DNA from: Channallabes apus
Taxonomy: Eukaryota > Chordata > Actinopteri > Siluriformes > Clariidae
NCBI GenBank assembly: GCA_030522415.1
Contig: CM060107.1
Span: 52,011,807 to 52,075,806, forward strand
DNA: 64,000 nucleotides
Direction of reading: 5' to 3'
Shown here in pieces: positions 1-64,000 of the stretch. Position 1 is the first letter of the stretch, and each line of letters starts with the position of its first letter. The position numbers and the translations under genes were made by a program. Under the pieces are notes generated by a model, which did not search any database, was not told the DNA's origin, and saw nothing but the letters and a program-made list of their open reading frames with translations.

Positions 1-447
1 TTCCAGGGGAATAAACCCATACCTGTTCTCCCGGTGCAAAGTCTCGCCCCCGGCTGTGATTGTCATAAAAATGGCGCTGCTTAACACCGGCGGCCGCCAA
101 GTGTTTGCGCGCCAACTCATGAACACGAAACAATTTTTCCTTCAAAGAACAAAAATAATCCAACCCCGGCTTCGCAGAGTCCAGATGCGGAGGTGGTCCA
201 AACACAAGGTCCACGGGAGTGCGTAGCTCGCGGCCAAACATTGAAGCAGCTGGCGTTAGCTGCGATGACTCCTGCACTGCGGAGCCGTATGCCCATAGCA
301 CGAGGGGCAAATGTTCGTCCCAATCCCGTTCCCGATCACTGGTAAGCATGGCAAGTTGTGTGGTGAGCGTTCGATTAAATCGCTCCACGGGGCCGTCACT
401 TTGCGGATGAAGGGGCATGGTGCGGGTCTTCTTCACCCCGAACCGCG
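1..447 (-). pseudogene. Gypsy integrase, C-terminal part
   Basis: An open minus-strand frame carries the motif HPQSDGPVERFNRTL, which holds the last catalytic Glu of the integrase core. It is followed by the DERDWDEHLPLVLWAY-like helix and a linker ending in RDFAPGEQVWVYSPG, typical of the chromodomain-side C-terminus. The frame stays open to position 1. The H2C2 zinc finger and the first two catalytic Asp residues are absent: at about 440-450 the sequence jumps from the region just after RNase H directly into this block, which indicates an internal deletion. The product cannot be an active integrase. Confidence 0.85.
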
Positions 448-1010
448 GTATAATGTGGTCTCAGGCCCGCTTTAACCCTACCTAGTACTTGATGCAGAAC
501 CGGGTCATTCTCCTGCTCGGCAACGAGCTGCTCACTGTCCAGCTGTGGCACAGGCGACGCTACTGTGGATGGTGCCCTAGACTCGGCTGCATGACGGCTC
601 GGTATGCTGATCACCCTCGGGGGGTCCGGAGGATTTAATGGGGGAAATATTGCGGATCGGCGGTTTTGGAGATTGGTCCACGTCGCGACCGCACACGCGC
701 TCCTCCACCCGCGCGCAGTACTGACAGTGTGCTTCACTGCACAGCCGGCGAGACAAAAGTCGGTGTTAGCATGTAGCTTCCCGGCCCGGTGTTGGATAGT
801 GAAGCTGTAGTCTTGCAGCCGCTCGAGCCAACGCGCTAACTGCCCCTCGGGCTCTTTAAAATTGAGCAGCCAAACTAGCATTTTTAACGTGCAGTCATTA
901 ACCCGTGCAGCGGGCTGGCGATCATGGCAAAGTTTTTCACGAACCAGCGGTAGTAAGAGGCTAAGCCTAGGAAGGTGCGTAGCTACGACACATTTATCGG
1001 TTCGGGCCAA
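396..1010 (-). pseudogene. Gypsy RNase H remnant and linker
   Basis: The frame contains the end of a retroviral-type RNase H (FKEPEGQLARWLERLQDYSF, then the HRAGK motif at about 760-800). It continues through a linker ending in ENDPVLHQVLGRVKAGL, which normally precedes the integrase zinc finger. The RT thumb (LRTFLGLASYYRWFVKNFA, read in another frame at about 900-990) is joined abruptly to the RNase H end, so most of RNase H is deleted. A stop lies just before LRTFLG. Confidence 0.8.
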
Positions 1011-1814
1011 TTCTGTACTGCAGCGATTTTGGCTGGGTTGGTAGCAATCCCTTGGGCACTAATTATGTGACCCAGAAAAACGGTCTCTTGCCGCAACAGC
1101 TGGCACTTTTTAGGATTGAGCTGCAAATTCGCCCGCCGGATAGTCAGAAATACCTCCCGTAGGTTAGCTAGCGCAATCTCAAACTCCTTGCCGTGCACCA
1201 GTAAGTCATCCAGGTAAACGACTCAATGGTTGCGAGGAATATCCACCAGCACTTTTTCCATCAACCGTTCGAACGTAGCCGGGGCGTTACATAGGCCGAA
1301 AGGCATACGCCGAAATTGCCATAGCCCTTGCCTGATCGAGAACGCGGTTTTGGGTCGGTCTTCCGGAGCGAGCTTTACTTGCCAGTAACCGCTACGCAGA
1401 TCCAACATGCTAAACCAAGCCGAGCCCGCGACATCTATCCGCGTCATCTATCCGCGGCAACGGATACGAGTCCTTCCGAGTTACTGCGTTTAAGCGCCGG
1501 TAATCAACACAAAAACATCAGGAATCGTCCGGAATTGATCATGGTCCGGACGTTGGCTCAATGACGCCTGCGTCGGCCATCTCACACAGCTTCTGTTCGG
1601 CAACAGCCCGTTTAGCTAGTGGAAGGCGTCTTGGATGCAACCGAACAGGTGCTGCGTTCCCCGTATCTATCATGTGCTGCACCAAATTGGTATGTGTGCA
1701 ATCTCGCTCATCTACCGCGAAAACATCCGCGAATTCATTAAGGAACAATCTATAAGTGTCGGTCTGTGTTGAATTCAACCCCGCGCTGCTACGCTTCAAA
1801 AGCTCGTTTAGCAC
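983..1814 (-). pseudogene. Gypsy reverse transcriptase, frameshifted
   Basis: Three minus-strand segments together make a Ty3-type RT. 1539-1814 has the N-terminal substrate-binding region with the RLPLAKR and MADAGVIEPTSGP motifs. 1223-1447 has [15 protein letters not shown] and the FGLCNAPATFERLM box. 983-1198 has LNPKKCQLL and FLGHIIS. The YVDD-equivalent region falls at the broken junction near 1210-1225. The segments lie in different frames, so the gene is inactivated. Confidence 0.85.
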
Positions 1815-1859
1815 ACTCGTTCGGCGCGACCTCCGGAAGTTCCGCCCACCGGGTGTGTA

Positions 1860-2267
1860 TTACTTTTTCATGCAGCTGTGGTTTACAGTAGGTGTTAGCA
1901 ACCTAGCTACGCCGAAGTCCCCACGCAGAGTCCCATCCGTTAAGTTGAGCACCGCACCCCACCTTTCTAAAATGTCCAATCCCAATATACATCTCTCCTC
2001 AATGTTCCCCAGCAAAAAGTCATGAACATAACTGCGCTCACCTATGTTGACACACACCGTGCAACGAGCCCATATCTTCAGGTAGCTCCCAGACACGGTG
2101 CGGATGCTGAAGGCTGGATCAGGCAGGCGGCAAACGCGCTCGCTTTGTCCCAATAATCCAGCATGCAGTAACGAAAAAGTGGAGCCGGTGTTTACGAGCG
2201 CCCGCAGCAGCACGCCGTCCAGCATACAGTCCACGTAAACCCCAGCGCAATTTCCCACATTTCTCAA
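1860..2267 (-). pseudogene. Gypsy aspartic protease with altered active site
   Basis: A 135-codon open frame matches a retropepsin-like domain: a flap region, then ILGLDILERWGAVLNL, which corresponds to the conserved ILG-D helix of gypsy proteases. The active-site triplet that is D-T/S-G in the family reads N-T-G here (ALVNTGSTFSLLH), so the catalytic Asp is lost. The rest of the element is also broken, so this is most simply neutral decay. Confidence 0.8.
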
Positions 2268-2520
2268 ACGGAAGTTGAATCCACACGTTGGGGGAACAGG
2301 GACGGCTGCTGGGGTACGCTGTCCTCGGCGCCTCAGGTTGCGGAACCTCGGAGGCTTGCTCGTGGCCTAGCCGTGACGGGTAGCCCTGTCCACGGCTAGG
2401 TTCTCCTACCGAGCCCCCGAGCGGCAGAAGGTAGGTCGGCTCTTTCGCCGCGATGTTCGACTATGATGGGTTCAGCACGCTCAGCCTCATGCAGTGCCTC
2501 GGCAAGACACACAGAGAAAG

Positions 2521-2784
2521 CACGCACGCACACACACACATATATACAAGTCAAGCACACATACACACATACCCTCGCATGGCCGTAGCCACTTAACTGA
2601 AACCACTTCCCTAACAGGGTGAACACTTAACACAACTCTGGCCCAAAACCAGCAGTCGCATGTTGAAGCCCACGTACATGTCTGTCTTTCTACATACATA
2701 CAGCAGCTTTCTGTATGGCAGAACTCTCTGTCTCACCTATTAAAACAAAGAAATCACATTCTGTAAAGTACAGTGGAGTATCTT
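2521..2784. other. CA-rich simple sequence, no gene seen
   Basis: Imperfect CACACA/CACATA runs (about 2525-2580) are followed by unremarkable sequence. Short open frames here are low complexity and match nothing I recognise. Confidence 0.5.
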
Positions 2785-3320
2785 TGTCACGGACACGCCA
2801 GGATCCACCCCAATAAACACTCCCGAATTCTAATCACACACACCTGAACCTCATCACCAACACATACAAATATACCTCACTTTCCTTCACTCAGTGTCTG
2901 GTCTATACGGACAAGGACTCCATGATTCACCTTTGCCAAGTGATCATCCCACGTTGTGTCTCCTCGTCTCCCCGGTCTTCGTGTCCTGTTTACCACTTCC
3001 ACTGTTCCTGATCTTCCGCCCACCAGCTCCAGCGTTGTCCCACTCCGTGTCTCCAGCTCTACAGTCTCCTCGGCACTCCGTGTCCTGTTGACCAGTTCCA
3101 CTGTTTCTGATCCCACGCTGTGTCTCCTCGTCTCCCCAGCCTCCGTGTTCTACTACTTTTTCCACCGTTCCTGATCATCCATCCACCAGCTCCAACTCCA
3201 TATCAGATAAGACTCTACGGTTCACTCTCTTTATCCACATCTCTTCCAAAACTGTTTATATTCATTGTAAATAAAAGCACCCATTCAGGTTTTCTATATT
3301 CCTGTCTGTGGAATACCTGG
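2785..3320 (+). repeat. Possible LTR fragment with internal tandem duplication
   Basis: The block starts TGTCACGG and carries an AATAAA signal at about 3270 in a GTAAATAAAAGC context, resembling a teleost gypsy LTR in plus orientation. Positions 2940-3190 contain two imperfect copies (about 170 bp apart) of a CTCCTCGTCTCCCC...TTCCTGAT motif. No second LTR, primer site or TSD could be found and the right end is arbitrary. Short ORFs here come from the tandem copies. Confidence 0.35.
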
Positions 3321-4500
3321 AGTAATGGAGTAGATCGGATTAAGATTTAGTTGTGTCTTAAAATTCTCTTACACCACTTTAACGCTGTTATGTTATGCTG
3401 TAATATATATGAATTAATTTAACATGGTGTTAATTCATTTGAATTGTCGACATCAGGATTTCTTAAACTGAATATTCAATGGTTCAGGTTCGGATCCAAT
3501 TTCCATTCAAGGTCAAATGTCTGGAACCACTGGTGATAAACCTATGATTTTTATTAAACTTTCACTTACAAGCAGCGTACATTCACTTTTATTGCATTTT
3601 TAGTGGAAAACATTGTCCTGTTTGACTGCAATCGGAAGCTTAAACCAAAGCGAATCTAATGTTAAAGCAACTTACTGTAAATGTCAGAAAGATTGAAAAC
3701 ATATTATTGTAAAACACGTTAGTGTAAAACTAATGTCACTGTTTGCCTGTAAATTTTGGCTTGTGAACGTAAACAGCTCCAACTTTAACATTAAAAAGTT
3801 TACAGGTGTTTTTTTTTTTTTTAAGGTAACTACAAGAAAAAGTTCCTAATTGAGGATGCCTAAACAAATTAAATAATTTGATATAATATTTATATAGAGT
3901 AAATAACTCTGAGCCAACTTGCACTTCATTCAAATGACACACATTTAAACTTGTGGAATGTTCCAGTTTCCTCCAGATTAGTTTTTTCAGCCACTAAAAC
4001 TCATGAATGAGTGAATATAAGGAGATTTACGGTCATGTCAAATAGAAAATATTTCACTGCCAGTGTTCCGGTGCTACACTCTGTGTGAGGATTAAAACAC
4101 TCAGTATGGTGGAGTTACAGGAAAATAATCAGCAACAATGTGGTGAGATGGAACAGATACCAAAACACCACGTCCCAAAGAGATTTATTACTCGGATACA
4201 ATACATGAAGGATGTGTCAATACTTTATGCTGTATATAGATGTAAATACTCAGTTTTTGACAATTTGTTTTGGACAGAATACAGCTTAGAAAAAAACATT
4301 GTAAATGTGCCTCAATAAATCACCAAGTGTTGTTTTATTATTAAAGGCAGGAGCACATTGCATTAAAAAAAAAAAAAAAAGGAAAAAGAGTTGTTCTGTC
4401 TAATATTTACACATTTACATTTAGTACATTCAGGTCGTCAGCTGACGTCACTTTTATGGCCACATAACGTTGCTGAGCCTCGACCGCTAGAGGCTTGTAC
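3321..4500. other. AT-rich stretch, no gene seen
   Basis: The sequence is AT-rich with short A and T runs (about 3810 and 4365). Open frames are under 100 codons and show no family signature or splice context I could support. Confidence 0.5.
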
Positions 4501-4745
4501 ACTGGACACTATGCATGATGGGTACAACGCTCCATGCTCTCCCCTTCTTCCCCTGACACACCCATCTCTCTGGCATGGGCTCAATCTGGACTCATCAGAT
4601 CACATGACTTTTTTCCCCCCATCGATCCAAACTCCAATCTTTATCCTCGCTAGAGAACTGAAGCTTTTCTTCTAATGAGTTTCACTAACTAGTGGTTTTC
4701 TTATGGACACAGGAAAAGAAACTTTTGTTAAATGTATACGCATGG
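4500..4745 (-). mobile_element. Tc1/mariner-like fragment
   Basis: The plus strand has GGACTCATCAGATCACATGA followed by TCCAATCTTTATCC and GTGGTTTTCTTATGG. This is the reverse complement of the stretch around the first catalytic Asp and the downstream segment common in degenerate fish Tc1-like transposases. It is short and has no terminal repeats. The call rests on motif resemblance only. Confidence 0.4.
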
Positions 4746-4779
4746 AAGTGACACTGAATCAAATGGAAACGGATGAGAT

Positions 4780-5335
4780 TAGTTAATAAAAATATTTAAT
4801 CATTCTAATGTTTGTGCATCAATAATCACTGGCAGTAAAAGTGAACTGTAGGAGAAAATCGTGCATGTTTACTTTTAAATGACTTTATGACCTACAGTGG
4901 TGTTTAAAACACAAGCTGATCACACTGAAGACCAGACTGATGGATTAATGCAGTAAAGAGAGAGAAGTTCAGCAGAACACAAGAGCACTGATCTGATCAC
5001 ATGCAGAGATTTAGAGGCGGACTGTACAGTGTACATCAGTGTGGAGAGATACACTGCCGCAATCTCCTGCTTTAACTCATCATGTGAATTAAATGGGTTT
5101 AGTCCAAATCTTAGTAATGAAAGATTTAATAATATAAAACTCTCCTGTTTTGTGAGCGAAAAGTTTCATCAGTGTTAAAGAATATTTTAACAATAATAAA
5201 TATTTTACTGCAGATTTCACAGACTGATTCAGATCTCACTAACAGTTCTCATGTTTCTCTGTACGACTGTGTTCTGTATGAAAATGTAGAATAAGACAAC
5301 AAACCGCAGTGAGCTTTTCAGATTTTATTATTTAT
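4780..5335. repeat. Receptor-flank block, copy A
   Basis: This block recurs at 40860-41245 (copy B) and 44000-44530 (copy C), each time just 3' of an Ig-receptor unit on the minus strand. It therefore marks the tandem duplication unit. All copies share the run from GATCACATGCAGAGATTTAG through ACACTGCCGCAATCTC. The plus-strand frame that is open in copy B is interrupted by a stop here after about 60 codons. Confidence 0.75.
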
Positions 5336-5584
5336 ATATGAAAAATCACAAAAACTTAAAGCGGATGATAAAAATGCAGTTTACTCTATCGAAAGCTGTA
5401 AGCTTTCATAATTATTTTTACAGATGTTTATAGACCTATAAGAGTCACATGATACACACACAGTGTCAGCAGAGAGATTAAAGCAGGAGATCAAACTGCT
5501 GCTTCAAAGATCTAAACATAATGCAGAATATTACAACATAATAAACAATAATGTAAAGATGAATGTGGGAGTAAAAAAGCATTG

Positions 5585-5625
5585 TTATTTATTATTAATA
5601 TACAAAGATCTTAAGTTATAATACC

Positions 5626-5702
<77 letters not shown>

Positions 5703-5776
5703 CAGAGATTTGATGCAGGTATAAACTGTAGTATCTCTATAAAGGTGTAAATTACAGTTGTGTAGATCAAATCCTC
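5585..5776 (-). pseudogene. Unit 1 terminal exon with overlapping ITIM-like motifs
   Basis: The acceptor CATCTGCAG precedes GAGGAT. The frame starts EDLIYTTVIYTFIEI, giving two overlapping (V/L)xYxx(V/I) motifs, LIYTTV and VIYTFI, as in immunoreceptor tyrosine-based inhibitory motifs. The same frame then runs into the GA and TG microsatellite, encoding Ser-Leu and about 13 His-Thr repeats, and stops at 5585. The equivalent exon of unit 2 (42086-42196) lacks the microsatellite. The parent gene is broken, so expression is doubtful. Confidence 0.6.
5627..5708. repeat. (TG)n(GA)n microsatellite
   Basis: About 29 TG dinucleotides are followed by about 11 GA dinucleotides. The tract lies inside the reading frame of the unit 1 terminal exon. 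Confidence 0.97.
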
Positions 5777-5853
5777 CTGCAGATGGAGAACATAAACAAC
5801 ATGTTATTACACACACATGGGCAAACACAAACACAAATCTCATGTGTATTCAC

Positions 5854-5916
5854 CTGGTCCTCCATCTGTGTCTCCTCTCCTGTTTCCTCATCATCAGTCT
5901 CTGTCTGTCCTCGTCT
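5854..5916 (-). pseudogene. Unit 1 cytoplasmic exon
   Basis: A 63-bp exon has acceptor TTCTGTACAG and donor GTGAATAC. In the frame that joins phase 0 to the tyrosine exon it encodes RRGQTETDDEETGEETQM and more, an acidic juxtamembrane tail. It is paralogous to 42305-42372 in unit 2, where the second Arg codon (CGA) is TGA. The transmembrane exon that should precede it is missing from this unit. Confidence 0.6.
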
Positions 5917-6849
5917 CTGTACAGAATGAAAGCAGTAGTGCACCTGCACATCCCAAATATATAATAAATCACTTGTTCTGATACGTTATTGTACATGTTA
6001 CTATACGTTATCGTTTCCATAGAAACAGTTTCTAAAATTCACATTTAGTCTAAGCCTAACTTTAAGCGTTACTGTTTAACTGACTAACCATCTGGGCCCG
6101 GTTTCTCGAAAGCTTCTTATCGCTAAGTAGTTCTTAAGTTGTACCTTAACCTCTCTCTTAACTTTATGGCGCATTTCCCGAAACGTTCTTACGCTAAGTT
6201 CGTAAGGTTATTCTGGACCAACCTTAACTCATACTTAGCGTAGTTTCAGCTCTAGACGCTAGTCGCCGCCACTGAGCAGCAGTCTTTATAAATCAGCGGT
6301 GTATGCAAACATTATGGCACGTTATCAAATTCGTATTAATGATGGAATATACTGTAGACCTGTTTAAGAATTTTATTTAATTTGATATCAGAACTAATAG
6401 AGTGACTTTTAATTAGCCTATTTCATAATGTGACTAACGCATTAAAATTGGCAATCACTTTGAATATTAAATAGGTGGCGAACAATTTGGCAGCGTGCGT
6501 GGTGTTGTGTTAAACTGAAGACGGCGCGGTCCGTGGAGCCGTGTGGGTCATGTACATTTGTCCTTTAGACAAAACTTCAGCCCTTTTCATATTTTCCCCG
6601 TGGTCGTTATTTAAAAAAATATTTAAAAGTTTTGCCTTCCAACGCAATAGATTATGGAGCTTCTTGACCTGCTCAGACCTGCACGTGCCAGACCAACGCG
6701 TCGTACTTACACTGCCCGTCCCGATGTCCAGCTGCTCGCTGCTTTTTGTTTAAAATATGTTTCATTGATCATTAGCCATTATCCATGACTTTATGGGTTT
6801 TTCTTTTGACACGTTTTATTTTTATGAAATTTGATTTATTAATTCCCCT

Positions 6850-9172
6850 TTATCTCTAAGATTCTGGAAAAGATAGTAGCGGAGCAGCTATGCTCATATC
6901 TACATAGAAATGGCATACATGAACTGTATCAGTCAGGATTTAGGCCTCATCACAGCACAGAAACAGCACTTGTTAAAGTAGTAAATGACCTCCTATTGGC
7001 CTCTGATCAGGGTTGCGTAACTATGCTTGTATTACTCGACCTCAGTGCAGCTTTTGACACCATTGATCATGCTATTCTTCTTCACAGATTAGAAAATGTA
7101 GTAGGAATTAAGGGTACAGCCCTCTCCTGGCTCAGATCCTATTTGACCGATCGTTATCAGTATGTAGACTTAAATGGTATTCTGCATGTTCTCTAGTGGA
7201 GTTTGGCGTTCCGCAGGGTTCAGTTTTAGGCCCACTGCTTTTTTCCCTTTACATGCTTCCTCTGGGCAACATAATCCGTAAGCATGGTATTAGTTTTCAT
7301 TGTTATGCTGACGACACACAGCTATACGTCTCAACAAAACCTGATGAGAAAAACCATCTTACTAAAGTTGAGCAATGTGTGCAGGACATAAGAAATTGGA
7401 TGCTAATTAACTTCCTTCTGCTTAATCCGGATAAGACAGAAGTTCTAGTCATAGGATCGCATACAGCTAGAAGTAAAATCTTAGATCACACCGTAACTTT
7501 AGATGGCCTTTCTGTTCCATCAAGTGCAACAGTAAAAGACCTCAGCGTGATTATAGATTCCAGCCTTTCATTTGAAGCTCATGTAGATAATATCACCAGG
7601 ATAGCATTCTTTCACCTCAGAAATATTGCCAAGATAAGAAATATATTGTCGCTAAATGATGCAGAAAAACTAGTTCATGCTTTTATCACTTCTAGGTTGG
7701 ACACTTGTAATGCCTTACTGTCTGGTTGTTCAGTTAGGTGCATAAACAAGTTTCAGCTAGTCCAGAATGCAGCAGCGAGAGTCCTCACTAGAACCAGAAG
7801 ATATGAGCACATCACCCCTATCCTATCTTCACCACATTGGCTCCCTGTGAAATTTCGCATTGATTTTAAAATACTACTCTTGACATATAAAGCATTAAAT
7901 GGTCTCGCGCCGCAGTATCTGAGCGAACTGCTAGTGTCTTACGATCCGCCACGCCTACTTCGGTCAAAGGATGCAGGCTGCTTGTCAGTACCACATATTA
8001 TGAAAACTACAGCTGGGGCAGAGCTTTTTCTTACAAAGCCCCAAGATTATGGAATAGTCTTCCAAATAGTGTTCGGGACTCAGACAGAGTCTCAGTGTTT
8101 AAGTCTAGGCTCAAAACCTATTTATTTAGCCAAGCATTTTTATAAATAGATTTGCCATAAGGTAAAGGAGCAGATCTGGGGGACTCATGGACGTAGAGTA
8201 TTATGGTGAACTGGTATGTTTAGATGCTGTCTTCCTCAGTCTCATTTGATCACTCAGGTTTGTTGACGGTGAGGTGATTGTTTGCTTTACATCTCAGGGA
8301 GCCCTCATGTTTGTGTTTCCTTCTGGCTCTCCCTTTTAGTTATGCTGTCATAGTTAGTCCTGCCGGAGTCCCTGCTTGCACTCTACAGTAAATATACATT
8401 CACATTATACATTATGTGACTGTGACCATACCTAATTGCAATCTCTCCTCCTCTTCTCTTTCTCCACCTCTTTCTCTTTCCTCTCTCCCCCTGTCTCCCC
8501 CTTTCACTCTTTCTCTCTCTCTCTCTCTCTGTCGAGCTACACATGTCGTTCCTGAGCTGCCAGTGATCCAGACTCCCTCTGCCCTCCGGACCTGTCTGAT
8601 CCATCCTGGTGCCCCGTTTCTGGTTGGAGGTCTCGTCGCATGGATGCCCCGTGTGTCTCTTTGGGATGCGTCTGGTGTCTGGGGATGATTCTATCTACTT
8701 AGAAGATGGTTCTGGCCTCGACTGGTGTTGGCAGCTGTTTCTCTGAGGACTTGACAATTCGATAGTTCAGGACTGGAACTTTCTACAAGTCTATCTGAGT
8801 CTCCAATAACTACTGGACTCCATTTTACATCAACTATTATAACATCAATTAACATCAACTATTATAGCTGAACCTAACACTTAACTCTGTATAAATGCAG
8901 ATAATTTCCTGCTATCTATTTCACCCAGATGAGGATGGGTTCCCTGTTGAGTCTGGTTCCTCTCAAGGTTTCTTCCTATTACCATCTCAGGGAGTTTTTC
9001 CTTGCCACTGTCGCCCTCGGGCTTGCTCACCAGGGACTATCTGAACATTTTGATTCATACACATTCACATTCCATACAAACTTAAATAATTCTTTTGATT
9101 GTGTAAAGCTGTTTTGAGACAATGTCAATTGTTAAAAACGCTATACAAATAAAACTGAATTGAATTGAATTT
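6850..9172 (+). mobile_element. L2-type LINE, 5'-truncated
   Basis: The reading begins inside RT (ILEKIVAEQL, QSGFRPHHSTETALVKVV, LLDLSAAFDTIDH) and has one break at about 7196 before [16 protein letters not shown]. It ends after a long 3' UTR with TTGTTAAAAACGCTATACAA and a GAATTGAATTG tail. The tail and RT are those of the fish L2/CR1 group. The endonuclease part is missing. It sits inside the Harbinger-like element. Confidence 0.88.
6865..8149 (+). pseudogene. L2 reverse transcriptase, one frame break
   Basis: RT palm motifs are present: AAFDTIDHAILLHRL at about 7050, the catalytic YADD at 7304-7315, and the [10 protein letters not shown] box at about 7430. A stop/frame change at 7194-7196 separates fingers from palm. 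The C-terminal domain includes [20 protein letters not shown], characteristic of L2-like LINEs. Without the endonuclease and with a break, it is inactive. Confidence 0.85.
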
Positions 9173-9300
9173 AGTTAAATGAGAAAATAACCTTGTGAGA
9201 TTCAAACCCCGCATCCATTCATTTTTCTGGGTGATTGTATTGTTTAATAACCCTACAGTATTCACTTATGCGGTTTGACTCGCTGTGAGATGTGGTGTTA

Positions 9301-9727
9301 TACCCCTCTCACCTGCACGGTCTCGCGCTGTGGCCGTAGGCTTGATCATGATTCACCCCGAGTTTTTGCGCTGTGATTACGTTTCCATCTTTCCGCATGA
9401 AAAAATAAACGTTTAATTTTTTGCTGGTCCTCGCGGAAGCTTGCAGACCTTGTAGAACTTCGCGGAATGTTAAAGGAATGTCGCGGGCAATCGCGGCAGC
9501 TCACGGAGATGAGTCAGGCCACATAGGTGAGAGAGGGGTATTAGGCACCGTGATTTGCCTCGAGTGACCAGCGCCCGACGGTCCGCGAAGATCTGCAAGG
9601 TCCGCGAGCTTCCACATGTTAAACATGTTTTTTTTTGCGTGGTAAAATGGAAACGTAATAACAGCACCAAAACTCGCGCCAAATCATGATGAACCGCACT
9701 TACGGCCCCGCGTGTGAGATAAGGGTA
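9301..9727. mobile_element. MITE, Harbinger-type target TTA
   Basis: Imperfect TIRs TACCCCTCTCACCTG and (right end, reversed) TACCCTTATCTCACA are flanked by TTA on both sides (9298-9300, 9728-9730). At about 430 bp with no ORF, it fits a miniature PIF/Harbinger-type element. CpG-rich segments CTCGCGG and CGCGAAGATC form inner inverted matches. Confidence 0.6.
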
Positions 9728-10409
9728 TTAAACCTCCACTCTGTCATCTCATCGTATTCATTCCATAAGTGCGCTATACAACCCCAACAACTGACACTTC
9801 ACATTGTTTCTGAAGCTGGTGAAGAGTGTTATCAGCTGTTTGTCCATCAACTATGATTGGATACCCGGTTCGTTTCACGGCCACATGTTACATGAAAATA
9901 TTAGCGATATTAATTAATTAATTAAAATTAATTTATATATTTGTCTATTATGGCATGTTATTGTTAAGTTAACCCATGTCAAAATAAACGCTATTAAAAG
10001 AATTTAGTGCAATGTTTAATTTGCATAGAAAGTGCCGTCTTTAAAAGTCATGCAAAAGGAGTGAAAAATCGATTCCTGAGCAACCGATGTCCGCTAATTC
10101 AGGACCTTCACTGTAGACAGCGCCGCGTAACGTTGGACGTAAGAGGCAGGGACTTAAGAAGACTGCTAAGAGACAGTTCGAGAAATACCCTTAGAAAAGT
10201 TATCACTTAACGTAAGATATATCTTAAGAGTCTACTTAGCCCGCGAATAGTGTGCGTTATCGAGAAACCGGGCCCTGGACTATTATGGATTACACAAATA
10301 TGTTGATGAAAAGCAGTTTTGAGAGAATATTCTGCTTTGGTAAATGTCAAAGCAACAAATTTAAAAATAAAGAAATGCACAGAAGTGAATGTGCTGTACT
10401 GATCATTAC

Positions 10410-10478
10410 CTTTTTCAGAAGATGTTTCAGTGTGTGCAGTTGTTTTGTCATTAATCACTGGGGTTTGTGTTGTGACAC
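10410..10478 (-). pseudogene. Unit 1 stalk exon B
   Basis: A 69-bp phase 1-1 exon has acceptor CACTTCCTGTAG and donor GTAATGATC. It encodes a Thr-rich linker, [20 protein letters not shown], probably an O-glycosylated stalk. Near-identical exons exist at 42976-43044 and 52544-52612. The upstream stalk exon A (about 10589) keeps only its 3' end (SPNPKP with its donor) and is truncated. Confidence 0.7.
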
Positions 10479-10857
10479 CTACAGGAAGTGAAAGACCAGA
10501 CAAAGTTAGTATTCAAGCTGTGAGCTGATATTCTAATGTATTGACAAAGACTTTACATTCTGGTGTGTATCAGTGGTGTGTGAGGTACCTGGTTTAGGAT
10601 TAGGTGAAGCTGGTATGAAGGTCAAAACACAGAGTTCATAATCACAAACACAGACAAGGTAAAAACACAAAGTATAAACATTTTACATCTGATTATTACA
10701 GTACATTTTAGTTTATGGTACATATTCTGGTGGTCAGATTTGCTAAATGTTTCACATCATTTTATTACACAGTATTTTTTTTATTTCTAATATGCTCCTG
10801 TACATAGAGTATTGTAGTGAGCTTTACATGTGATTTATATTCAGAAAGTAATTTTAC

Positions 10858-11166
10858 CTTTTACTGTAAGTTTAACACTTGCATCCGTACCATTGATGCT
10901 ACAAGCGTAATGTCCTCCATCCTCTACAGTCAGGTGTGATATGAGTAGAGAGAGATTTCCTGGATGATGAACATTAAAGAGCTGAACTCTGTGTGTGTAG
11001 CGATTCGTCTCGTCCGTTGGGAAGATTTCTTTGAAATCAGATCGTTTAAAAATTATCCATGTGAAAGTGTGTGGTTTGGCTTGTAGATGAGAGCAGGAGC
11101 AGGGCAGAAGGACAGACTGTCCCACGTATCCAGTCACACTCACTGTCTGCTGATTCAGTGTACAAC
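10858..11166 (-). pseudogene. Unit 1 Ig exon 2, intact
   Basis: A 309-bp phase 1-1 exon has acceptor CATTCTTCAG and donor GTAAAATTAC. It encodes one V-type Ig domain: [18 protein letters not shown]-strand Cys in VLLPCSC, core Trp in [22 protein letters not shown] and the F-strand Cys in HYACSI. N-glycosylation sites are NLS and possibly NGT. The exon is open, but its neighbours are destroyed, so it is scored as part of a pseudogene. It is the paralogue of 53088-53399. Confidence 0.8.
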
Positions 11167-11274
11167 CTGAAGAATGAACAAACATCAACATATTGCATTA
11201 CTGTTACAACATCAGATTAATCTGTCATGAGATTATCACTGAAGTAGCGTTGTGTACAAAAATGTGTCATTTCC

Positions 11275-11309
11275 CTTCAACAGTGAGTCTGATGTATCTG
11301 TATTCACCA
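11275..11309 (-). pseudogene. Unit 1 Ig exon 1, 3' piece with lost splice donor
   Basis: Alignment by eye to unit 3 (53619-53933) shows the end of the exon, encoding GEYRYIRLTVE. The splice donor reads GGAAATGAC where unit 3 has GTAAATGAC. The piece is separated from the rest of the exon by the element 11310-25700. Confidence 0.75.
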
Positions 11310-11549
11310 CACTGTAACAAATTGATGTAAATTTACAGGACTTTTTTTTTTTTACAGTTTCCGACTGTTTTTTCGAAATACTGCACATTACTGTAAAAGA
11401 TAAAGCATAACTGTGATTTACAATATTTAACTGCAAATATTGTATTTACAGTTTAATACACTACAGTATAAAGTATTTAACTGTAAATTAGATAATCAAC
11501 ACACTTTAATGAAAACTTCAGTAAGTGCAAGTACTTTTGCCAATTCTGT

Positions 11550-11700
11550 GGGCCTCCGTGTGGCGCAGTAGGTTAAAGCGCTCGCCCCATCATCAAGAGA
11601 TCGCAGGTTCGAACCCTGGGTGATGTTCAATTGGACACGACTAGATTGGGGAGAAAATTGGGGGGAAAGAATTGGGCAGGACAAACAAAATATATAATTT
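11550..11700 (+). mobile_element. tRNA-derived SINE
   Basis: The head has a pol III A-box-like TGGCGCAGTAGG and a perfect B box GGTTCGAACCC, spaced as in tRNA. It is followed by a G-rich body (TTGGGGAGAAAATTGGGGGG) typical of a fish SINE. It lacks acceptor-stem pairing, so it is not a tRNA gene. Confidence 0.7.
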
Positions 11701-11855
11701 TTTTAAAATGCTGTTAAAAATACAAGTTGTCCGAATAATTATTTACCACTAAAATACAGTAAACGGTCACGTTTGCGGGTGTAACGGGCTGATGTTAACG
11801 CTGTGGACATAAAGATGGCAGGCATAAACGCAGGGGGTTTGTTTAACAAAGCGTC

Positions 11856-11861
11856 TTTATT
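11856..11861 (-). promoter_or_regulatory. LTR polyadenylation signal AATAAA
   Basis: TTTATT on plus (AATAAA on minus) lies in the same context (AACAAAG-GTCTTTATTT) as the signal of the young LTR at 60193-60198. It is downstream of the minisatellite for minus-strand transcription. Confidence 0.6.
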
Positions 11862-12235
11862 TAAAACAAACAAAACCAAATAAACAAAACACTGGCTCTT
11901 TCAGCATAAGATCCCCAAGAGTTCTTCAAATAAAACACATAGAACGAAAACTCTAGACACAGACACACGAGGGTAGCTACAGATCGTCACACAGGCTTAA
12001 TTAACATACAGGCTCAACGACCTTAGACACTTAAAACACAAGCTCTATATAGTGACACAGGCTTTAACACTTACAGGTTCTGATACCCGTAAACATGGTG
12101 ACATAAGCTCTATGTTGTGACACAAGCTTTAATACATGAGACTTATCATGGAAGCTCTTGAAGAATGGGAGAAAGCCTCAGCTCCTATGAGCGCTACACA
12201 TACACATATGATGCGGTACACGCACTCCTAAGCAC

Positions 12236-15200
12236 CGCATAACACATCATACGCGGACACCTCTTAACACATCATACGCGCACACACCTCATACGCGCAC
12301 ACACCTCTTAACACATCATACACACCTCATAACACATCATACGCGCACACACCTCATAACACATCATACGCGCACACACCTCATAACACATCATACGCGC
12401 ACACACCTCATAACACATCATACGCGCACACACCTCATAACACATCATACGCGCACACACCTCTTAACACATCACACGCGCACACACCTCATAACACATC
12501 ACACGCGCACACACCTCATAACACATCACACGCGCACACACCTCTTAACACATCACACGCGCACACACCTCTTAACACATCATACGCGCACACACCTCTT
12601 AACACATCATACGCACACACACCTCTTAACACATCATACGCACACACACCTCTTAACACATCATACGCGCACACACCTCTTAACACATCATACGCGCACA
12701 CACCTCTTAACACATCATACGCGCACACACCTCTTAACACATCATACTCACACACACACACACACCTCAACACATCATACGCACACACATACACAGACCT
12801 CTTAACACATCATACGCACACACACACCCCTTAACACATCATACGCACACACACACCCCTTAACACATCATACGCACACACACACCCCTTAACACATCAT
12901 ACGCACACACACACCCCTTAACACATCATACGCACACACACACACACCTCTTAACACATCATACGCGCACACACCTCTTAACACATCATACGCGCACACA
13001 CCTCTTAACACATCATACGCGCACACACCTCTTAACACATCATACGCGCACACACCTCTTAACACATCATACACACACACACCTCTTAACACATCATACA
13101 CACACACCTCATAACACATCATACACGCACACACATCATACGCGCACACACCTCTTAACACATCATACCCACACACACCTCTTAACACATCATACCCACA
13201 CACACCTCATAACACATCATACGCGCACACACCTCATAACACATCATACGCGCACACACCTCATAACACATCATACGCGCGCACACCTCTTAACACATCA
13301 TACACACACACACCTCTTAACACATCATACGTGCATACACCTCATAACACATCATACGCGCACACACCTCATAACACATCATACGCGCACACACCTCTTA
13401 ACACATCATACGCACACACACCTATTAACACATCATACGCGCACACACCTCTTAACACATCATACGCACACACACACACCTCAACACATCATACACACAC
13501 ACACACACACCCCTTAACACATCATACGCACACACACACCCCTTAACACATCATACGCACACACACACCCCTTAACACATCATACGCACACACACACCCC
13601 TTAACACGTCATACGCACACACACACACCTCTTAACACATCATACGCGCACACACCTCTTAACACATCATACGCGCACACACCTCTTAACACATCATACG
13701 CGCACACACCTCTTAACACATCATACGCGCACACACCTCTTAACACATCATATGCGCACACACCTCTTAACACATCATACGCGCACACACCTCTTAACAC
13801 ATCATACGCACACACACCTCTTAACACATCATACGCACACACACCTCTTAACACATCATACGCACACAAACCTATTAACACATCATACGCGCACACACCT
13901 CATAACACATCATACGCGCACACACCTCTTAACACATCATACGCGCACACACCTCTTAACACATCATACACAGACACACCTCTTAACACATCATACACAC
14001 ACACCTCATAACACATCATACACACACACCTCATAACACATCATACGCGCACACACCTCATAACACATCATACGCGCACACACCTCTTAACGCATCATAC
14101 GCACACACCTCTTAACACATCATACGCGCACACACCTCTTAACACATCATACACACACACCTCTTAACACATCATACGCGCACACACCTCTTAACACATC
14201 ATACGCGCACACACCTCATAACACATCATACGCGCACACACCTCATAACACATCATACGCGCACACACCTCTTAACACATCATACGCGCACACACCTCTT
14301 AACACATCATACGCACACACACCTCTTAACACATCATACGCACACACACCTCTTAACACATCATACGCACACAAACCTATTAACACATCATACACGCACA
14401 CACCTCATAACACATCATACGCGCACACACCTCTTAACACATCATATGCGCACACACCTCTTAACACATCATACGCGCACACACCTCTTAACACATCATA
14501 CACACACACCTCATAACACATCATACACGCACACACATCATACGCGCACACACCTCTTAACACATCATACACGCACACACCTCTTAACACATCATACGCG
14601 CACACACCTCTTAACACATCATACGCGCACACACCTCTTAACACATCATACGCGCACACACCTCTTAACACATCATACACACACACCTCATAACACATCA
14701 TACACGCACACACATCATACGCGCACACACCTCTTAACACATCATACACGCACACACCTCTTAACACATCATACACAGACACACCTCTTAACACATCATA
14801 CACACACACCTCATAACACATCATACACACACACCTCATAACACATCATACGCGCACACACCTCATAACGCATCATACGCGCACACACCTCTTAACGCAT
14901 CATACGCACACACCTCTTAACACATCATACGCGCACACACCTCTTAACACATCATACACACACACCTCTTAACACATCATACGCGCACACACCTCTTAAC
15001 ACATCATACGCGCACACACCTCATAACACATCATACGCGCACACACCTCATAACACATCATACGCGCACACACCTCTTAACACATCATACGCACACACAC
15101 CTCTTAACACATCATACGCACACACACCTCTTAACACATCATACGCACACACACCTCTTAACACATCATACGCACACAAACCTATTAACACATCATACGC

Positions 15201-18200
15201 GCACACACCTCATAACACATCATACGCGCACACACCTCTTAACACATCATACGCGCACACACCTCTTAACACATCATACGCGCACACACCTCTTAACACA
15301 TCATACACACACACCTCATAACACATCATACACGCACACACATCATACGCGCACACACCTCTTAACACATCATACACGCACACACCTCTTAACACATCAT
15401 ACACAGACACACCTCTTAACACATCATACACACACACCTCATAACACATCATACACACACACCTCATAACACATCATACGCGCACACACCTCTTAACGCA
15501 TCATACGCGCACACACCTCTTAACGCATCATACGCACACACCTCTTAACGCATCATACGCGCACACACCTCTTAACACATCATACACACACACCTCTTAA
15601 CACATCATACGCGCACACACCTCTTAACACATCATACGCGCACACACCTCATAACACATCATACGCGCACACACCTCATAACACATCATACGCGCACACA
15701 CCTCATAACACATCATACGCGCACACACCTCATAACACATCATACGCGCACACCTCTTAACACATCATACGCACACACACCTATTAACACATCATACGCG
15801 CACACACCTCTTAACACATCATACGCACACACACACACACCCCTTAACACATCATACGCACACACACACCCCTTAACACATCATACGCACACACACACAC
15901 CTCTTAACACATCATACGCGCACACACCTCTTAACACATCATACGCACACACACACACCTCAACACATCATACGCACACACACACACCCCTTAACACATC
16001 ATACGCACACACACACCCCTTAACACATCATACGCACACACACACCCCTTAACACATCATACGCACACACACACACCTCTTAACACATCATACGCGCACA
16101 CACCTCTTAACACATCATACGCGCACACACCTCTTAACACATCATAAGCGCACACACCTCTTAACACATCATACACACACACACCTCTTAACACATCATA
16201 CACACACACCTCATAACACATCATACACGCACACACATCATACGCGCACACACCTCTTAACACATCATACACGCACACACCTCTTAACACATCATACACA
16301 GACACACCTCTTAACACATCATACACACACACCTCATAACACATCATACACACACACCTCATAACACATCATACGCGCACACACCTCATAACACATCATA
16401 CGCGCACACACCTCATAACACATCATACGTGCACATACCTCTTAACGCATCATACGCACACACACCTCTTAACGCATCATACGCACACACACCTATTAAC
16501 ACATCATACGCGCACACACCTCTTAACACATCATACGCGCACACACCTCTTAACACATCATACGCACACACCTCTTAACACATCATACGCACACACCTCT
16601 TAACACATCATACGCACACACCTCTTAACACATCATACGCACACACCTCTTAACACATCATATGCACACACCTCTTAACACATCATACGCACACACACAC
16701 ACCTCAACACATCATACACACACACACACACCTCTTAACACATCATACACACACACACACACCTCAACACATCATACGCACACACACACCTCTTAACACA
16801 TCATACGCACACACCCACCCCTTAACACATCATACGCACACACACACCTCTTAACACATCATACGCGCACACACACACCTCTTAACACATCATACGCGCA
16901 CACACACACCTCTTAACACATCATACGCGCACACCTCTTAACACATCATACACGCACACCTCTTAACACATCATACGCGCACACCTCTTAACACATCATA
17001 CGCGCACACACCTCTTAACACATCATACGCGCACACACCTCTTAACACATCATACGCGCACACACCTCTTAACACATCATACGCGCACACACCTCTTAAC
17101 ACATCATACGCGCACACACCTCTTAACACATCATACGCGCACACACCTCTTAACACATCATACGCGCACACACCTCTTAACACATCATACGCGCACACAC
17201 CTCTTAACACATCATACGCGCACACACCTCTTAACACATCATACGCGCACACACCTCTTAACACATCATACACACACACACCTCTTAACACATCATACAC
17301 ACACACACCTCTTAACACATCATACACACACACCTCATAACACATCATACACGCACACACATCATACGCGCACACACCTCTTAACACATCATACACACAC
17401 ACACCTCTTAACACATCATACACACACACACCTCATAACACATCATACGCGCACACACCTCTTAACGCATCATACGCACACACACCTCTTAACACATCAT
17501 ACACACACACACCTCTTAACACATCATACACACACACACACCTCTTAACACATCATACACACACACCTCATAACACATCATACACGCACACACATCATAC
17601 GCGCACACACCTCTTAACACATCATACACACACACACCTCTTAACACATCATACACACACACACCTCTTAACACATCATACGCGCACACACCTCATACGC
17701 GCACACACCTCTTAACACATCATACACACACACACCTCTTAACACATCATACACACACACACACCTCTTAACACATCATACGCGCACACACATCATACGC
17801 GCACACACCTCTTAACACATCATACACACACACACCTCTTAACACATCATACACACACACACCTCTTAACACATCATACGCGCACACACCTCTTAACACA
17901 TCATACACACACACACCTCTTAACACATCATACACACACACCTCATAACACATCATACACGCACACACATCATACGCGCACACACCTCTTAACACATCAT
18001 ACACACACACACCTCTTAACACATCATACACACACACACCTCATAACACATCATACGCGCACACACCTCTTAACGCATCATACGCACACACACCTCTTAA
18101 CACATCATACACACACACACCTCTTAACACATCATACACACACACACACCTCTTAACACATCATACACACACACCTCATAACACATCATACACGCACACA

Positions 18201-21200
18201 CATCATACGCGCACACACCTCTTAACACATCATACACACACACACCTCTTAACACATCATACACACACACACCTCTTAACACATCATACGCGCACACACC
18301 TCATACGCGCACACACCTCTTAACACATCATACACACACACACACCTCTTAACACATCATACGCGCACACACATCATACGCGCACACACCTCTTAACACA
18401 TCATACACACACACACCTCTTAACACATCATACACACACACACCTCTTAACACATCATACGCGCACACACCTCATACGCGCACACACCTCTTAACACATC
18501 ATACACACACACACCTCTTAACACATCATACACACACACACACCTCTTAACACATCATACGCGCACACACCTCTTAACACATCATACGCGCACACACCTC
18601 TTAACACATCATACGCGCACACACCTCTTAACACATCATACACACACACCTCATAACACATCATACACGCACACACATCATACGCGCACACACCTCTTAA
18701 CACATCATACACGCACACACCTCTTAACACATCATACGCGCACACACCTCTTAACACATCATACGCGCACACACCTCTTAACACATCATACGCGCACACA
18801 CCTCTTAACACATCATACACACACACCTCATAACACATCATACACGCACACACATCATACGCGCACACACCTCTTAACACATCATACACGCACACACCTC
18901 TTAACACATCATACACAGACACACCTCTTAACACATCATACACACACACCTCATAACACATCATACACACACACCTCATAACACATCATACGCGCACACA
19001 CCTCATAACGCATCATACGCGCACACACCTCTTAACGCATCATACGCACACACCTCTTAACACATCATACGCGCACACACCTCTTAACACATCATACACA
19101 CACACCTCTTAACACATCATACGCGCACACACCTCTTAACACATCATACGCGCACACACCTCATAACACATCATACGCGCACACACCTCATAACACATCA
19201 TACGCGCACACACCTCTTAACACATCATACGCGCACACACCTCTTAACACATCATACGCACACACACCTCTTAACACATCATACGCACACACACCTCTTA
19301 ACACATCATACGCACACAAACCTATTAACACATCATACGCGCACACACCTCATAACACATCATACGCGCACACACCTCTTAACACATCATACGCGCACAC
19401 ACCTCTTAACACATCATACGCGCACACACCTCTTAACACATCATACACACACACCTCATAACACATCATACACGCACACACATCATACGCGCACACACCT
19501 CTTAACACATCATACACGCACACACCTCTTAACACATCATACACAGACACACCTCTTAACACATCATACACACACACCTCATAACACATCATACACACAC
19601 ACCTCATAACACATCATACGCGCACACACCTCATAACGCATCATACGCGCACACACCTCTTAACGCATCATACGCACACACCTCTTAACGCATCATACGC
19701 GCACACACCTCTTAACGCATCATACACACACACCTCTTAACACATCATACGCGCACACACCTCTTAACACATCATACGCGCACACACCTCATAACACATC
19801 ATACGCGCACACACCTCATAACACATCATACGCGCACACACCTCATAACACATCATACGCGCACACACCTCATAACACATCATACGCGCACACCTCTTAA
19901 CTCATCATACGCACACACACCTATTAACACATCATACGCGCACACACCTCTTAACACATCATACGCACACACACACACACCCCTTAACACATCATACGCA
20001 CACACACACCCCTTAACACATCATACGCACACACACACACCTCTTAACACATCATACGCGCACACACCTCTTAACACATCATACGCACACACACACACCT
20101 CAACACATCATACACACACACACACACCCCTTAACACATCATACGCACACACACACCCCTTAACACATCATACGCACACACACACCCCTTAACACATCAT
20201 ACGCACACACACACACCTCTTAACACATCATACGCGCACACACCTCTTAACACATCATACGCGCACACACCTCTTAACACATCATACGCGCACACACCTC
20301 TTAACACATCATACACACACACACCTCTTAACACATCATACACACACACCTCATAACACATCATACACGCACACACATCATACGCGCACACACCTCTTAA
20401 CACATCATACACGCACACACCTCTTAACACATCATACACAGACACACCTCTTAACACATCATACACACACACCTCATAACACATCATACACACACACCTC
20501 ATAACACATCATACGCGCACACACCTCATAACACATCATACGCGCACACACCTCATAACACATCATACGCGCACACACCTCTTAACGCATCATACGCACA
20601 CACACCTCTTAACGCATCATACGCACACACACCTATTAACACATCATACGCGCACACACCTCTTAACACATCATACGCGCACACACCTCTTAACACATCA
20701 TACGCACACACCTCTTAACACATCATACGCACACACCTCTTAACACATCATACGCACACACCTCTTAACACATCATACGCACACACCTCTTAACACATCA
20801 TATGCACACACCTCTTAACACATCATACGCACACACACACACACCTCAACACATCATACACACACACACACACCTCTTAACACATCATACACACACACAC
20901 ACACACCTCTTAACACATCATACGCACACACCCACCCCTTAACACATCATACGCACACACACACCCCTTAACACATCATACGCACACACACACACCCCTT
21001 AACACATCATACGCACACACACACACCTCTTAACACATCATACGCGCACACACCTCTTAACACATCATACGCGCACACACCTCTTAACACATCATACGCG
21101 CACACACCTCTTAACACATCATACGCGCACACACCTCTTAACACATCATACGCGCACACACCTCTTAACACATCATACGCGCACACACCTCTTAACACAT

Positions 21201-24200
21201 CATACACGCACACACCTCTTAACACATCATACACGCACACACCTCTTAACACATCATACACGCACACACCTCTTAACACATCATACACGCACACACCTCT
21301 TAACACATCATACACACACACACCTCTTAACACATCATACACACACACACCTCTTAACACATCATACACACACACACCTCTTAACACATCATACACACAC
21401 ACACCTCTTAACACATCATACACACACACACCTCTTAACACATCATACACACACACCTCATAACACATCATACACGCACACACATCATACGCGCACACAC
21501 CTCTTAACACATCATACACACACACACCTCTTAACACATCATACACACACACACCTCTTAACACATCATACACACACACACACCTCTTAACACATCATAC
21601 GCGCACACACCTCATAACATCATACGCGCACACACCTCATAATGCATCATACGCGCACACACCTCATAACACATCATACGCGCACACACCTCATAACGCA
21701 TCATACGCACACACACCTATTAACACATCATACGCGCACACACCTCTTAACACATCATACACACACACCTCTTAACACATGTGTTATACGCACACACCTC
21801 TTAACACATCATACGCACACACCTCTTAACACATCATACGCACACACCTCTTAACACATCATACGCGCACACACCTCTTAACACATCATAAGCGCACACC
21901 TCTTAACACATCATACGCGCACACCTCTTAACACATCATACGCGCACACCTCTTAACACATCATACGCACACACCTCTTAACACATCATACGCACACACA
22001 CCTCTTAACACATCATACGCGCACACACCTCATACGCGCACACACCTCTTAACACATCATACACACACACACACCTCTTAACACATCATACACACACCTC
22101 TTAACACATCATACACACACACACACACCTCTTAACACATCATACACACACACCTCATAACGCATCATACGCGCACACACCTCTTAACACATCATACGCA
22201 CACACACCTCTTAACACATCATACGCACACACACCTCATATGCGCACACACCTCTTAACACATCATACACACACACACACACCTCTTAACACATCATACG
22301 CGCACACACCTCTTAACACATCATACGCACACACCTCTTAACACATCATACGCACACACACACACACCTCAACACATCATACGCACACACACACCTCTTA
22401 ACACATCATACGCACACACCCACCCCTTAACACATCATACGCACACACACACCTCTTAACACATCATACGCGCACACACACACCTCTTAACACATCATAC
22501 GCGCACACCTCTTAACACATCATACACGCACACCTCTTAACACATCATACGCACACACCTCTTAACACATCATACGCGCACACACCTCTTAACACATCAT
22601 ACGCGCACACACCTCTTAACACATCATACGCGCACACACCTCTTAACACATCATACACACACACACCTCTTAACACATCATACACGCACACACCTCATAA
22701 CACATCATACGCGCACACACCTCTTAACGCATCATACGCACACACACCTCTTAACACATCATACACACACACACCTCTTAACACATCATACACACACACA
22801 CACCTCTTAACACATCATACACACACACCTCTTAACACATGTGTTATACGCACACACCTCTTAACACATCATACGCACACACCTCTTAACACATCATACG
22901 CACACACCTCTTAACACATCATACGCGCACACACCTCTTAACACATCATACGCGCACACCTCTTAACACATCATACGCGCACACCTCTTAACACATCATA
23001 CGCGCACACCTCTTAACACATCATACGCGCACACCTCTTAACACATCATACGCGCACACCTCTTAACACATCATACGCGCACACCTCTTAACACATCATA
23101 CGCACACACCTCTTAACACATCATACGCACACACACCTCTTAACACATCATACGCGCACACACCTCATACGCGCACACACCTCTTAACACATCATACACA
23201 CACACACACCTCTTAACACATCATACACACACCTCTTAACACATCATACACACACACACACACCTCTTAACACATCATACACACACACCTCATAACGCAT
23301 CATACGCGCACACACCTCTTAACACATCATACGCACACACACCTCTTAACACATCATACGCACACACACCTCATATGCGCACACACCTCTTAACACATCA
23401 TACACACACACACACACCTCTTAACACATCATACGCGCACACACCTCTTAACACATCATACGCACACACCTCTTAACACATCATACGCACACACACACAC
23501 ACCTCAACACATCATACGCACACACACACCTCTTAACACATCATACGCACACACCCACCCCTTAACACATCATACGCACACACACACCTCTTAACACATC
23601 ATACGCGCACACACACACCTCTTAACACATCATACGCGCACACACACACCTCTTAACACATCATACGCGCACACCTCTTAACACATCATACACGCACACC
23701 TCTTAACACATCATACGCACACACCTCTTAACACATCATACGCGCACACACCTCTTAACACATCATACGCGCACACACCTCTTAACACATCATACGCGCA
23801 CACACCTCTTAACACATCATACACACACACACCTCTTAACACATCATACACGCACACACCTCATAACACATCATACGCGCACACACCTCTTAACGCATCA
23901 TACGCACACACACCTCTTAACACATCATACACACACACACCTCTTAACACATCATACACACACACACCTCTTAACACATCATACACACACACCTCATAAC
24001 ACATCATACACGCACACACATCATACGCGCACACACCTCTTAACACATCATACACACACACACCTCTTAACACATCATACGCGCACACACCTCATACGCG
24101 CACACACCTCTTAACACATCATACACACACACACCTCTTAACACATCATACACACACACACCTCTTAACACATCATACGCGCACACACCTCTTAACACAT

Positions 24201-25137
24201 CATACGCGCACACACCTCTTAACACATCATACGCACACACCTCTTAACACATCATACGCACACACCTCTTAACACATCATACGCACACACCTCTTAACAC
24301 ATCATACGCACACACACACACCTCAACACATCATACACACACACACACCTCTTAACACATCATACACACACACACACCTCTTAACGCATCATACGCGCAC
24401 ACACCTCTTAACGCATCATACGCGCACACACCTCTTAACACATCATACGCACACACCTCTTAACGCATCATACGCGCACACACCTCTTAACGCATCATAC
24501 GCGCACACACCTCTTAACGCATCATACGCGCACACACCTCTTAACGCATCATACGCACACACCTCTTAACACATCATACGCGCACACCTCTTAACGCATC
24601 ATACGCGCACACCTCTTAACACATCATACGCGCACACACCTCTTAACGCATCATACGCGCACACACCTCTTAACGCATCATACGCGCACACACCTCTTAA
24701 CGCATCATACGCGCACACACCTCTTAACGCATCATACGCGCACACACCTCTTAACGCATCATACGCGCACACACCTCTTAACGCATCATACGCGCACACA
24801 CCTCTTAACGCATCATACGCACACACCTCTTAACACATCATACGCGCACACCTCTTAACACATCATACGCGCACACCTCTTAACACATCATACGCGCACA
24901 CCTCTTAACACATCATACGCGCACACCTCTTAACACATCATACGCGCACACCTCTTAACACATCATACGCGCACACCTCTTAACACATCATACGCGCACA
25001 CCTCTTAACACATCATACACACACACACACACCTCTTAACACATGTGTTATACGCACACACCTCTTAACACATCATACGCACACACCTCTTAACACATCA
25101 TACGCGCACACACCTCTTAACACATCATACACACTCC
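12236..25137. repeat. 27-bp minisatellite array, about 12.9 kb
   Basis: The consensus unit, in plus orientation, is CGCGCACACACC followed by TCTTAACACATCATA (27 bp). Length divided by unit gives roughly 475 copies. Variants are 25-bp units (one CA fewer), units extended by CA dinucleotides, TCTT/TCAT swaps, CACG/TACG swaps and ACGCATC for ACACATC. The plus strand has almost no G outside CG, so the minus strand is strongly G+T rich. Because 27 is a multiple of three and the unit lacks stops in several frames, long artificial ORFs appear on both strands. Seed sequence resembling half units (ACACATATGATGCGGTACAC) is visible at 12200-12240. Confidence 0.97.
14470..20820. repeat. Higher-order duplication inside the minisatellite
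   Basis: The order of variant units in 14470-16680 is repeated in 18610-20820 with a constant offset of 4,140 bp, with only scattered substitutions. Paired marks include AAGCG versus ACGCG at 16146/20286 and the shared ACACAGACAC units. This is a block duplication of about 2.2 kb, not independent drift. Confidence 0.8.
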
Positions 25138-25400
25138 TCTTAGAACGTACAGGCTTAGAGCTTTTACTACCAACAGGGAGAGACACTAAAGACATGAGGG
25201 AGAAACAAACAGGAATAACAGGAAACAATAAGACACTAATCAGAGTACACAATACTCACAAACACAGGTAAACCCAAAGATACACTTAAAGACATCCAAC
25301 CCTGGAAACAAGCCTACAGAGCCAGTTTAACATAAATCAACAAAACAAAAAGCCCACCTGATAATATTAATACTCGACCCAGTTTCCCGGAGCTAACGGC

Positions 25401-25408
25401 TTTTTATA
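25401..25408 (-). promoter_or_regulatory. TATA-like box of the solo LTR
   Basis: TATAAAAA on minus sits at the position equivalent to TATAAATA in the young LTR (60285-60292). It is about 265 bp upstream of the array for minus-strand transcription. Confidence 0.55.
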
Positions 25409-25425
25409 CGCTAACTAATGAGCCG

Positions 25426-25464
25426 CCTCGGCTCAGGTGAAACTTCATCATCACCTGACCGAGG
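25426..25464. promoter_or_regulatory. Conserved U3 hairpin
   Basis: CCTCGGCTCAGGTGA and TCACCTGACCGAGG form inverted arms around a short loop and contain E-box-like CAGGTG/CACCTG. The same hairpin is at 60327-60364 and in the partial LTR at the window end. Confidence 0.6.
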
Positions 25465-25700
25465 TGCCTTCTGGGAAAATGGGTCTCTTAACAAAACTAC
25501 AAAACAAACATAGCCACAGTGCCCTCTAGGGGCAGTCCCTTACATAAACAGTACAAAACCACAGTAATAAACTGTATATCAAAATACAGCAGTTTACTGT
25601 AGTCTATTTCTACTGTACCAATACTGTAATAAAACAGCATTTTACTGGCAAAACTGCTGCCAGTAATTTACTGTAATTTTACATGAACATTTTTACAGTG

Positions 25701-25925
25701 CACCTTTAACACCACACTTGTAAACTCCTCCATCCTCTACAGTCAGGTGTGATATGAGCAGAGAGAGATTTCCTGAAGAGTGATCATTAACCAGCTGAAA
25801 TCTGTCTTTGTACTGATCACTCTCAGGAGATATCTCTATCCAGTTATTTACATTTGTTATGTATTTGCTCCATGTGAATGTCTCAGGTGTGGTGTGGAGG
25901 TCAGTGCAGGAGCAGGGCAGCAGTA
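25701..25925 (-). pseudogene. Unit 1 Ig exon 1, central piece
   Basis: The piece encodes the core of the first Ig V-type domain: [18 protein letters not shown], then [36 protein letters not shown] and VYKCGVK. The frame is intact but the piece is cut on both sides by CACTG-ended elements. Confidence 0.8.
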
Positions 25926-27481
25926 CACTGTAAAAAAAATTCTTGCTACTCCAACTAAAAAATTTCTAGTGACCTGTTGCATCTAAAATTTTTAGTTGGC
26001 TCAATTTAAGTTGTGTAAACTATTTTGTTTTTGCTGTGCTGATTACCTCTAAATGTACACACAAATTGAAATAAAACATTCTGTCAACTAAATGTTCTAT
26101 GCTGAATAAACATGCCTAGTTAGGCCAACAAGCAGTCTCAAATTGAAATATAATGTTGTGTCAATTAAATGTTCCAAGTTGACTGAAAGGTATATTTTGA
26201 ATTGGAAATTATGCTTGCATAATTATAAAATTAACATCTTAAAGTTTACTTGAGTAGGTTATTCACTGTAGCCACATTTCAAATAACATGACACATTCTT
26301 CTAAATTTGAATATTTTTTTTATGTAAACTTTAAACACCTGTTAAAGACTATCAACATTGATTAAGTGCAATCCAGCTACTCTTTCAACAAATAAACAAA
26401 TGCTGCATTGTTATAACAAAATATGCAAATAACATTCCAAAATGCAAGAATGAAACTGTGCCCTTAACATTCATGTTACAAAGCTTACTAATATCACACT
26501 CAGTCAAAACAGTATACTGGATAAATAGACTTCTGCTTTGAGGAACAAAACATACTGATATTTCTCAGTAAAAACGTGCAGTGGCTTATTTGAAAATAAA
26601 ATATTTGCTTTAACTCAGAAATGGTTTAAGATATAAAAAAAAAAAATGTTGTGAAATAATTTTGCCAAGCTCCAAGACTGTTTGCAGATGCAGTAAGCAC
26701 TGTTTCCCAGATATTCTCCCTAATACCTGAAATACAAAAAGATAAATATATGAATAACTAATTAAGTAACCGTTTGTAGTTCAAAACCATTAAAAATCCT
26801 ATACAAAAAATGTCCGTTTAGCCATTATAACCGTTTTCAGACACTATAAGGTTAATGAATGATGAAGTGAGAACATTAAGCTCCCTCAGTGCCGCACTAA
26901 CGCGCCGTCTTTTTCAAATAGCCTTTGAAATTATCAGTCATTAAAATGAATAAAATGTATGTAACGTAATTAAACTTTAGCGGTTTCATAGATTAACATT
27001 AATGTCAATGTACATACCATCTGAAAAAAAAATGCGTTAGGAGCTGAAACGAGTGCATTGCCAGATAACTACTGTAACACTCCAAATTATATAAATAAAC
27101 ACTCGAAAATATAATGTTCTAAAGCTTGCTGCTGGATAATATATATGTTATAAAGCTAAAATTGCTAATTACTTTGCAGGACAGTTAGTTTCCATGAAGT
27201 ACTCACCATTTCGGGAGGAAATAGCGGGAAGTTCGAAAATTCTGGAAGAACGCTTTTGCAGAGGTCCCTCTTGTTCGTCCAACATAAAATTGTTTGTGTG
27301 CAGTTAAATGTTTCATGAACACAGTTTTATTCGTTGCCTCGATGAAACTTTCTTAGTTGAGTAATGAAATTTATACAATCATTGAGAAAACATATTTTTC
27401 TTTTTTGACACCAGCATTATATTAGCCCAACATATATTTCTTTGTTCCAACAACTATTTTCAGGATTTATTTTTTACAGTG
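25926..27481. mobile_element. Second CACTG-ended element inside the same Ig exon
   Basis: It starts CACTGTAAAAAAAATT and ends ATTTTTTACAGTG, flanked by TA (25924-25925, 27482-27483). Unit 3 has the uninterrupted CAGCAGTACTGAG empty site. The 1.55-kb interior is AT-rich with no convincing transposase; the GTTGACTGAAAGG and CCAACAACTATTT stretches look like subterminal repeats. Confidence 0.7.
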
Positions 27482-27516
27482 TACTGAGTCTCCTGTGTAT
27501 GCAGTGATGTATTTTA
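27482..27516 (-). pseudogene. Unit 1 Ig exon 1, 5' piece
   Basis: The piece matches the start of unit 3's exon (SAVTAYTGGS-like region). It then jumps into intron sequence (GAAACACACC), having lost about 30 bp including the N-terminal Cys codon and the splice acceptor seen at 53934. Confidence 0.65.
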
Positions 27517-27643
27517 TGTAGAAACACACCGGGTAATGATCTGTTAATGAGCAGCAACAAATCTGCAGCAAAAGGCGTCTTTTCTGCTGACCTGGCCAAC
27601 CGGCCCCTCCCAGCTCTCCACTGGGTGTGGTCTTAGATGGGAG

Positions 27644-28690
27644 TCCCTTCTGATATCCGATAGTTGTGTAGCTTCTCAGCTGGGAATCAGGGCCTTAATG
27701 TAAATGCACAGTTGCTTTTCTTCCCTCTTCAGTGGCTGGATACCGAAGGCCGGCTCTGCCCGAGAGTACGAGTGCAGTGGGAGTCGTTCAGTGTTCATGC
27801 GGCTGTCCTTCACACAGTGATCAGGGGACTGCATTCAGTTTACTTTGAGGTCCCTGGTGCACGTTACATCACCCAGCTTTCATGCCCCTCTTACACGTGT
27901 TTAGTGTCGCCGCCTGACTCTGTTCTGTGGATCTCTAGTGCCAGACGAGACACTGAGCTGATCTCCCCACCCTGCTGTAATAATGTGGGGAAGCCAGCAA
28001 TCCATTAGCACAGATTGCTTTGCAGCTGTGTCCATTTCCAGTGGCCCCGCCCCTTTACACACCTGCAGAAGGGAAGGTCGTCTACCTAGTGAGCCTACAG
28101 AGTGAGCAAGGAGCAATAACAGATTGAGGCGCACACTAATCACAGGTGCATGCCGTGACAGCTTCTTTATATTATTATTGAATCTTTGCTGCAAATTAAG
28201 CAGCTGGTTATACATTTGAGGGGAGTGGTATAAGTTAAATGTTGAGAACCGTGTGTGTGTGTGGGGGGGGGGGGGGTGTACATCAGATGTTGCCTCTGTA
28301 ACATTCAGACAAACTTCTAGAGTGCCTTTATGATTTTACACAAAATTTGCATGCACACACAAACTCCAGCCAAAACTACACACACATGCACGCACACACA
28401 CGCACACATGCACACACACAAACAATGATCACAAGCACTTTTATATGGGGAAAAATGCAAAAACTTAACTTACAAATTTTTTTACTTACAAATACATTTA
28501 CTTTTATCTAGGACTAAAAACTAAAATCTATTTTAGTGACACACCACCAAAGAGTCCAACTGCTAGAGGAGGAAGTAACAGTGTGAACACACTACATGGG
28601 TGAGCAGTTTACAGAAGTGGTGGATGTTCTCAGTAAACAGTGTACACACCCCAGTGTTTCAAGCATCTTTAAAATGATTGGCTGTAAATC
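27644..28690. repeat. Duplicated 1-kb block, copy 1
   Basis: The block is closely similar to 31746-32870, from TCCGATAGTTGTGTAGC to AAAATGATTGGCT. It lies in what would be intron 1 of receptor unit 1. It includes a poly-G tract at 28261-28275 and CA-rich stretches. No coding signature is convincing: the open frame at 27664-28008 is not conserved in the second copy. Confidence 0.7.
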
Positions 28691-29065
28691 TTGTAGTATA
28701 AGCACATGTACGACGCTGTAAGAACCTCCATGAGTAACAGCCAATGAGAGAGCAAGAGGAAACTGTAGGGGGACGAGGCAGGAACAACCAGAACACCAAT
28801 CATGATGAAGGAGACTCAGCGTTCTACATGAACTCAGGACATAGACGGGGATTAATAAAGCTCTGGTACAAAGTTCTTATTTAATGAGTGTTAAGCCATC
28901 TGTATAAAGTCCCATCATCATTTTCTCATATTTTGTTTTGCATCTGGTTTGATGGCAAACAGAAAGACTTTAAATTCCTTTCAGTAGCTCAGTGGCATGT
29001 TACATTTCTATATGATTTCTGTATCACTTTATGCTTCAAAGATATTAAAGGTTAAGTTCTAAAAC

Positions 29066-29073
<8 letters not shown>

Positions 29074-29110
<37 letters not shown>
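29074..29110. repeat. (GA)n microsatellite
   Basis: About 18 GA dinucleotides lie immediately 3' (minus strand) of the signal-peptide exon donor of unit 1. Confidence 0.95.
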
Positions 29111-29112
<2 letters not shown>

Positions 29113-29115
29113 CAC

Positions 29116-29164
29116 CTTCAGTGACATGAAGCTGTATGAGGAGGAGAAGAAAACACACCTGCAT
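29116..29164 (-). pseudogene. Unit 1 signal-peptide exon
   Basis: The ATG starts [17 protein letters not shown], a typical short signal peptide, with donor GTGAGTCT after a phase-1 G. It is nearly identical to unit 3's exon at 59726-59774, and upstream 5' UTR similarity continues to about 29270. It is intact, but downstream exons are broken. Confidence 0.7.
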
Positions 29165-29366
29165 TCTTACTGACGACCCAAACACACACATTAATCCAGA
29201 GAGATAATTAGAGCTAAACACACACTGACCAACTGCTGCACCGAGTCTCATCATAATGAACACACTCTACACATCACACACACTTACAGTAAGTGCTAAG
29301 ACAGGAAGTACAAATTCAGCAGTATCACACATTTCTATTGCACAACAGAACTGCATCTATAAATAC

Positions 29367-29545
29367 AGGTCCTTCTCAAAAAAAAATTAGCATATTGTGA
29401 TAAGGTTCATTATTTTCTGTAATGTACTGATAAACATTAGACTTTCATATATTTTAGATTCATTACACACAACTGAAGTAGTTTAAGCCTTTTATTGTTT
29501 TAATATTGATGATTGTGGCATACAGCTCATGAGGATAATCATTTA
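29367..29545. mobile_element. Probable DNA-transposon end fragment
   Basis: The sequence ACAGGTCCTTCTCAAAAA followed by ATTAGCATATTGTGAT and ACTTTCATATATTTTAGATT resembles termini of a common fish Tc1/mariner-type non-autonomous family. No opposite TIR was found. Assignment is from memory of the motif only. Confidence 0.35.
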
Positions 29546-30314
29546 CAAGACAAAAGACGTTCAGAGGTGTGTTATGCCTTAAAACGTTTTTAACAATGGA
29601 GCCATGAAATTAGATCTTCTTAACCTTTTAAAAAACCTTTAAAAAAATTTTAAATGTATACTATTTGCCTTAAGTGTTCATATCTTGCGTACCAAAGGAC
29701 AGTCATAACTAATTATGACATGACTAACAGTCATTTTCACATATGAGGCACAACTTAATGACTGGGTGTTTTACGTGCTAAGGCATTGCAGACCTACCGA
29801 GACGTCCTCCAACTCTCAGCACTCCATCCTGCAGTACTGGGTCCAGTTTGGAGAGGCAACTGTTCCTTTTTACAGATGCATCACCTTTTTGCAACATGGA
29901 AATTTCTTCTTTGAATTTTTATCTTTGAATGAACTTGATGACTTAATTTTCTGCTCTTGTTAAGTCCTGAATTGTCGAAGACTTGTGGTTTCCTGTCATT
30001 GAGTCATCTACACGTCTTTTAACCCCTTTTGTTCTTCATGTGAAGAATCCAGGTAACAGATCATTTCAACTTGTACCAGTCAGAGTGATAATTAATCAGT
30101 TTGCTCACAGCATCTGTGCTCTCTGTAGTACTCATGATGTTCGCTGAAGCTGAATGTTTAATCTCATTGTCATCCTCTTTTATCGACATGTCATGAATGT
30201 TCTCAGGCCACTTACACTCTGGTTCTTTGAGAAAGGAGGGACCATGGATCCAGTTGACATTTTTCATGAATTTTTCACAGGATACTCCCCTGGATGCAGA
30301 ATCGGCTGGATTTT

Positions 30315-31051
30315 TTAAGTATTGTCATACCTCCACTGCTGTGGCTTTGTTGACTCTCTTATAATGGCAATTCTGTTGGCAACAAAGGTTTTAAAATGAA
30401 GTTTTTCGTTGTCAATATATCTCAGAATGGTTGTACTGTCAGTCGAAAATATAGAGTCCAGCAACTCCATTTCCAATTGACCTTTCAACATTTTGTCATT
30501 GTTCACAGCAACCACTGCTGCAGTCAATTCCATTCGCGGAATAGTGGTTTGTTTCAGGGGGGCTACACGTGAATTCCCCATCATAAAGGCACAATGTGTG
30601 AGTCCATCAGCATTTACCAACTTGAGGTATGAGACAACTCCGTATCCCATCTCACTTGCGTCCGAAAAGTGATGAAGTCGTGCTGTAGTTGTAATTCCAA
30701 AGTTAACTGGTTTTATGCATCTTGCCACACTGAACTTGCATAGTTGATGTAACTCTTGTAGCCAGGCTTTCCATCTTTTTACGAACTGTTCAGGGATGTC
30801 GGCATCCCACATGAGTTTTTCTTTGCACAACTGCTGCATTAAGATCTTGGCTGGCAGTATGACAGATGCAAGGAAACCCAAGGGGTCATAGATTGAACTA
30901 GATTCCTAATAATTGACAAGATTCCTCTTCTAGTCACAGGTTGGTCCTTTAAACTAATCTTAAACTTGAACATGTCTGAATTGATACACCACAACACCCC
31001 TAGAGCTCTCTCGACAGGAAGTGCATCTTTACTCAAATCCAAGTCTCTCAT
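30315..31051 (-). pseudogene. BEL/Pao RNase H region
   Basis: Two overlapping frames contain the Pao-type signature: FLASVILPAKILMQQLCKEK, HHFSDASEMGYGVVSYLKL, RVAPLKQTTIPRMELTAAVV and FSTDSTTILRYIDN. The frameshift lies between 30839 and 30900. Family membership is clear, but the enzyme cannot be made. Confidence 0.85.
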
Positions 31052-31159
31052 GTATTTGATTCTTTCACTCTCAGGAACATAAGTCAGTAGGGCGCGACTA
31101 TTACTTGCCCACTTGGTGAGGTTGAACCCTCCACTTGCACAAAGGTGGGTGAGGTTGTT

Positions 31160-31585
31160 CTATAAAGCAACTGCATGATCATGGCTCGAAACAGACTTCA
31201 AACAGTCGTCTACATAAAAGTTCTTACGTCCTGTGTTGACTGACTCAACAGGTGCATTGCTGCGGTTTTCTTCTGCTGTTCTCCTAAAGGCAAAGTTGGC
31301 AACACTTGGAGACGATTTTGCACCGAACAGATGAACGAGCATCTTGTACTCGACCAAGTCTTGATTTACGCCTCCATTCGGCCACCGTAGGAAGTGCAGT
31401 AAATCTGTGTCTTTTTCCGGAACTCTCACCTGATAATACATGGCTTCCACATCTGCCATCATAGCAACTTCCTCTTGTCTGAAGCGTGTGAGTACTCCAA
31501 TGAGTGAATTTGTCAAGTCTGGTCCTTGTAGGAGCTCACTATTTAATGATACTCCCTGATAGCTGGCAGCACAGTCAAAAACCAC
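31160..31585 (-). pseudogene. BEL/Pao reverse transcriptase
   Basis: Contains [20 protein letters not shown], the [14 protein letters not shown] block, LHFLRW and the catalytic YVDD at 31205-31216. The N-terminal part (NFMNDMIEKGHAVKVP) is separated by a shift/deletion near 31600. It is a remnant of the element's polyprotein. Confidence 0.85.
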
Positions 31586-31745
31586 TCTTAGCTTTTTCTT
31601 CTTGTCGACTTAAGTGAGGTGTAGGGACCTTGACTGCATGACCCTTTTCAATCATGTCGTTCATGAAGTTTGAATACTCCTCGTGAAAGGAGAGGTTATT
31701 CTTAAATTTCCATTTGAGATTTAGTGCGCGCTGTGTGGCTGTCCC

Positions 31746-32870
31746 TTCTGACGTCCGATAGTTGTGTAGCTTTGGGGCCTTAATGTAGATACACGTTGGC
31801 TTTATTTCCCTCTTCAGTGGGTTTTTTCCCTCTTCAGTGGCTGGATACCGAAGGCTGGCGCTACCCGAGAGTACGAGTGCAGTGAGAGTCGTTCAGTGAT
31901 CACGTGGCTGTCCTTCACACGGTGATCAAGGGACTGCATTCAGTTTAGTTACTTTGAGGTCCCTGGTGAACGTTACATCGCCCAGCTTGCACGCCCCTCT
32001 TACACGTTTTTAGTGTCGCCGCCTGACTCTGTTCTGTGGCTCTCTAGCGCCAGACCAGACAATGAGCTGCACTCCCCACCCTGCTGTAATAATGCGGGGA
32101 AGCCAGCAATCCATTAGCAGAGACTGCTTTTCAACTGTGCCCATTTCCAGTGGCCCCTTTACACACCTGCAGAAGGGAAGTACCTACTGTAGTAACGACA
32201 GATGACAGATTGAGGCGCACGCTCATCACAGGTGAATGCCGTGACAGCTTCTTTAATTTATTATTAACTCTTTACAACAAATTGAGCAGTATGTATTAAT
32301 GATTATAACAAATGTATTAATAGTTATAACAAATGTATTAATGGTTATACATTTGCGAGGGCAGTTGTATAAATTGAATGTTGAGAACCATGTGTGTGTG
32401 TGTGTTTTGGACATCAGATGTTTCCACTGTAACATCCAGGCAAACTTCTAGAATGCCTTCATGATTTTACACAAAATTTGCATTCACACACAAACTCCAG
32501 CCAAAACATGCATTCACCAACACACACACTAACACAAACAATGATCACAAGTACTTTTATCTGGGGAAAAATGCAAAAAAAGTTCAGAAGGAATTTATCT
32601 TACAATGAATTTACTTTTATTTAGGACTATAAACTAAAGCCTACATGGTTTGAATGTTTTTATCTTGTGTTGCTCTGCAGTAATCTGAATACACTTCTAT
32701 TTTAGTGACACACCACCAAAGAGGCAAACTGCTAGAGGAGGAAGTGAGAGTGAACACACCACATGAGTAAGGAGTTCACAGAAGGGTGGATGTTTCTAGT
32801 AAACAGTGTACACACCCCAGTATCTCAAGCATCTTTAAAATGATTGGCTCTAAATCTTGTACGCTGTAAA
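31746..32870. repeat. Duplicated 1-kb block, copy 2
   Basis: Second copy of the block at 27644-28690, diverged by small indels including a duplicated TTTCCCTCTTCAGTGG. It directly abuts the BEL/Pao fragment, so the block probably moved with a local rearrangement. No gene was seen. Confidence 0.7.
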
Positions 32871-34135
32871 ATAAAACAAAAACCGTAAAATTAAGGTAAA
32901 ATAGTCTAGTTCGTATTATGCTCACATAATTTACAGAATTTACATAACATTACATTTATATAACATTTGCAAAATGTTATTATTTTACATTTTTTTCCAA
33001 AATTATTACAATCAAACACCTTCAATAAAGTAAAAGCATTAGGCATTTAGCAGGGAAACACTGTTATTTACAGATTTTTCCTAAATTGAAGATCAAACAC
33101 CTTCAAATAAAGCAATAGCACATAGCATTTCTTTCATAAATTCCTATGAACACACATGTTCAATAAAGTGTTAACACAAACTCCAGATGACAAAATTTGT
33201 AAAATAGCCTGTAGAACTGTGACCCAGTATAGTACAGGTATGATACAAAATACAATATTAAGAAGTTCAGTTTTATAGCATTACAGTAAAATCCTAAAAT
33301 GAAAAACAAAATGAAATATTTAGACTATTGTGCTATAACAGTGAAACATTCTCTCTCACAAACTTAAACATTGCTGTGAAATATCCTTGACTAACAACCT
33401 ATGAAGAAATGAACAATTTCAAACAAGATTCCCAATGTTCCAATTAAAGTTGGATTGGAAACTTTATTACAAATAAAATAAAATGTGGTCCCTTTTTTTA
33501 ACTCTATAGTCCTTATATAATGCCGTTATTTAAAGTTATTTGTGTTATATAAAGTTATATAAAGTTATATAAAGTTATATAAAGTTATATAAAGTTACTT
33601 GTGTACAAATAACTTAAACTTTTAGTTCAGAATCCTAATGTCTTAGTGCAATTAAGTCAAATCTAAAACATACCAAAATGGCAAAATGGACGGTCCAGTG
33701 TATCCAATAAAGATCTTCTTCCAAACAGGCAGTAAAGAACTTGGTGCATTAGGGTGGATTGGAAGAGAGAAGAAAAGAACACATTAAGATCTTAGATTTT
33801 AAAGAAAAATGTTATCTGAGATTTGCGACAGACGAACATGGCAATATTAATAAATGAGCTTTGTTTACAGCAACAACAATACGAATTAAAATAACAATAA
33901 AAAATCTCTTGAGCTTGCAGGTATTTTTTCTCCCACTGAAACACGATGTGACATTTCAGAGTCTTCTCCTCTGTCTCTCAGAGACTGCTTTCCTCCTCAC
34001 CTGTAGCTCAGCAGCGTGTCTTCACTCCTCTGAATTTACACAGACAACCGTTTACCGTTTACATTTGAAGGATGCCCATTTCCCATTGGCTGGTTCATAT
34101 CACGTTACATCTGTGTCTGATACCTGAGCAATAAA
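32871..34135. other. AT-rich intergenic DNA, no gene seen
   Basis: A short 10-bp tandem (TTATATAAAG, about five copies) lies at 33543-33597. The 88-codon plus frame at 33861-34127 has no recognisable domain, and I do not call it. Confidence 0.5.
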
Positions 34136-34139
34136 CGTA

Positions 34140-34329
34140 GGCTCACAGTTTGCAGAGCACGGCCGAGAAGAGGGGGTGTGGACCCATTTGATTCCAAACT
34201 AGCAGCCATGCCATTTACGGCTCTTGCCAAGCCGTCAATTTGTCCTTGCTGTCATACTATGTAGTCCAGCGTGGGGGTTTCTTCCTCCGGCATTGGTGTT
34301 CCTGCTGCATCCATAAGAGTCTGTTCATC
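34140..34329 (-). pseudogene. Gypsy gag N-terminal remnant
   Basis: Directly 3' of the LTR below, a frame starts in the last bases of the LTR (ATG at 34333-34335) and reads TDEQTLMDAAGTPMPEEETP, then a stop, then QQGQIDGLARAVNGMAASLE. The acidic start and the QQxQI-LA-V pattern are like the gag start of many fish gypsy elements. The stop kills it. Confidence 0.5.
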
Positions 34330-34911
34330 TGTCATGGCTGTCAGGTAGAGACTGCAGACGCAGATGTCAAAACAAGGAGGATTTATTAACACAAATATAT
34401 GAACTCAAAACAAACAAAACCTAAAGAAAACGCCGCTAGGGTGTTACTCTCTCGCAGTCTTAGACTCCCTCGGCTGGATCTGCAGGCAGGCAGGTAATAT
34501 ACTGAAAACGTTCTTTTGTTACGTTGCACTCAATTTAATTTATAACTAGGACGACTCACTGTCCTTTAGTTCATGAGCCACTCAGCCCATAGGCTTTGGC
34601 CGCTCCAGCTGCCTCTTGCCCTGTTCTGCAGACACCTTTACTCCTGAGAGGAAGAGTGCAGAGTCATAAGCACATGACACGACAGACAGACACATACAGT
34701 AGGTGCATAACAGTGAACAGACAAAGGGCTACGGGTTCGGCTGGTATATATAGAGACACACAGGGGTAGACAGGTGAACTTGATTTAGTGATAACACAGA
34801 TACTGGGGAACAATTACACATGTAGACATACTAGGGGGAGACAGAGTGACGGCTCAGTAATCCGGTGACCCAAATCTTTTTCTCCCGGACTGAGGAGGTA
34901 GAGATGTTACA
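34330..34911 (-). mobile_element. Gypsy-type LTR (5' LTR, 582 bp)
   Basis: On the minus strand it begins TGTAACATC and ends GCCATGACA, with a TATATATA box (34745-34752) and AATAAA (34382-34387) followed by a GT-rich stretch, i.e. a full U3-R-U5 layout. A gag-like start follows. I found no TSD, because the other end of the element is absent. Confidence 0.6.
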
Positions 34912-35108
34912 ATGAGTTTAGAATAAGGTTTTATACAAAAGACTTACAAAAGAGAAAGAAAGCAATAAGTCAAAAGCACCATCACAAGATTTTAATACAA
35001 ATCAATTATATTATATCATAGTATTCTACCTCAAACATTCTACATTTGATAGCTAGAGAATCACTAAAGTATTACACTTAATAATCCACAATAAAACCAT
35101 ATATATAA
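34912..35108. other. AT-rich, no gene seen
   Basis: No coding, repeat or RNA signature recognised. Confidence 0.5.
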
Positions 35109-35122
35109 AATTATTCGTTAAG

Positions 35123-35332
35123 TGGCGGCATGGTGGTGTAGTGGTTAGCACTGTCGCCTTGCACCTCCAGGGTCTGGGAGAGATTCCCGGCCAGGCTCGA
35201 TTCCCATCTCTGTGTGCATGGAGTTTGCATGTTCTCCCCGTGCTTGGTGGGTTTCCTCCGGGTACTCAGTACAGTCCAAAGACATGCAGATTAGGCTAAT
35301 TGGCATTCCCAAATTAACCATAGTGTGTGAAT

Positions 35333-35399
<67 letters not shown>

Positions 35400-35525
35400 C
35401 TCTGCGATGGATTGGCACGCTGTCCAGGGTGTGCACCCTGCCTCGTGCCCTCAGTCTCCTGGGATAGGCTCCAGGTCCCCGCAACCCTAAATACAGGATA
35501 AAGCGGTATAGAAGATGAATTAATG
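35123..35525 (+). mobile_element. tRNA-headed SINE/retroposon with 14-bp TSD
   Basis: The element is bounded by a perfect 14-bp duplication AATTATTCGTTAAG (35109-35122, 35526-35539). It has a pol III-like head (TGGTGTAGTGGTTAGCAC), the GTCCAAAGACATGCAGATTA body and a TAAAGCGGTATAGAAGATGA tail. An internal (GT)n(GC)n tract lies at about 35336-35400. It is the same family as 43402-43758 and 43821-43960. Confidence 0.85.
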
Positions 35526-35714
35526 AATTATTCGTTAAGAAGTAGCTGGGAGCTTCTAAAAGGAGTCTGTGTACAAACCTGTGGGAACGGATATGTGAAA
35601 ATATATCCGATATGTGAAAGTGTGTGCAATGATTATCAATTTGTGGGTATGGATTACAAAATCTGAGTGCACAGAAAAGATTATTAAACTAATTGTTAAA
35701 CTGAGGGAACAGTT

Positions 35715-35985
35715 AACAAGCGTAACTCGGATTGCGAGTAACTCAGTTTGTGAGCGTTCAGCAAGATGAGGAAAGATTTTTAACACATTTTGACTCAGAA
35801 CGAACAAGTCCTGGTTTACAAGTCCCGAGTATCATATATCACGCATGCGCTTCTTGTTTTGACGGCAAGCATCATGTGATCACAACTGAGCCAGCATTTT
35901 TTCTCTCTCTTGCGCTGCGGAATTGTGGGTAATCGTCTTCCGTGCTGTATCTTAGTGCACGACTCTTACTGGTATATCAACATGT
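35715..35985. mobile_element. Possible pogo/Tigger-like terminal segment
   Basis: The stretch GTAACTCGGATTGCGAGTAA plus TTTGTGAGCGTTCAGCAAGA and CGAGTATCATATATCACGCA resembles the long termini of pogo/Tigger-like DNA elements. An inverted partner of the last part occurs at about 37195-37245. Confidence 0.4.
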
Positions 35986-36299
35986 GTGCACGTAAAAACA
36001 TATTGTGGCGTGGGCAGGGCGGCGGCTGACGACCATCATGCCTTGCGGGGGTTCTCAATGTGTTCACCCTGTTCGGGAAAGGTGTTTGGGTTAGTGGCTT
36101 CGGCCAAGTTGAGTGTGTTATGTGTGAGTGACCTGTTGACTGTGCGCCAGTTCATGCTAAGGCTGAATTGGGTGAGGTTCTTGGGTGAATGTGCTGTTCA
36201 TGCTATACAGTGCTGTGTGGTGAAAAAAATCCTCCCAGCCATTGCATTGGGCAGCAACAAAGCTCAATCATCTCTCCAACATCCTTTCCGGCGGAAAAA

Positions 36300-37190
36300 C
36301 GCTATCTTGGTGTCAGAAGTGTGATGGAGAATTACGAGTTGGGCCGAAGGTCATTGATCGATTTCGATTGATTGATCGGGCTCGAAGGACAGCAGCCACA
36401 GCGGTAGCAGAGACAAAGCAGCGGGTGTGGGAAGAGTGCAAAGAATCAATGGAGAAGGACTTTCGGGTAGCACCAAGGTGCTTCTGGAAAACCATCCGAC
36501 ACCTCAGGAGGGGGAAATGGGGAACCACCCAAGCTGTGTACAGCAAGGATGGAACACTGCTGACCTCGACTGAGGAGGTAATCGGTGGTGGAAAGAACAT
36601 TTTGAGGAACTCCTGAAACTGACTAATTCAACCTCTGTTGCGGAGACAGAGCTGGATGATGACGGGGGATTGGCGTTGATCTCCCTGGGTGAGGTCACTG
36701 AGGTAGTCAAACAACTCCACAGTGGCAAAGCCCCAGGAATTGACGAGATCTGTCCAGAAATGCTGAAGGCTCTGAGTGTTGAGGGAGTGTCTTGGTTGAC
36801 ACGCCTCTTCAACATTGCATGGAAGTCTGGGACGGTGCCTAAGGAGTGGCAGACTGGGGTGGTGGTCCTTTTTAAAAGGGAGACCAGAGGATGTGTGCCA
36901 ATTATAGGGGCATCACACGACTCCATGGGAAAATGTACTCTAAGGGGCTGGAAAGGAGGGTTCAGCCGTTTGTTGAACCACAGATTGAAGAGGAAAAATG
37001 TGGATTCAGTCCTGGTCGTGGAAAAGCGGACCAGCTTTTTACTCTTGCAGGAATCCTGGAGGGGGCTTGGAAATATGCCCATCCAGTATACATGTACATG
37101 TGTTTTGTAGGTTTGGAGAAGGCATATGATCAGGTCCCTCAGGATTTTCTGTGGGATGTACTGCGGGAGTATGGGGTGAGAGGGTCACTT
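36300..37190 (+). mobile_element. Non-LTR retrotransposon fragment (RTE/Rex3-like RT)
   Basis: Plus-strand frames carry KDFRVAPRCFWKTIRHLRRG, LHSGKAPGIDEICPEMLKAL, LFNIAWKSGTVPKEWQTGVV and, after a shift at about 36890, CANYRGIT, EEEKCGFSPGRG and VGLEKAYDQVPQDFLW. These are RT fingers and the first catalytic Asp region (normally F-x-D-L-E-K-A, here VGLEKAYD with the first Asp changed to Gly). Both ends are truncated. The clade assignment is tentative. Confidence 0.75.
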
Positions 37191-37639
37191 CGCCAAGCGT
37201 CAAAACAAATAGCGCATGCGTACTTCATGATACTCGGTACCCAATTTTTCCCCATGCCACGTCAATGCAACTGGACAGTCAAAGAGGGTGCTAATGTCAT
37301 TTAAACAATATTTTATATTAATGCAGCAGAGTAACACACAGCATCATTCACAAACACTGCCAAATAACAATTTATTATGTTGGCAGGTGCACAGCATGCA
37401 ATTGTTTAATCTAATGATGTTTCTACTGAGACAAGCAAGATGATTACAAGTTTGTGATACTTTTTCTCTGGTTGATATCAGAGAAAAAGCAATAAACCAT
37501 GCAATCCTAACAAGCAGCTTTATGGGCGGGCAGGGGGGGGGGGACGGGGTTTTAACTTTACAGTAAAGAGTTACACTTAATTTACTTTTATTTAGGACTA
37601 AAAATTAAAACCTACATGGCTAGACTGTTTTAATTTCAT
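37191..37639. other. No gene seen; inverted match and poly-G tract
   Basis: 37195-37245 is an inverted partial match to 35815-35865. The rest is AT-rich with a G run at 37530-37540. Confidence 0.45.
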
Positions 37640-37902
37640 GGCATCAACACATCTCAAAAATGTTGGGACAAAGCCATGTTTACCACTGTGTGGAATCCCC
37701 TCTTCTTTTTATAACAGTTTGCAAATGTCTGGGGACTGAGGAGACAAGTTGCTCAAGTTTAGGAATAGGAATGTTGTCCCATTCTTGTCTAACACAGGCT
37801 TCTAGTTGTTCAATTGTCTTTTGTCTTCATGTCGCATCTTCCTCTTTATGATACGCCAAATGTTTTCGATGGGTGAATGATCTGGACTGCAGGCTGGCCA
37901 TT

Positions 37903-38714
37903 TCAGTACCCGGATTCTTCTCCTATGCAGCCATGATGTTGTAATTGATGCAGTATGTGGTCTGGCATTGTCTTGTTGGAAAATGCAAGGTCTTCCCTGA
38001 AATAGACGACGTCTGGATGGGAGCGTACTGTATGTTGTTCTAGAACTTGGATATACCTTTCAGCATTGGTGGTGCCTTTCCAGATGTGTAAGCTGCCCAT
38101 GCCACACGCACTTATGCAAGCCCATACCATGCAGACTTCTGAACTGAGCGATTGAACAACTTGGGTTGTACTTGTCCTCTTTAGTCCGGATGACATGGCA
38201 TCCCAGTTTCCCAAAAAGAACTTCAAATTTTGATTAGTCTGACCATAGAACAGTCTTCTAGTTTACCACAGTCCATTTTAATTGAGCCTTGGAACACACA
38301 AAACACCTACGCTTCTGGATCATGTTTAGATATGGCTTCTTTTTTGACCTACAATATAGAGATTTAGCCGGCAATGGCGAATGGCACGGTGGTTTGTGTT
38401 CACCGATAATGTGAATTTCTGTTGGTATTCCTGAGCCCATATTGTGATTTCCATTACAGTAGCATTCCTGTATATGATGCAGTGTCATCTAAGGGCCTAA
38501 GGATCATGGGCATCCAGTATGGTCTTCCGGCCTTACACACAGAGATTGTTCCAGATTCTCTGAATCTTTGGATGATATTATGCACTGTAGATGATGATAA
38601 CTTCAAACTCTTTGCAATTTTTCTCTGAGAAACTCCTATCTGATATTGCCCCAATATTTTTCGCGGCAGCATTGGGGGAATTGGTGATCCTTGACTTCTG
38701 AGAGACGCTGCCAC
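37903..38714 (-). pseudogene. Tc1-like transposase remnant
   Basis: The N-terminal paired-type HTH (38454-38714) is followed by a scrambled middle (38258-38488) and the ASLMVWGCISACGMGSLH-like core (37903-38226), in three different frames. The downstream QQDN and SPIEN catalytic regions are readable only out of frame (about 37870-37960). Same family as the copy at 39960-40829. Confidence 0.8.
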
Positions 38715-38822
38715 TCTGAGAGGCTCTTTTTATACCCAATCATGTTGCCAATTGACCTAATAAGTTGCAAATTGGTCCTCCCAGGTAATTCTTATATGTT
38801 TATTTAACTTTTCCGGCCTCTT

Positions 38823-39192
38823 TGTCATGCACACTCGGTCCGTGACCGGCACTAGGACCCGGAAATAATGCGGTCACGAACCAGGAAGTATAAAAGGAGT
38901 AAACAAACAACAGTACAACGCTCAGTCATTTGAGTTCGCCAAATGCCCTGTCGGAATCGTTCGTCTAACTGTGAGTACTCACCTTTTTGGCTTTGCTTTC
39001 TGATTGAGTGTGTGTTTATAGGACGCGGGTTAGATTGTGTCTTTCCCTTGCTCCCCTTTCATGAGAGTCCTTAGACTAAATAGCGTGATTATCCTGTCTA
39101 TTCGTGTTCCTCCGCGTTTGGGTTTACCATTCACGCAACAAAGGGCTAACCGCTAAGCTACGTCTTCTGGTCCCCCCAGGTTAGTTCTGACA
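38823..39192 (+). mobile_element. Solo LTR, 370 bp, TSD CTCTT
   Basis: Ends are TGTCATGC...TTCTGACA. A perfect 5-bp duplication CTCTT flanks it (38818-38822, 39193-39197), and a TATAAAA box lies at 38889-38895. It lies inside the Tc1-like element, so it is younger than that element. It looks unrelated to the LTR family at 60 kb. Confidence 0.8.
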
Positions 39193-39429
39193 CTCTTATT
39201 GCTACTTGTCCAAACTTTTTGGAATGTGTAGCTCTCATGAAATCCAAAAGGAGCCAATATTTGGCATGATATTTCAAAATATTTCACTTTCAACATTTGA
39301 TATGTTATCTACAGTATATTCTATTCTGAATAAAATATTGAAACTTCCACTTCATTGCATTCTGTTTTTATTCACAATTTTGTAGTGTCCCAACTTTTTT
39401 GAAATTGGGTTTGTACATGAACTCAAGAC

Positions 39430-39606
39430 AAAGATGGGGATTAATAAAGCTCTGGTACAAAGTTCTTATTTAATAGTGTTAAACTGCCTTTATGAAGTCC
39501 CATAATCATTTTCTCACATTTTGTTTTGCATCTGGTTTGATGGCAAACAGAAATATTGATTTCACATACAAGGATTTAGAGGCGGATTGTTCAGTGTACA
39601 TCAGTA

Positions 39607-39655
<49 letters not shown>
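39430..39655. repeat. Copied receptor intron piece plus (GA)n
   Basis: 39420-39560 matches 28828-28975 (intron 1 of unit 1). It runs into GATTTAGAGGCGGATTGTTC, a piece of the flank block (as at 5010), then a (GA)n tract at 39620-39653. This looks like a breakpoint mosaic of two receptor-unit segments. Confidence 0.6.
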
Positions 39656-39657
<2 letters not shown>

Positions 39658-39959
39658 GTGTGAAAACCCTAGCAATTGGAGAAGTATATTCTTATTGAAA
39701 ATATTACTATTGCTTTAAATATTCAGAATTGAACAAATGTGATTATTTTCATTTAAAGCTCTGTGCTGTTATTTTGCCTTGAACTGAACATACACAAGGA
39801 CCTCATGTCACACTGCAGCATATTACACTCTTGTGTGATAGTGTACTGAGTGCATGATAGTAGCCTTGAACAACAAACAGCAGATTTTCTTGAAGGATGA
39901 ATAACCAGGTTCAGTGTGTACAGAGGACTAAAGTTCCGCTGCATCGCTGTCTAAAGATA

Positions 39960-40829
39960 TGATATGATATTTATCTATCACAAGCACAGGCGTTTTCATT
40001 GGGCCAGGGATCATTTAAAATGGAGTGTGGCAAAATGGAAGACTGTTCTGTGGTCAGACGAGTCACGATTCGAAGTTCTTGTTGGAAATGTGGGACGCCA
40101 TGTCATCCGGACCAAAGAGGACAAGGACAACCCAAGTTATTATCAACGCTCAGTTCAGAAGCCTGCATCTCTGATGGTATGGGGTTGCATGAGTGCGTGT
40201 GGCATGGGCAGCTTGCATGTCTGGAAAGGCACCATCAATGCAGAAAAATATATTCAGGTTCTAGAACAACATCTAGTCATCTCTTTCAGGGAAGACCCTG
40301 CATTTTTCAACAAGATAATGCCAGACCACATTCTGCATCAATCACAACATCATGGCTCCGTAGGAGAAGGATCCGGGTACTGAAATGGCCAGTCTGCAGT
40401 CCAGATCTTTCCCCTATAGAGAACATTTGGCGCATCATAAAGAGGAAGGTGCGACAAAGAAGGCCCGAGACGATTGAACAGTTAGAGGCCTGTATTAGAC
40501 AAGAATGGGAGAGCATTCCTATTTCTAAACTTGAGAAACTGGTCTCCTCGGTCCCCAGACGTCTGTTGAGTGTTGTAAGAAGAAGGGGAGATGCCACATA
40601 GTGGTGAAAATGGCCGTGTCCCAACTTTTTTGGGATTTGTTGACACCATGACATTTTGATTCACCATATTTTTCCCTTAAAATGATACATTTTCTCAGTT
40701 TAAACTTTTGTTCCGTGATTTATGTTCTATTCTGAATAAAATATTGACATTTGCCATCTCCACATCATTGCATTCAGTTTTTATTCACAATTTGTTTAGT
40801 GTCCCAATTTTTTTGGAATCCGGTTTGTA
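39960..40829 (+). mobile_element. Tc1-like transposon, 5'-truncated
   Basis: The plus strand encodes the catalytic half: KTVLWSDESRFEVL (first Asp), SLMVWGCMSACGMGSLHVW, then in another frame CIFQQDNARPHSASI (second Asp) and CSPDLSPIENIWRIIKRK (Glu). A frameshift lies near 40265-40290. It ends with the family terminus CCCAATTTTTTTGGAATC CGGTTTGTA. Confidence 0.85.
39964..40601 (+). pseudogene. Tc1-like transposase, catalytic half
   Basis: All three DDE residues are visible but split between two frames that overlap from about 40000 to 40380. The DNA-binding domain is missing. About 200 codons of the C-terminal frame are open to the stop near the TGGTGA at 40601. Confidence 0.8.
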
Positions 40830-40859
40830 TTTTCAGTTGCTCAGTGTGCATGTTACGTT

Positions 40860-41245
40860 CACGGTTCAGCAGAACACAAGAGCACTGATCTGATCACATG
40901 CAGAGATTTAGAGGTGGACTGTACAGTGTACATCAGTGTGGAGAGATACACTGCCGCAATCTCCTGCTTTAACTCATCATGTGAATTAAATGGGATTAGT
41001 AATGATGAAAGATTTAATAACATAAAACTCTCCTGTTTTGAGAGGGAAAAGTTTCATCAGTTCATCATTTATCATATATTTCATAATAATAAATATTTTA
41101 CTGCAGATTTCACAGACTCTGATTCAGATAGTGTAAATCTCACTAACAGTGCTCATGTTTTTCTGTACGACTCTGTGTTCTGTATGAAAATGTAGAATAA
41201 ATAGACAGAGCACAGTGAGCTTTTCAGCTTTTATTATTTATATAT
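40860..41245. repeat. Receptor-flank block, copy B
   Basis: Paralogous to 4780-5335 and 44000-44530. It lies 3' of receptor unit 2 on the minus strand. This copy keeps an open plus-strand frame (see 40883-41195). Confidence 0.75.
40883..41195 (+). other. Conserved small open frame in flank block
   Basis: The plus frame reads [20 protein letters not shown], then SCFNSSCELNG, IKLSCFEREKFHQF and DSVFCMKM, then a stop. It has six Cys and two NxS/T sites and looks like part of an extracellular domain. I do not recognise the family. Copy A shows the same start but stops after KFHQC, and copy C is cut by an insertion. A splice acceptor-like TTTTCAG is at about 40833. It could be a real exon or part of an antisense UTR. 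Confidence 0.3.
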
Positions 41246-41331
41246 GAAATAAACATGCAGAAAATCTGTTACTGTACAGCTAAAAAAATAACACTGTAGT
41301 CTATTCTATCCAAATCATTCATGAAGATTTC

Positions 41332-41333
<2 letters not shown>

Positions 41334-41367
<34 letters not shown>

Positions 41368-41368
41368 G

Positions 41369-41409
<41 letters not shown>
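41334..41409. repeat. (TAGA)n microsatellite
   Basis: About 19 TAGA units with one interruption. A shorter version is in the paralogous spot at 51970-51996. Confidence 0.95.
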
Positions 41410-41410
41410 T

Positions 41411-42005
41411 ATCTCACGAAAGTAAGTACACCCCTCACATTTCAGCAACCAATTTATTGTATGTTCCCACAGGACAATACTATAGAAATAGACATTGGAT
41501 ATACTTCAAATCAGTCAATGTGCAGCTTGTATAACCATACAACACAGCTTGCAGACTTCATTGTCTAAATAACTAGCAATGAAAATAAGTACACCCCAAG
41601 TGAACATGTCAAAACAGTGTGAGCACCATCATTATCTAGAACAACCTTAATCCACCTTGGCCTGGAATACACCAGAGCTGCACATGTTGTTGCTGGGATC
41701 CTCTTCCACTCCTCAATAATGATATCACAGAGCTATTGGATGTTACAGTAGATACATGGCACTTTGCCACCTTCAGCTTGAGGGCACCCCACAGGTGCTC
41801 AACCGGGTTCAGGTCTGGAGAAATACTTGGCCACTGACACACACATGAACATCATGAATATGACATGCGACTTTGCATCTATACTGTCATACAAGCTGCA
41901 CATTGAGTACTCTGAAATATATCCAAGTTTCAGTTCTATTGTTTTGTCCTTTGAGAAGATGTACTAAAATGTTTGCTGAAATTAGATGGGTGTACTGACC
42001 TTTGT
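41411..42005 (-). mobile_element. Tc1/mariner-derived MITE
   Basis: Inverted termini are TCTCACGAAAGTAAGTACACC on the left and GGTGTACTGACCTTTGTGAG on the right. Internal minus-strand coding trace ISPDLNPVEHLWGALK is the catalytic Glu region of a Tc1-type transposase. The left half is also present in unit 3 (51997-52110), but not in unit 1. Confidence 0.75.
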
Positions 42006-42085
42006 GAGTGGGTGAAGAATTTAAAGACAAATGTAAACATGTCTAAAAATAGAATTTGTCCTTAATATGCAAAATTAGTAGATTT

Positions 42086-42196
42086 TTAATGCTGTGTTTT
42101 GAGGAGAGGGAGGTTTTCATGCTGCATATACTGTAGTACAGTAGGTCTACTGTATGTACTGTAGTTTAGGCTGCACTCAGTGTAGGTCACATCTTT
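42086..42196 (-). CDS. Unit 2 terminal exon (tyrosine motif)
   Basis: The acceptor CTACTCCTGCAG precedes AAAGAT. It encodes [20 protein letters not shown] and 16 more residues to a TAA. VTYTEC has the spacing of an ITIM but Cys at +3 instead of Val/Ile/Leu, so inhibitory function would be doubtful. It joins phase 0 from the tail exon. Given the stop in the tail exon it may only be 3' UTR. Confidence 0.5.
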   Translation of the reverse strand, partial: KDVTYTECSLNYSTYSRPTVLQYMQHENLPLLKTQH

Positions 42197-42224
42197 CTGC
42201 AGGAGTAGAACATCAACAAAAGGT

Positions 42225-42273
<49 letters not shown>

Positions 42274-42427
42274 TACATATACAGTACACAGTGTTTTTAT
42301 TCACCTCTTCTTTATGCTGTCTTCTTTGTGTTTTTTGTCCATCACTGATTTCGGTCTGTCCTCATCTCTGTCCTACAGCATGAAACCAGATGAAACCAGA
42401 TAGAGCAAGAAAACTGTGCACGATTGC

Positions 42428-42465
<38 letters not shown>

Positions 42466-45400
42466 CTCTGTGTTTCCAGCACATGACTCCTACGAGTATC
42501 AGCAGCAGAATCCCAGCAGCAGTACAGATGATGATGGTGGTGTAGTGAGGATGCGGGTTTGTTGGAGTCTCTGTGTGGAACAGAAGAGAAAAGTAAAAAG
42601 GACACATGACACATGAATTCTCCATTCTGATTGGTCAGATTAATCACCAGTGCTGAATCATTATCTAACCCTAACAGGAGTGCAGCTGCACATCACTGGT
42701 TTATATTAATGTACTCGTTATAATACGCTATCATTTCCATACCAACAGCTTATTCACAGGTACGGTAGGAGTCTGGTGGATGCTCAATATGGTCTAAGAC
42801 TAAACGAAGCCTTACTATTTTACTGACTAATCATCTGGATTATTATTTTGGATTATACAATGAGTTCTCTGTTGATGAAAAATAGTTATAGACTATTTTG
42901 CTTTGGTAAATGTCAAAGCAACAAATAAAAAAATAAAGAAATGAACAGAAGTTGATGTGCTGTACTGAACATTACCTTTTTCAGAAGATGTTTCAGTGCG
43001 TGCAGTTGTTTTGTCATTAATCACTGGGGTTTGTGTTGTGACACCTACAGGAAGTGAAAGACCAGACAAAGTTAGTATTCACGCTGTGAGCTGATATTCT
43101 AATGTACTGACAAAGACTTTACATTCTGGTGTGTATCAGTGGTGTGTGAGGTACCTGGTTTAGGATTAGGTGAAGTTGTTATAATTACTGGAGTAGATGT
43201 TGAAGGTCTTGTTGGTGCGTCTGCAAGGAGAGAAAGGTTAAATTAGTTATAAATAAAGAATGTGATGTGCAATGAAGTGTATAAACTCAGTGTGTTCTTT
43301 ATTAAAGGCTATCCAGGAATAATAGTAAGAAGAAAAAGTAGGTCAGAACACAATCAAATTTTTTTACATTATGTTTTTTATAATACACATTTTGTTATCC
43401 ACTGTCGCCTTGCATCTCCAGGGTCCAGGGTTCGATTCCCCGGCCAGGCTCGATTCCCGTCTCTGTGTGCATGGAGTTTGCATGTTCTCCCCGTGCTTGG
43501 TGGGTTTCCTCCGGGTACTCCGGTTTCCTCCCACAGTCCAAAGATATGCAGGTTAGTCTAATTGGCGTTCCTAAAATTGCCCGTAGTGCGTGATTGGGTG
43601 TGTGAGTGTGTGTATGTGTGTGTGCCCTGTGATGGATTGGCACCCTGTCCAGGGTGTACCCCGCCTAGTGCCCAAAGTCTCCTGGGATAGGCTCCAGGTC
43701 CCCCGCGACCCTGAACACAGGATTAGGCGGTATAGAAAATGAATGAATGAATGAATGAACATTTTGTTATCCATGTGGGATAAATATATACCACATCTTT
43801 TTATTATAGTAGTATTTCATTCATTCATTCATTCATTCATTCATCTTCTATACCGCTTTATCCTGTATTTAGGGTCGCGGGGACCTGGAGCCTATCCCAG
43901 GAGACTCAGGGCACGAGGCAGGGTACACCCTGGACAGCGTGCCAATCCATTGCAGAGCAGTAGTATTTCATGTCTATTTAATTTCTTACATAAGAGACTA
44001 AATCAAAGGATCAAAAACGAGATTATTTTATTAAAAATATTCTTTAATTATAGTGTTTCTTCATCAACAATAAATGGGCAGCAAAAGTAAACTGTGGACA
44101 AAATCTGTGCACGTTTACTTTTAAATCACTTTCTTTTGACCTACAGTGGTGTTTAAAAAAATAAGATAATCACATTGAAAATCAGACTAATGGATTAATT
44201 CAGTAAAGAGAGAGAAGTTCATGGTTCAACAGAACACAAGAGCACTGATCTGATCACATGCAGAGATTTAGAGGTGGACTGTACAGTGTACATCAGTGTG
44301 GAGAGATACACTGCCGCAATCTCTGCCTCATCATTCAATTCAATAAAAATTATGTATATTTATCCCCATGGAGCAATTTAAGGCATTAGTTTAAAAAAGC
44401 CATTAGTGCAAGTATAAAATAAAATAACATAAATAAAATACAACTGTTATAATGATGTTAAATTAGTCTGCAAACAATCATGTGAATGAAAAAATCCAAA
44501 CCTTAATAATGAAAGATTAAATAATCTAGGTTATAAATGCAGGTTATAAATAGAAGTGAACCAGAAACATTCCTCAGATCGATTGTCTGAAGGGACGTCT
44601 GGTCACGTACAGTAGGCAGTGCGGCATTGGAGCGCAGCATCTCGTTCCCGCCTTTTCTGGGAACAGAGTTACAGCAAAGTAACCCAAGACGTTCCCTTTC
44701 AAAGGCTACACTCAATGCTGCGTGAAAATGCTATGGGAACGACAATACCAACCCCGCCGCACTGCAAGTGTCTGGACCCCATGGTTGTGTAGCGTGTGCG
44801 CACAAGGTTGAGAAGGTCTCAGAGCTATATCTGGGAGGCTGACTCGAAGACCCGTGAGCATGGAGTGGCATGAACATCCAGACTATAAAATCTAACAAAT
44901 GTGTGCGGAGAGGACCAACCCGCCACGTAACACACTTGCTGTAGGGGAATACCTCTTGCTAGCCAATAGATGAGGCGATCCCCCTAGTTGAGTGAGCCCA
45001 CGCGCCTTATAGGAGAGCGCAATAGCATCTCTCACCCAATGTGACAAGGTCTATGTAGTGGCGGCCGCCCCCCGGTTGCGGCCCCCATAATATATATTAA
45101 GCTGCTCTGATTTACGCCACTGGCTGGTGCGGTGGACGTAGATCTGTACAGCATGTACTGGACACAGTAGGTGAAGTTTCTCCTGCTCCGAAGCTGTAAA
45201 ACGCGGAGGACAGAAGGCTTCTGTCCATGGTTGAGAATGGAACTTTCGGGATAAAGTTCGGGTGAGGATGCAAAATGGCTTTGACTAGCCCAGGGGCAAA
45301 GTCTAGGCAGGATGTGGAGACTGACAAGGCGTGCAGATCTCCAATCCTCTTCAAAGAGGGAATGGCCATCAGAAAACCCACCTTAAGGGTCAGAAACCTG

Positions 45401-48400
45401 ACAGGCGCTGACTCTAATGGTTTGAAAGGGGTGTCACTTAGACCTTCGAGCATGATAGATAAATCCCACAAAGGGACCGTGGCTCTAGTGGGTGGCCCCA
45501 ACCGTTTAGCTCCATGAATGAAATGGGCAACTAAAGGGTGTTTTCCCACAGGAACCCCATCAATCAGAATGTGGCAGGCTGAGATAGCAGCTACGTATGT
45601 CCTGAGAGTACTAGGGCATAAGCCGAGGACAACTTTTCCCTCAGGAACTACAGCACTGAAACAATTCAGCAGTGGACTGAGTCTACCTGCTTCGTCATGC
45701 ACCAATTTTCAAATACATTCCATACATTCCATTTAGTTGGTCCCGTTCAGGGGCCAAACGTGAAGGTTCAAAAGCTCGGGCCGTGGATGAAATATTGTCC
45801 CCTGCGCCTGAGACATAAGATCCCTCCTCACTGGAGTCACCCATGGTGAGCCGTCGAGGAGCGATATTAGATCCGAGAACCACACTCTGGTCGGCCAACA
45901 GGGCGCTATCAATAAGAGGCGCAAACTCTGTTGACAGACCTTCACCAGGACTCCCGGGAGTAGAGCTATTGGAGGAAACGCATAAAGACGTAAATTGCAC
46001 CACGTATGGGCCATGGCGTCCAGACCCAGGGGAGCTGGACGAGTCAGAGAGTAGTAGAGGGGACATTGTGCTGTCTCTAGGGAGGCAAAGAGGTCCACCT
46101 CTGCTGTAAAGAATTTCTCCCCGATCAGACTGACTACTTCGGGATGGAGTCTCCATTCCCTGTGTGTCACAGCTTGTCTGGATAGTAAGTCTGCTCCCAC
46201 ATTCATATGCCCTGGAATGTAAATCACCCTGAGCGACAGGAACTTGTCCTGTGCCCAAAGCAGAACCTAGTGCGCTAGCTTGTTCAAGCGGCGCAAGCGC
46301 AGTTCGCTCTGCCGATTTATGTAGGAGACTACCGATGTGCTGTCCACCCGCACTAGAACATGGTAGCCTCTCAACTGCTGGAGGAAGTGCTGTAGGGCCA
46401 AAAATAGAGCCATCATTTCGAGGCAATTGATGTGCCATGCGAGAAGATGGCCTCTCCAGCTCCCTTGGGCTGGACGGCCATCCAAGACCGCACCCCAGCC
46501 GGTAAGGGAAGCGTCTGTCGTTAGTGTTTTGCGACGACAAGACGGACCTAGAGTGGGACCCAAAGTCAGAAACCGGAGTCTGAACCACATAGAAAGGGTA
46601 CGAAGTTCTTCGCGCGTAACCCTTATTTGCCTTTGGGGATTGGCCCTTGCATGAAATCCTCTGGCTCTTAGCCACAACTGAAAAGCTCTCATGTGCAAAA
46701 GGCCCAAAGGTATCACCGTTGACGCAGCTGCCATGAGGCCTAAACACTTTTGAAAGTGATGAACAGTCACTGTAGATGCGGTTGGCTTATTTCACTAGTT
46801 TTGACGCGTAGCTAATGTCTTAAAGTTTCACTCACATGACAGAAGTCCGATCTCTTTGTCTTTTGTCGTTTATTTATCAGCATCAAAGAATCAACACTTC
46901 ATACAGTCGTCTTGAGTAAATCCACTGTTATTACAGACACCAGTTGCTGCATCTTGCAAATCTCTGAGTTTTACAACAACCTGTTTGCTGTATCTTGTAG
47001 ATTACAATCTTGGCTTGGGTATCTAACAACACTCTTGTTGTTTCTTACTTTCCCAGCTTACGTTAGCTTATGGTTACAACAACCTCGTTGCTGTATTTTA
47101 CATTTCTAGCTTACCGGGAGCTCTCACTAGCTGACGGTCTAAAGCTTGTGTTTCCGTAGCCTTCCAAATCTATACTGAGCTTTCTAGCATATCACAGTCA
47201 CACAAATGCATGTAATAGTAGAATGACATCACAGACCAACCTACGATTATCAACTTATGATGCATGACTAAGAAATATAAAGCTTATGGCTGATGTAACA
47301 AACTTAATGCTTAATGCTTTACTAATGAATAGAACAAGGTAGAATAAATGAAATAACAGCAAGTAAAATAAAATAAAATAAACACAGCAACAAATTCATA
47401 ACAAGTGCGATATGGCACTTACATTCCAGCCCCTAATTGACAGGCATGGAGACTGACAATTACAATTTTGTGTTTTTTTTTTTTTTTTTTTTTTGATAAA
47501 GCAATGAAATCAAACATTCTTAACCTTCTAAAACGTTTTAAATCTTTTAAGTGTGTAATATTTATCTCAGGTGTTTACATTTGCATATCAAATTTCATAA
47601 CATATTACCACACATTTAACAGTCCATTTCACATGTGAGACACAGCTTGTCGATGGGTCTTTCCAGAGTGTTGGTCTTGGTTTTAACTAACACACGTTTC
47701 ACCAGTCCCCCTTTGTCGGGGAACACTTTCGTGATTCTTCTCATGACCCATGAATTTCTTGGAGATGACTCATCAGTTATTAAAACTATGTCTCAAATCG
47801 AAAGGTTTTTTTTGTTTTGAAACCACTTTTGCCGCCCCTGGAGCAAGGGCAAGTATTCACGTACCCATCGCTTCCAGAGCAGGTCTGATCGATGCTGGAT
47901 CTGCTTCTCCCTGCGACGTGCATAGATGACAAATCCAGGTGGCAGGTTTGGCTGTTTTTTCAGCAGCAGCAGGTGGTTTGGTGTCAGAGGTTCCATTTTA
48001 GGCGAGCAGCTGTTTCTTTTCACAGATGCCTTTCGTTTTTGCTGTGTGTGAATTCCCTGTTTGAATTCTGCTGCTGCTTTACCCTTTTGCAACGTGAGAA
48101 GTTCTTCCTTAAAATTTTGTCTTTGAGTGAACTTAATGATTTTGTTTTCTGCTCTTGTTAGGTCTTGCGCTTTTAGAGACTTGTGATTTTCTGTCTTTGG
48201 GTCATCTACTTGTGTTTTAACCCTTTCTGTTTTTTGTTTCAGCATGTCTCTGGTGCGAAGGATCCAGGCAGCGGATCCTTTTAACTTGTGCCAGTCAGAG
48301 TGATGATTAATCAGTTTACTCCCTGCGTCTGTGTCTGTGCATTTTGTAATGCTCACAATATTCACTAAAGCTGAGAGCTTAACTTCATCAGCATTTTTTC

Positions 48401-51400
48401 ATCAGCCATTTGCACTCTGCTTCTTTGAGGAGGGAGGGACCTTGGATCCAGTTGACATTTTTCATGAACTTTTCACAGGATGCCCCCCTGGAGGCAGAAT
48501 CAGCTGGATTTTGTGAGGTATTAACGTACCTCCATTGCTGTGGCTTGGTTGACTCTCTTATAATGGCGATTCTGTTGGCCACGAAGGTTTTAAAACGAAG
48601 TGTTTCGTTATCAATGTATCTCAAAACAGTTGTACTGTCAGTCCAGAACATAGAGTCCAGCAATTTCAATTCTAGCTGTTCTTTCAACATTTTGTCATTT
48701 TTTACGGCGACCAAATAAAATAAAATAAACACAACAACAAATTCATAACAAGTGCGATATGGCACTTACAGTCACTTTCTGGTCTAGCCAGATTTCCTTC
48801 AGGGTGTTGAGAATGGATTCGATACGAGCAGGGGACAGTTGTGCCCGCATAATGATCGAGTCCCATGTGACACCCAAGTACTGTATGTTGTCCTCTGAGC
48901 CAGAAAGAGAACACATTTCATGTTTCACTTTTTAGTGTTTCATAGATTTCATATGAAATCTTCTTCTCCTTTGTCTTTCGGCTGTTCCCTTTTAGGGGTC
49001 GCCACAGCGAATCATCTGTCTCCATCTAACCCCTTTCCTCTGCATCCTCTTCTCTCACACCAACTAACTTCATGTCCTCTCTCACTGCATCCATAAATCT
49101 CCTCTTTGGTCTTCCTCTAAACCTCCTGCCTGGCAGATCCAACCTCAGCATCCTTCTACCGATATGCTCACCATCTCTCCTATGAACATGTCCAAACCAC
49201 CTCAATCTGGCCTCTCTGACTTTATCTCCAAAACATCTCACATAGATTGTCCCTCTGATGAACTCATTCTTGATCCTATCCATCCTTGTCACTCCCAAGG
49301 AGAACCTCAACATCTTCAGCTCTGCTACCTCCAACTCTGCCTCTTGTCTTTTCTTCAGTGCCACTGTCTCTAAGCCGTAGAGCATCGCTGGTCTCGGCAC
49401 TGTCCTATACACCTTTATTTTCATTCTCGCCGATACTCTTTTATCGCACAACACACCTGAAACTTTTCTCCACCCATTCCAACCTGCCTGTACCAGCCTC
49501 TTCACCTCCTTTCCACACTCTCCATTGCTCTGGACCGTTGACCCTAAGTACTTAAAGTCCTGCACCTTCTTTACCACTGCTCCCTGTAGCCTCACTGTTC
49601 CTCTTGGGTTCCTCTCATTCACACATATGTACAGTATTCCGTCTTGCTGAGGCTAACCTTCATTCCTCTGCTTTCAAGAGCGTACCTCCACCTCTCCAAA
49701 TTTTCTTCCACCTGTTCCCTGCTCTCGCTACAAAGCACAATGTTATCTGCAAACATCATAGTCCATGGAGACTCCTGTCTAACCTCATCTGTCATCCTGT
49801 CCATCACCAGAGAAAAACAAAAAGGGGCTTAGGGCCGATCCTTGATGCAGACCCACCTCCACCTTGAACTCTTCTGTCACACCTACAGCACATCTCACCA
49901 CTGTCTTAGCGCCCTCATATATGTCCTGCACCACTCTAACATATTTCTATGCCACTCCAGACTTCCTCATACAACACCACAGCTCTTCTCTCGGCACCCT
50001 GTCGTATGCCTTCTCTAAATCTACAAAGGCACAATGCAACTCTTTATTACTTTCTCTGTAATAAATACTGCATCTGATGTACTCTTTCTAGGCATGAAAC
50101 CATATTGCTGCTCACAAATGCTCACCTCTGCCCTTAACCTAGCTTCCACTACTCTTTCCCACAGCTTCATTGTATGGCTCATTAGCTTTATGCCTCTGTA
50201 ATTGCCACACACCTCCCTTGTTCTTAAAAATCGGGACCAATACACTTCTCCTCCATTCTTCCTCCATAATATTTGCTACTTCCTGCACCACAACAGTCAT
50301 CAACTCCTTAAAGTACCCCTTCCATCTTCCCATCACCCTCCTGGCATCTGTCAGTACATTTCCATCTCTATCTTTAATCACTCTAACCTGCTGCACATCC
50401 TTCCCATCTCTAGCTTTCTGCCTCGCCAACCTGTACAGATCCACCTCACCCTCCTTACTGTCCAGCCTAGCATACAAGTCCTCATATGCTCTTTGTTTGG
50501 CCTTTGCCACCTCTAAATTCACCTTACACTGCATCTCCCTGTACTCCTGTCTACTCTCTTCAGTCCCACTTCTTCTTAGCTAGCCTCTTTCCCTGTATAC
50601 ACTCCTGGACTTCCTCATTCCACCACCAAGTCTCCTTGTCCACTTTTCCCTTACCTGATGATACACCAAGTACCTTCCTACCGGTCTCCCTGATCACATT
50701 GGCTGTAGTTGTCCAGTCAACTGAAAGCACCTCCTGACCACCCATAGCTTGTCTCAACTCCTCCCTAAAGACTACACAACATTCTTCCTTTCTCAGCTTC
50801 CACCACTTTGTCCTCTGCTCTGCTGTTGTCCTCTTCACCTTCCTCACCACCAGGGTTATTTTACACACCACCATTCTGTGTTGTCTGGTTACACTCTCCC
50901 CTACTAACACTTTGCAGTCACTAATCTCTTTCAGATTACAACGCCGACACAAGATGTAGTCCACCTGAGTGCTTCTGCCTCCACTCTTATGTCACCCAAT
51001 GTTCCTGCCTCTTCTGGAAGAAAGTATTTACTACTGCCATTTCACTCCTCTTTGCAAAGTCCACCACCATCTATCCTTCTACATTCCTGTCCTGAAGTCC
51101 AAACCTGCCCATCACATTTTCATTACCTCTGTTCCCTTCCCTAACATGTCCATTGAAGTCTGCACAAATCACCACTCTCTCACCTCTAGGGATGCTCTGC
51201 ATTACTTCATCTAACTCACTCCAGAATGTCTCCTTCTCTTCTAACTCACATCCTACCGGTGGGGCATAGCCACTAACAACATTGAACATCACCCCTTCAA
51301 TATCCAGCTTTAGACTCATCAACCTGTCTGATACTCTTTTCACCTCTAGAACATTCCTTACAAACTCCTCTTTCAGAATAACTCTCTGTTAAATATCTAC

Positions 51401-54400
51401 TCCATTTCTTTTCCTATCCACACCATGGTAGAACAATTTGAACCCTGATCCTAAGCTTCTAGCCTTGTTACCTTTCCACCTGGGCTCCTGGACACACAGG
51501 ATATCCACCTTCCTTCTCTGCATCATATCAACCAACTCTCTTGCCTTCCCTGTCATAGTCCCAACATTCAAAGTCCCTACGTTCACTCCTAAACTCTTGC
51601 CTTTCCTTTTCTCTCTGATTTCGAACACGCCTTCCTCCTCTCCTTTTTCGACCAACAGTAGCCCAATTTCCACCGGCACCCTGTAGGTCAACAGCACCGG
51701 TGGTGGTCGTTGTTATCCCGGGCCACGACCGATCCGGTATGGAATATTTCTGATTCGCATCATTGATTTGGCAAATGTTTTTACGTCGGATGCCCTTCCT
51801 GACACAACCCTCTGCATTTATCCAGACTTGGGACTGGCACAAGAAGACACTGGATTGCGCCCCCCCATGGTTGCATTTTATTTATATATGAAATAAACAT
51901 GCAGAAAATCTGCTACAGCTAAAAATAATACTGTAGTCTATTCTATCCAAATCATTCATAAACATTTCTAGATAGATAAATAGATAGATAGATAGCTAGT
52001 CTCACAAAAGTAAGTACACCCCTCACATTTCAGAAACCAATGTATTGTATGTTCCCACAGGACAATACTATAGAAATATAAATTATACTTTAGAGTAGTC
52101 AATATGTAGCTTGTATAACTGTACAGATTTACTGTCCTCTAACAATAACTCAACTTACATTTATATCTTATCCAGAGCAACTTACATTTTTTTAATCGCA
52201 TTACACATCTGAGCAGTTGGGGGTTAATGGCCTTGCTCAAGGCCCCAACAGTGGCAACTTGGAGGTTGTGGGGTTTGAACCTGGGATCCTCTGAACCTTA
52301 AGCCAATGCCTTAACCACTGAGCTACCCCTGATAGATGTACTCTACAATATAATCTAAGACTAACATGAGCTTTACTGTTTTACTGATTAACCATCTGGA
52401 TTATTATTTTGGATTATACAGTACAAAGAGGTCTCTGTTGATGAAAAGTAGTTTTAAGAGGCTATTCTGCTTTGGTAAATATCAAAGGAACTAATAACAA
52501 ATAAAGAAATGAACAGAAGTGAATGTGCTGTACTGATCATTACCTTTTTCAGAAGATGTTTCAGTGCGTGCAGTTGTTTTGTCACTAATCACTGGGGTTT
52601 GTGTTGTGACACCTACAGGAAGTGAAAGATCAGACAAAGTTAGTATTCACGCTGTGAGCTGATATTCTAATGTACTGACTAAGACTTTACATTCTGGTGT
52701 GTATCAGTGGTGTGTGAGGTACCTGGTTTAGGATTAGGTGAAGTTGTTATAATTACTGGAGTGGATGTTGAAGGTCTTGTTGGTGCATCTACAAGTAGAG
52801 AAAGGTTAAATTAGTTATAAATAAAGAATGTGATGTGCAATGAAGTGTATAAACTCTCTTTATTTTTATTTTTATTATTATGTTCTTTATTAAAGGCTAT
52901 CCAGGAATAATAGTAAGAAGAAAAAGTAGGTCAGAACACAATCTCAGTTTCTTAAATTATGTTTTTTATAATACACATTTTGTTATCCATGTGGGATAAA
53001 TATATACCACATTTTTTATTACAAGTGGCATTTCTTACATACTATAATGAGCTTCACATGTTCTTTAAATATAGAAAGTAATTTTACCTCTTACTACGAG
53101 TATGACATTTGCATCCATAGCATTATTGATCTCACACTTGTAATCTCCTCCATCCTCTACAGTCAGGTGTGATATGAGTAGAGAGAGATTTCCTGGATGA
53201 TGATCATTAATGAGCTGAACTCTGTCTGTGTAGCGATTTTTCTCATCCTTTGGGAAGATTTCTTTCTGATCAGATCCTTTAACAAAGATCCATGTGAGAG
53301 TGTGTGGTTTGGCTTGTAGTTGAAAGCAGGAGCAGGACAGAAGGACAGACTGACCCACGTATCCAGTCACACTCACTGTCTGCTGATTTAATGTGCAACC
53401 TGGAGAATGAATTCAATTCAATTCAATTCAGTTTTATTTGTATAGCGCTTTTAACAATTGACATTGTCTCAAAACAGCTTTACACAATCAAAAATTGAAT
53501 TGAATTGAATTGAATTGAATTAGTGTATAGTAGAATGAACAAACATCAACATGTTGCATTACTGTTACAACATCAATTTTCACTGAAGAAGCATTGTGTA
53601 TAAGCATGAGTCATTTACCTTCAATAGTGAGTCTGAAATGTTTGTATTCACTTTTTGTAAGATTACACCTGTAATCTCCTCCATCCTCTACAGTCAGGTG
53701 TGATATGAGCAGAGAGAGATTTCCTGAAGAGTGATCATTAACCAGCTGAAATCTGTCTTTGTACTGATCACTCTCAGGAGATATCTCTACCCAGTTATTT
53801 ACATTTGTGTATTTCCACCATGTGAATGTCCCAGGTGTGGTGTGGAGGTCAGTGCAGGAGCAGGGCAGCAGTACTGAGCCTCCTGTGTATGCAGTGATGG
53901 GTTTTACATCACTGTCTCCTTCCAGCCTGCAGCCTGTAGGAACACACCAGGTGATGATCTGTTAATGAGCAGTTCACCATCTGCAGCACAACTACACACA
54001 ACCTGTAACTCAAAAATTCACTTCACTAATGTCTTCAACTCTTTATTGAGTGCAAGGATATGGATGTGCTGAAGCAGCGAACAGTGCAAATATGGACTAC
54101 ATTTGGCTGAACAAAGCTTCAAACTAAAACTAGCTAACTACACTAGCCTGAGTTTAAATACTTAAAGTAAGATAAGATCACAAATATATTAATTATGAAC
54201 TAAATTATACAACTATAACAATAAAAATAAAACATGAATAGAAGGAGCATTATGAAAACAGAAAGTAAATAATAAAAAACAACAAGAACCAGTGCAACAC
54301 CAACACATTGGGTGGAGCTCTGTTCCTCGTGCTGCTTGACACAAGAAGTGCGGTAACACTACCCATTTCAGTGGTTTCACCAGTCGCCATGGAAACCACT

Positions 54401-57400
54401 GCCTGTTACCTCTGTGCGTGGCGATTGGCAGGAGGTTCCAGCCACACATATTATAATCAACGACCATGGGGAACATATAATCTAAAAACCGAGATCATGT
54501 CTGGCTTGGCTGTTTCTCTAGTCTTAGGTCATGATTGAGGCGATTTATGCTGGCAAAAAAAGAGCCTCCACTACCTTCACCCTGTGATGCTGGACGTGGC
54601 AGAAGAAGTATGAGAGGAACAGCCTTCAGATCAGTGGTTTGCGTATGTTAAAGATCTGCTAAATAACATTAACCAAGTTCTCCCTATAGTCAAACAGCAC
54701 ATGCAGAAGGCTCACAAAGAGGTTATGACTGGCCCACACAACCATGAGAGTTCCAGCCTGGTAACCAAGTAGACCCAGGCACAATCTCGTCCAGCGTTTG
54801 GTAAATCCGACCACGCCGCCATCTTCCTCATGCCAAAATATAAACAAAGGCTGAAACAGGAAGTTCCGGTCCAGAGGGAGGTCGCGCGCTGGACGGACCA
54901 ATCGGTGGCCGCGTTACAGGACGCACTCGATGACGCAGACTGGGACATGTTCAGAAACAGCTCCGATGATGACGTCAGCGTGTTTACGGAAGCGGTTGTG
55001 GGATTTATTGAAAAGCTGGTAGACGATACGGTAGAGAAAAAGACTATCAGAACGTTTCCCAACCAGAAGCCGTGGGTGGATAAAACCATCCGCGACGCTC
55101 TGAGATCTCGCACAGCTGCCTACAACACGGGACTTGCGTCGGGGGACATGGAACCGTACAAGGCTGCGTCATATAACGTCCGGAAGGCGGTGAAAGAGGC
55201 GAAGCAGCGCTACGGGAGGAAACTAGAGTCACAGCTTCACCAGAGTGACTCTAGGAGCCTGTGGCAGGGACTGAGAACAATAACGGACTATAAAGCACCA
55301 GCATCCGGTATGACGAACGCGGACGCGACTCTGGCAGACGAGCTCAACATCTTCTATGCTCGCTTCGAGGCTGCAGCTAAAGACGCTAGCGATGCTAATG
55401 CTAACGGCGCTAATGCTAACGGCGCTAATGCTAGCGGCGCTAACGGCTGCAGACAGGAAGACACTGCCAGCACCGGGAACGCGCTCATCATCTCCGAGCA
55501 CGACGTGAGGAGAGCCTTCAGGAGAGTGAACACCAGGAAAGCAGCAGGACCAGACGGCATCTCAGGCCGTATCCTCAGAGCCTGCGCAGACCAGCTAGCA
55601 CCTGTGTTCACTGAGATATTCAACATCTCTTTATCTCAGTCGGTGATCCCCACATGCTTCAAAGAGTCCATCATTGTTCCTGTTCCAAAGAAACCACATC
55701 CTGCTTCTCTCAATGACTATCGCCCTGTAGCTCTCACCTCAGTAGTGATGAAGTGCTTTGAACGCCTTATCAGAGACTTCATCATTTCTTCACTACCCGA
55801 CACACTGGACCCACTACAGTTTGCATACCGTCAGAACCGCTCCACAGACGATGCAATCTCTCATCTCCTCCACACATCACTCACTCACCTGGACACTAGG
55901 AAAGGGAATTATGTTAAAATGCTCTTCATCGACTACAGCTCTGCTTTTAACACAATAATTCCTCCACACTCACCACCAAGCTGGAGCACCTGGGACTGAG
56001 CTCATCTATATGTCAGTGGATCTCCAATTTTCTGACTGGCAGACCACAGGCAGTAAGGATGGGCGGACATCTCTCAGCCACACTCACTCTTAGCACTGGA
56101 GCCCCCCAGGGTTGTGTTCTGAGCCCCCTGCTGTACTCTTTGTACACCCACGACTGCGTGGCCACTACCAACTCCACCTCCATCATCAAGTTTGCTGACG
56201 ACACCATCGTGGTCGGACTGATCACGAACAATGATGAGTCGGACTACCTAGAGGAGATTGGAAATCTGGAGAACTGGTGCCAGAGGAACAATCTCCTCCT
56301 GAACGTCAGTAAGACAAAGGAGCTGATAGTGGACTTTAGTACAAAACAGGAGAGGAACTACCAGACCCCCGTCATCAACAGGAGCCCAGTGGAGAGAGTG
56401 GACAGCTTCAGATACCTCGGTGTTCACATCACGCAGGACCTATCATGGTCCTGTCACATCAGCACCGTGGTGAAAAAAGCACGGCAGCGTCTCTACCACC
56501 TCAGACGCTTGAGAGACTTTAGACTGCCCTCCAAGGTGCTCAGGAACTTCTACTCCTGCACCATAGAGAGCATCCTGACGGGAAATATCACGACCTGGTT
56601 CGGGAACAGCACCATGCAGGACAGACGAGCTCTACAGAGGGTGGTGCGATCAGCCGAGCGCATCATCCGCACTGAGCTCCCTGACCTACACTCCATCTAC
56701 AGCAAGTGGTGCTGGACTAAGGCCAGGAAGATCATGAAGGACCTCAGTCACCCCAGTAATGGACTGTTCTCTTTGTTGCGGTCTGGGAAGAGATTCCGCT
56801 CCCTAAAGGCCAACACAGAGAGACTGAGGAGGAGCTTCTTCCCGCAGGCGATAAGGTCTCTCAATCATCACTACACCACACAGGACTAATAACATCTTTT
56901 AAGCTCACAACACTGACTGAACAATCATGGACACATTCATACACACTTGCACTAAATACTCATACATCTGGACAATTGCACATGTCACCTCCATGCATAT
57001 TTGCACAACCACTGACACTTTAATCATATATTTTTGCAATATTTTATTATGTCCTTATGCACAGTTAATTTTACTAGTTAAAATTATTTCTTTAGTATTT
57101 ACTTTTTATTGATTATTTATTTTACGTACAAGCTTTTATTTTCTTTTTTTAAGGTCACTGGCGGTCGTATAAAGCATTTCACTGCATATTATACTGTGTA
57201 TGATTGTGTATGTGACCAATAAAATTTGAATTTGAATTTGAAAACCTGCTGATCCCCAGTGCCACCTGGAACGCTGAGTACTCTATCTCAACTGAGCTGT
57301 GCCACGATACTCCCCACCCTAGGCACCTCCACTACCACACTAAAGCTCACATCAACTATTAGGAGAAGGAAAACTTTCCATTAAACTACTGTATAATCAT

Positions 57401-59774
57401 GCTTTAAAATCTTAAATTCCCACATACAGTATAATGTTTCCTAACACACTATAGGAATCGTAACTGGAGGTTCTACGATGAGAATGAAATGGAATATATA
57501 CAATGGTAATCACCTTCTGTCTCTATGGCCATTAGGTGGACTACAAAGGTTCATGGATGGATGGATGGATGGATGGATGGATGGATGGATCAGTGGCGGC
57601 TGCTAGCTTTTGAAACAAAGGTAGCTCATATTAGGTCTTCATCATAAAATGTTTTATTATAATTACATTTTTCATCATAAAAAATCACCTGCAAATCCGT
57701 ATGGGACTGAACTCGAATATCGGGAGATTCGAGTTCAGTCCCATGCGGATTGAGAGGCGTTTCTAGGATTTTCAGGTAAGGGGGGCTCAGCCCCATAGAT
57801 GTTTAACACAGAATCAGTGCTCAAATGAGTCTTCTTGATTAGAACATGCTGTTTACCGTATAAACCTTTTTCTATGTACAGGTACAATAAAAAAATATAA
57901 CCAGAAAACAGCATATAACTTTAAACTTACATTGATTAGCAATATAAACAACACACCTATGAGGCTGGACAATGGAATAAACTGTGTGGGGGCCAATAGT
58001 GTCAAACATTTATCTGTTAAATCTTTGACAATACTGATGCTTTTTGTTGGAAACTGGCCGACATAAAAAATGTGAAAAAAAGTTTTTGATGCAATGACTT
58101 CAATCAATGTTGGGGACACAGTGTTAATGTGCCTGAGAGGCTGCGCTTTCAGAGAACTGAACTGTAGAACTGGAGATGGAAGGTTTTTCAAGTCACATGG
58201 TTGTGGGTCTCCAAACGAGCAGCAGGCCTGAAGAATAGAACATCTTTTTTTTCATGTGACTTGAAAAACCTTCCATCTACAGTTAAATATAAATATTAAA
58301 GCTTTGATCATGTTATCTAGTTTAAATTAGTCTTTTAGCTACATAAATAATACAGTAGGTTCTCTATTCAACCCCTTAAAATTTCATAGCTATTAGGCTA
58401 TTTATTCAAATTCATTAATATAGACAAACATTGTTTTAATGTAATTAAACAAAGCATACAGTATGTTTAATATAATTCTTTTTTGTTTGTTTGTTTCTAT
58501 TCATTAAAAAAGTTACTTTTTCTTAATAAAAGTGATTAAAACCCTACTCTAAGGCTAATAAATGTATTTTACGATTTGGGACATTATTTAATATAATATT
58601 TATTACAAAAAACAGGATTTTTCTATCTCTGTAAATCACACTGCTATACAGTTAAACGAGGCACTGAATGCTGTCTGTCACTATTTTTAATCATTTATGT
58701 TCATAACTCTATGGTAGTTAATGCCATATGCACTGTGTAGTGTTTTATATAGACAGTTAGGTTTTCCAATTAAAACAGTAACAGCATGATTGATGTATAA
58801 AGTAGACTGTAGGGTCATAGAGTCTGTATTAAGGGCTTCATGTTCACTAGAGGAAACAGCTGGTGTGATGAGGGTGAACACAGTGAAGATTTAACTGATT
58901 AATCCCTCATGACATTTTGTAAACTGTATTTATGAGAAAGGACTGCACTGATGCAGATATAACAATTTATCGAAAAACACACACCTTGACTTAATCCTCC
59001 CTCTGTGATGGTGAATTGAAGACCTGCTGAAACACGGTGAGGAGCCGAAGTCTGCCGACACTTTCATATCAAATTTAAAGGGTTACGATGATGGGGGACC
59101 AGCAATTTGTGTGAAGTTTATGGAGAATTTTTAGGGGGGCTGAGTACAAATGTTAGGGGGGATATAGCCCCCCCTAAAAATCTGATGTATACTTAAAACA
59201 TGCTGTCAATCAAAAAGGGGTTCCGCCGTTTAAACAGCTCCTCCAATCATCATGCAGCAGCCCAGCGTCCTGTCCCGCCCACTGCTCCATTCACCCCCAG
59301 AGAAGCTGAGCGTCCGTGGGAGGGACAATTTTGGTGCATTCATCCAAATACCGTCCAGCTTTTCTGAAGTGGAAAAAGCTAGTCTGTGCTTCCCCATAGA
59401 GCTCCAGTGAAGCTGGGCTTCAGGGGGAGGGTTTAACGTGCTGTGCTGCACGGAAATGTATGACAAGAAAATCGCGTCAAACAATCTACAATAAATACCT
59501 GATTCTGAACGAGCTAGTCATGAAGTTGAACGCGTTCTAGCGCACTTTTATTAAAACCAATATAAATACGACAGTGCATATATGAGCATTTGTTTTCTGA
59601 CATACTGTAGTAGGGGAAGCTGAGCTTCCCTTGTAGTCTTAGAGCAGCCGCCACTGGGATGGATGGATGGATGGATGGATGGACACACCATGAACAGAGA
59701 GAGAGAGAGAGAACAATAGACTCACCTTCAGTGACATAAAGCTGCATGAAGAGGAGAAGAAAACACACCTGCAT
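42086..59774 (-). CDS. Candidate chimeric two-Ig receptor (unit 3 5' half + unit 2 3' half)
   Basis: Exons on the minus strand: signal peptide 59726-59774, Ig1 53619-53933, Ig2 53088-53399, stalk A 52723-52788, stalk B 52544-52612, stalk A' 43155-43220, stalk B' 42976-43044, TM 42466-42570, tail 42305-42372, terminal 42086-42196. All extracellular and TM junctions are phase 1, so the joins are in frame. The result would be a type I membrane protein with two V-type Ig domains, a doubled Thr/Pro stalk and one TM helix. An in-frame TGA in the tail exon would stop it after KHRGQR, before the tyrosine exon. Unit 3 has no TM exon of its own and unit 2 has no Ig exons. That they splice together is inference: an 8-kb intron packed with DIRS, BEL and RTE sequence lies between, and an old 3' flank block sits inside it. 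Confidence 0.5.
42228..42270. repeat. (CA)n microsatellite
   Basis: About 20 CA dinucleotides in the intron between tail and terminal exons of unit 2. A (TG)n tract also lies at 42430-42463, adjacent to the TM exon donor. Confidence 0.95.
42305..42372 (-). CDS. Unit 2 cytoplasmic exon with premature stop
   Basis: A 68-bp exon has acceptor CATGCTGTAG and donor GTGAATAAAA; phase 1 in and phase 0 out. In this frame it reads GQR then TGA (42362-42364), where unit 1 has CGA: a CpG-type transition. A different frame is open ([18 protein letters not shown]), but it does not fit the neighbouring phases. Confidence 0.55.
42466..42570 (-). CDS. Unit 2 transmembrane exon
   Basis: A 105-bp phase 1-1 exon has acceptor TTCTGTTCCACACAG and donor GTACACAC. 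It encodes [11 protein letters not shown], then the hydrophobic helix [19 protein letters not shown] and WKHR as the stop-transfer. Unit 1 has lost this exon by a deletion between short TGCAC repeats. Confidence 0.75.
42976..43044 (-). CDS. Unit 2 stalk exon B
   Basis: A 69-bp phase 1-1 exon, acceptor CACTTCCTGTAG, donor GTAATGTTC. It encodes [20 protein letters not shown], a Thr-rich membrane-proximal linker. It is nearly identical to 52544-52612 and 10410-10478. Confidence 0.7.
43155..43220 (-). CDS. Unit 2 stalk exon A
   Basis: A 66-bp phase 1-1 exon, acceptor CTCTCCTTGCAG, donor GTACCTCAC. It encodes [20 protein letters not shown], Pro/Thr-rich. It matches 52723-52788 almost exactly. Confidence 0.7.
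43402..43758 (+). mobile_element. SINE, 15-bp TSD, with empty site in unit 3
   Basis: The element is flanked by ACATTTTGTTATCCA (43387-43401, 43759-43773). The paralogous sequence near 52974-52992 has a single copy, so this insertion postdates the duplication of units 2 and 3. Same family as 35123-35525, 5'-truncated, with a (GAAT)n tail. Confidence 0.88.
43821..43960 (-). mobile_element. SINE 3' fragment, 11-bp TSD
   Basis: This is the 3' end of the same SINE family in reverse, starting with an (ATTC)n tail. It is flanked by TAGTATTTCAT (43810-43820, 43961-43971). Confidence 0.85.
44000..44530. repeat. Receptor-flank block, copy C
   Basis: Matches copies A and B up to CCGCAATCTC (44326). 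It is then interrupted by about 130 bp of unrelated AT-rich sequence and resumes (CATGTGAATGAAAAAATCC, AATGAAAGATTAAATAATC) until the DIRS insertion. The rest of the block continues at about 51869. It marks the ancestral 3' end of unit 3. Confidence 0.7.
45112..45705 (-). pseudogene. DIRS tyrosine recombinase
   Basis: A 197-codon open frame contains [18 protein letters not shown] (core-binding domain) and [20 protein letters not shown], where the catalytic Arg of box A lies, followed by the [12 protein letters not shown] linker. It ends before a complete box B, where a frame change is needed. In DIRS elements this enzyme replaces integrase. Confidence 0.8.
45733..46770 (-). pseudogene. DIRS RNase H and methyltransferase-position linker
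   Basis: 46267-46770 starts [20 protein letters not shown] (RT thumb), then the RNase H motifs [31 protein letters not shown] and [16 protein letters not shown]. 45733-46227 continues [20 protein letters not shown] and [20 protein letters not shown], the segment that in DIRS precedes the recombinase. The frames are offset at about 46250. Confidence 0.82.
46771..47423 (-). repeat. BEL/Pao 3' LTR, 653 bp
   Basis: It ends CACTTACA on plus, and the purine-rich AATTAGGGGCTGGAA (minus) lies directly upstream in element sense, acting as polypurine tract. It contains an imperfect internal AACAACCTGTTTGCTGTATC repeat. Confidence 0.75.
47640..48720 (-). pseudogene. BEL/Pao integrase end and RNase H fragment
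   Basis: 47640-47800 reads [20 protein letters not shown] and [18 protein letters not shown], the integrase C-terminus. 47793-48365 reads [20 protein letters not shown] and [20 protein letters not shown], the segment before it. 48388-48718 reads [20 protein letters not shown] and [13 protein letters not shown] from RNase H. Most of the integrase core is missing, so the element is non-functional. Confidence 0.82.
49026..50534 (-). pseudogene. RTE reverse transcriptase region
   Basis: 50139-50534 and 50021-50245 give the fingers ([20 protein letters not shown]). 49619-49807 gives the palm, where the catalytic box reads FADN (about 49742-49753) rather than FADD. 49026-49622 gives the C-terminal region with [20 protein letters not shown] and [20 protein letters not shown]. 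The altered Asp and shifts make it dead. Confidence 0.82.
51071..51697 (-). pseudogene. RTE endonuclease
   Basis: 51389-51697 has [20 protein letters not shown] and the [13 protein letters not shown] box with the catalytic Glu. 51071-51343 has VISGYAPP-like [20 protein letters not shown] and [13 protein letters not shown] with the Asp-x-Asn pair. The frame is lost between 51343 and 51389. Confidence 0.85.
51869..52135. repeat. Remainder of flank block C and Tc1-MITE left half
   Basis: 51869-51990 matches 41226-41345. 51997-52110 matches the left half of the MITE at 41411. The TM, tail and terminal exons expected to follow (as in unit 2) are missing here, so a deletion ends at about 52110-52140. 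Confidence 0.7.
52160..52330 (-). mobile_element. tRNA-derived SINE (V-SINE-like)
   Basis: The minus strand has A box TAGCTCAGTGGTTAAGG, B box GGTTCAAACCC and the tail GTAAGTTGCTCTGGATAAG common to several fish SINEs. It lies where the TM/tail exons of unit 3 should be. Confidence 0.8.
52544..52612 (-). CDS. Unit 3 stalk exon B
   Basis: A 69-bp phase 1-1 exon, acceptor CACTTCCTGTAG, donor GTAATGATC. It encodes [20 protein letters not shown]. It is the last identifiable exon of unit 3 before the deletion. Confidence 0.75.
52723..52788 (-). CDS. Unit 3 stalk exon A
   Basis: A 66-bp phase 1-1 exon, acceptor CTCTACTTGTAG, donor GTACCTCAC. It encodes a Pro/Thr-rich linker [20 protein letters not shown]. 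Confidence 0.75.
53088..53399 (-). CDS. Unit 3 Ig exon 2 (V-type domain)
   Basis: A 312-bp phase 1-1 exon. It encodes [20 protein letters not shown], the B-strand Cys in LLSCSC, core Trp in [27 protein letters not shown] and [15 protein letters not shown] with the F-strand Cys. There is an NLS glycosylation site. The domain is about 104 residues, normal for a single V-set domain. The acceptor is TCATTCTCCAG, with an L2 tail inserted only about 10 bp upstream of it; the donor is GTAAAATTAC. Confidence 0.8.
53411..53531 (-). mobile_element. L2 3'-tail insertion, 7-bp TSD
   Basis: A 121-bp fragment contains the L2 3' end (TTGTTAAAAGCGCTATACAA, GAATTG repeats). It is flanked by AGAATGA (53404-53410, 53532-53538). 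Unit 1 has the empty site at 11170-11176. Confidence 0.85.
53619..53933 (-). CDS. Unit 3 Ig exon 1 (V-type domain)
   Basis: A 315-bp phase 1-1 exon, acceptor GTGTTCCTACAG, donor GTAAATGACTC. It encodes [40 protein letters not shown] (Cys, Trp), [20 protein letters not shown] and [20 protein letters not shown] (Cys, N-glycosylation NLT). An extra Cys close to the N-terminus and the CSC doublet suggest a second disulphide. The same exon in unit 1 is destroyed by two transposons. Confidence 0.8.
54000..54785. other. Intron sequence, no gene seen
   Basis: Intron 1 of unit 3. 54640-54780 read on plus has a weak Leu-rich helix ([20 protein letters not shown]) reminiscent of a gypsy integrase tail, but it is too short to call. 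Confidence 0.4.
54830..55999 (+). pseudogene. LINE ORF2, first part (linker and RT fingers)
   Basis: A 389-codon frame includes [20 protein letters not shown] (RT motif 0-1), [40 protein letters not shown] and [14 protein letters not shown], which has the first catalytic Asp. The frame then runs out at 55999 and continues in another frame, so the polyprotein is broken by a small indel near 55965. The endonuclease is truncated. Confidence 0.85.
56059..56889 (+). pseudogene. LINE ORF2, second part (RT palm and C-terminus)
   Basis: A 276-codon frame contains [20 protein letters not shown], the catalytic FADD at 56191-56202, [24 protein letters not shown] and the C-terminal [18 protein letters not shown]. 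Few mutations suggest recent activity of the source element. It ends with a stop at 56887. Confidence 0.85.
57246..57555. other. Intron sequence, no gene seen
   Basis: No recognisable features apart from ordinary AT-rich DNA leading into a (GGAT)n tract at 57553-57590. Confidence 0.5.
57694..57751. repeat. Hairpin, 25-bp arms
   Basis: GGGACTGAACTCGAAT is inverted as ATTCGAGTTCAGTCCC around an 8-base loop, with arms extending to 25 bp with one mismatch. Confidence 0.9.
58174..58278. repeat. Hairpin, perfect 26-bp arms
   Basis: Arms at 58174-58199 and 58253-58278 are exact reverse complements (core GGTTTTTCAAGTCACATG). The loop is 53 bases. Confidence 0.92.
59726..59774 (-). CDS. Unit 3 signal-peptide exon
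   Basis: The ATG at 59772-59774 starts [17 protein letters not shown], a hydrophobic signal peptide. The exon ends with a phase-1 G and donor GTGAGTCTATTG. This ATG is preferred because the same codon and peptide are conserved in unit 1 (29116-29164). The upstream sequence is the 5' UTR, conserved between units for about 100 bp. A young LTR promoter lies about 330 bp upstream in the same orientation. Confidence 0.8.
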
Positions 59775-60107
59775 TCTTACTGAGGACCCAAATACACATT
59801 AATCCAAAGAGAGAATTAGAGCAGAACACAGACTGACTGCACTGTCTCGTCTCATCATAATAAACACACTCTAAAGATCTAAAGTGTATTTGTGTGTTGT
59901 ACATCAGATGTTGCCATTTCAACAACCAATGAAACATAGTGAGAACAGTATGATTTTATACAAAACTGTATTATCCAGATGTTGTTTATCCAGAACTTTC
60001 ATGGTTCTGAACATTTAATTTATGCAAATCCTCTCCCAAATATATAACCAGATGCTTAATGTGCTTAATGTTTATAATAAATAAAAGAAGCATTCATTAC
60101 ATATAGG
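59775..60107. other. Upstream region of receptor unit 3
   Basis: The first about 100 bp is similar to the region upstream of unit 1's signal exon. No clear TATA box was found; an AATAAA-rich stretch lies at 60075-60085. Confidence 0.5.
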
Positions 60108-60192
60108 TGTCACGTTTGTTCCCCTTACTGTGTCTGTGTCGGCCGTGTTTGTGAGGCATGATCGCGGAGGCGAGCTGACGGTTAACAAAGTC

Positions 60193-60198
60193 TTTATT
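60193..60198 (-). terminator. LTR polyadenylation signal AATAAA
   Basis: AATAAA on minus in the context GAAAATAAAGACTTTG, about 90 bp downstream of the TATA box, as expected for an LTR R region. Confidence 0.65.
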
Positions 60199-60284
60199 TT
60201 CACAATAAACATAAACAAAACCACTCCAACACAAACTACGTAAATTAGACGGTTGCTAGACGCCTGACTGGAGTCCAGCCAGGC

Positions 60285-60292
60285 TATTTATA
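60285..60292 (-). promoter_or_regulatory. LTR TATA box
   Basis: TATAAATA on minus; predicted start about 60255. The identical box of the 5' LTR is at 63911-63918. Confidence 0.7.
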
Positions 60293-60326
60293 GCACTAAA
60301 CATCCACCAATAATCAAATTAACTTC

Positions 60327-60364
60327 CCTCGGTTCAGGTGAGCTTCTACGTCACCTGACCGAGG
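60327..60364. promoter_or_regulatory. U3 hairpin conserved with the solo LTR
   Basis: CCTCGGTTCAGGTGA and TCACCTGACCGAGG inverted arms. The solo LTR at 25426-25464 has the same arms with one change, although flanking sequence differs much more. Confidence 0.65.
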
Positions 60365-60470
60365 TGCAAACCGGGAAATGAAGTCAAACTTAACCAAAAT
60401 CAAACTACAACACAAAAGACAACGAAAATACTAATGGCGCTCTGGCGCCATCTAGTGGTTAACCGTTACA

Positions 60471-63400
60471 TTACCCCCCCTCTAAAAAATGCTCCTCCCG
60501 GAGCATCACCGGAGGCCCCGGACACCCAACCCAATGTTCTACCTTTAGCCTCCTATCCAGGAGGCTGGGTGACGGGGCTGGAGGCATGCTCTGCGGTTGC
60601 TGGGCTGGAAGCATGCTCGGCGGCTGCAGAGCTAGAGAAGCGCTCGGCTGCTGCTGAGCTGGAGAAGCGCTCGGCGGCTGCTGAGCTGGAGAAGCGCTCG
60701 GTTGCTGCTGAGCTGGAGAAGCGCTCGGCTGCTGCTGAGCTGGAGAAGCGCTCGGCGGCTGCTGAGCTGGAGAAGCGCTCGGCGGCTGCTGAGCTGGAGA
60801 AGCGCTCGGCTGCTGCTGAGCTGGAGAAGCGCTCGGCTGCTGCTGAGCTGGAGAAGCGCTCGGATGCTGCTGAGCTGGAAGCGTGCTCGGATGCTGCTGA
60901 GCTGGAAGCGTGCTCGGATGCTGCTGAGCTGGAAGCGTGCTCGGATGCTGCTGAGCTGGAAGCGTGCTCGGATGCTGCTGAGCTGGAAGCGTGCTCGGAT
61001 GCTGCTGAGCTGGAAGCGTGCTCGACGCAGGCGTTGGAGCGGTCACTGCGCTCGACGCAGGCGTTGGAGCGGTCACTGCGCTCGACGCAGGCGTTGGGGC
61101 GGTCACTGCGCTCGACGCCGGCGTTGGGGCGGTCACTGCGCTCGTAGACGGCGTTGGGGCGGTCACTGCGCTCGTAGACGGCGTGGGAGCGGTCACTGCG
61201 CTCGTAGACGGCGTGGGAGCGGTCACTGCGCTCGTAGACGGCGTGGGAGCGGTCACTGCGCTCGTAGACGGCGTGGGAGCGGTCACTGCGCTCGTAGACG
61301 GCGTGGGAGCGGTCACTGCGCTCGTAGACGGCGTGGGAGCGGTCACTGCGCTCGTAGACGGCGTGGGAGCGGTCACTGCGCTCGTAGACGGCGTGGGAGC
61401 GGTCACTGCGCTCGTAGACGACGTGGGAGCGGTCACTGCGCTCGTAGACGGCGTGGGAGCGGTCACTGCGCTCGTAGACGGCGTGGGAGCGGTCACTGCG
61501 CTCGTAGACGGCGTGGGAGCGGTCACTGCGCTCGACGGAGGCGTTGGAGCGCTCACTGCGCTCGACGGAGGCGTTGGAGCGCTCACTGCGCTCGACGGAG
61601 GCGTTGGAGCGCTCACTGCGCTCGACGGAGGCGTTGGCGCGCTCACTGCGCTCGACGGAGGCGTTGGAGCGCTCACTGCGCTCGACGACGGCCCTGGAGC
61701 GTGCAGTGCGCTCGACGACGGCCCTGGAGCGTGCACGACGCTCGACGACGGCCCTGGAGCGTGCACGACGCTCGACGACGGCTCTGGAGCGTGCACGACG
61801 CTCGACGACGGCTCTGGAGCGTGCACGACGCTCGACGACGGCTCGGGAGCGTGCAGTGCGCTCGACAGCGGCGTTGGAGCGTGCAGTGCGCTCGACACAG
61901 GCGTTGGAGCGTGCAGTGCGCTCGACAGCGGCGTTGGAGCGTGCAGTGCGCTCGACAGCGGCGTTGGAGCGCGCAGTGCGCTCGACAGCGGCGTTGGAGC
62001 GTGCAGTGCGCTCGACAGCGGCGTTGGAGCGTGCAGCGTGCTCGACGGCTCAACGTCGTCCTCAAAGCCGGGAGGCGGCGGCAGAACAGGTGCATGGGAC
62101 AGCGGCTGCTGGCGTGCTAGCTCGCTATCCTCGAAGCCGGGAGGCGGCAGCAGAACAGGTGCATGGGACAGCGGCTGTTGGCGTGCTAGCTCGCTATCCT
62201 CGAAGCCGGGAGGCGGCAGCAGAACAGGTGCATGGGACAGCGGCTGCTGGCGTGCTAGCTCGCTATCCTCGAAGCCGGGAGGCGGCGGCAGAACAGGTGC
62301 CTTGGTCGTTGGAGCTTGTGCAGGGCTCGACAGCGTTGGAGCGTGCACGGCGCTTTCCTGCAGCGTTGGAGAGTGCACGTCGCTCTCCTGCAACGTTGGA
62401 GCGTGCATGGTGCTCTCCTGCAGCGTTGGAGCGTGCACGGCGCTCTCCTGCAGCGTTGGAGCGTGCACGGCGCTCTCCTGCAGCGTTGGAGCGTGCACTG
62501 CGCTCGACTGCAGCGTTGGAGCGTGCACGGCGCTTTCCTGCAGCGTTGGAGCGTGCACGGCGCTCGCCTGCAGCCTGGGAGCGTGCACGGAGCTCGCCTG
62601 CAGCGTGGGAGCGTGCACGGAGCTCGTCTGCAGCGTGGGAGCGTGCACGGCGCTCTCCTGCAGCGTTGGAGCGTGCACGGCGCTCTCCTGCAGCGTTGGA
62701 GCGTGCACGGCGCTCTCCTGCAGCGTTGGAGCGTGCACGGCGCTCGCCTGCAGGGTGGGAGCGTGCACGGCGCTCGCCTGCAGCCTGGGAGCGTGCACGG
62801 AGCTCGCCTGCAGCGTGGGAGCGTGCACGGAGCTCGTCTGCAGCGTGGGAGCGTGCACGGCGCTCTCCTGCAGCGTTGGAGCGTGCACGGAGCTCGCCTG
62901 CAGCGTTGGAGCGTGCACGGCGCTCTCCTGCAGCGTTGGAGCGTGCACTGCGCTCAATGACGGCTCAACGTCGTTCTCAAAGCCGGGAGGCAGTGGTAAA
63001 ACGGGTGCGTCGGACAGCAGTTGTTGACACGCTGGCTCGCTGTCCTCAAAGCCGAAAGGCGGCGGTAAGACGGGTGCGTTGGACAGCAGCTGTTGACATG
63101 CTGGTTTGCTGTCCTCGAAGCTGGAAGGCGGCGGTAAGACGGGTGCGTCGGACAGCAGCTGTTGATACGCTAGCTCGCTGCTGAGTGTTGGCGAGGGGGG
63201 AGAAAGCTCCGAGCCCGCTTCGCGGTTCTCCTCGAAGTGGAGGATCATCTGCTGGAGCTCCTTTACATACTCCAGCATTTCACTCACCCGCTCCGGCTCC
63301 GGAATCCACCACATGAGCTCCTCCTCTCTCTGCTGCTGCTCTGCCTGGGGTTTTCTTTCCCCCTCGTCACCGCCGTACTTGGGCTTCCTCGCCCTTCTCT

Positions 63401-63860
63401 TCCGGCCAGTGCGGGGAACCACGTGACCCCGTGCCGCGTCGCCCCTGAATGGCGTCCGCCGAATGGCGAGCCTGCAGCCCTCCCAGCTTTGTGGTGTCTC
63501 TTTCTCTCTCTCCTCGCTGCTCTCTCGCAGGTGCTCCTGCTCCTCCAGCAATCTGTACTCGCAGCTGCGGTACATCTCCTCCTCGTCCTCTACCAGCCCG
63601 ATGTAGTCCCAGCCGTAGCACTCCTCGTCGCTGTCCCGCCAGTTCGCCAGCTCGGGCGAGATGGCTATCGCGCCCCCCCCAAAAAACTTCAGGAGGGGAT
63701 CCTCCGCCATGCCACTTTTTGGGTCTAGCAATCTGTCACGTTTGTTCCCCTTACTGTGTCTGTGTCGGCCGTGTTTGTGAGGCATGATCGCGGAGGCGAG
63801 CTGACGGTTAACAAAGTCTTTATTTTCACAATAAACATAAACAAAACCACTCCAACACAA
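60471..63860 (-). CDS. Repeat-rich ORF of the LTR element, unknown function
   Basis: 1,129 codons, uninterrupted. Possible starts are 63860 and 63785 (both inside the LTR, downstream of its TATA box) or 63710 (MAEDPLLKFFGGG, first in the internal region). The N-terminal 200 residues are unique: acidic (WRDSDEECYGWDY, EDEEEMYRSCEYR), then a basic cluster RTGRKRRARKPK that could be a nuclear signal, then a predicted helix VSEMLEYVKELQQMILHF. The rest is Pro/Ala/Ser-rich tandem repeats: 23-residue APVLPPPPGFEDSELARQQ units, decapeptides of the VHAPTLQESA, ALHAPGPSS, VSAPTPPSSA and VTAPTPSTSA types, and nonapeptides LPAQQHPST/SPAQQQPSA. The unique C-terminus GCPGPPVMLREEHFLEGG ends at a TAA touching the LTR. 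I do not recognise the family; a gag-like or domesticated-like role is speculation. Confidence 0.7.
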   Translation of the reverse strand: MCWSGFVYVYCENKDFVNRQLASAIMPHKHGRHRHSKGNKRDRLLDPKSGMAEDPLLKFFGGGAIAISPELANWRDSDEECYGWDYIGLVEDEEEMYRSCEYRLLEEQEHLRESSEEREKETPQSWEGCRLAIRRTPFRGDAARGHVVPRTGRKRRARKPKYGGDEGERKPQAEQQQREEELMWWIPEPERVSEMLEYVKELQQMILHFEENREAGSELSPPSPTLSSELAYQQLLSDAPVLPPPSSFEDSKPACQQLLSNAPVLPPPFGFEDSEPACQQLLSDAPVLPLPPGFENDVEPSLSAVHAPTLQESAVHAPTLQASSVHAPTLQESAVHAPTLQTSSVHAPTLQASSVHAPRLQASAVHAPTLQASAVHAPTLQESAVHAPTLQESAVHAPTLQESAVHAPTLQTSSVHAPTLQASSVHAPRLQASAVHAPTLQESAVHAPTLQSSAVHAPTLQESAVHAPTLQESAVHAPTLQESTMHAPTLQESDVHSPTLQESAVHAPTLSSPAQAPTTKAPVLPPPPGFEDSELARQQPLSHAPVLLPPPGFEDSELARQQPLSHAPVLLPPPGFEDSELARQQPLSHAPVLPPPPGFEDDVEPSSTLHAPTPLSSALHAPTPLSSALRAPTPLSSALHAPTPLSSALHAPTPVSSALHAPTPLSSALHAPEPSSSVVHAPEPSSSVVHAPEPSSSVVHAPGPSSSVVHAPGPSSSALHAPGPSSSAVSAPTPPSSAVSAPTPPSSAVSAPTPPSSAVSAPTPPSSAVSAPTPPSSAVTAPTPSTSAVTAPTPSTSAVTAPTPSTSAVTAPTSSTSAVTAPTPSTSAVTAPTPSTSAVTAPTPSTSAVTAPTPSTSAVTAPTPSTSAVTAPTPSTSAVTAPTPSTSAVTAPTPSTSAVTAPTPSTSAVTAPTPASSAVTAPTPASSAVTAPTPASSAVTAPTPASSTLPAQQHPSTLPAQQHPSTLPAQQHPSTLPAQQHPSTLPAQQHPSTLPAQQHPSASPAQQQPSASPAQQQPSASPAQQPPSASPAQQPPSASPAQQQPSASPAQQQPSASPAQQPPSASPAQQQPSASLALQPPSMLPAQQPQSMPPAPSPSLLDRRLKVEHWVGCPGPPVMLREEHFLEGG
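60600..61020 (-). repeat. 27-bp coding minisatellite
   Basis: About 15 units of 27 bp (plus CTGCTGAGCTGGAGAAGCGC and 7 more), encoding nine-residue Pro-Ala-Gln-Gln repeats. Confidence 0.9.
61021..62040 (-). repeat. 30-bp coding minisatellite, three variant blocks
   Basis: Exactly 34 units of 30 bp. 61021-61530 has 17 VTAPTPSTSA-type units, 61531-61680 five VSAPTPPSSA-type, and 61681-62040 twelve HAP-type. The period never slips. Confidence 0.92.
62041..62325 (-). repeat. 69-bp coding repeat, block 1
   Basis: Nearly four copies encoding APVLPPPPGFEDSELARQQ plus 4 residues. A related, more diverged block of three copies is at 62960-63185. Confidence 0.88.
62326..62955 (-). repeat. 30-bp coding minisatellite, block 2
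   Basis: 21 units of 30 bp encoding VHAPTLQESA and variants. A 300-bp segment of unit order (62545-62650 and 62745-62850) is itself duplicated. Confidence 0.9.
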
Positions 63861-64000
63861 ACTACGTAAATTAGACGGTTGCTAGACGCCTGACTGGAGT
63901 CCAGCCAGGCTATTTATAGCACTAAACATCCACCAATAATCAAATTAACTTCCCTCGGTTCAGGTGAGCTTCTACGTCACCTGACCGAGGTGCAAACCGG
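63734..64000 (-). repeat. 5' LTR, cut by window end
   Basis: 267 bases, all identical to the start of 60108-60470, including TATA box (63911-63918) and AATAAA. Confidence 0.9.

Follow-up and report, generated by a model that had tools for sequence, protein, structure and literature searches.

The window, meaning the whole stretch of 64,000 nt analysed here (Channallabes apus, assembly GCA_030522415.1, contig CM060107.1, positions 52,011,807 to 52,075,806), ends in an LTR element on the minus strand. The element runs from 60108 to ~64096 in genome-equivalent coordinates, i.e., 96 bases beyond the window, and contains the following features.

60103..60107, no strand: target-site duplication ATAGG (reading CCTAT on the element's own strand); the partner copy lies just outside the window
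60108..60470, minus: 3′ LTR, 363 bp, TG...CA, from comparison of the LTR pair
60471..60590, minus: predicted 3′ structured RNA element that also codes for the C-terminus (MFE -58.3 kcal/mol, z -3.27)
60471..63710, minus: single ORF, 1079 aa, MAEDPLLKFF...EHFLEGG, opening and end confirmed
60474..60483, minus: polypurine tract AGAGGGGGGG, read from the sequence, doubling as codons for the final residues of the ORF
60577..61024, minus: 27-nt (9-aa) repeat array, PAQQ type
61020..62031, minus: 30-nt repeat array, SAVTAPTPS type
62059..62300, minus: 69-nt repeat array
62307..62955, minus: 30-nt (10-aa) repeat array, SAVHAPTLQ type, bounds approximate
62976..63180, minus: 69-nt (23-aa) repeat array
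63180..63710, minus: N-terminal unique region, ~175 aa, with acidic and basic patches and a predicted helix at 139-164
63723..63731, minus: primer binding site TTGCTAGAC, separated from the LTR end by two bases (GA) and complementary to the putative mRNA 5′ end
63734..64000, minus: 5′ LTR, from comparison of the LTR pair, cut by the window end and continuing to ~64096
63783..63785, minus: upstream in-frame ATG in U5, MPHKHGRHRHSK..., from which the ORF is 1104 aa
63819..63824, minus: polyadenylation signal AATAAA, read from the sequence
63879..63887, minus: putative self-primer GTCTAGCAA, the probable first nine mRNA bases, lying 31 nt past the T that opens the TATA box
63911..63918, minus: TATA box TATAAATA, from the sequence

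The first-pass annotation had described LTRs identical over 267 bp, a polypurine tract and an interior occupied by one frame without pol domains, and each of these points held: 60108-60374 is identical to 63734-64000, the polypurine tract adjoins the left LTR (which, the element being on the minus strand, is its 3′ LTR), one frame occupies the interior, and Pfam detected no pol domain there. The second LTR is truncated by the window end; the full LTR in the genome is 363 bp and the pair is 100% identical over positions 1-363. With its paired TG...CA LTRs and 5-bp target-site duplication, this copy is an LTR retrotransposon. The sole Pfam match of the ORF product, to PF25296 'Decapeptide' (E 0.023), was under the cut-off. 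We did not find relatives of the element in the viral and prokaryote genome collections, nor, among the papers listed by literature searches, one recognisable as a description of it.

The frame had initially been counted as 1,129 codons from a TTG inside the LTR. That start was abandoned, and the long frame itself is real: counted from 63710, the ATG past the primer site, it has 1079 aa. The upstream ATG in U5 opens a basic leader, and a comparable leader stands ahead of the ORF in 19 of 20 copies including this one, L057 being the exception. Alternative frames in the repeat part are open for up to 672 codons because the array periods are 27, 30 and 69, and a single-copy open frame in the repeats is therefore weak evidence. 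The repeat units lack a third-position excess at two of the three periods. Structure prediction of the product was poor (mean pLDDT 45.7) and comparison with solved structures was uninformative. Chance opening is ruled out by other copies, not by this copy. Those copies likewise rule out a low-complexity artefact as far as the element is concerned, although it is true in part for the repeat arrays.

The 5′ junction of the element occurs exactly at least 405 times in the genome (190 + 215), with no occurrence of a reversed-pattern control. Perfect 5-bp target duplications flank 17 of the 20 full copies, this copy included, as found by a script testing several possible LTR ends for each copy; these 20 are the best-scoring 20 matches of a protein search, which likewise supplied 30 of 37 N-terminal sequences. 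The proposal of a mobile LTR unit propagating a protein can thus be kept as far as mobility (405 junctions, 17/20 duplications) and the spread of one repeat-built ORF are concerned. Within copies, the two LTRs show 32 differences over 7036 sites (19 copies, gaps uncounted), and 6 of the 19 pairs have none; L053 was left out of these LTR ages as only 40 nt aligned. Between copies, delimited LTRs differ by a mean of 9.6% vs a pS of 6.9% (L057 was omitted from this comparison, its LTR not being delimited), and there is therefore no paradox between LTR and synonymous rates. An apparent excess of LTR over fourfold-site divergence (17% vs 3%) had suggested LTRs evolving far faster than synonymous sites, but was rejected because the LTR value was inflated by flanking bases.

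We also looked for a related autonomous element sharing the LTR, as the first-pass annotation had suggested. No pol-bearing sibling with the same LTR was found using two strict patterns over the genome, both of which variant primer sites would escape. An exact pattern for a chromodomain motif within ~131-191 nt of this LTR type, run without a positive control, gave 0 matches in the genome. The LTR end plus primer site followed by a different start (all four bases past the start-codon place different) also gave 0 matches; the positive form of this pattern, leading into ATGGCGG, validated it with 405 matches.

The outcome named beforehand as fatal to the idea, random stops throughout the other copies, was not seen. 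The frame is kept to a conserved C-terminal motif in 16 of the 20 full copies and lost in four, so that the interior is not non-coding as in TRIM and LARD elements. In a neutral simulation at 4.8%, 6.7% of frames stayed stop-free. In a sample chosen by LTR, nine of ten copies with a 5′ end (from 20 loci, this one included) were open across the fetched DNA. 'Rapidly evolving', as the protein had been called, fits the repeat number (ORFs of 558-1079 aa in the 16 intact copies) and does not fit the N-terminus, which is partly conserved. Codons 37-157, a range picked after viewing the profile, had 15 synonymous, 13 non-synonymous and 0 stop changes among inherited changes (p 0.005), and 15:41:1 among private changes (p 0.88). 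This post hoc codon core shows purifying selection on inherited changes. Over the ~170 N-terminal codons inherited changes were 22:33 (p 0.07) and constraint was not significant; codons 1-36 (5:16) appear unconstrained. Constraint was also weaker in seven LTR-chosen copies compared with this one (pN/pS 0.59-0.91) than in the protein-chosen sample (0.43). The N-termini fall into two types, A and B, which are alignable (41% over 95 aa, E 1e-10); pS between them is 0.65, near saturation, and pN is 0.43, both values being alignment-dependent.

The pairing between LTR and primer site is a 9-bp helix in which 304 of 306 cells are paired (34 copies). Double-sided changes occurred at two of the nine helix pairs, in 10/34 and 3/34 copies, with none in slid controls. 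None of 500 shuffles reached the covariation score or the number of double-changed cells of the counted structure as a whole; the number of pairs with double changes (three) was matched by 52/500 shuffles and that of further pair types by 498/500, and neither stands out. The alignment used 34 of 37 sequences, leaving out L044 and L049 (segments identical to others) and L027 (segment of 309 nt vs 183-205 nt in the others). The primer site of L027 carries GAACGCCAGAC, and its inclusion would add two unpaired cells. By eye, the TGG-type site expected for tRNA priming is absent at the LTR end, and priming by tRNA was rejected. The priming signals are of the Tf1/sushi self-priming type, with the mRNA start placed from the TATA box only.

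At the other end, the 3′ element has a mean p-distance of 0.022 across alignment columns 4-97 (20 copies). For the C-terminal 29 codons pN (0.030) exceeds pS (0.005), and the 3′ end is therefore not kept as protein. Nearest the polypurine tract it is the nucleotide sequence that is conserved rather than the protein, and the last ~100 nt may be kept mainly as RNA structure.

Neither gag, protease, RT, integrase nor a chromodomain was found in the element. CCHC or D[ST]G motifs were present in 0 of 20 ORFs, and the products of type A and type B had no Pfam capsid match; type B gave weak coiled-coil-type Pfam matches below the cut-off (best E 0.038). Alignment scores of the ORF product against two chromodomain Gags of the same genome lay inside the shuffled range. 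In these sequence-level tests, then, the ORF had no capsid domain, zinc knuckle or Gag similarity.

On balance, we think it probable that this is a non-autonomous, self-primed LTR retrotransposon that is mobilised in trans and encodes its own non-Gag protein. Pol II would start at the base after a TATA-proximal inverted repeat, and the first nine mRNA bases would fold back onto the primer site, two bases past U5, to prime minus-strand DNA. A chromodomain (sushi-group) element would most likely supply the reverse transcriptase and integrase in trans. The predicted product begins with a basic leader, followed by an N-terminal core that is first acidic and then basic, a helix, and a repeat tail rich in Pro/Ser/Ala/Thr whose length varies between copies. 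Seemingly unrelated to the Gags compared, it would most likely act in cis on its own RNA, perhaps aiding the packaging of that RNA by helper particles or its entry into them, while the final ~100 nt would be held mainly as RNA structure next to the polypurine tract. More tentatively, the family may be a retrotransposon satellite that discarded gag and pol, whose repeat-tailed non-Gag protein binds its RNA and lets it exploit the particles of unrelated self-priming helpers or compete for them; the N-terminal types A and B would then be interchangeable modules behind one LTR.

Other explanations account for parts of these data. The open frame might serve the RNA, by avoiding nonsense-mediated decay or setting a packageable length, with the amino acids hardly mattering. 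The weakness of constraint, both overall and in codons 1-36, the pN/pS of 0.59-0.91 in the seven LTR-chosen copies, the C-terminal excess of pN over pS, the wide variation in repeat number, the two repeat periods of three without third-position excess and the largely open alternative repeat frames all agree with this. We nevertheless judge it rather unlikely, given the depletion of non-synonymous inherited changes in codons 37-157 (the range picked post hoc) and the alignability of type A and type B N-termini despite near-saturated synonymous sites.

That the ORF is a Gag diverged past recognition, making this a gag-only element like BHIKHARI, seems improbable with no Pfam capsid match, CCHC in 0/20 ORFs and scores within the shuffled range against the two chromodomain Gags, even though one long ORF begins right after the primer site as in the two autonomous elements. 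The predicted helix of type A and the sub-cut-off coiled-coil-type matches of type B also speak for it, the Gag of Bik-1 having an N-terminal coiled coil in the cited portion of PMC10996621. Least likely is a captured host gene, recently amplified as a passenger without a role in transposition. The lack of detectable relation to the compared Gags and the position of the primer site outside the ORF would suit a passenger; unlike a simulated one, however, the family has 16/20 frames open at a mean between-copy LTR difference of 9.6%, and by the strict pattern its LTR-end/primer string leads to ATGGCGG 405 times and to another interior 0 times.

Non-autonomous LTR elements are usually regarded as non-coding or gag-carrying. 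A family with at least 405 junctions, in which most sampled members have an open non-Gag ORF, suggests that retrotransposon parasites can evolve proteins of their own, as satellite viruses likewise have theirs. Young copies, primer covariation and two N-terminal types make the element experimentally tractable. That the host can be affected by ORFs of this sort is shown by zebrafish BHIKHARI in the cited part of a preprint (PMC10996621).

Among known systems, the Tf1/sushi Ty3/gypsy elements are described in the cited passages as self-primed chromoviruses whose mRNA 5′ end complements a primer site beside the LTR (PMC4600332, PMC6317226). The element resembles them in the complementarity between its putative mRNA 5′ end and the LTR-adjacent primer site, but we did not find chromoviral pol (RT, integrase, chromodomain) in it. 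Within this genome, the two chromodomain elements for which both ends were read share its layout (LTR, GA, 9-nt site) and the GGGGGTAA/TG polypurine-tract junction; they are recent, their paired LTRs being 99.6% and 99.8% identical. The LTR ends here, TGTAACG...CGTGACA, were compared by eye with terminal motifs in the cited part of PMC3601003: of the Sushi motif TGTYANR...CNTNACA the 3′ part fits and the 5′ part does not, whereas both ends fit the motif of the fish rGmr1 gypsy clade, TGTNANR...CGTNACA, with no pol here to compare. The helper could therefore belong to another Ty3/gypsy clade. Zebrafish BHIKHARI-1 and -2 are, in the cited account, non-autonomous ERVs with one long ORF, a Gag with a capsid domain, and without pol or env (PMC10996621). 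Set against that account, our element is similarly a young non-autonomous LTR family that lacks pol and env and has a single long ORF; it differs in having no detected Gag feature, a self-primer and an ORF made mainly of tandem repeats. TRIM and LARD are non-coding non-autonomous LTR elements, and TR-GAG carries gag. The element shares with all three the lack of autonomy, the LTRs, the primer site and the polypurine tract; what sets it apart is an unrelated ORF showing signs of selection. In maize, Bs1 is an LTR element with interior sequence of non-gag-pol origin. Here too the interior is not gag-pol-derived, but unlike Bs1 this family has at least 405 junctions and keeps its frame in most copies read.

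The focal element lies on the minus strand, and its 3′ LTR was placed as follows.

60108–60470, minus strand, 3′ LTR, 363 bp

The second (5′) LTR runs for 267 identical bases before the window ends. In the genome (1.16 Gb in 93 contigs, searched with the window as G000:C4:52011807-52075806), both LTRs match at 100% across all 363 positions, which confirms the identical 267-bp ends described in the first-pass annotation. A TATA box, an AATAAA, a primer site and a polypurine tract were read from the minus strand in the expected order. As that annotation had stated, one ORF fills the interior, starting at an ATG 23 bases beyond the 5′ LTR and ending in a TAA that is the final codon ahead of the 3′ LTR. 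Its length of 1,129 codons had been counted from a TTG; from the ATG it is 1079 aa, or 1104 aa if started at an in-frame ATG in U5. Since the interior repeats have periods of 69, 30, 69, 30 and 27, every one a multiple of three, and alternative frames within them can run for as many as 672 codons without a stop, the open frame of this single copy proves little.

Other repeats and exons were seen in the window. A 13-kb minisatellite array (12200–25200; units mostly 27 nt) has long frames on both strands, and one repeat family in it has 235 matching stretches. On the minus strand, degraded gypsy-type pol pieces extend off the window start (1–2460; frames that to the eye resemble protease, RT and integrase, with no Pfam match at 0.001), and there are two Pao/BEL-type fragments, one at 30318–31892 (PF05380, E 6.6e-42) and one at 48391–48765, assigned by repeat similarity to the first. 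Four similar V-set-like immunoglobulin exons, grouped by repeat families, also lie on the minus strand (10844–11197, 25696–25965, 53068–53412 and 53614–53961); the V-set match was tested for the last only (E 1.1e-12), and the four are apparently a duplicated host gene family.

The focal element is a member of a genuine non-autonomous LTR family, which is young and multi-copy. When the N-terminal 230 aa were used as a protein query, 4052 first-look candidates came up and 150 of them were scored; 151 matches were reported, with a stop in 5 of those listed, although these are the best-scoring and hence biased towards copies with intact frames. Searching with the LTR yielded 2667 candidates, of which 40 were scored. 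The exact string of LTR end, primer site and ATGGCGG occurs 405 times in the genome, 190 times forward and 215 times reverse, against 0 for a reversed control. We fetched the 20 best-scoring protein-chosen copies whole. Two LTRs were present in 19, the second LTR of the remaining copy (L053) consisting of the first 38–40 bases only, and 17 of the 20 had a perfect 5-bp duplication, each of a different sequence, when several candidate LTR ends were tried per copy. Within-copy LTR pairs differed at 32 of 7036 sites over 19 copies, gaps uncounted, and 6 of the 19 had zero differences, so most insertions are recent. Between copies, the LTR difference averages 9.6% (171 pairs, 19 copies), and several lineages have therefore been active. 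Copy L061 contains a third LTR and a second C-terminal motif, as if from a nested or recombined insertion.

Random stops across the other copies, the outcome that the first-pass annotation had set against its reading, were not what we found. A stop-free frame runs from the N-terminus to a conserved C-terminal motif in 16 of the 20 full copies (ORFs of 558–1079 aa with differing repeat numbers; L061 is included as intact as far as the nested LTR, its first), and the frame is broken in L059, L060, L063 and L067. In a simulation of unselected frames seeded from the 16 intact copies, with substitutions only at 4.8% (half the mean LTR difference), 6.7% remained stop-free, with a mean of 2.8 stops. 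Among 20 LTR-chosen loci, the 5′ end was present in 10, the focal copy included; 9 were open to the limit of the fetched DNA (~490 codons) and one (L018) stops at 410.

We then counted codon changes in ~170 N-terminal codons of 37 copies. Of the changes present in at least two copies, 22 were synonymous, 33 non-synonymous and 0 stops (p 0.07, with 28% expected); those private to one copy were 19:50:2 (p 1.0). In codons 37–157 the shared changes were 15:13:0 (p 0.005, an optimistic value because this range was picked after viewing the profile) and the private ones 15:41:1 (p 0.88), while no constraint was seen in codons 1–36 (5:16). A requirement for the protein in source copies would be expected to leave this pattern, in which inherited changes are constrained and those after insertion are neutral. 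In 19 protein-chosen copies pN/pS averaged 0.43 over pairs. Because it was 0.59–0.91 in 7 LTR-chosen copies compared with the focal copy, constraint across the whole N-terminus is at most moderate.

At the C-terminus, conservation is of the nucleic acid and not of the protein. Over the C-terminal 29 codons of 18 copies, pS was 0.005 and pN 0.030, and across columns 4–97 of the 3′ end the mean p-distance was 0.022 (20 copies). Copies differ in the frame that supplies the final residues (REEHFLEGG or RRSIFGRGG), and a variable stretch (0.096) lies past the first hairpin. The predicted fold of the last 120 nt of the focal copy had a z of −3.27, and 0 of 200 shuffles were as stable. The 3′ end is likely a cis-acting RNA element.

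Two LTR-chosen copies (L008/L009 and L013/L014; type B) carry an N-terminus that, across 95 aa, is only 41% identical to the focal one (type A; E 1e-10 and 2e-9), whereas their LTRs are 91–92% identical to the focal LTR. Between the types, synonymous sites are close to saturated (pS 0.65), with pN at 0.43; both values depend on the alignment. Compared near the element ends, they share the repeat style, C-terminus and 3′ RNA element of type A, and the 3′ end of L009 is at a p-distance of 0.051 from the 20 copies. Given such similar LTRs and distant N-termini, either the LTR and N-terminus were reassorted or the N-terminus diverged much faster.

The ORF product matched no Pfam family above cut-off, type B giving weak coiled-coil-type matches only (best E 0.038), and a sequence comparison with solved structures found no relative. 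Single-sequence AlphaFold2 gave a poor mean pLDDT of 45.7, best in a helix at 139–164 (about 65–80). The ORFs of 20 copies, followed as far as the first stop in each, contain neither a CCHC nor a D[ST]G motif. We compared the N-termini with the Gags of two chromodomain elements of the same genome, in which a capsid-like region, a CCHC knuckle and a protease-like DSG were labelled by sequence reading; for types A and B alike, alignment scores fell inside the shuffle range. The maintained ORF does not look like Gag, and the family carries self-priming signals of the Tf1/sushi type.

A tRNA-type TGG primer site beside the 5′ LTR was ruled out by eye. The primer site is complementary to a nine-base LTR motif, GTCTAGCAA, which begins 31 bases past the first T of the TATA box, the expected position of the mRNA start. 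In an alignment of 34 of the 37 copies, this 9-bp helix is paired in 304 of 306 cells; one pair is A-U in 24 copies and G-C in 10, another A-U in 30 and U-A in 3, and slid controls gave zero double changes. Taken with an upstream inverted repeat, the helix exceeded all 500 shuffles in covariation score (0.106 vs 0.057) and double-changed cells (17 vs 3.7); its 3 double-changed pairs were reached by 52 of 500 shuffles and its count of further pair types by 498. Because the copies are related, individual cells do not count as independent events. Such covariation would follow from a self-primed cycle, in which the primer site would be a copy of the primer sequence. The inverted repeat itself (63888–63910, minus strand, columns 1–23, between TATA box and inferred start) is present in 34 of 34 copies, as GCCTGGCTGGACTCCAGTCAGGC in most and with a symmetric change as GCCTGGCTGAAGTTCAGTCAGGC in 4; it could be a DNA palindrome or an RNA hairpin.

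The autonomous gypsy relative with the same LTR that the first-pass annotation had envisaged was not found by two genome patterns, both strict enough that a variant primer site would escape: a chromodomain motif 131–191 nt upstream of GGTAATGTAACGG (0 matches, for an exact pattern that had no positive control), and the LTR end and primer site with four bases after them that all differ from GCGG (0 matches). Pfam SH3_Tf2-1 gave 8234 first-look candidates; the 150 that were scored included many open frames of ~1157 aa and a few of 1406–1443 aa, and the many of equal length point to recent sushi-type activity in the genome. The chromodomain motif was kept in four of five 3′ ends read, the fifth (L074) having a stop within it. 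Two elements were read at both ends (L072/L077/L079 and L075/L076/L078), with LTR pairs identical at 99.8% over 453 bases in the first and at 99.6% over 516 bases in the second.

Tf1 has been shown to prime itself with a 5′ segment of its mRNA, and the same is inferred or predicted for Tj1, for the Tf1/sushi elements of vertebrates and for the Tcn1 clade (excerpts of PMC4600332 and PMC6317226). In both chromodomain elements the LTR is followed by GA and then AGCCCGGAC, complementary to GTCCGGGCT of their own LTR; the focal layout matches, with GA, then TTGCTAGAC, and GTCTAGCAA in the LTR. The polypurine tract–LTR junction is GGGGGTAA followed by TGTCAC in both and by TGTAAC in the focal element. 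With this common layout and junction, the focal element has replication signals of the Tf1/sushi group. Its LTR ends (TGTAACG...CGTGACA) speak against that group: by eye they fit the rGmr1 (fish clade) motif at both ends and the Sushi motif, TGTYANR...CNTNACA, at the 3′ end only (motifs as excerpted from PMC3601003), so the helper could belong to a different Ty3/gypsy clade. Non-autonomous LTR retrotransposons are already known as a kind, and single-ORF, gag-only LTR elements are documented in BHIKHARI (excerpts of PMC10996621 and PMC9341512); the novelty of this family would lie in a non-Gag ORF with signs of selection.
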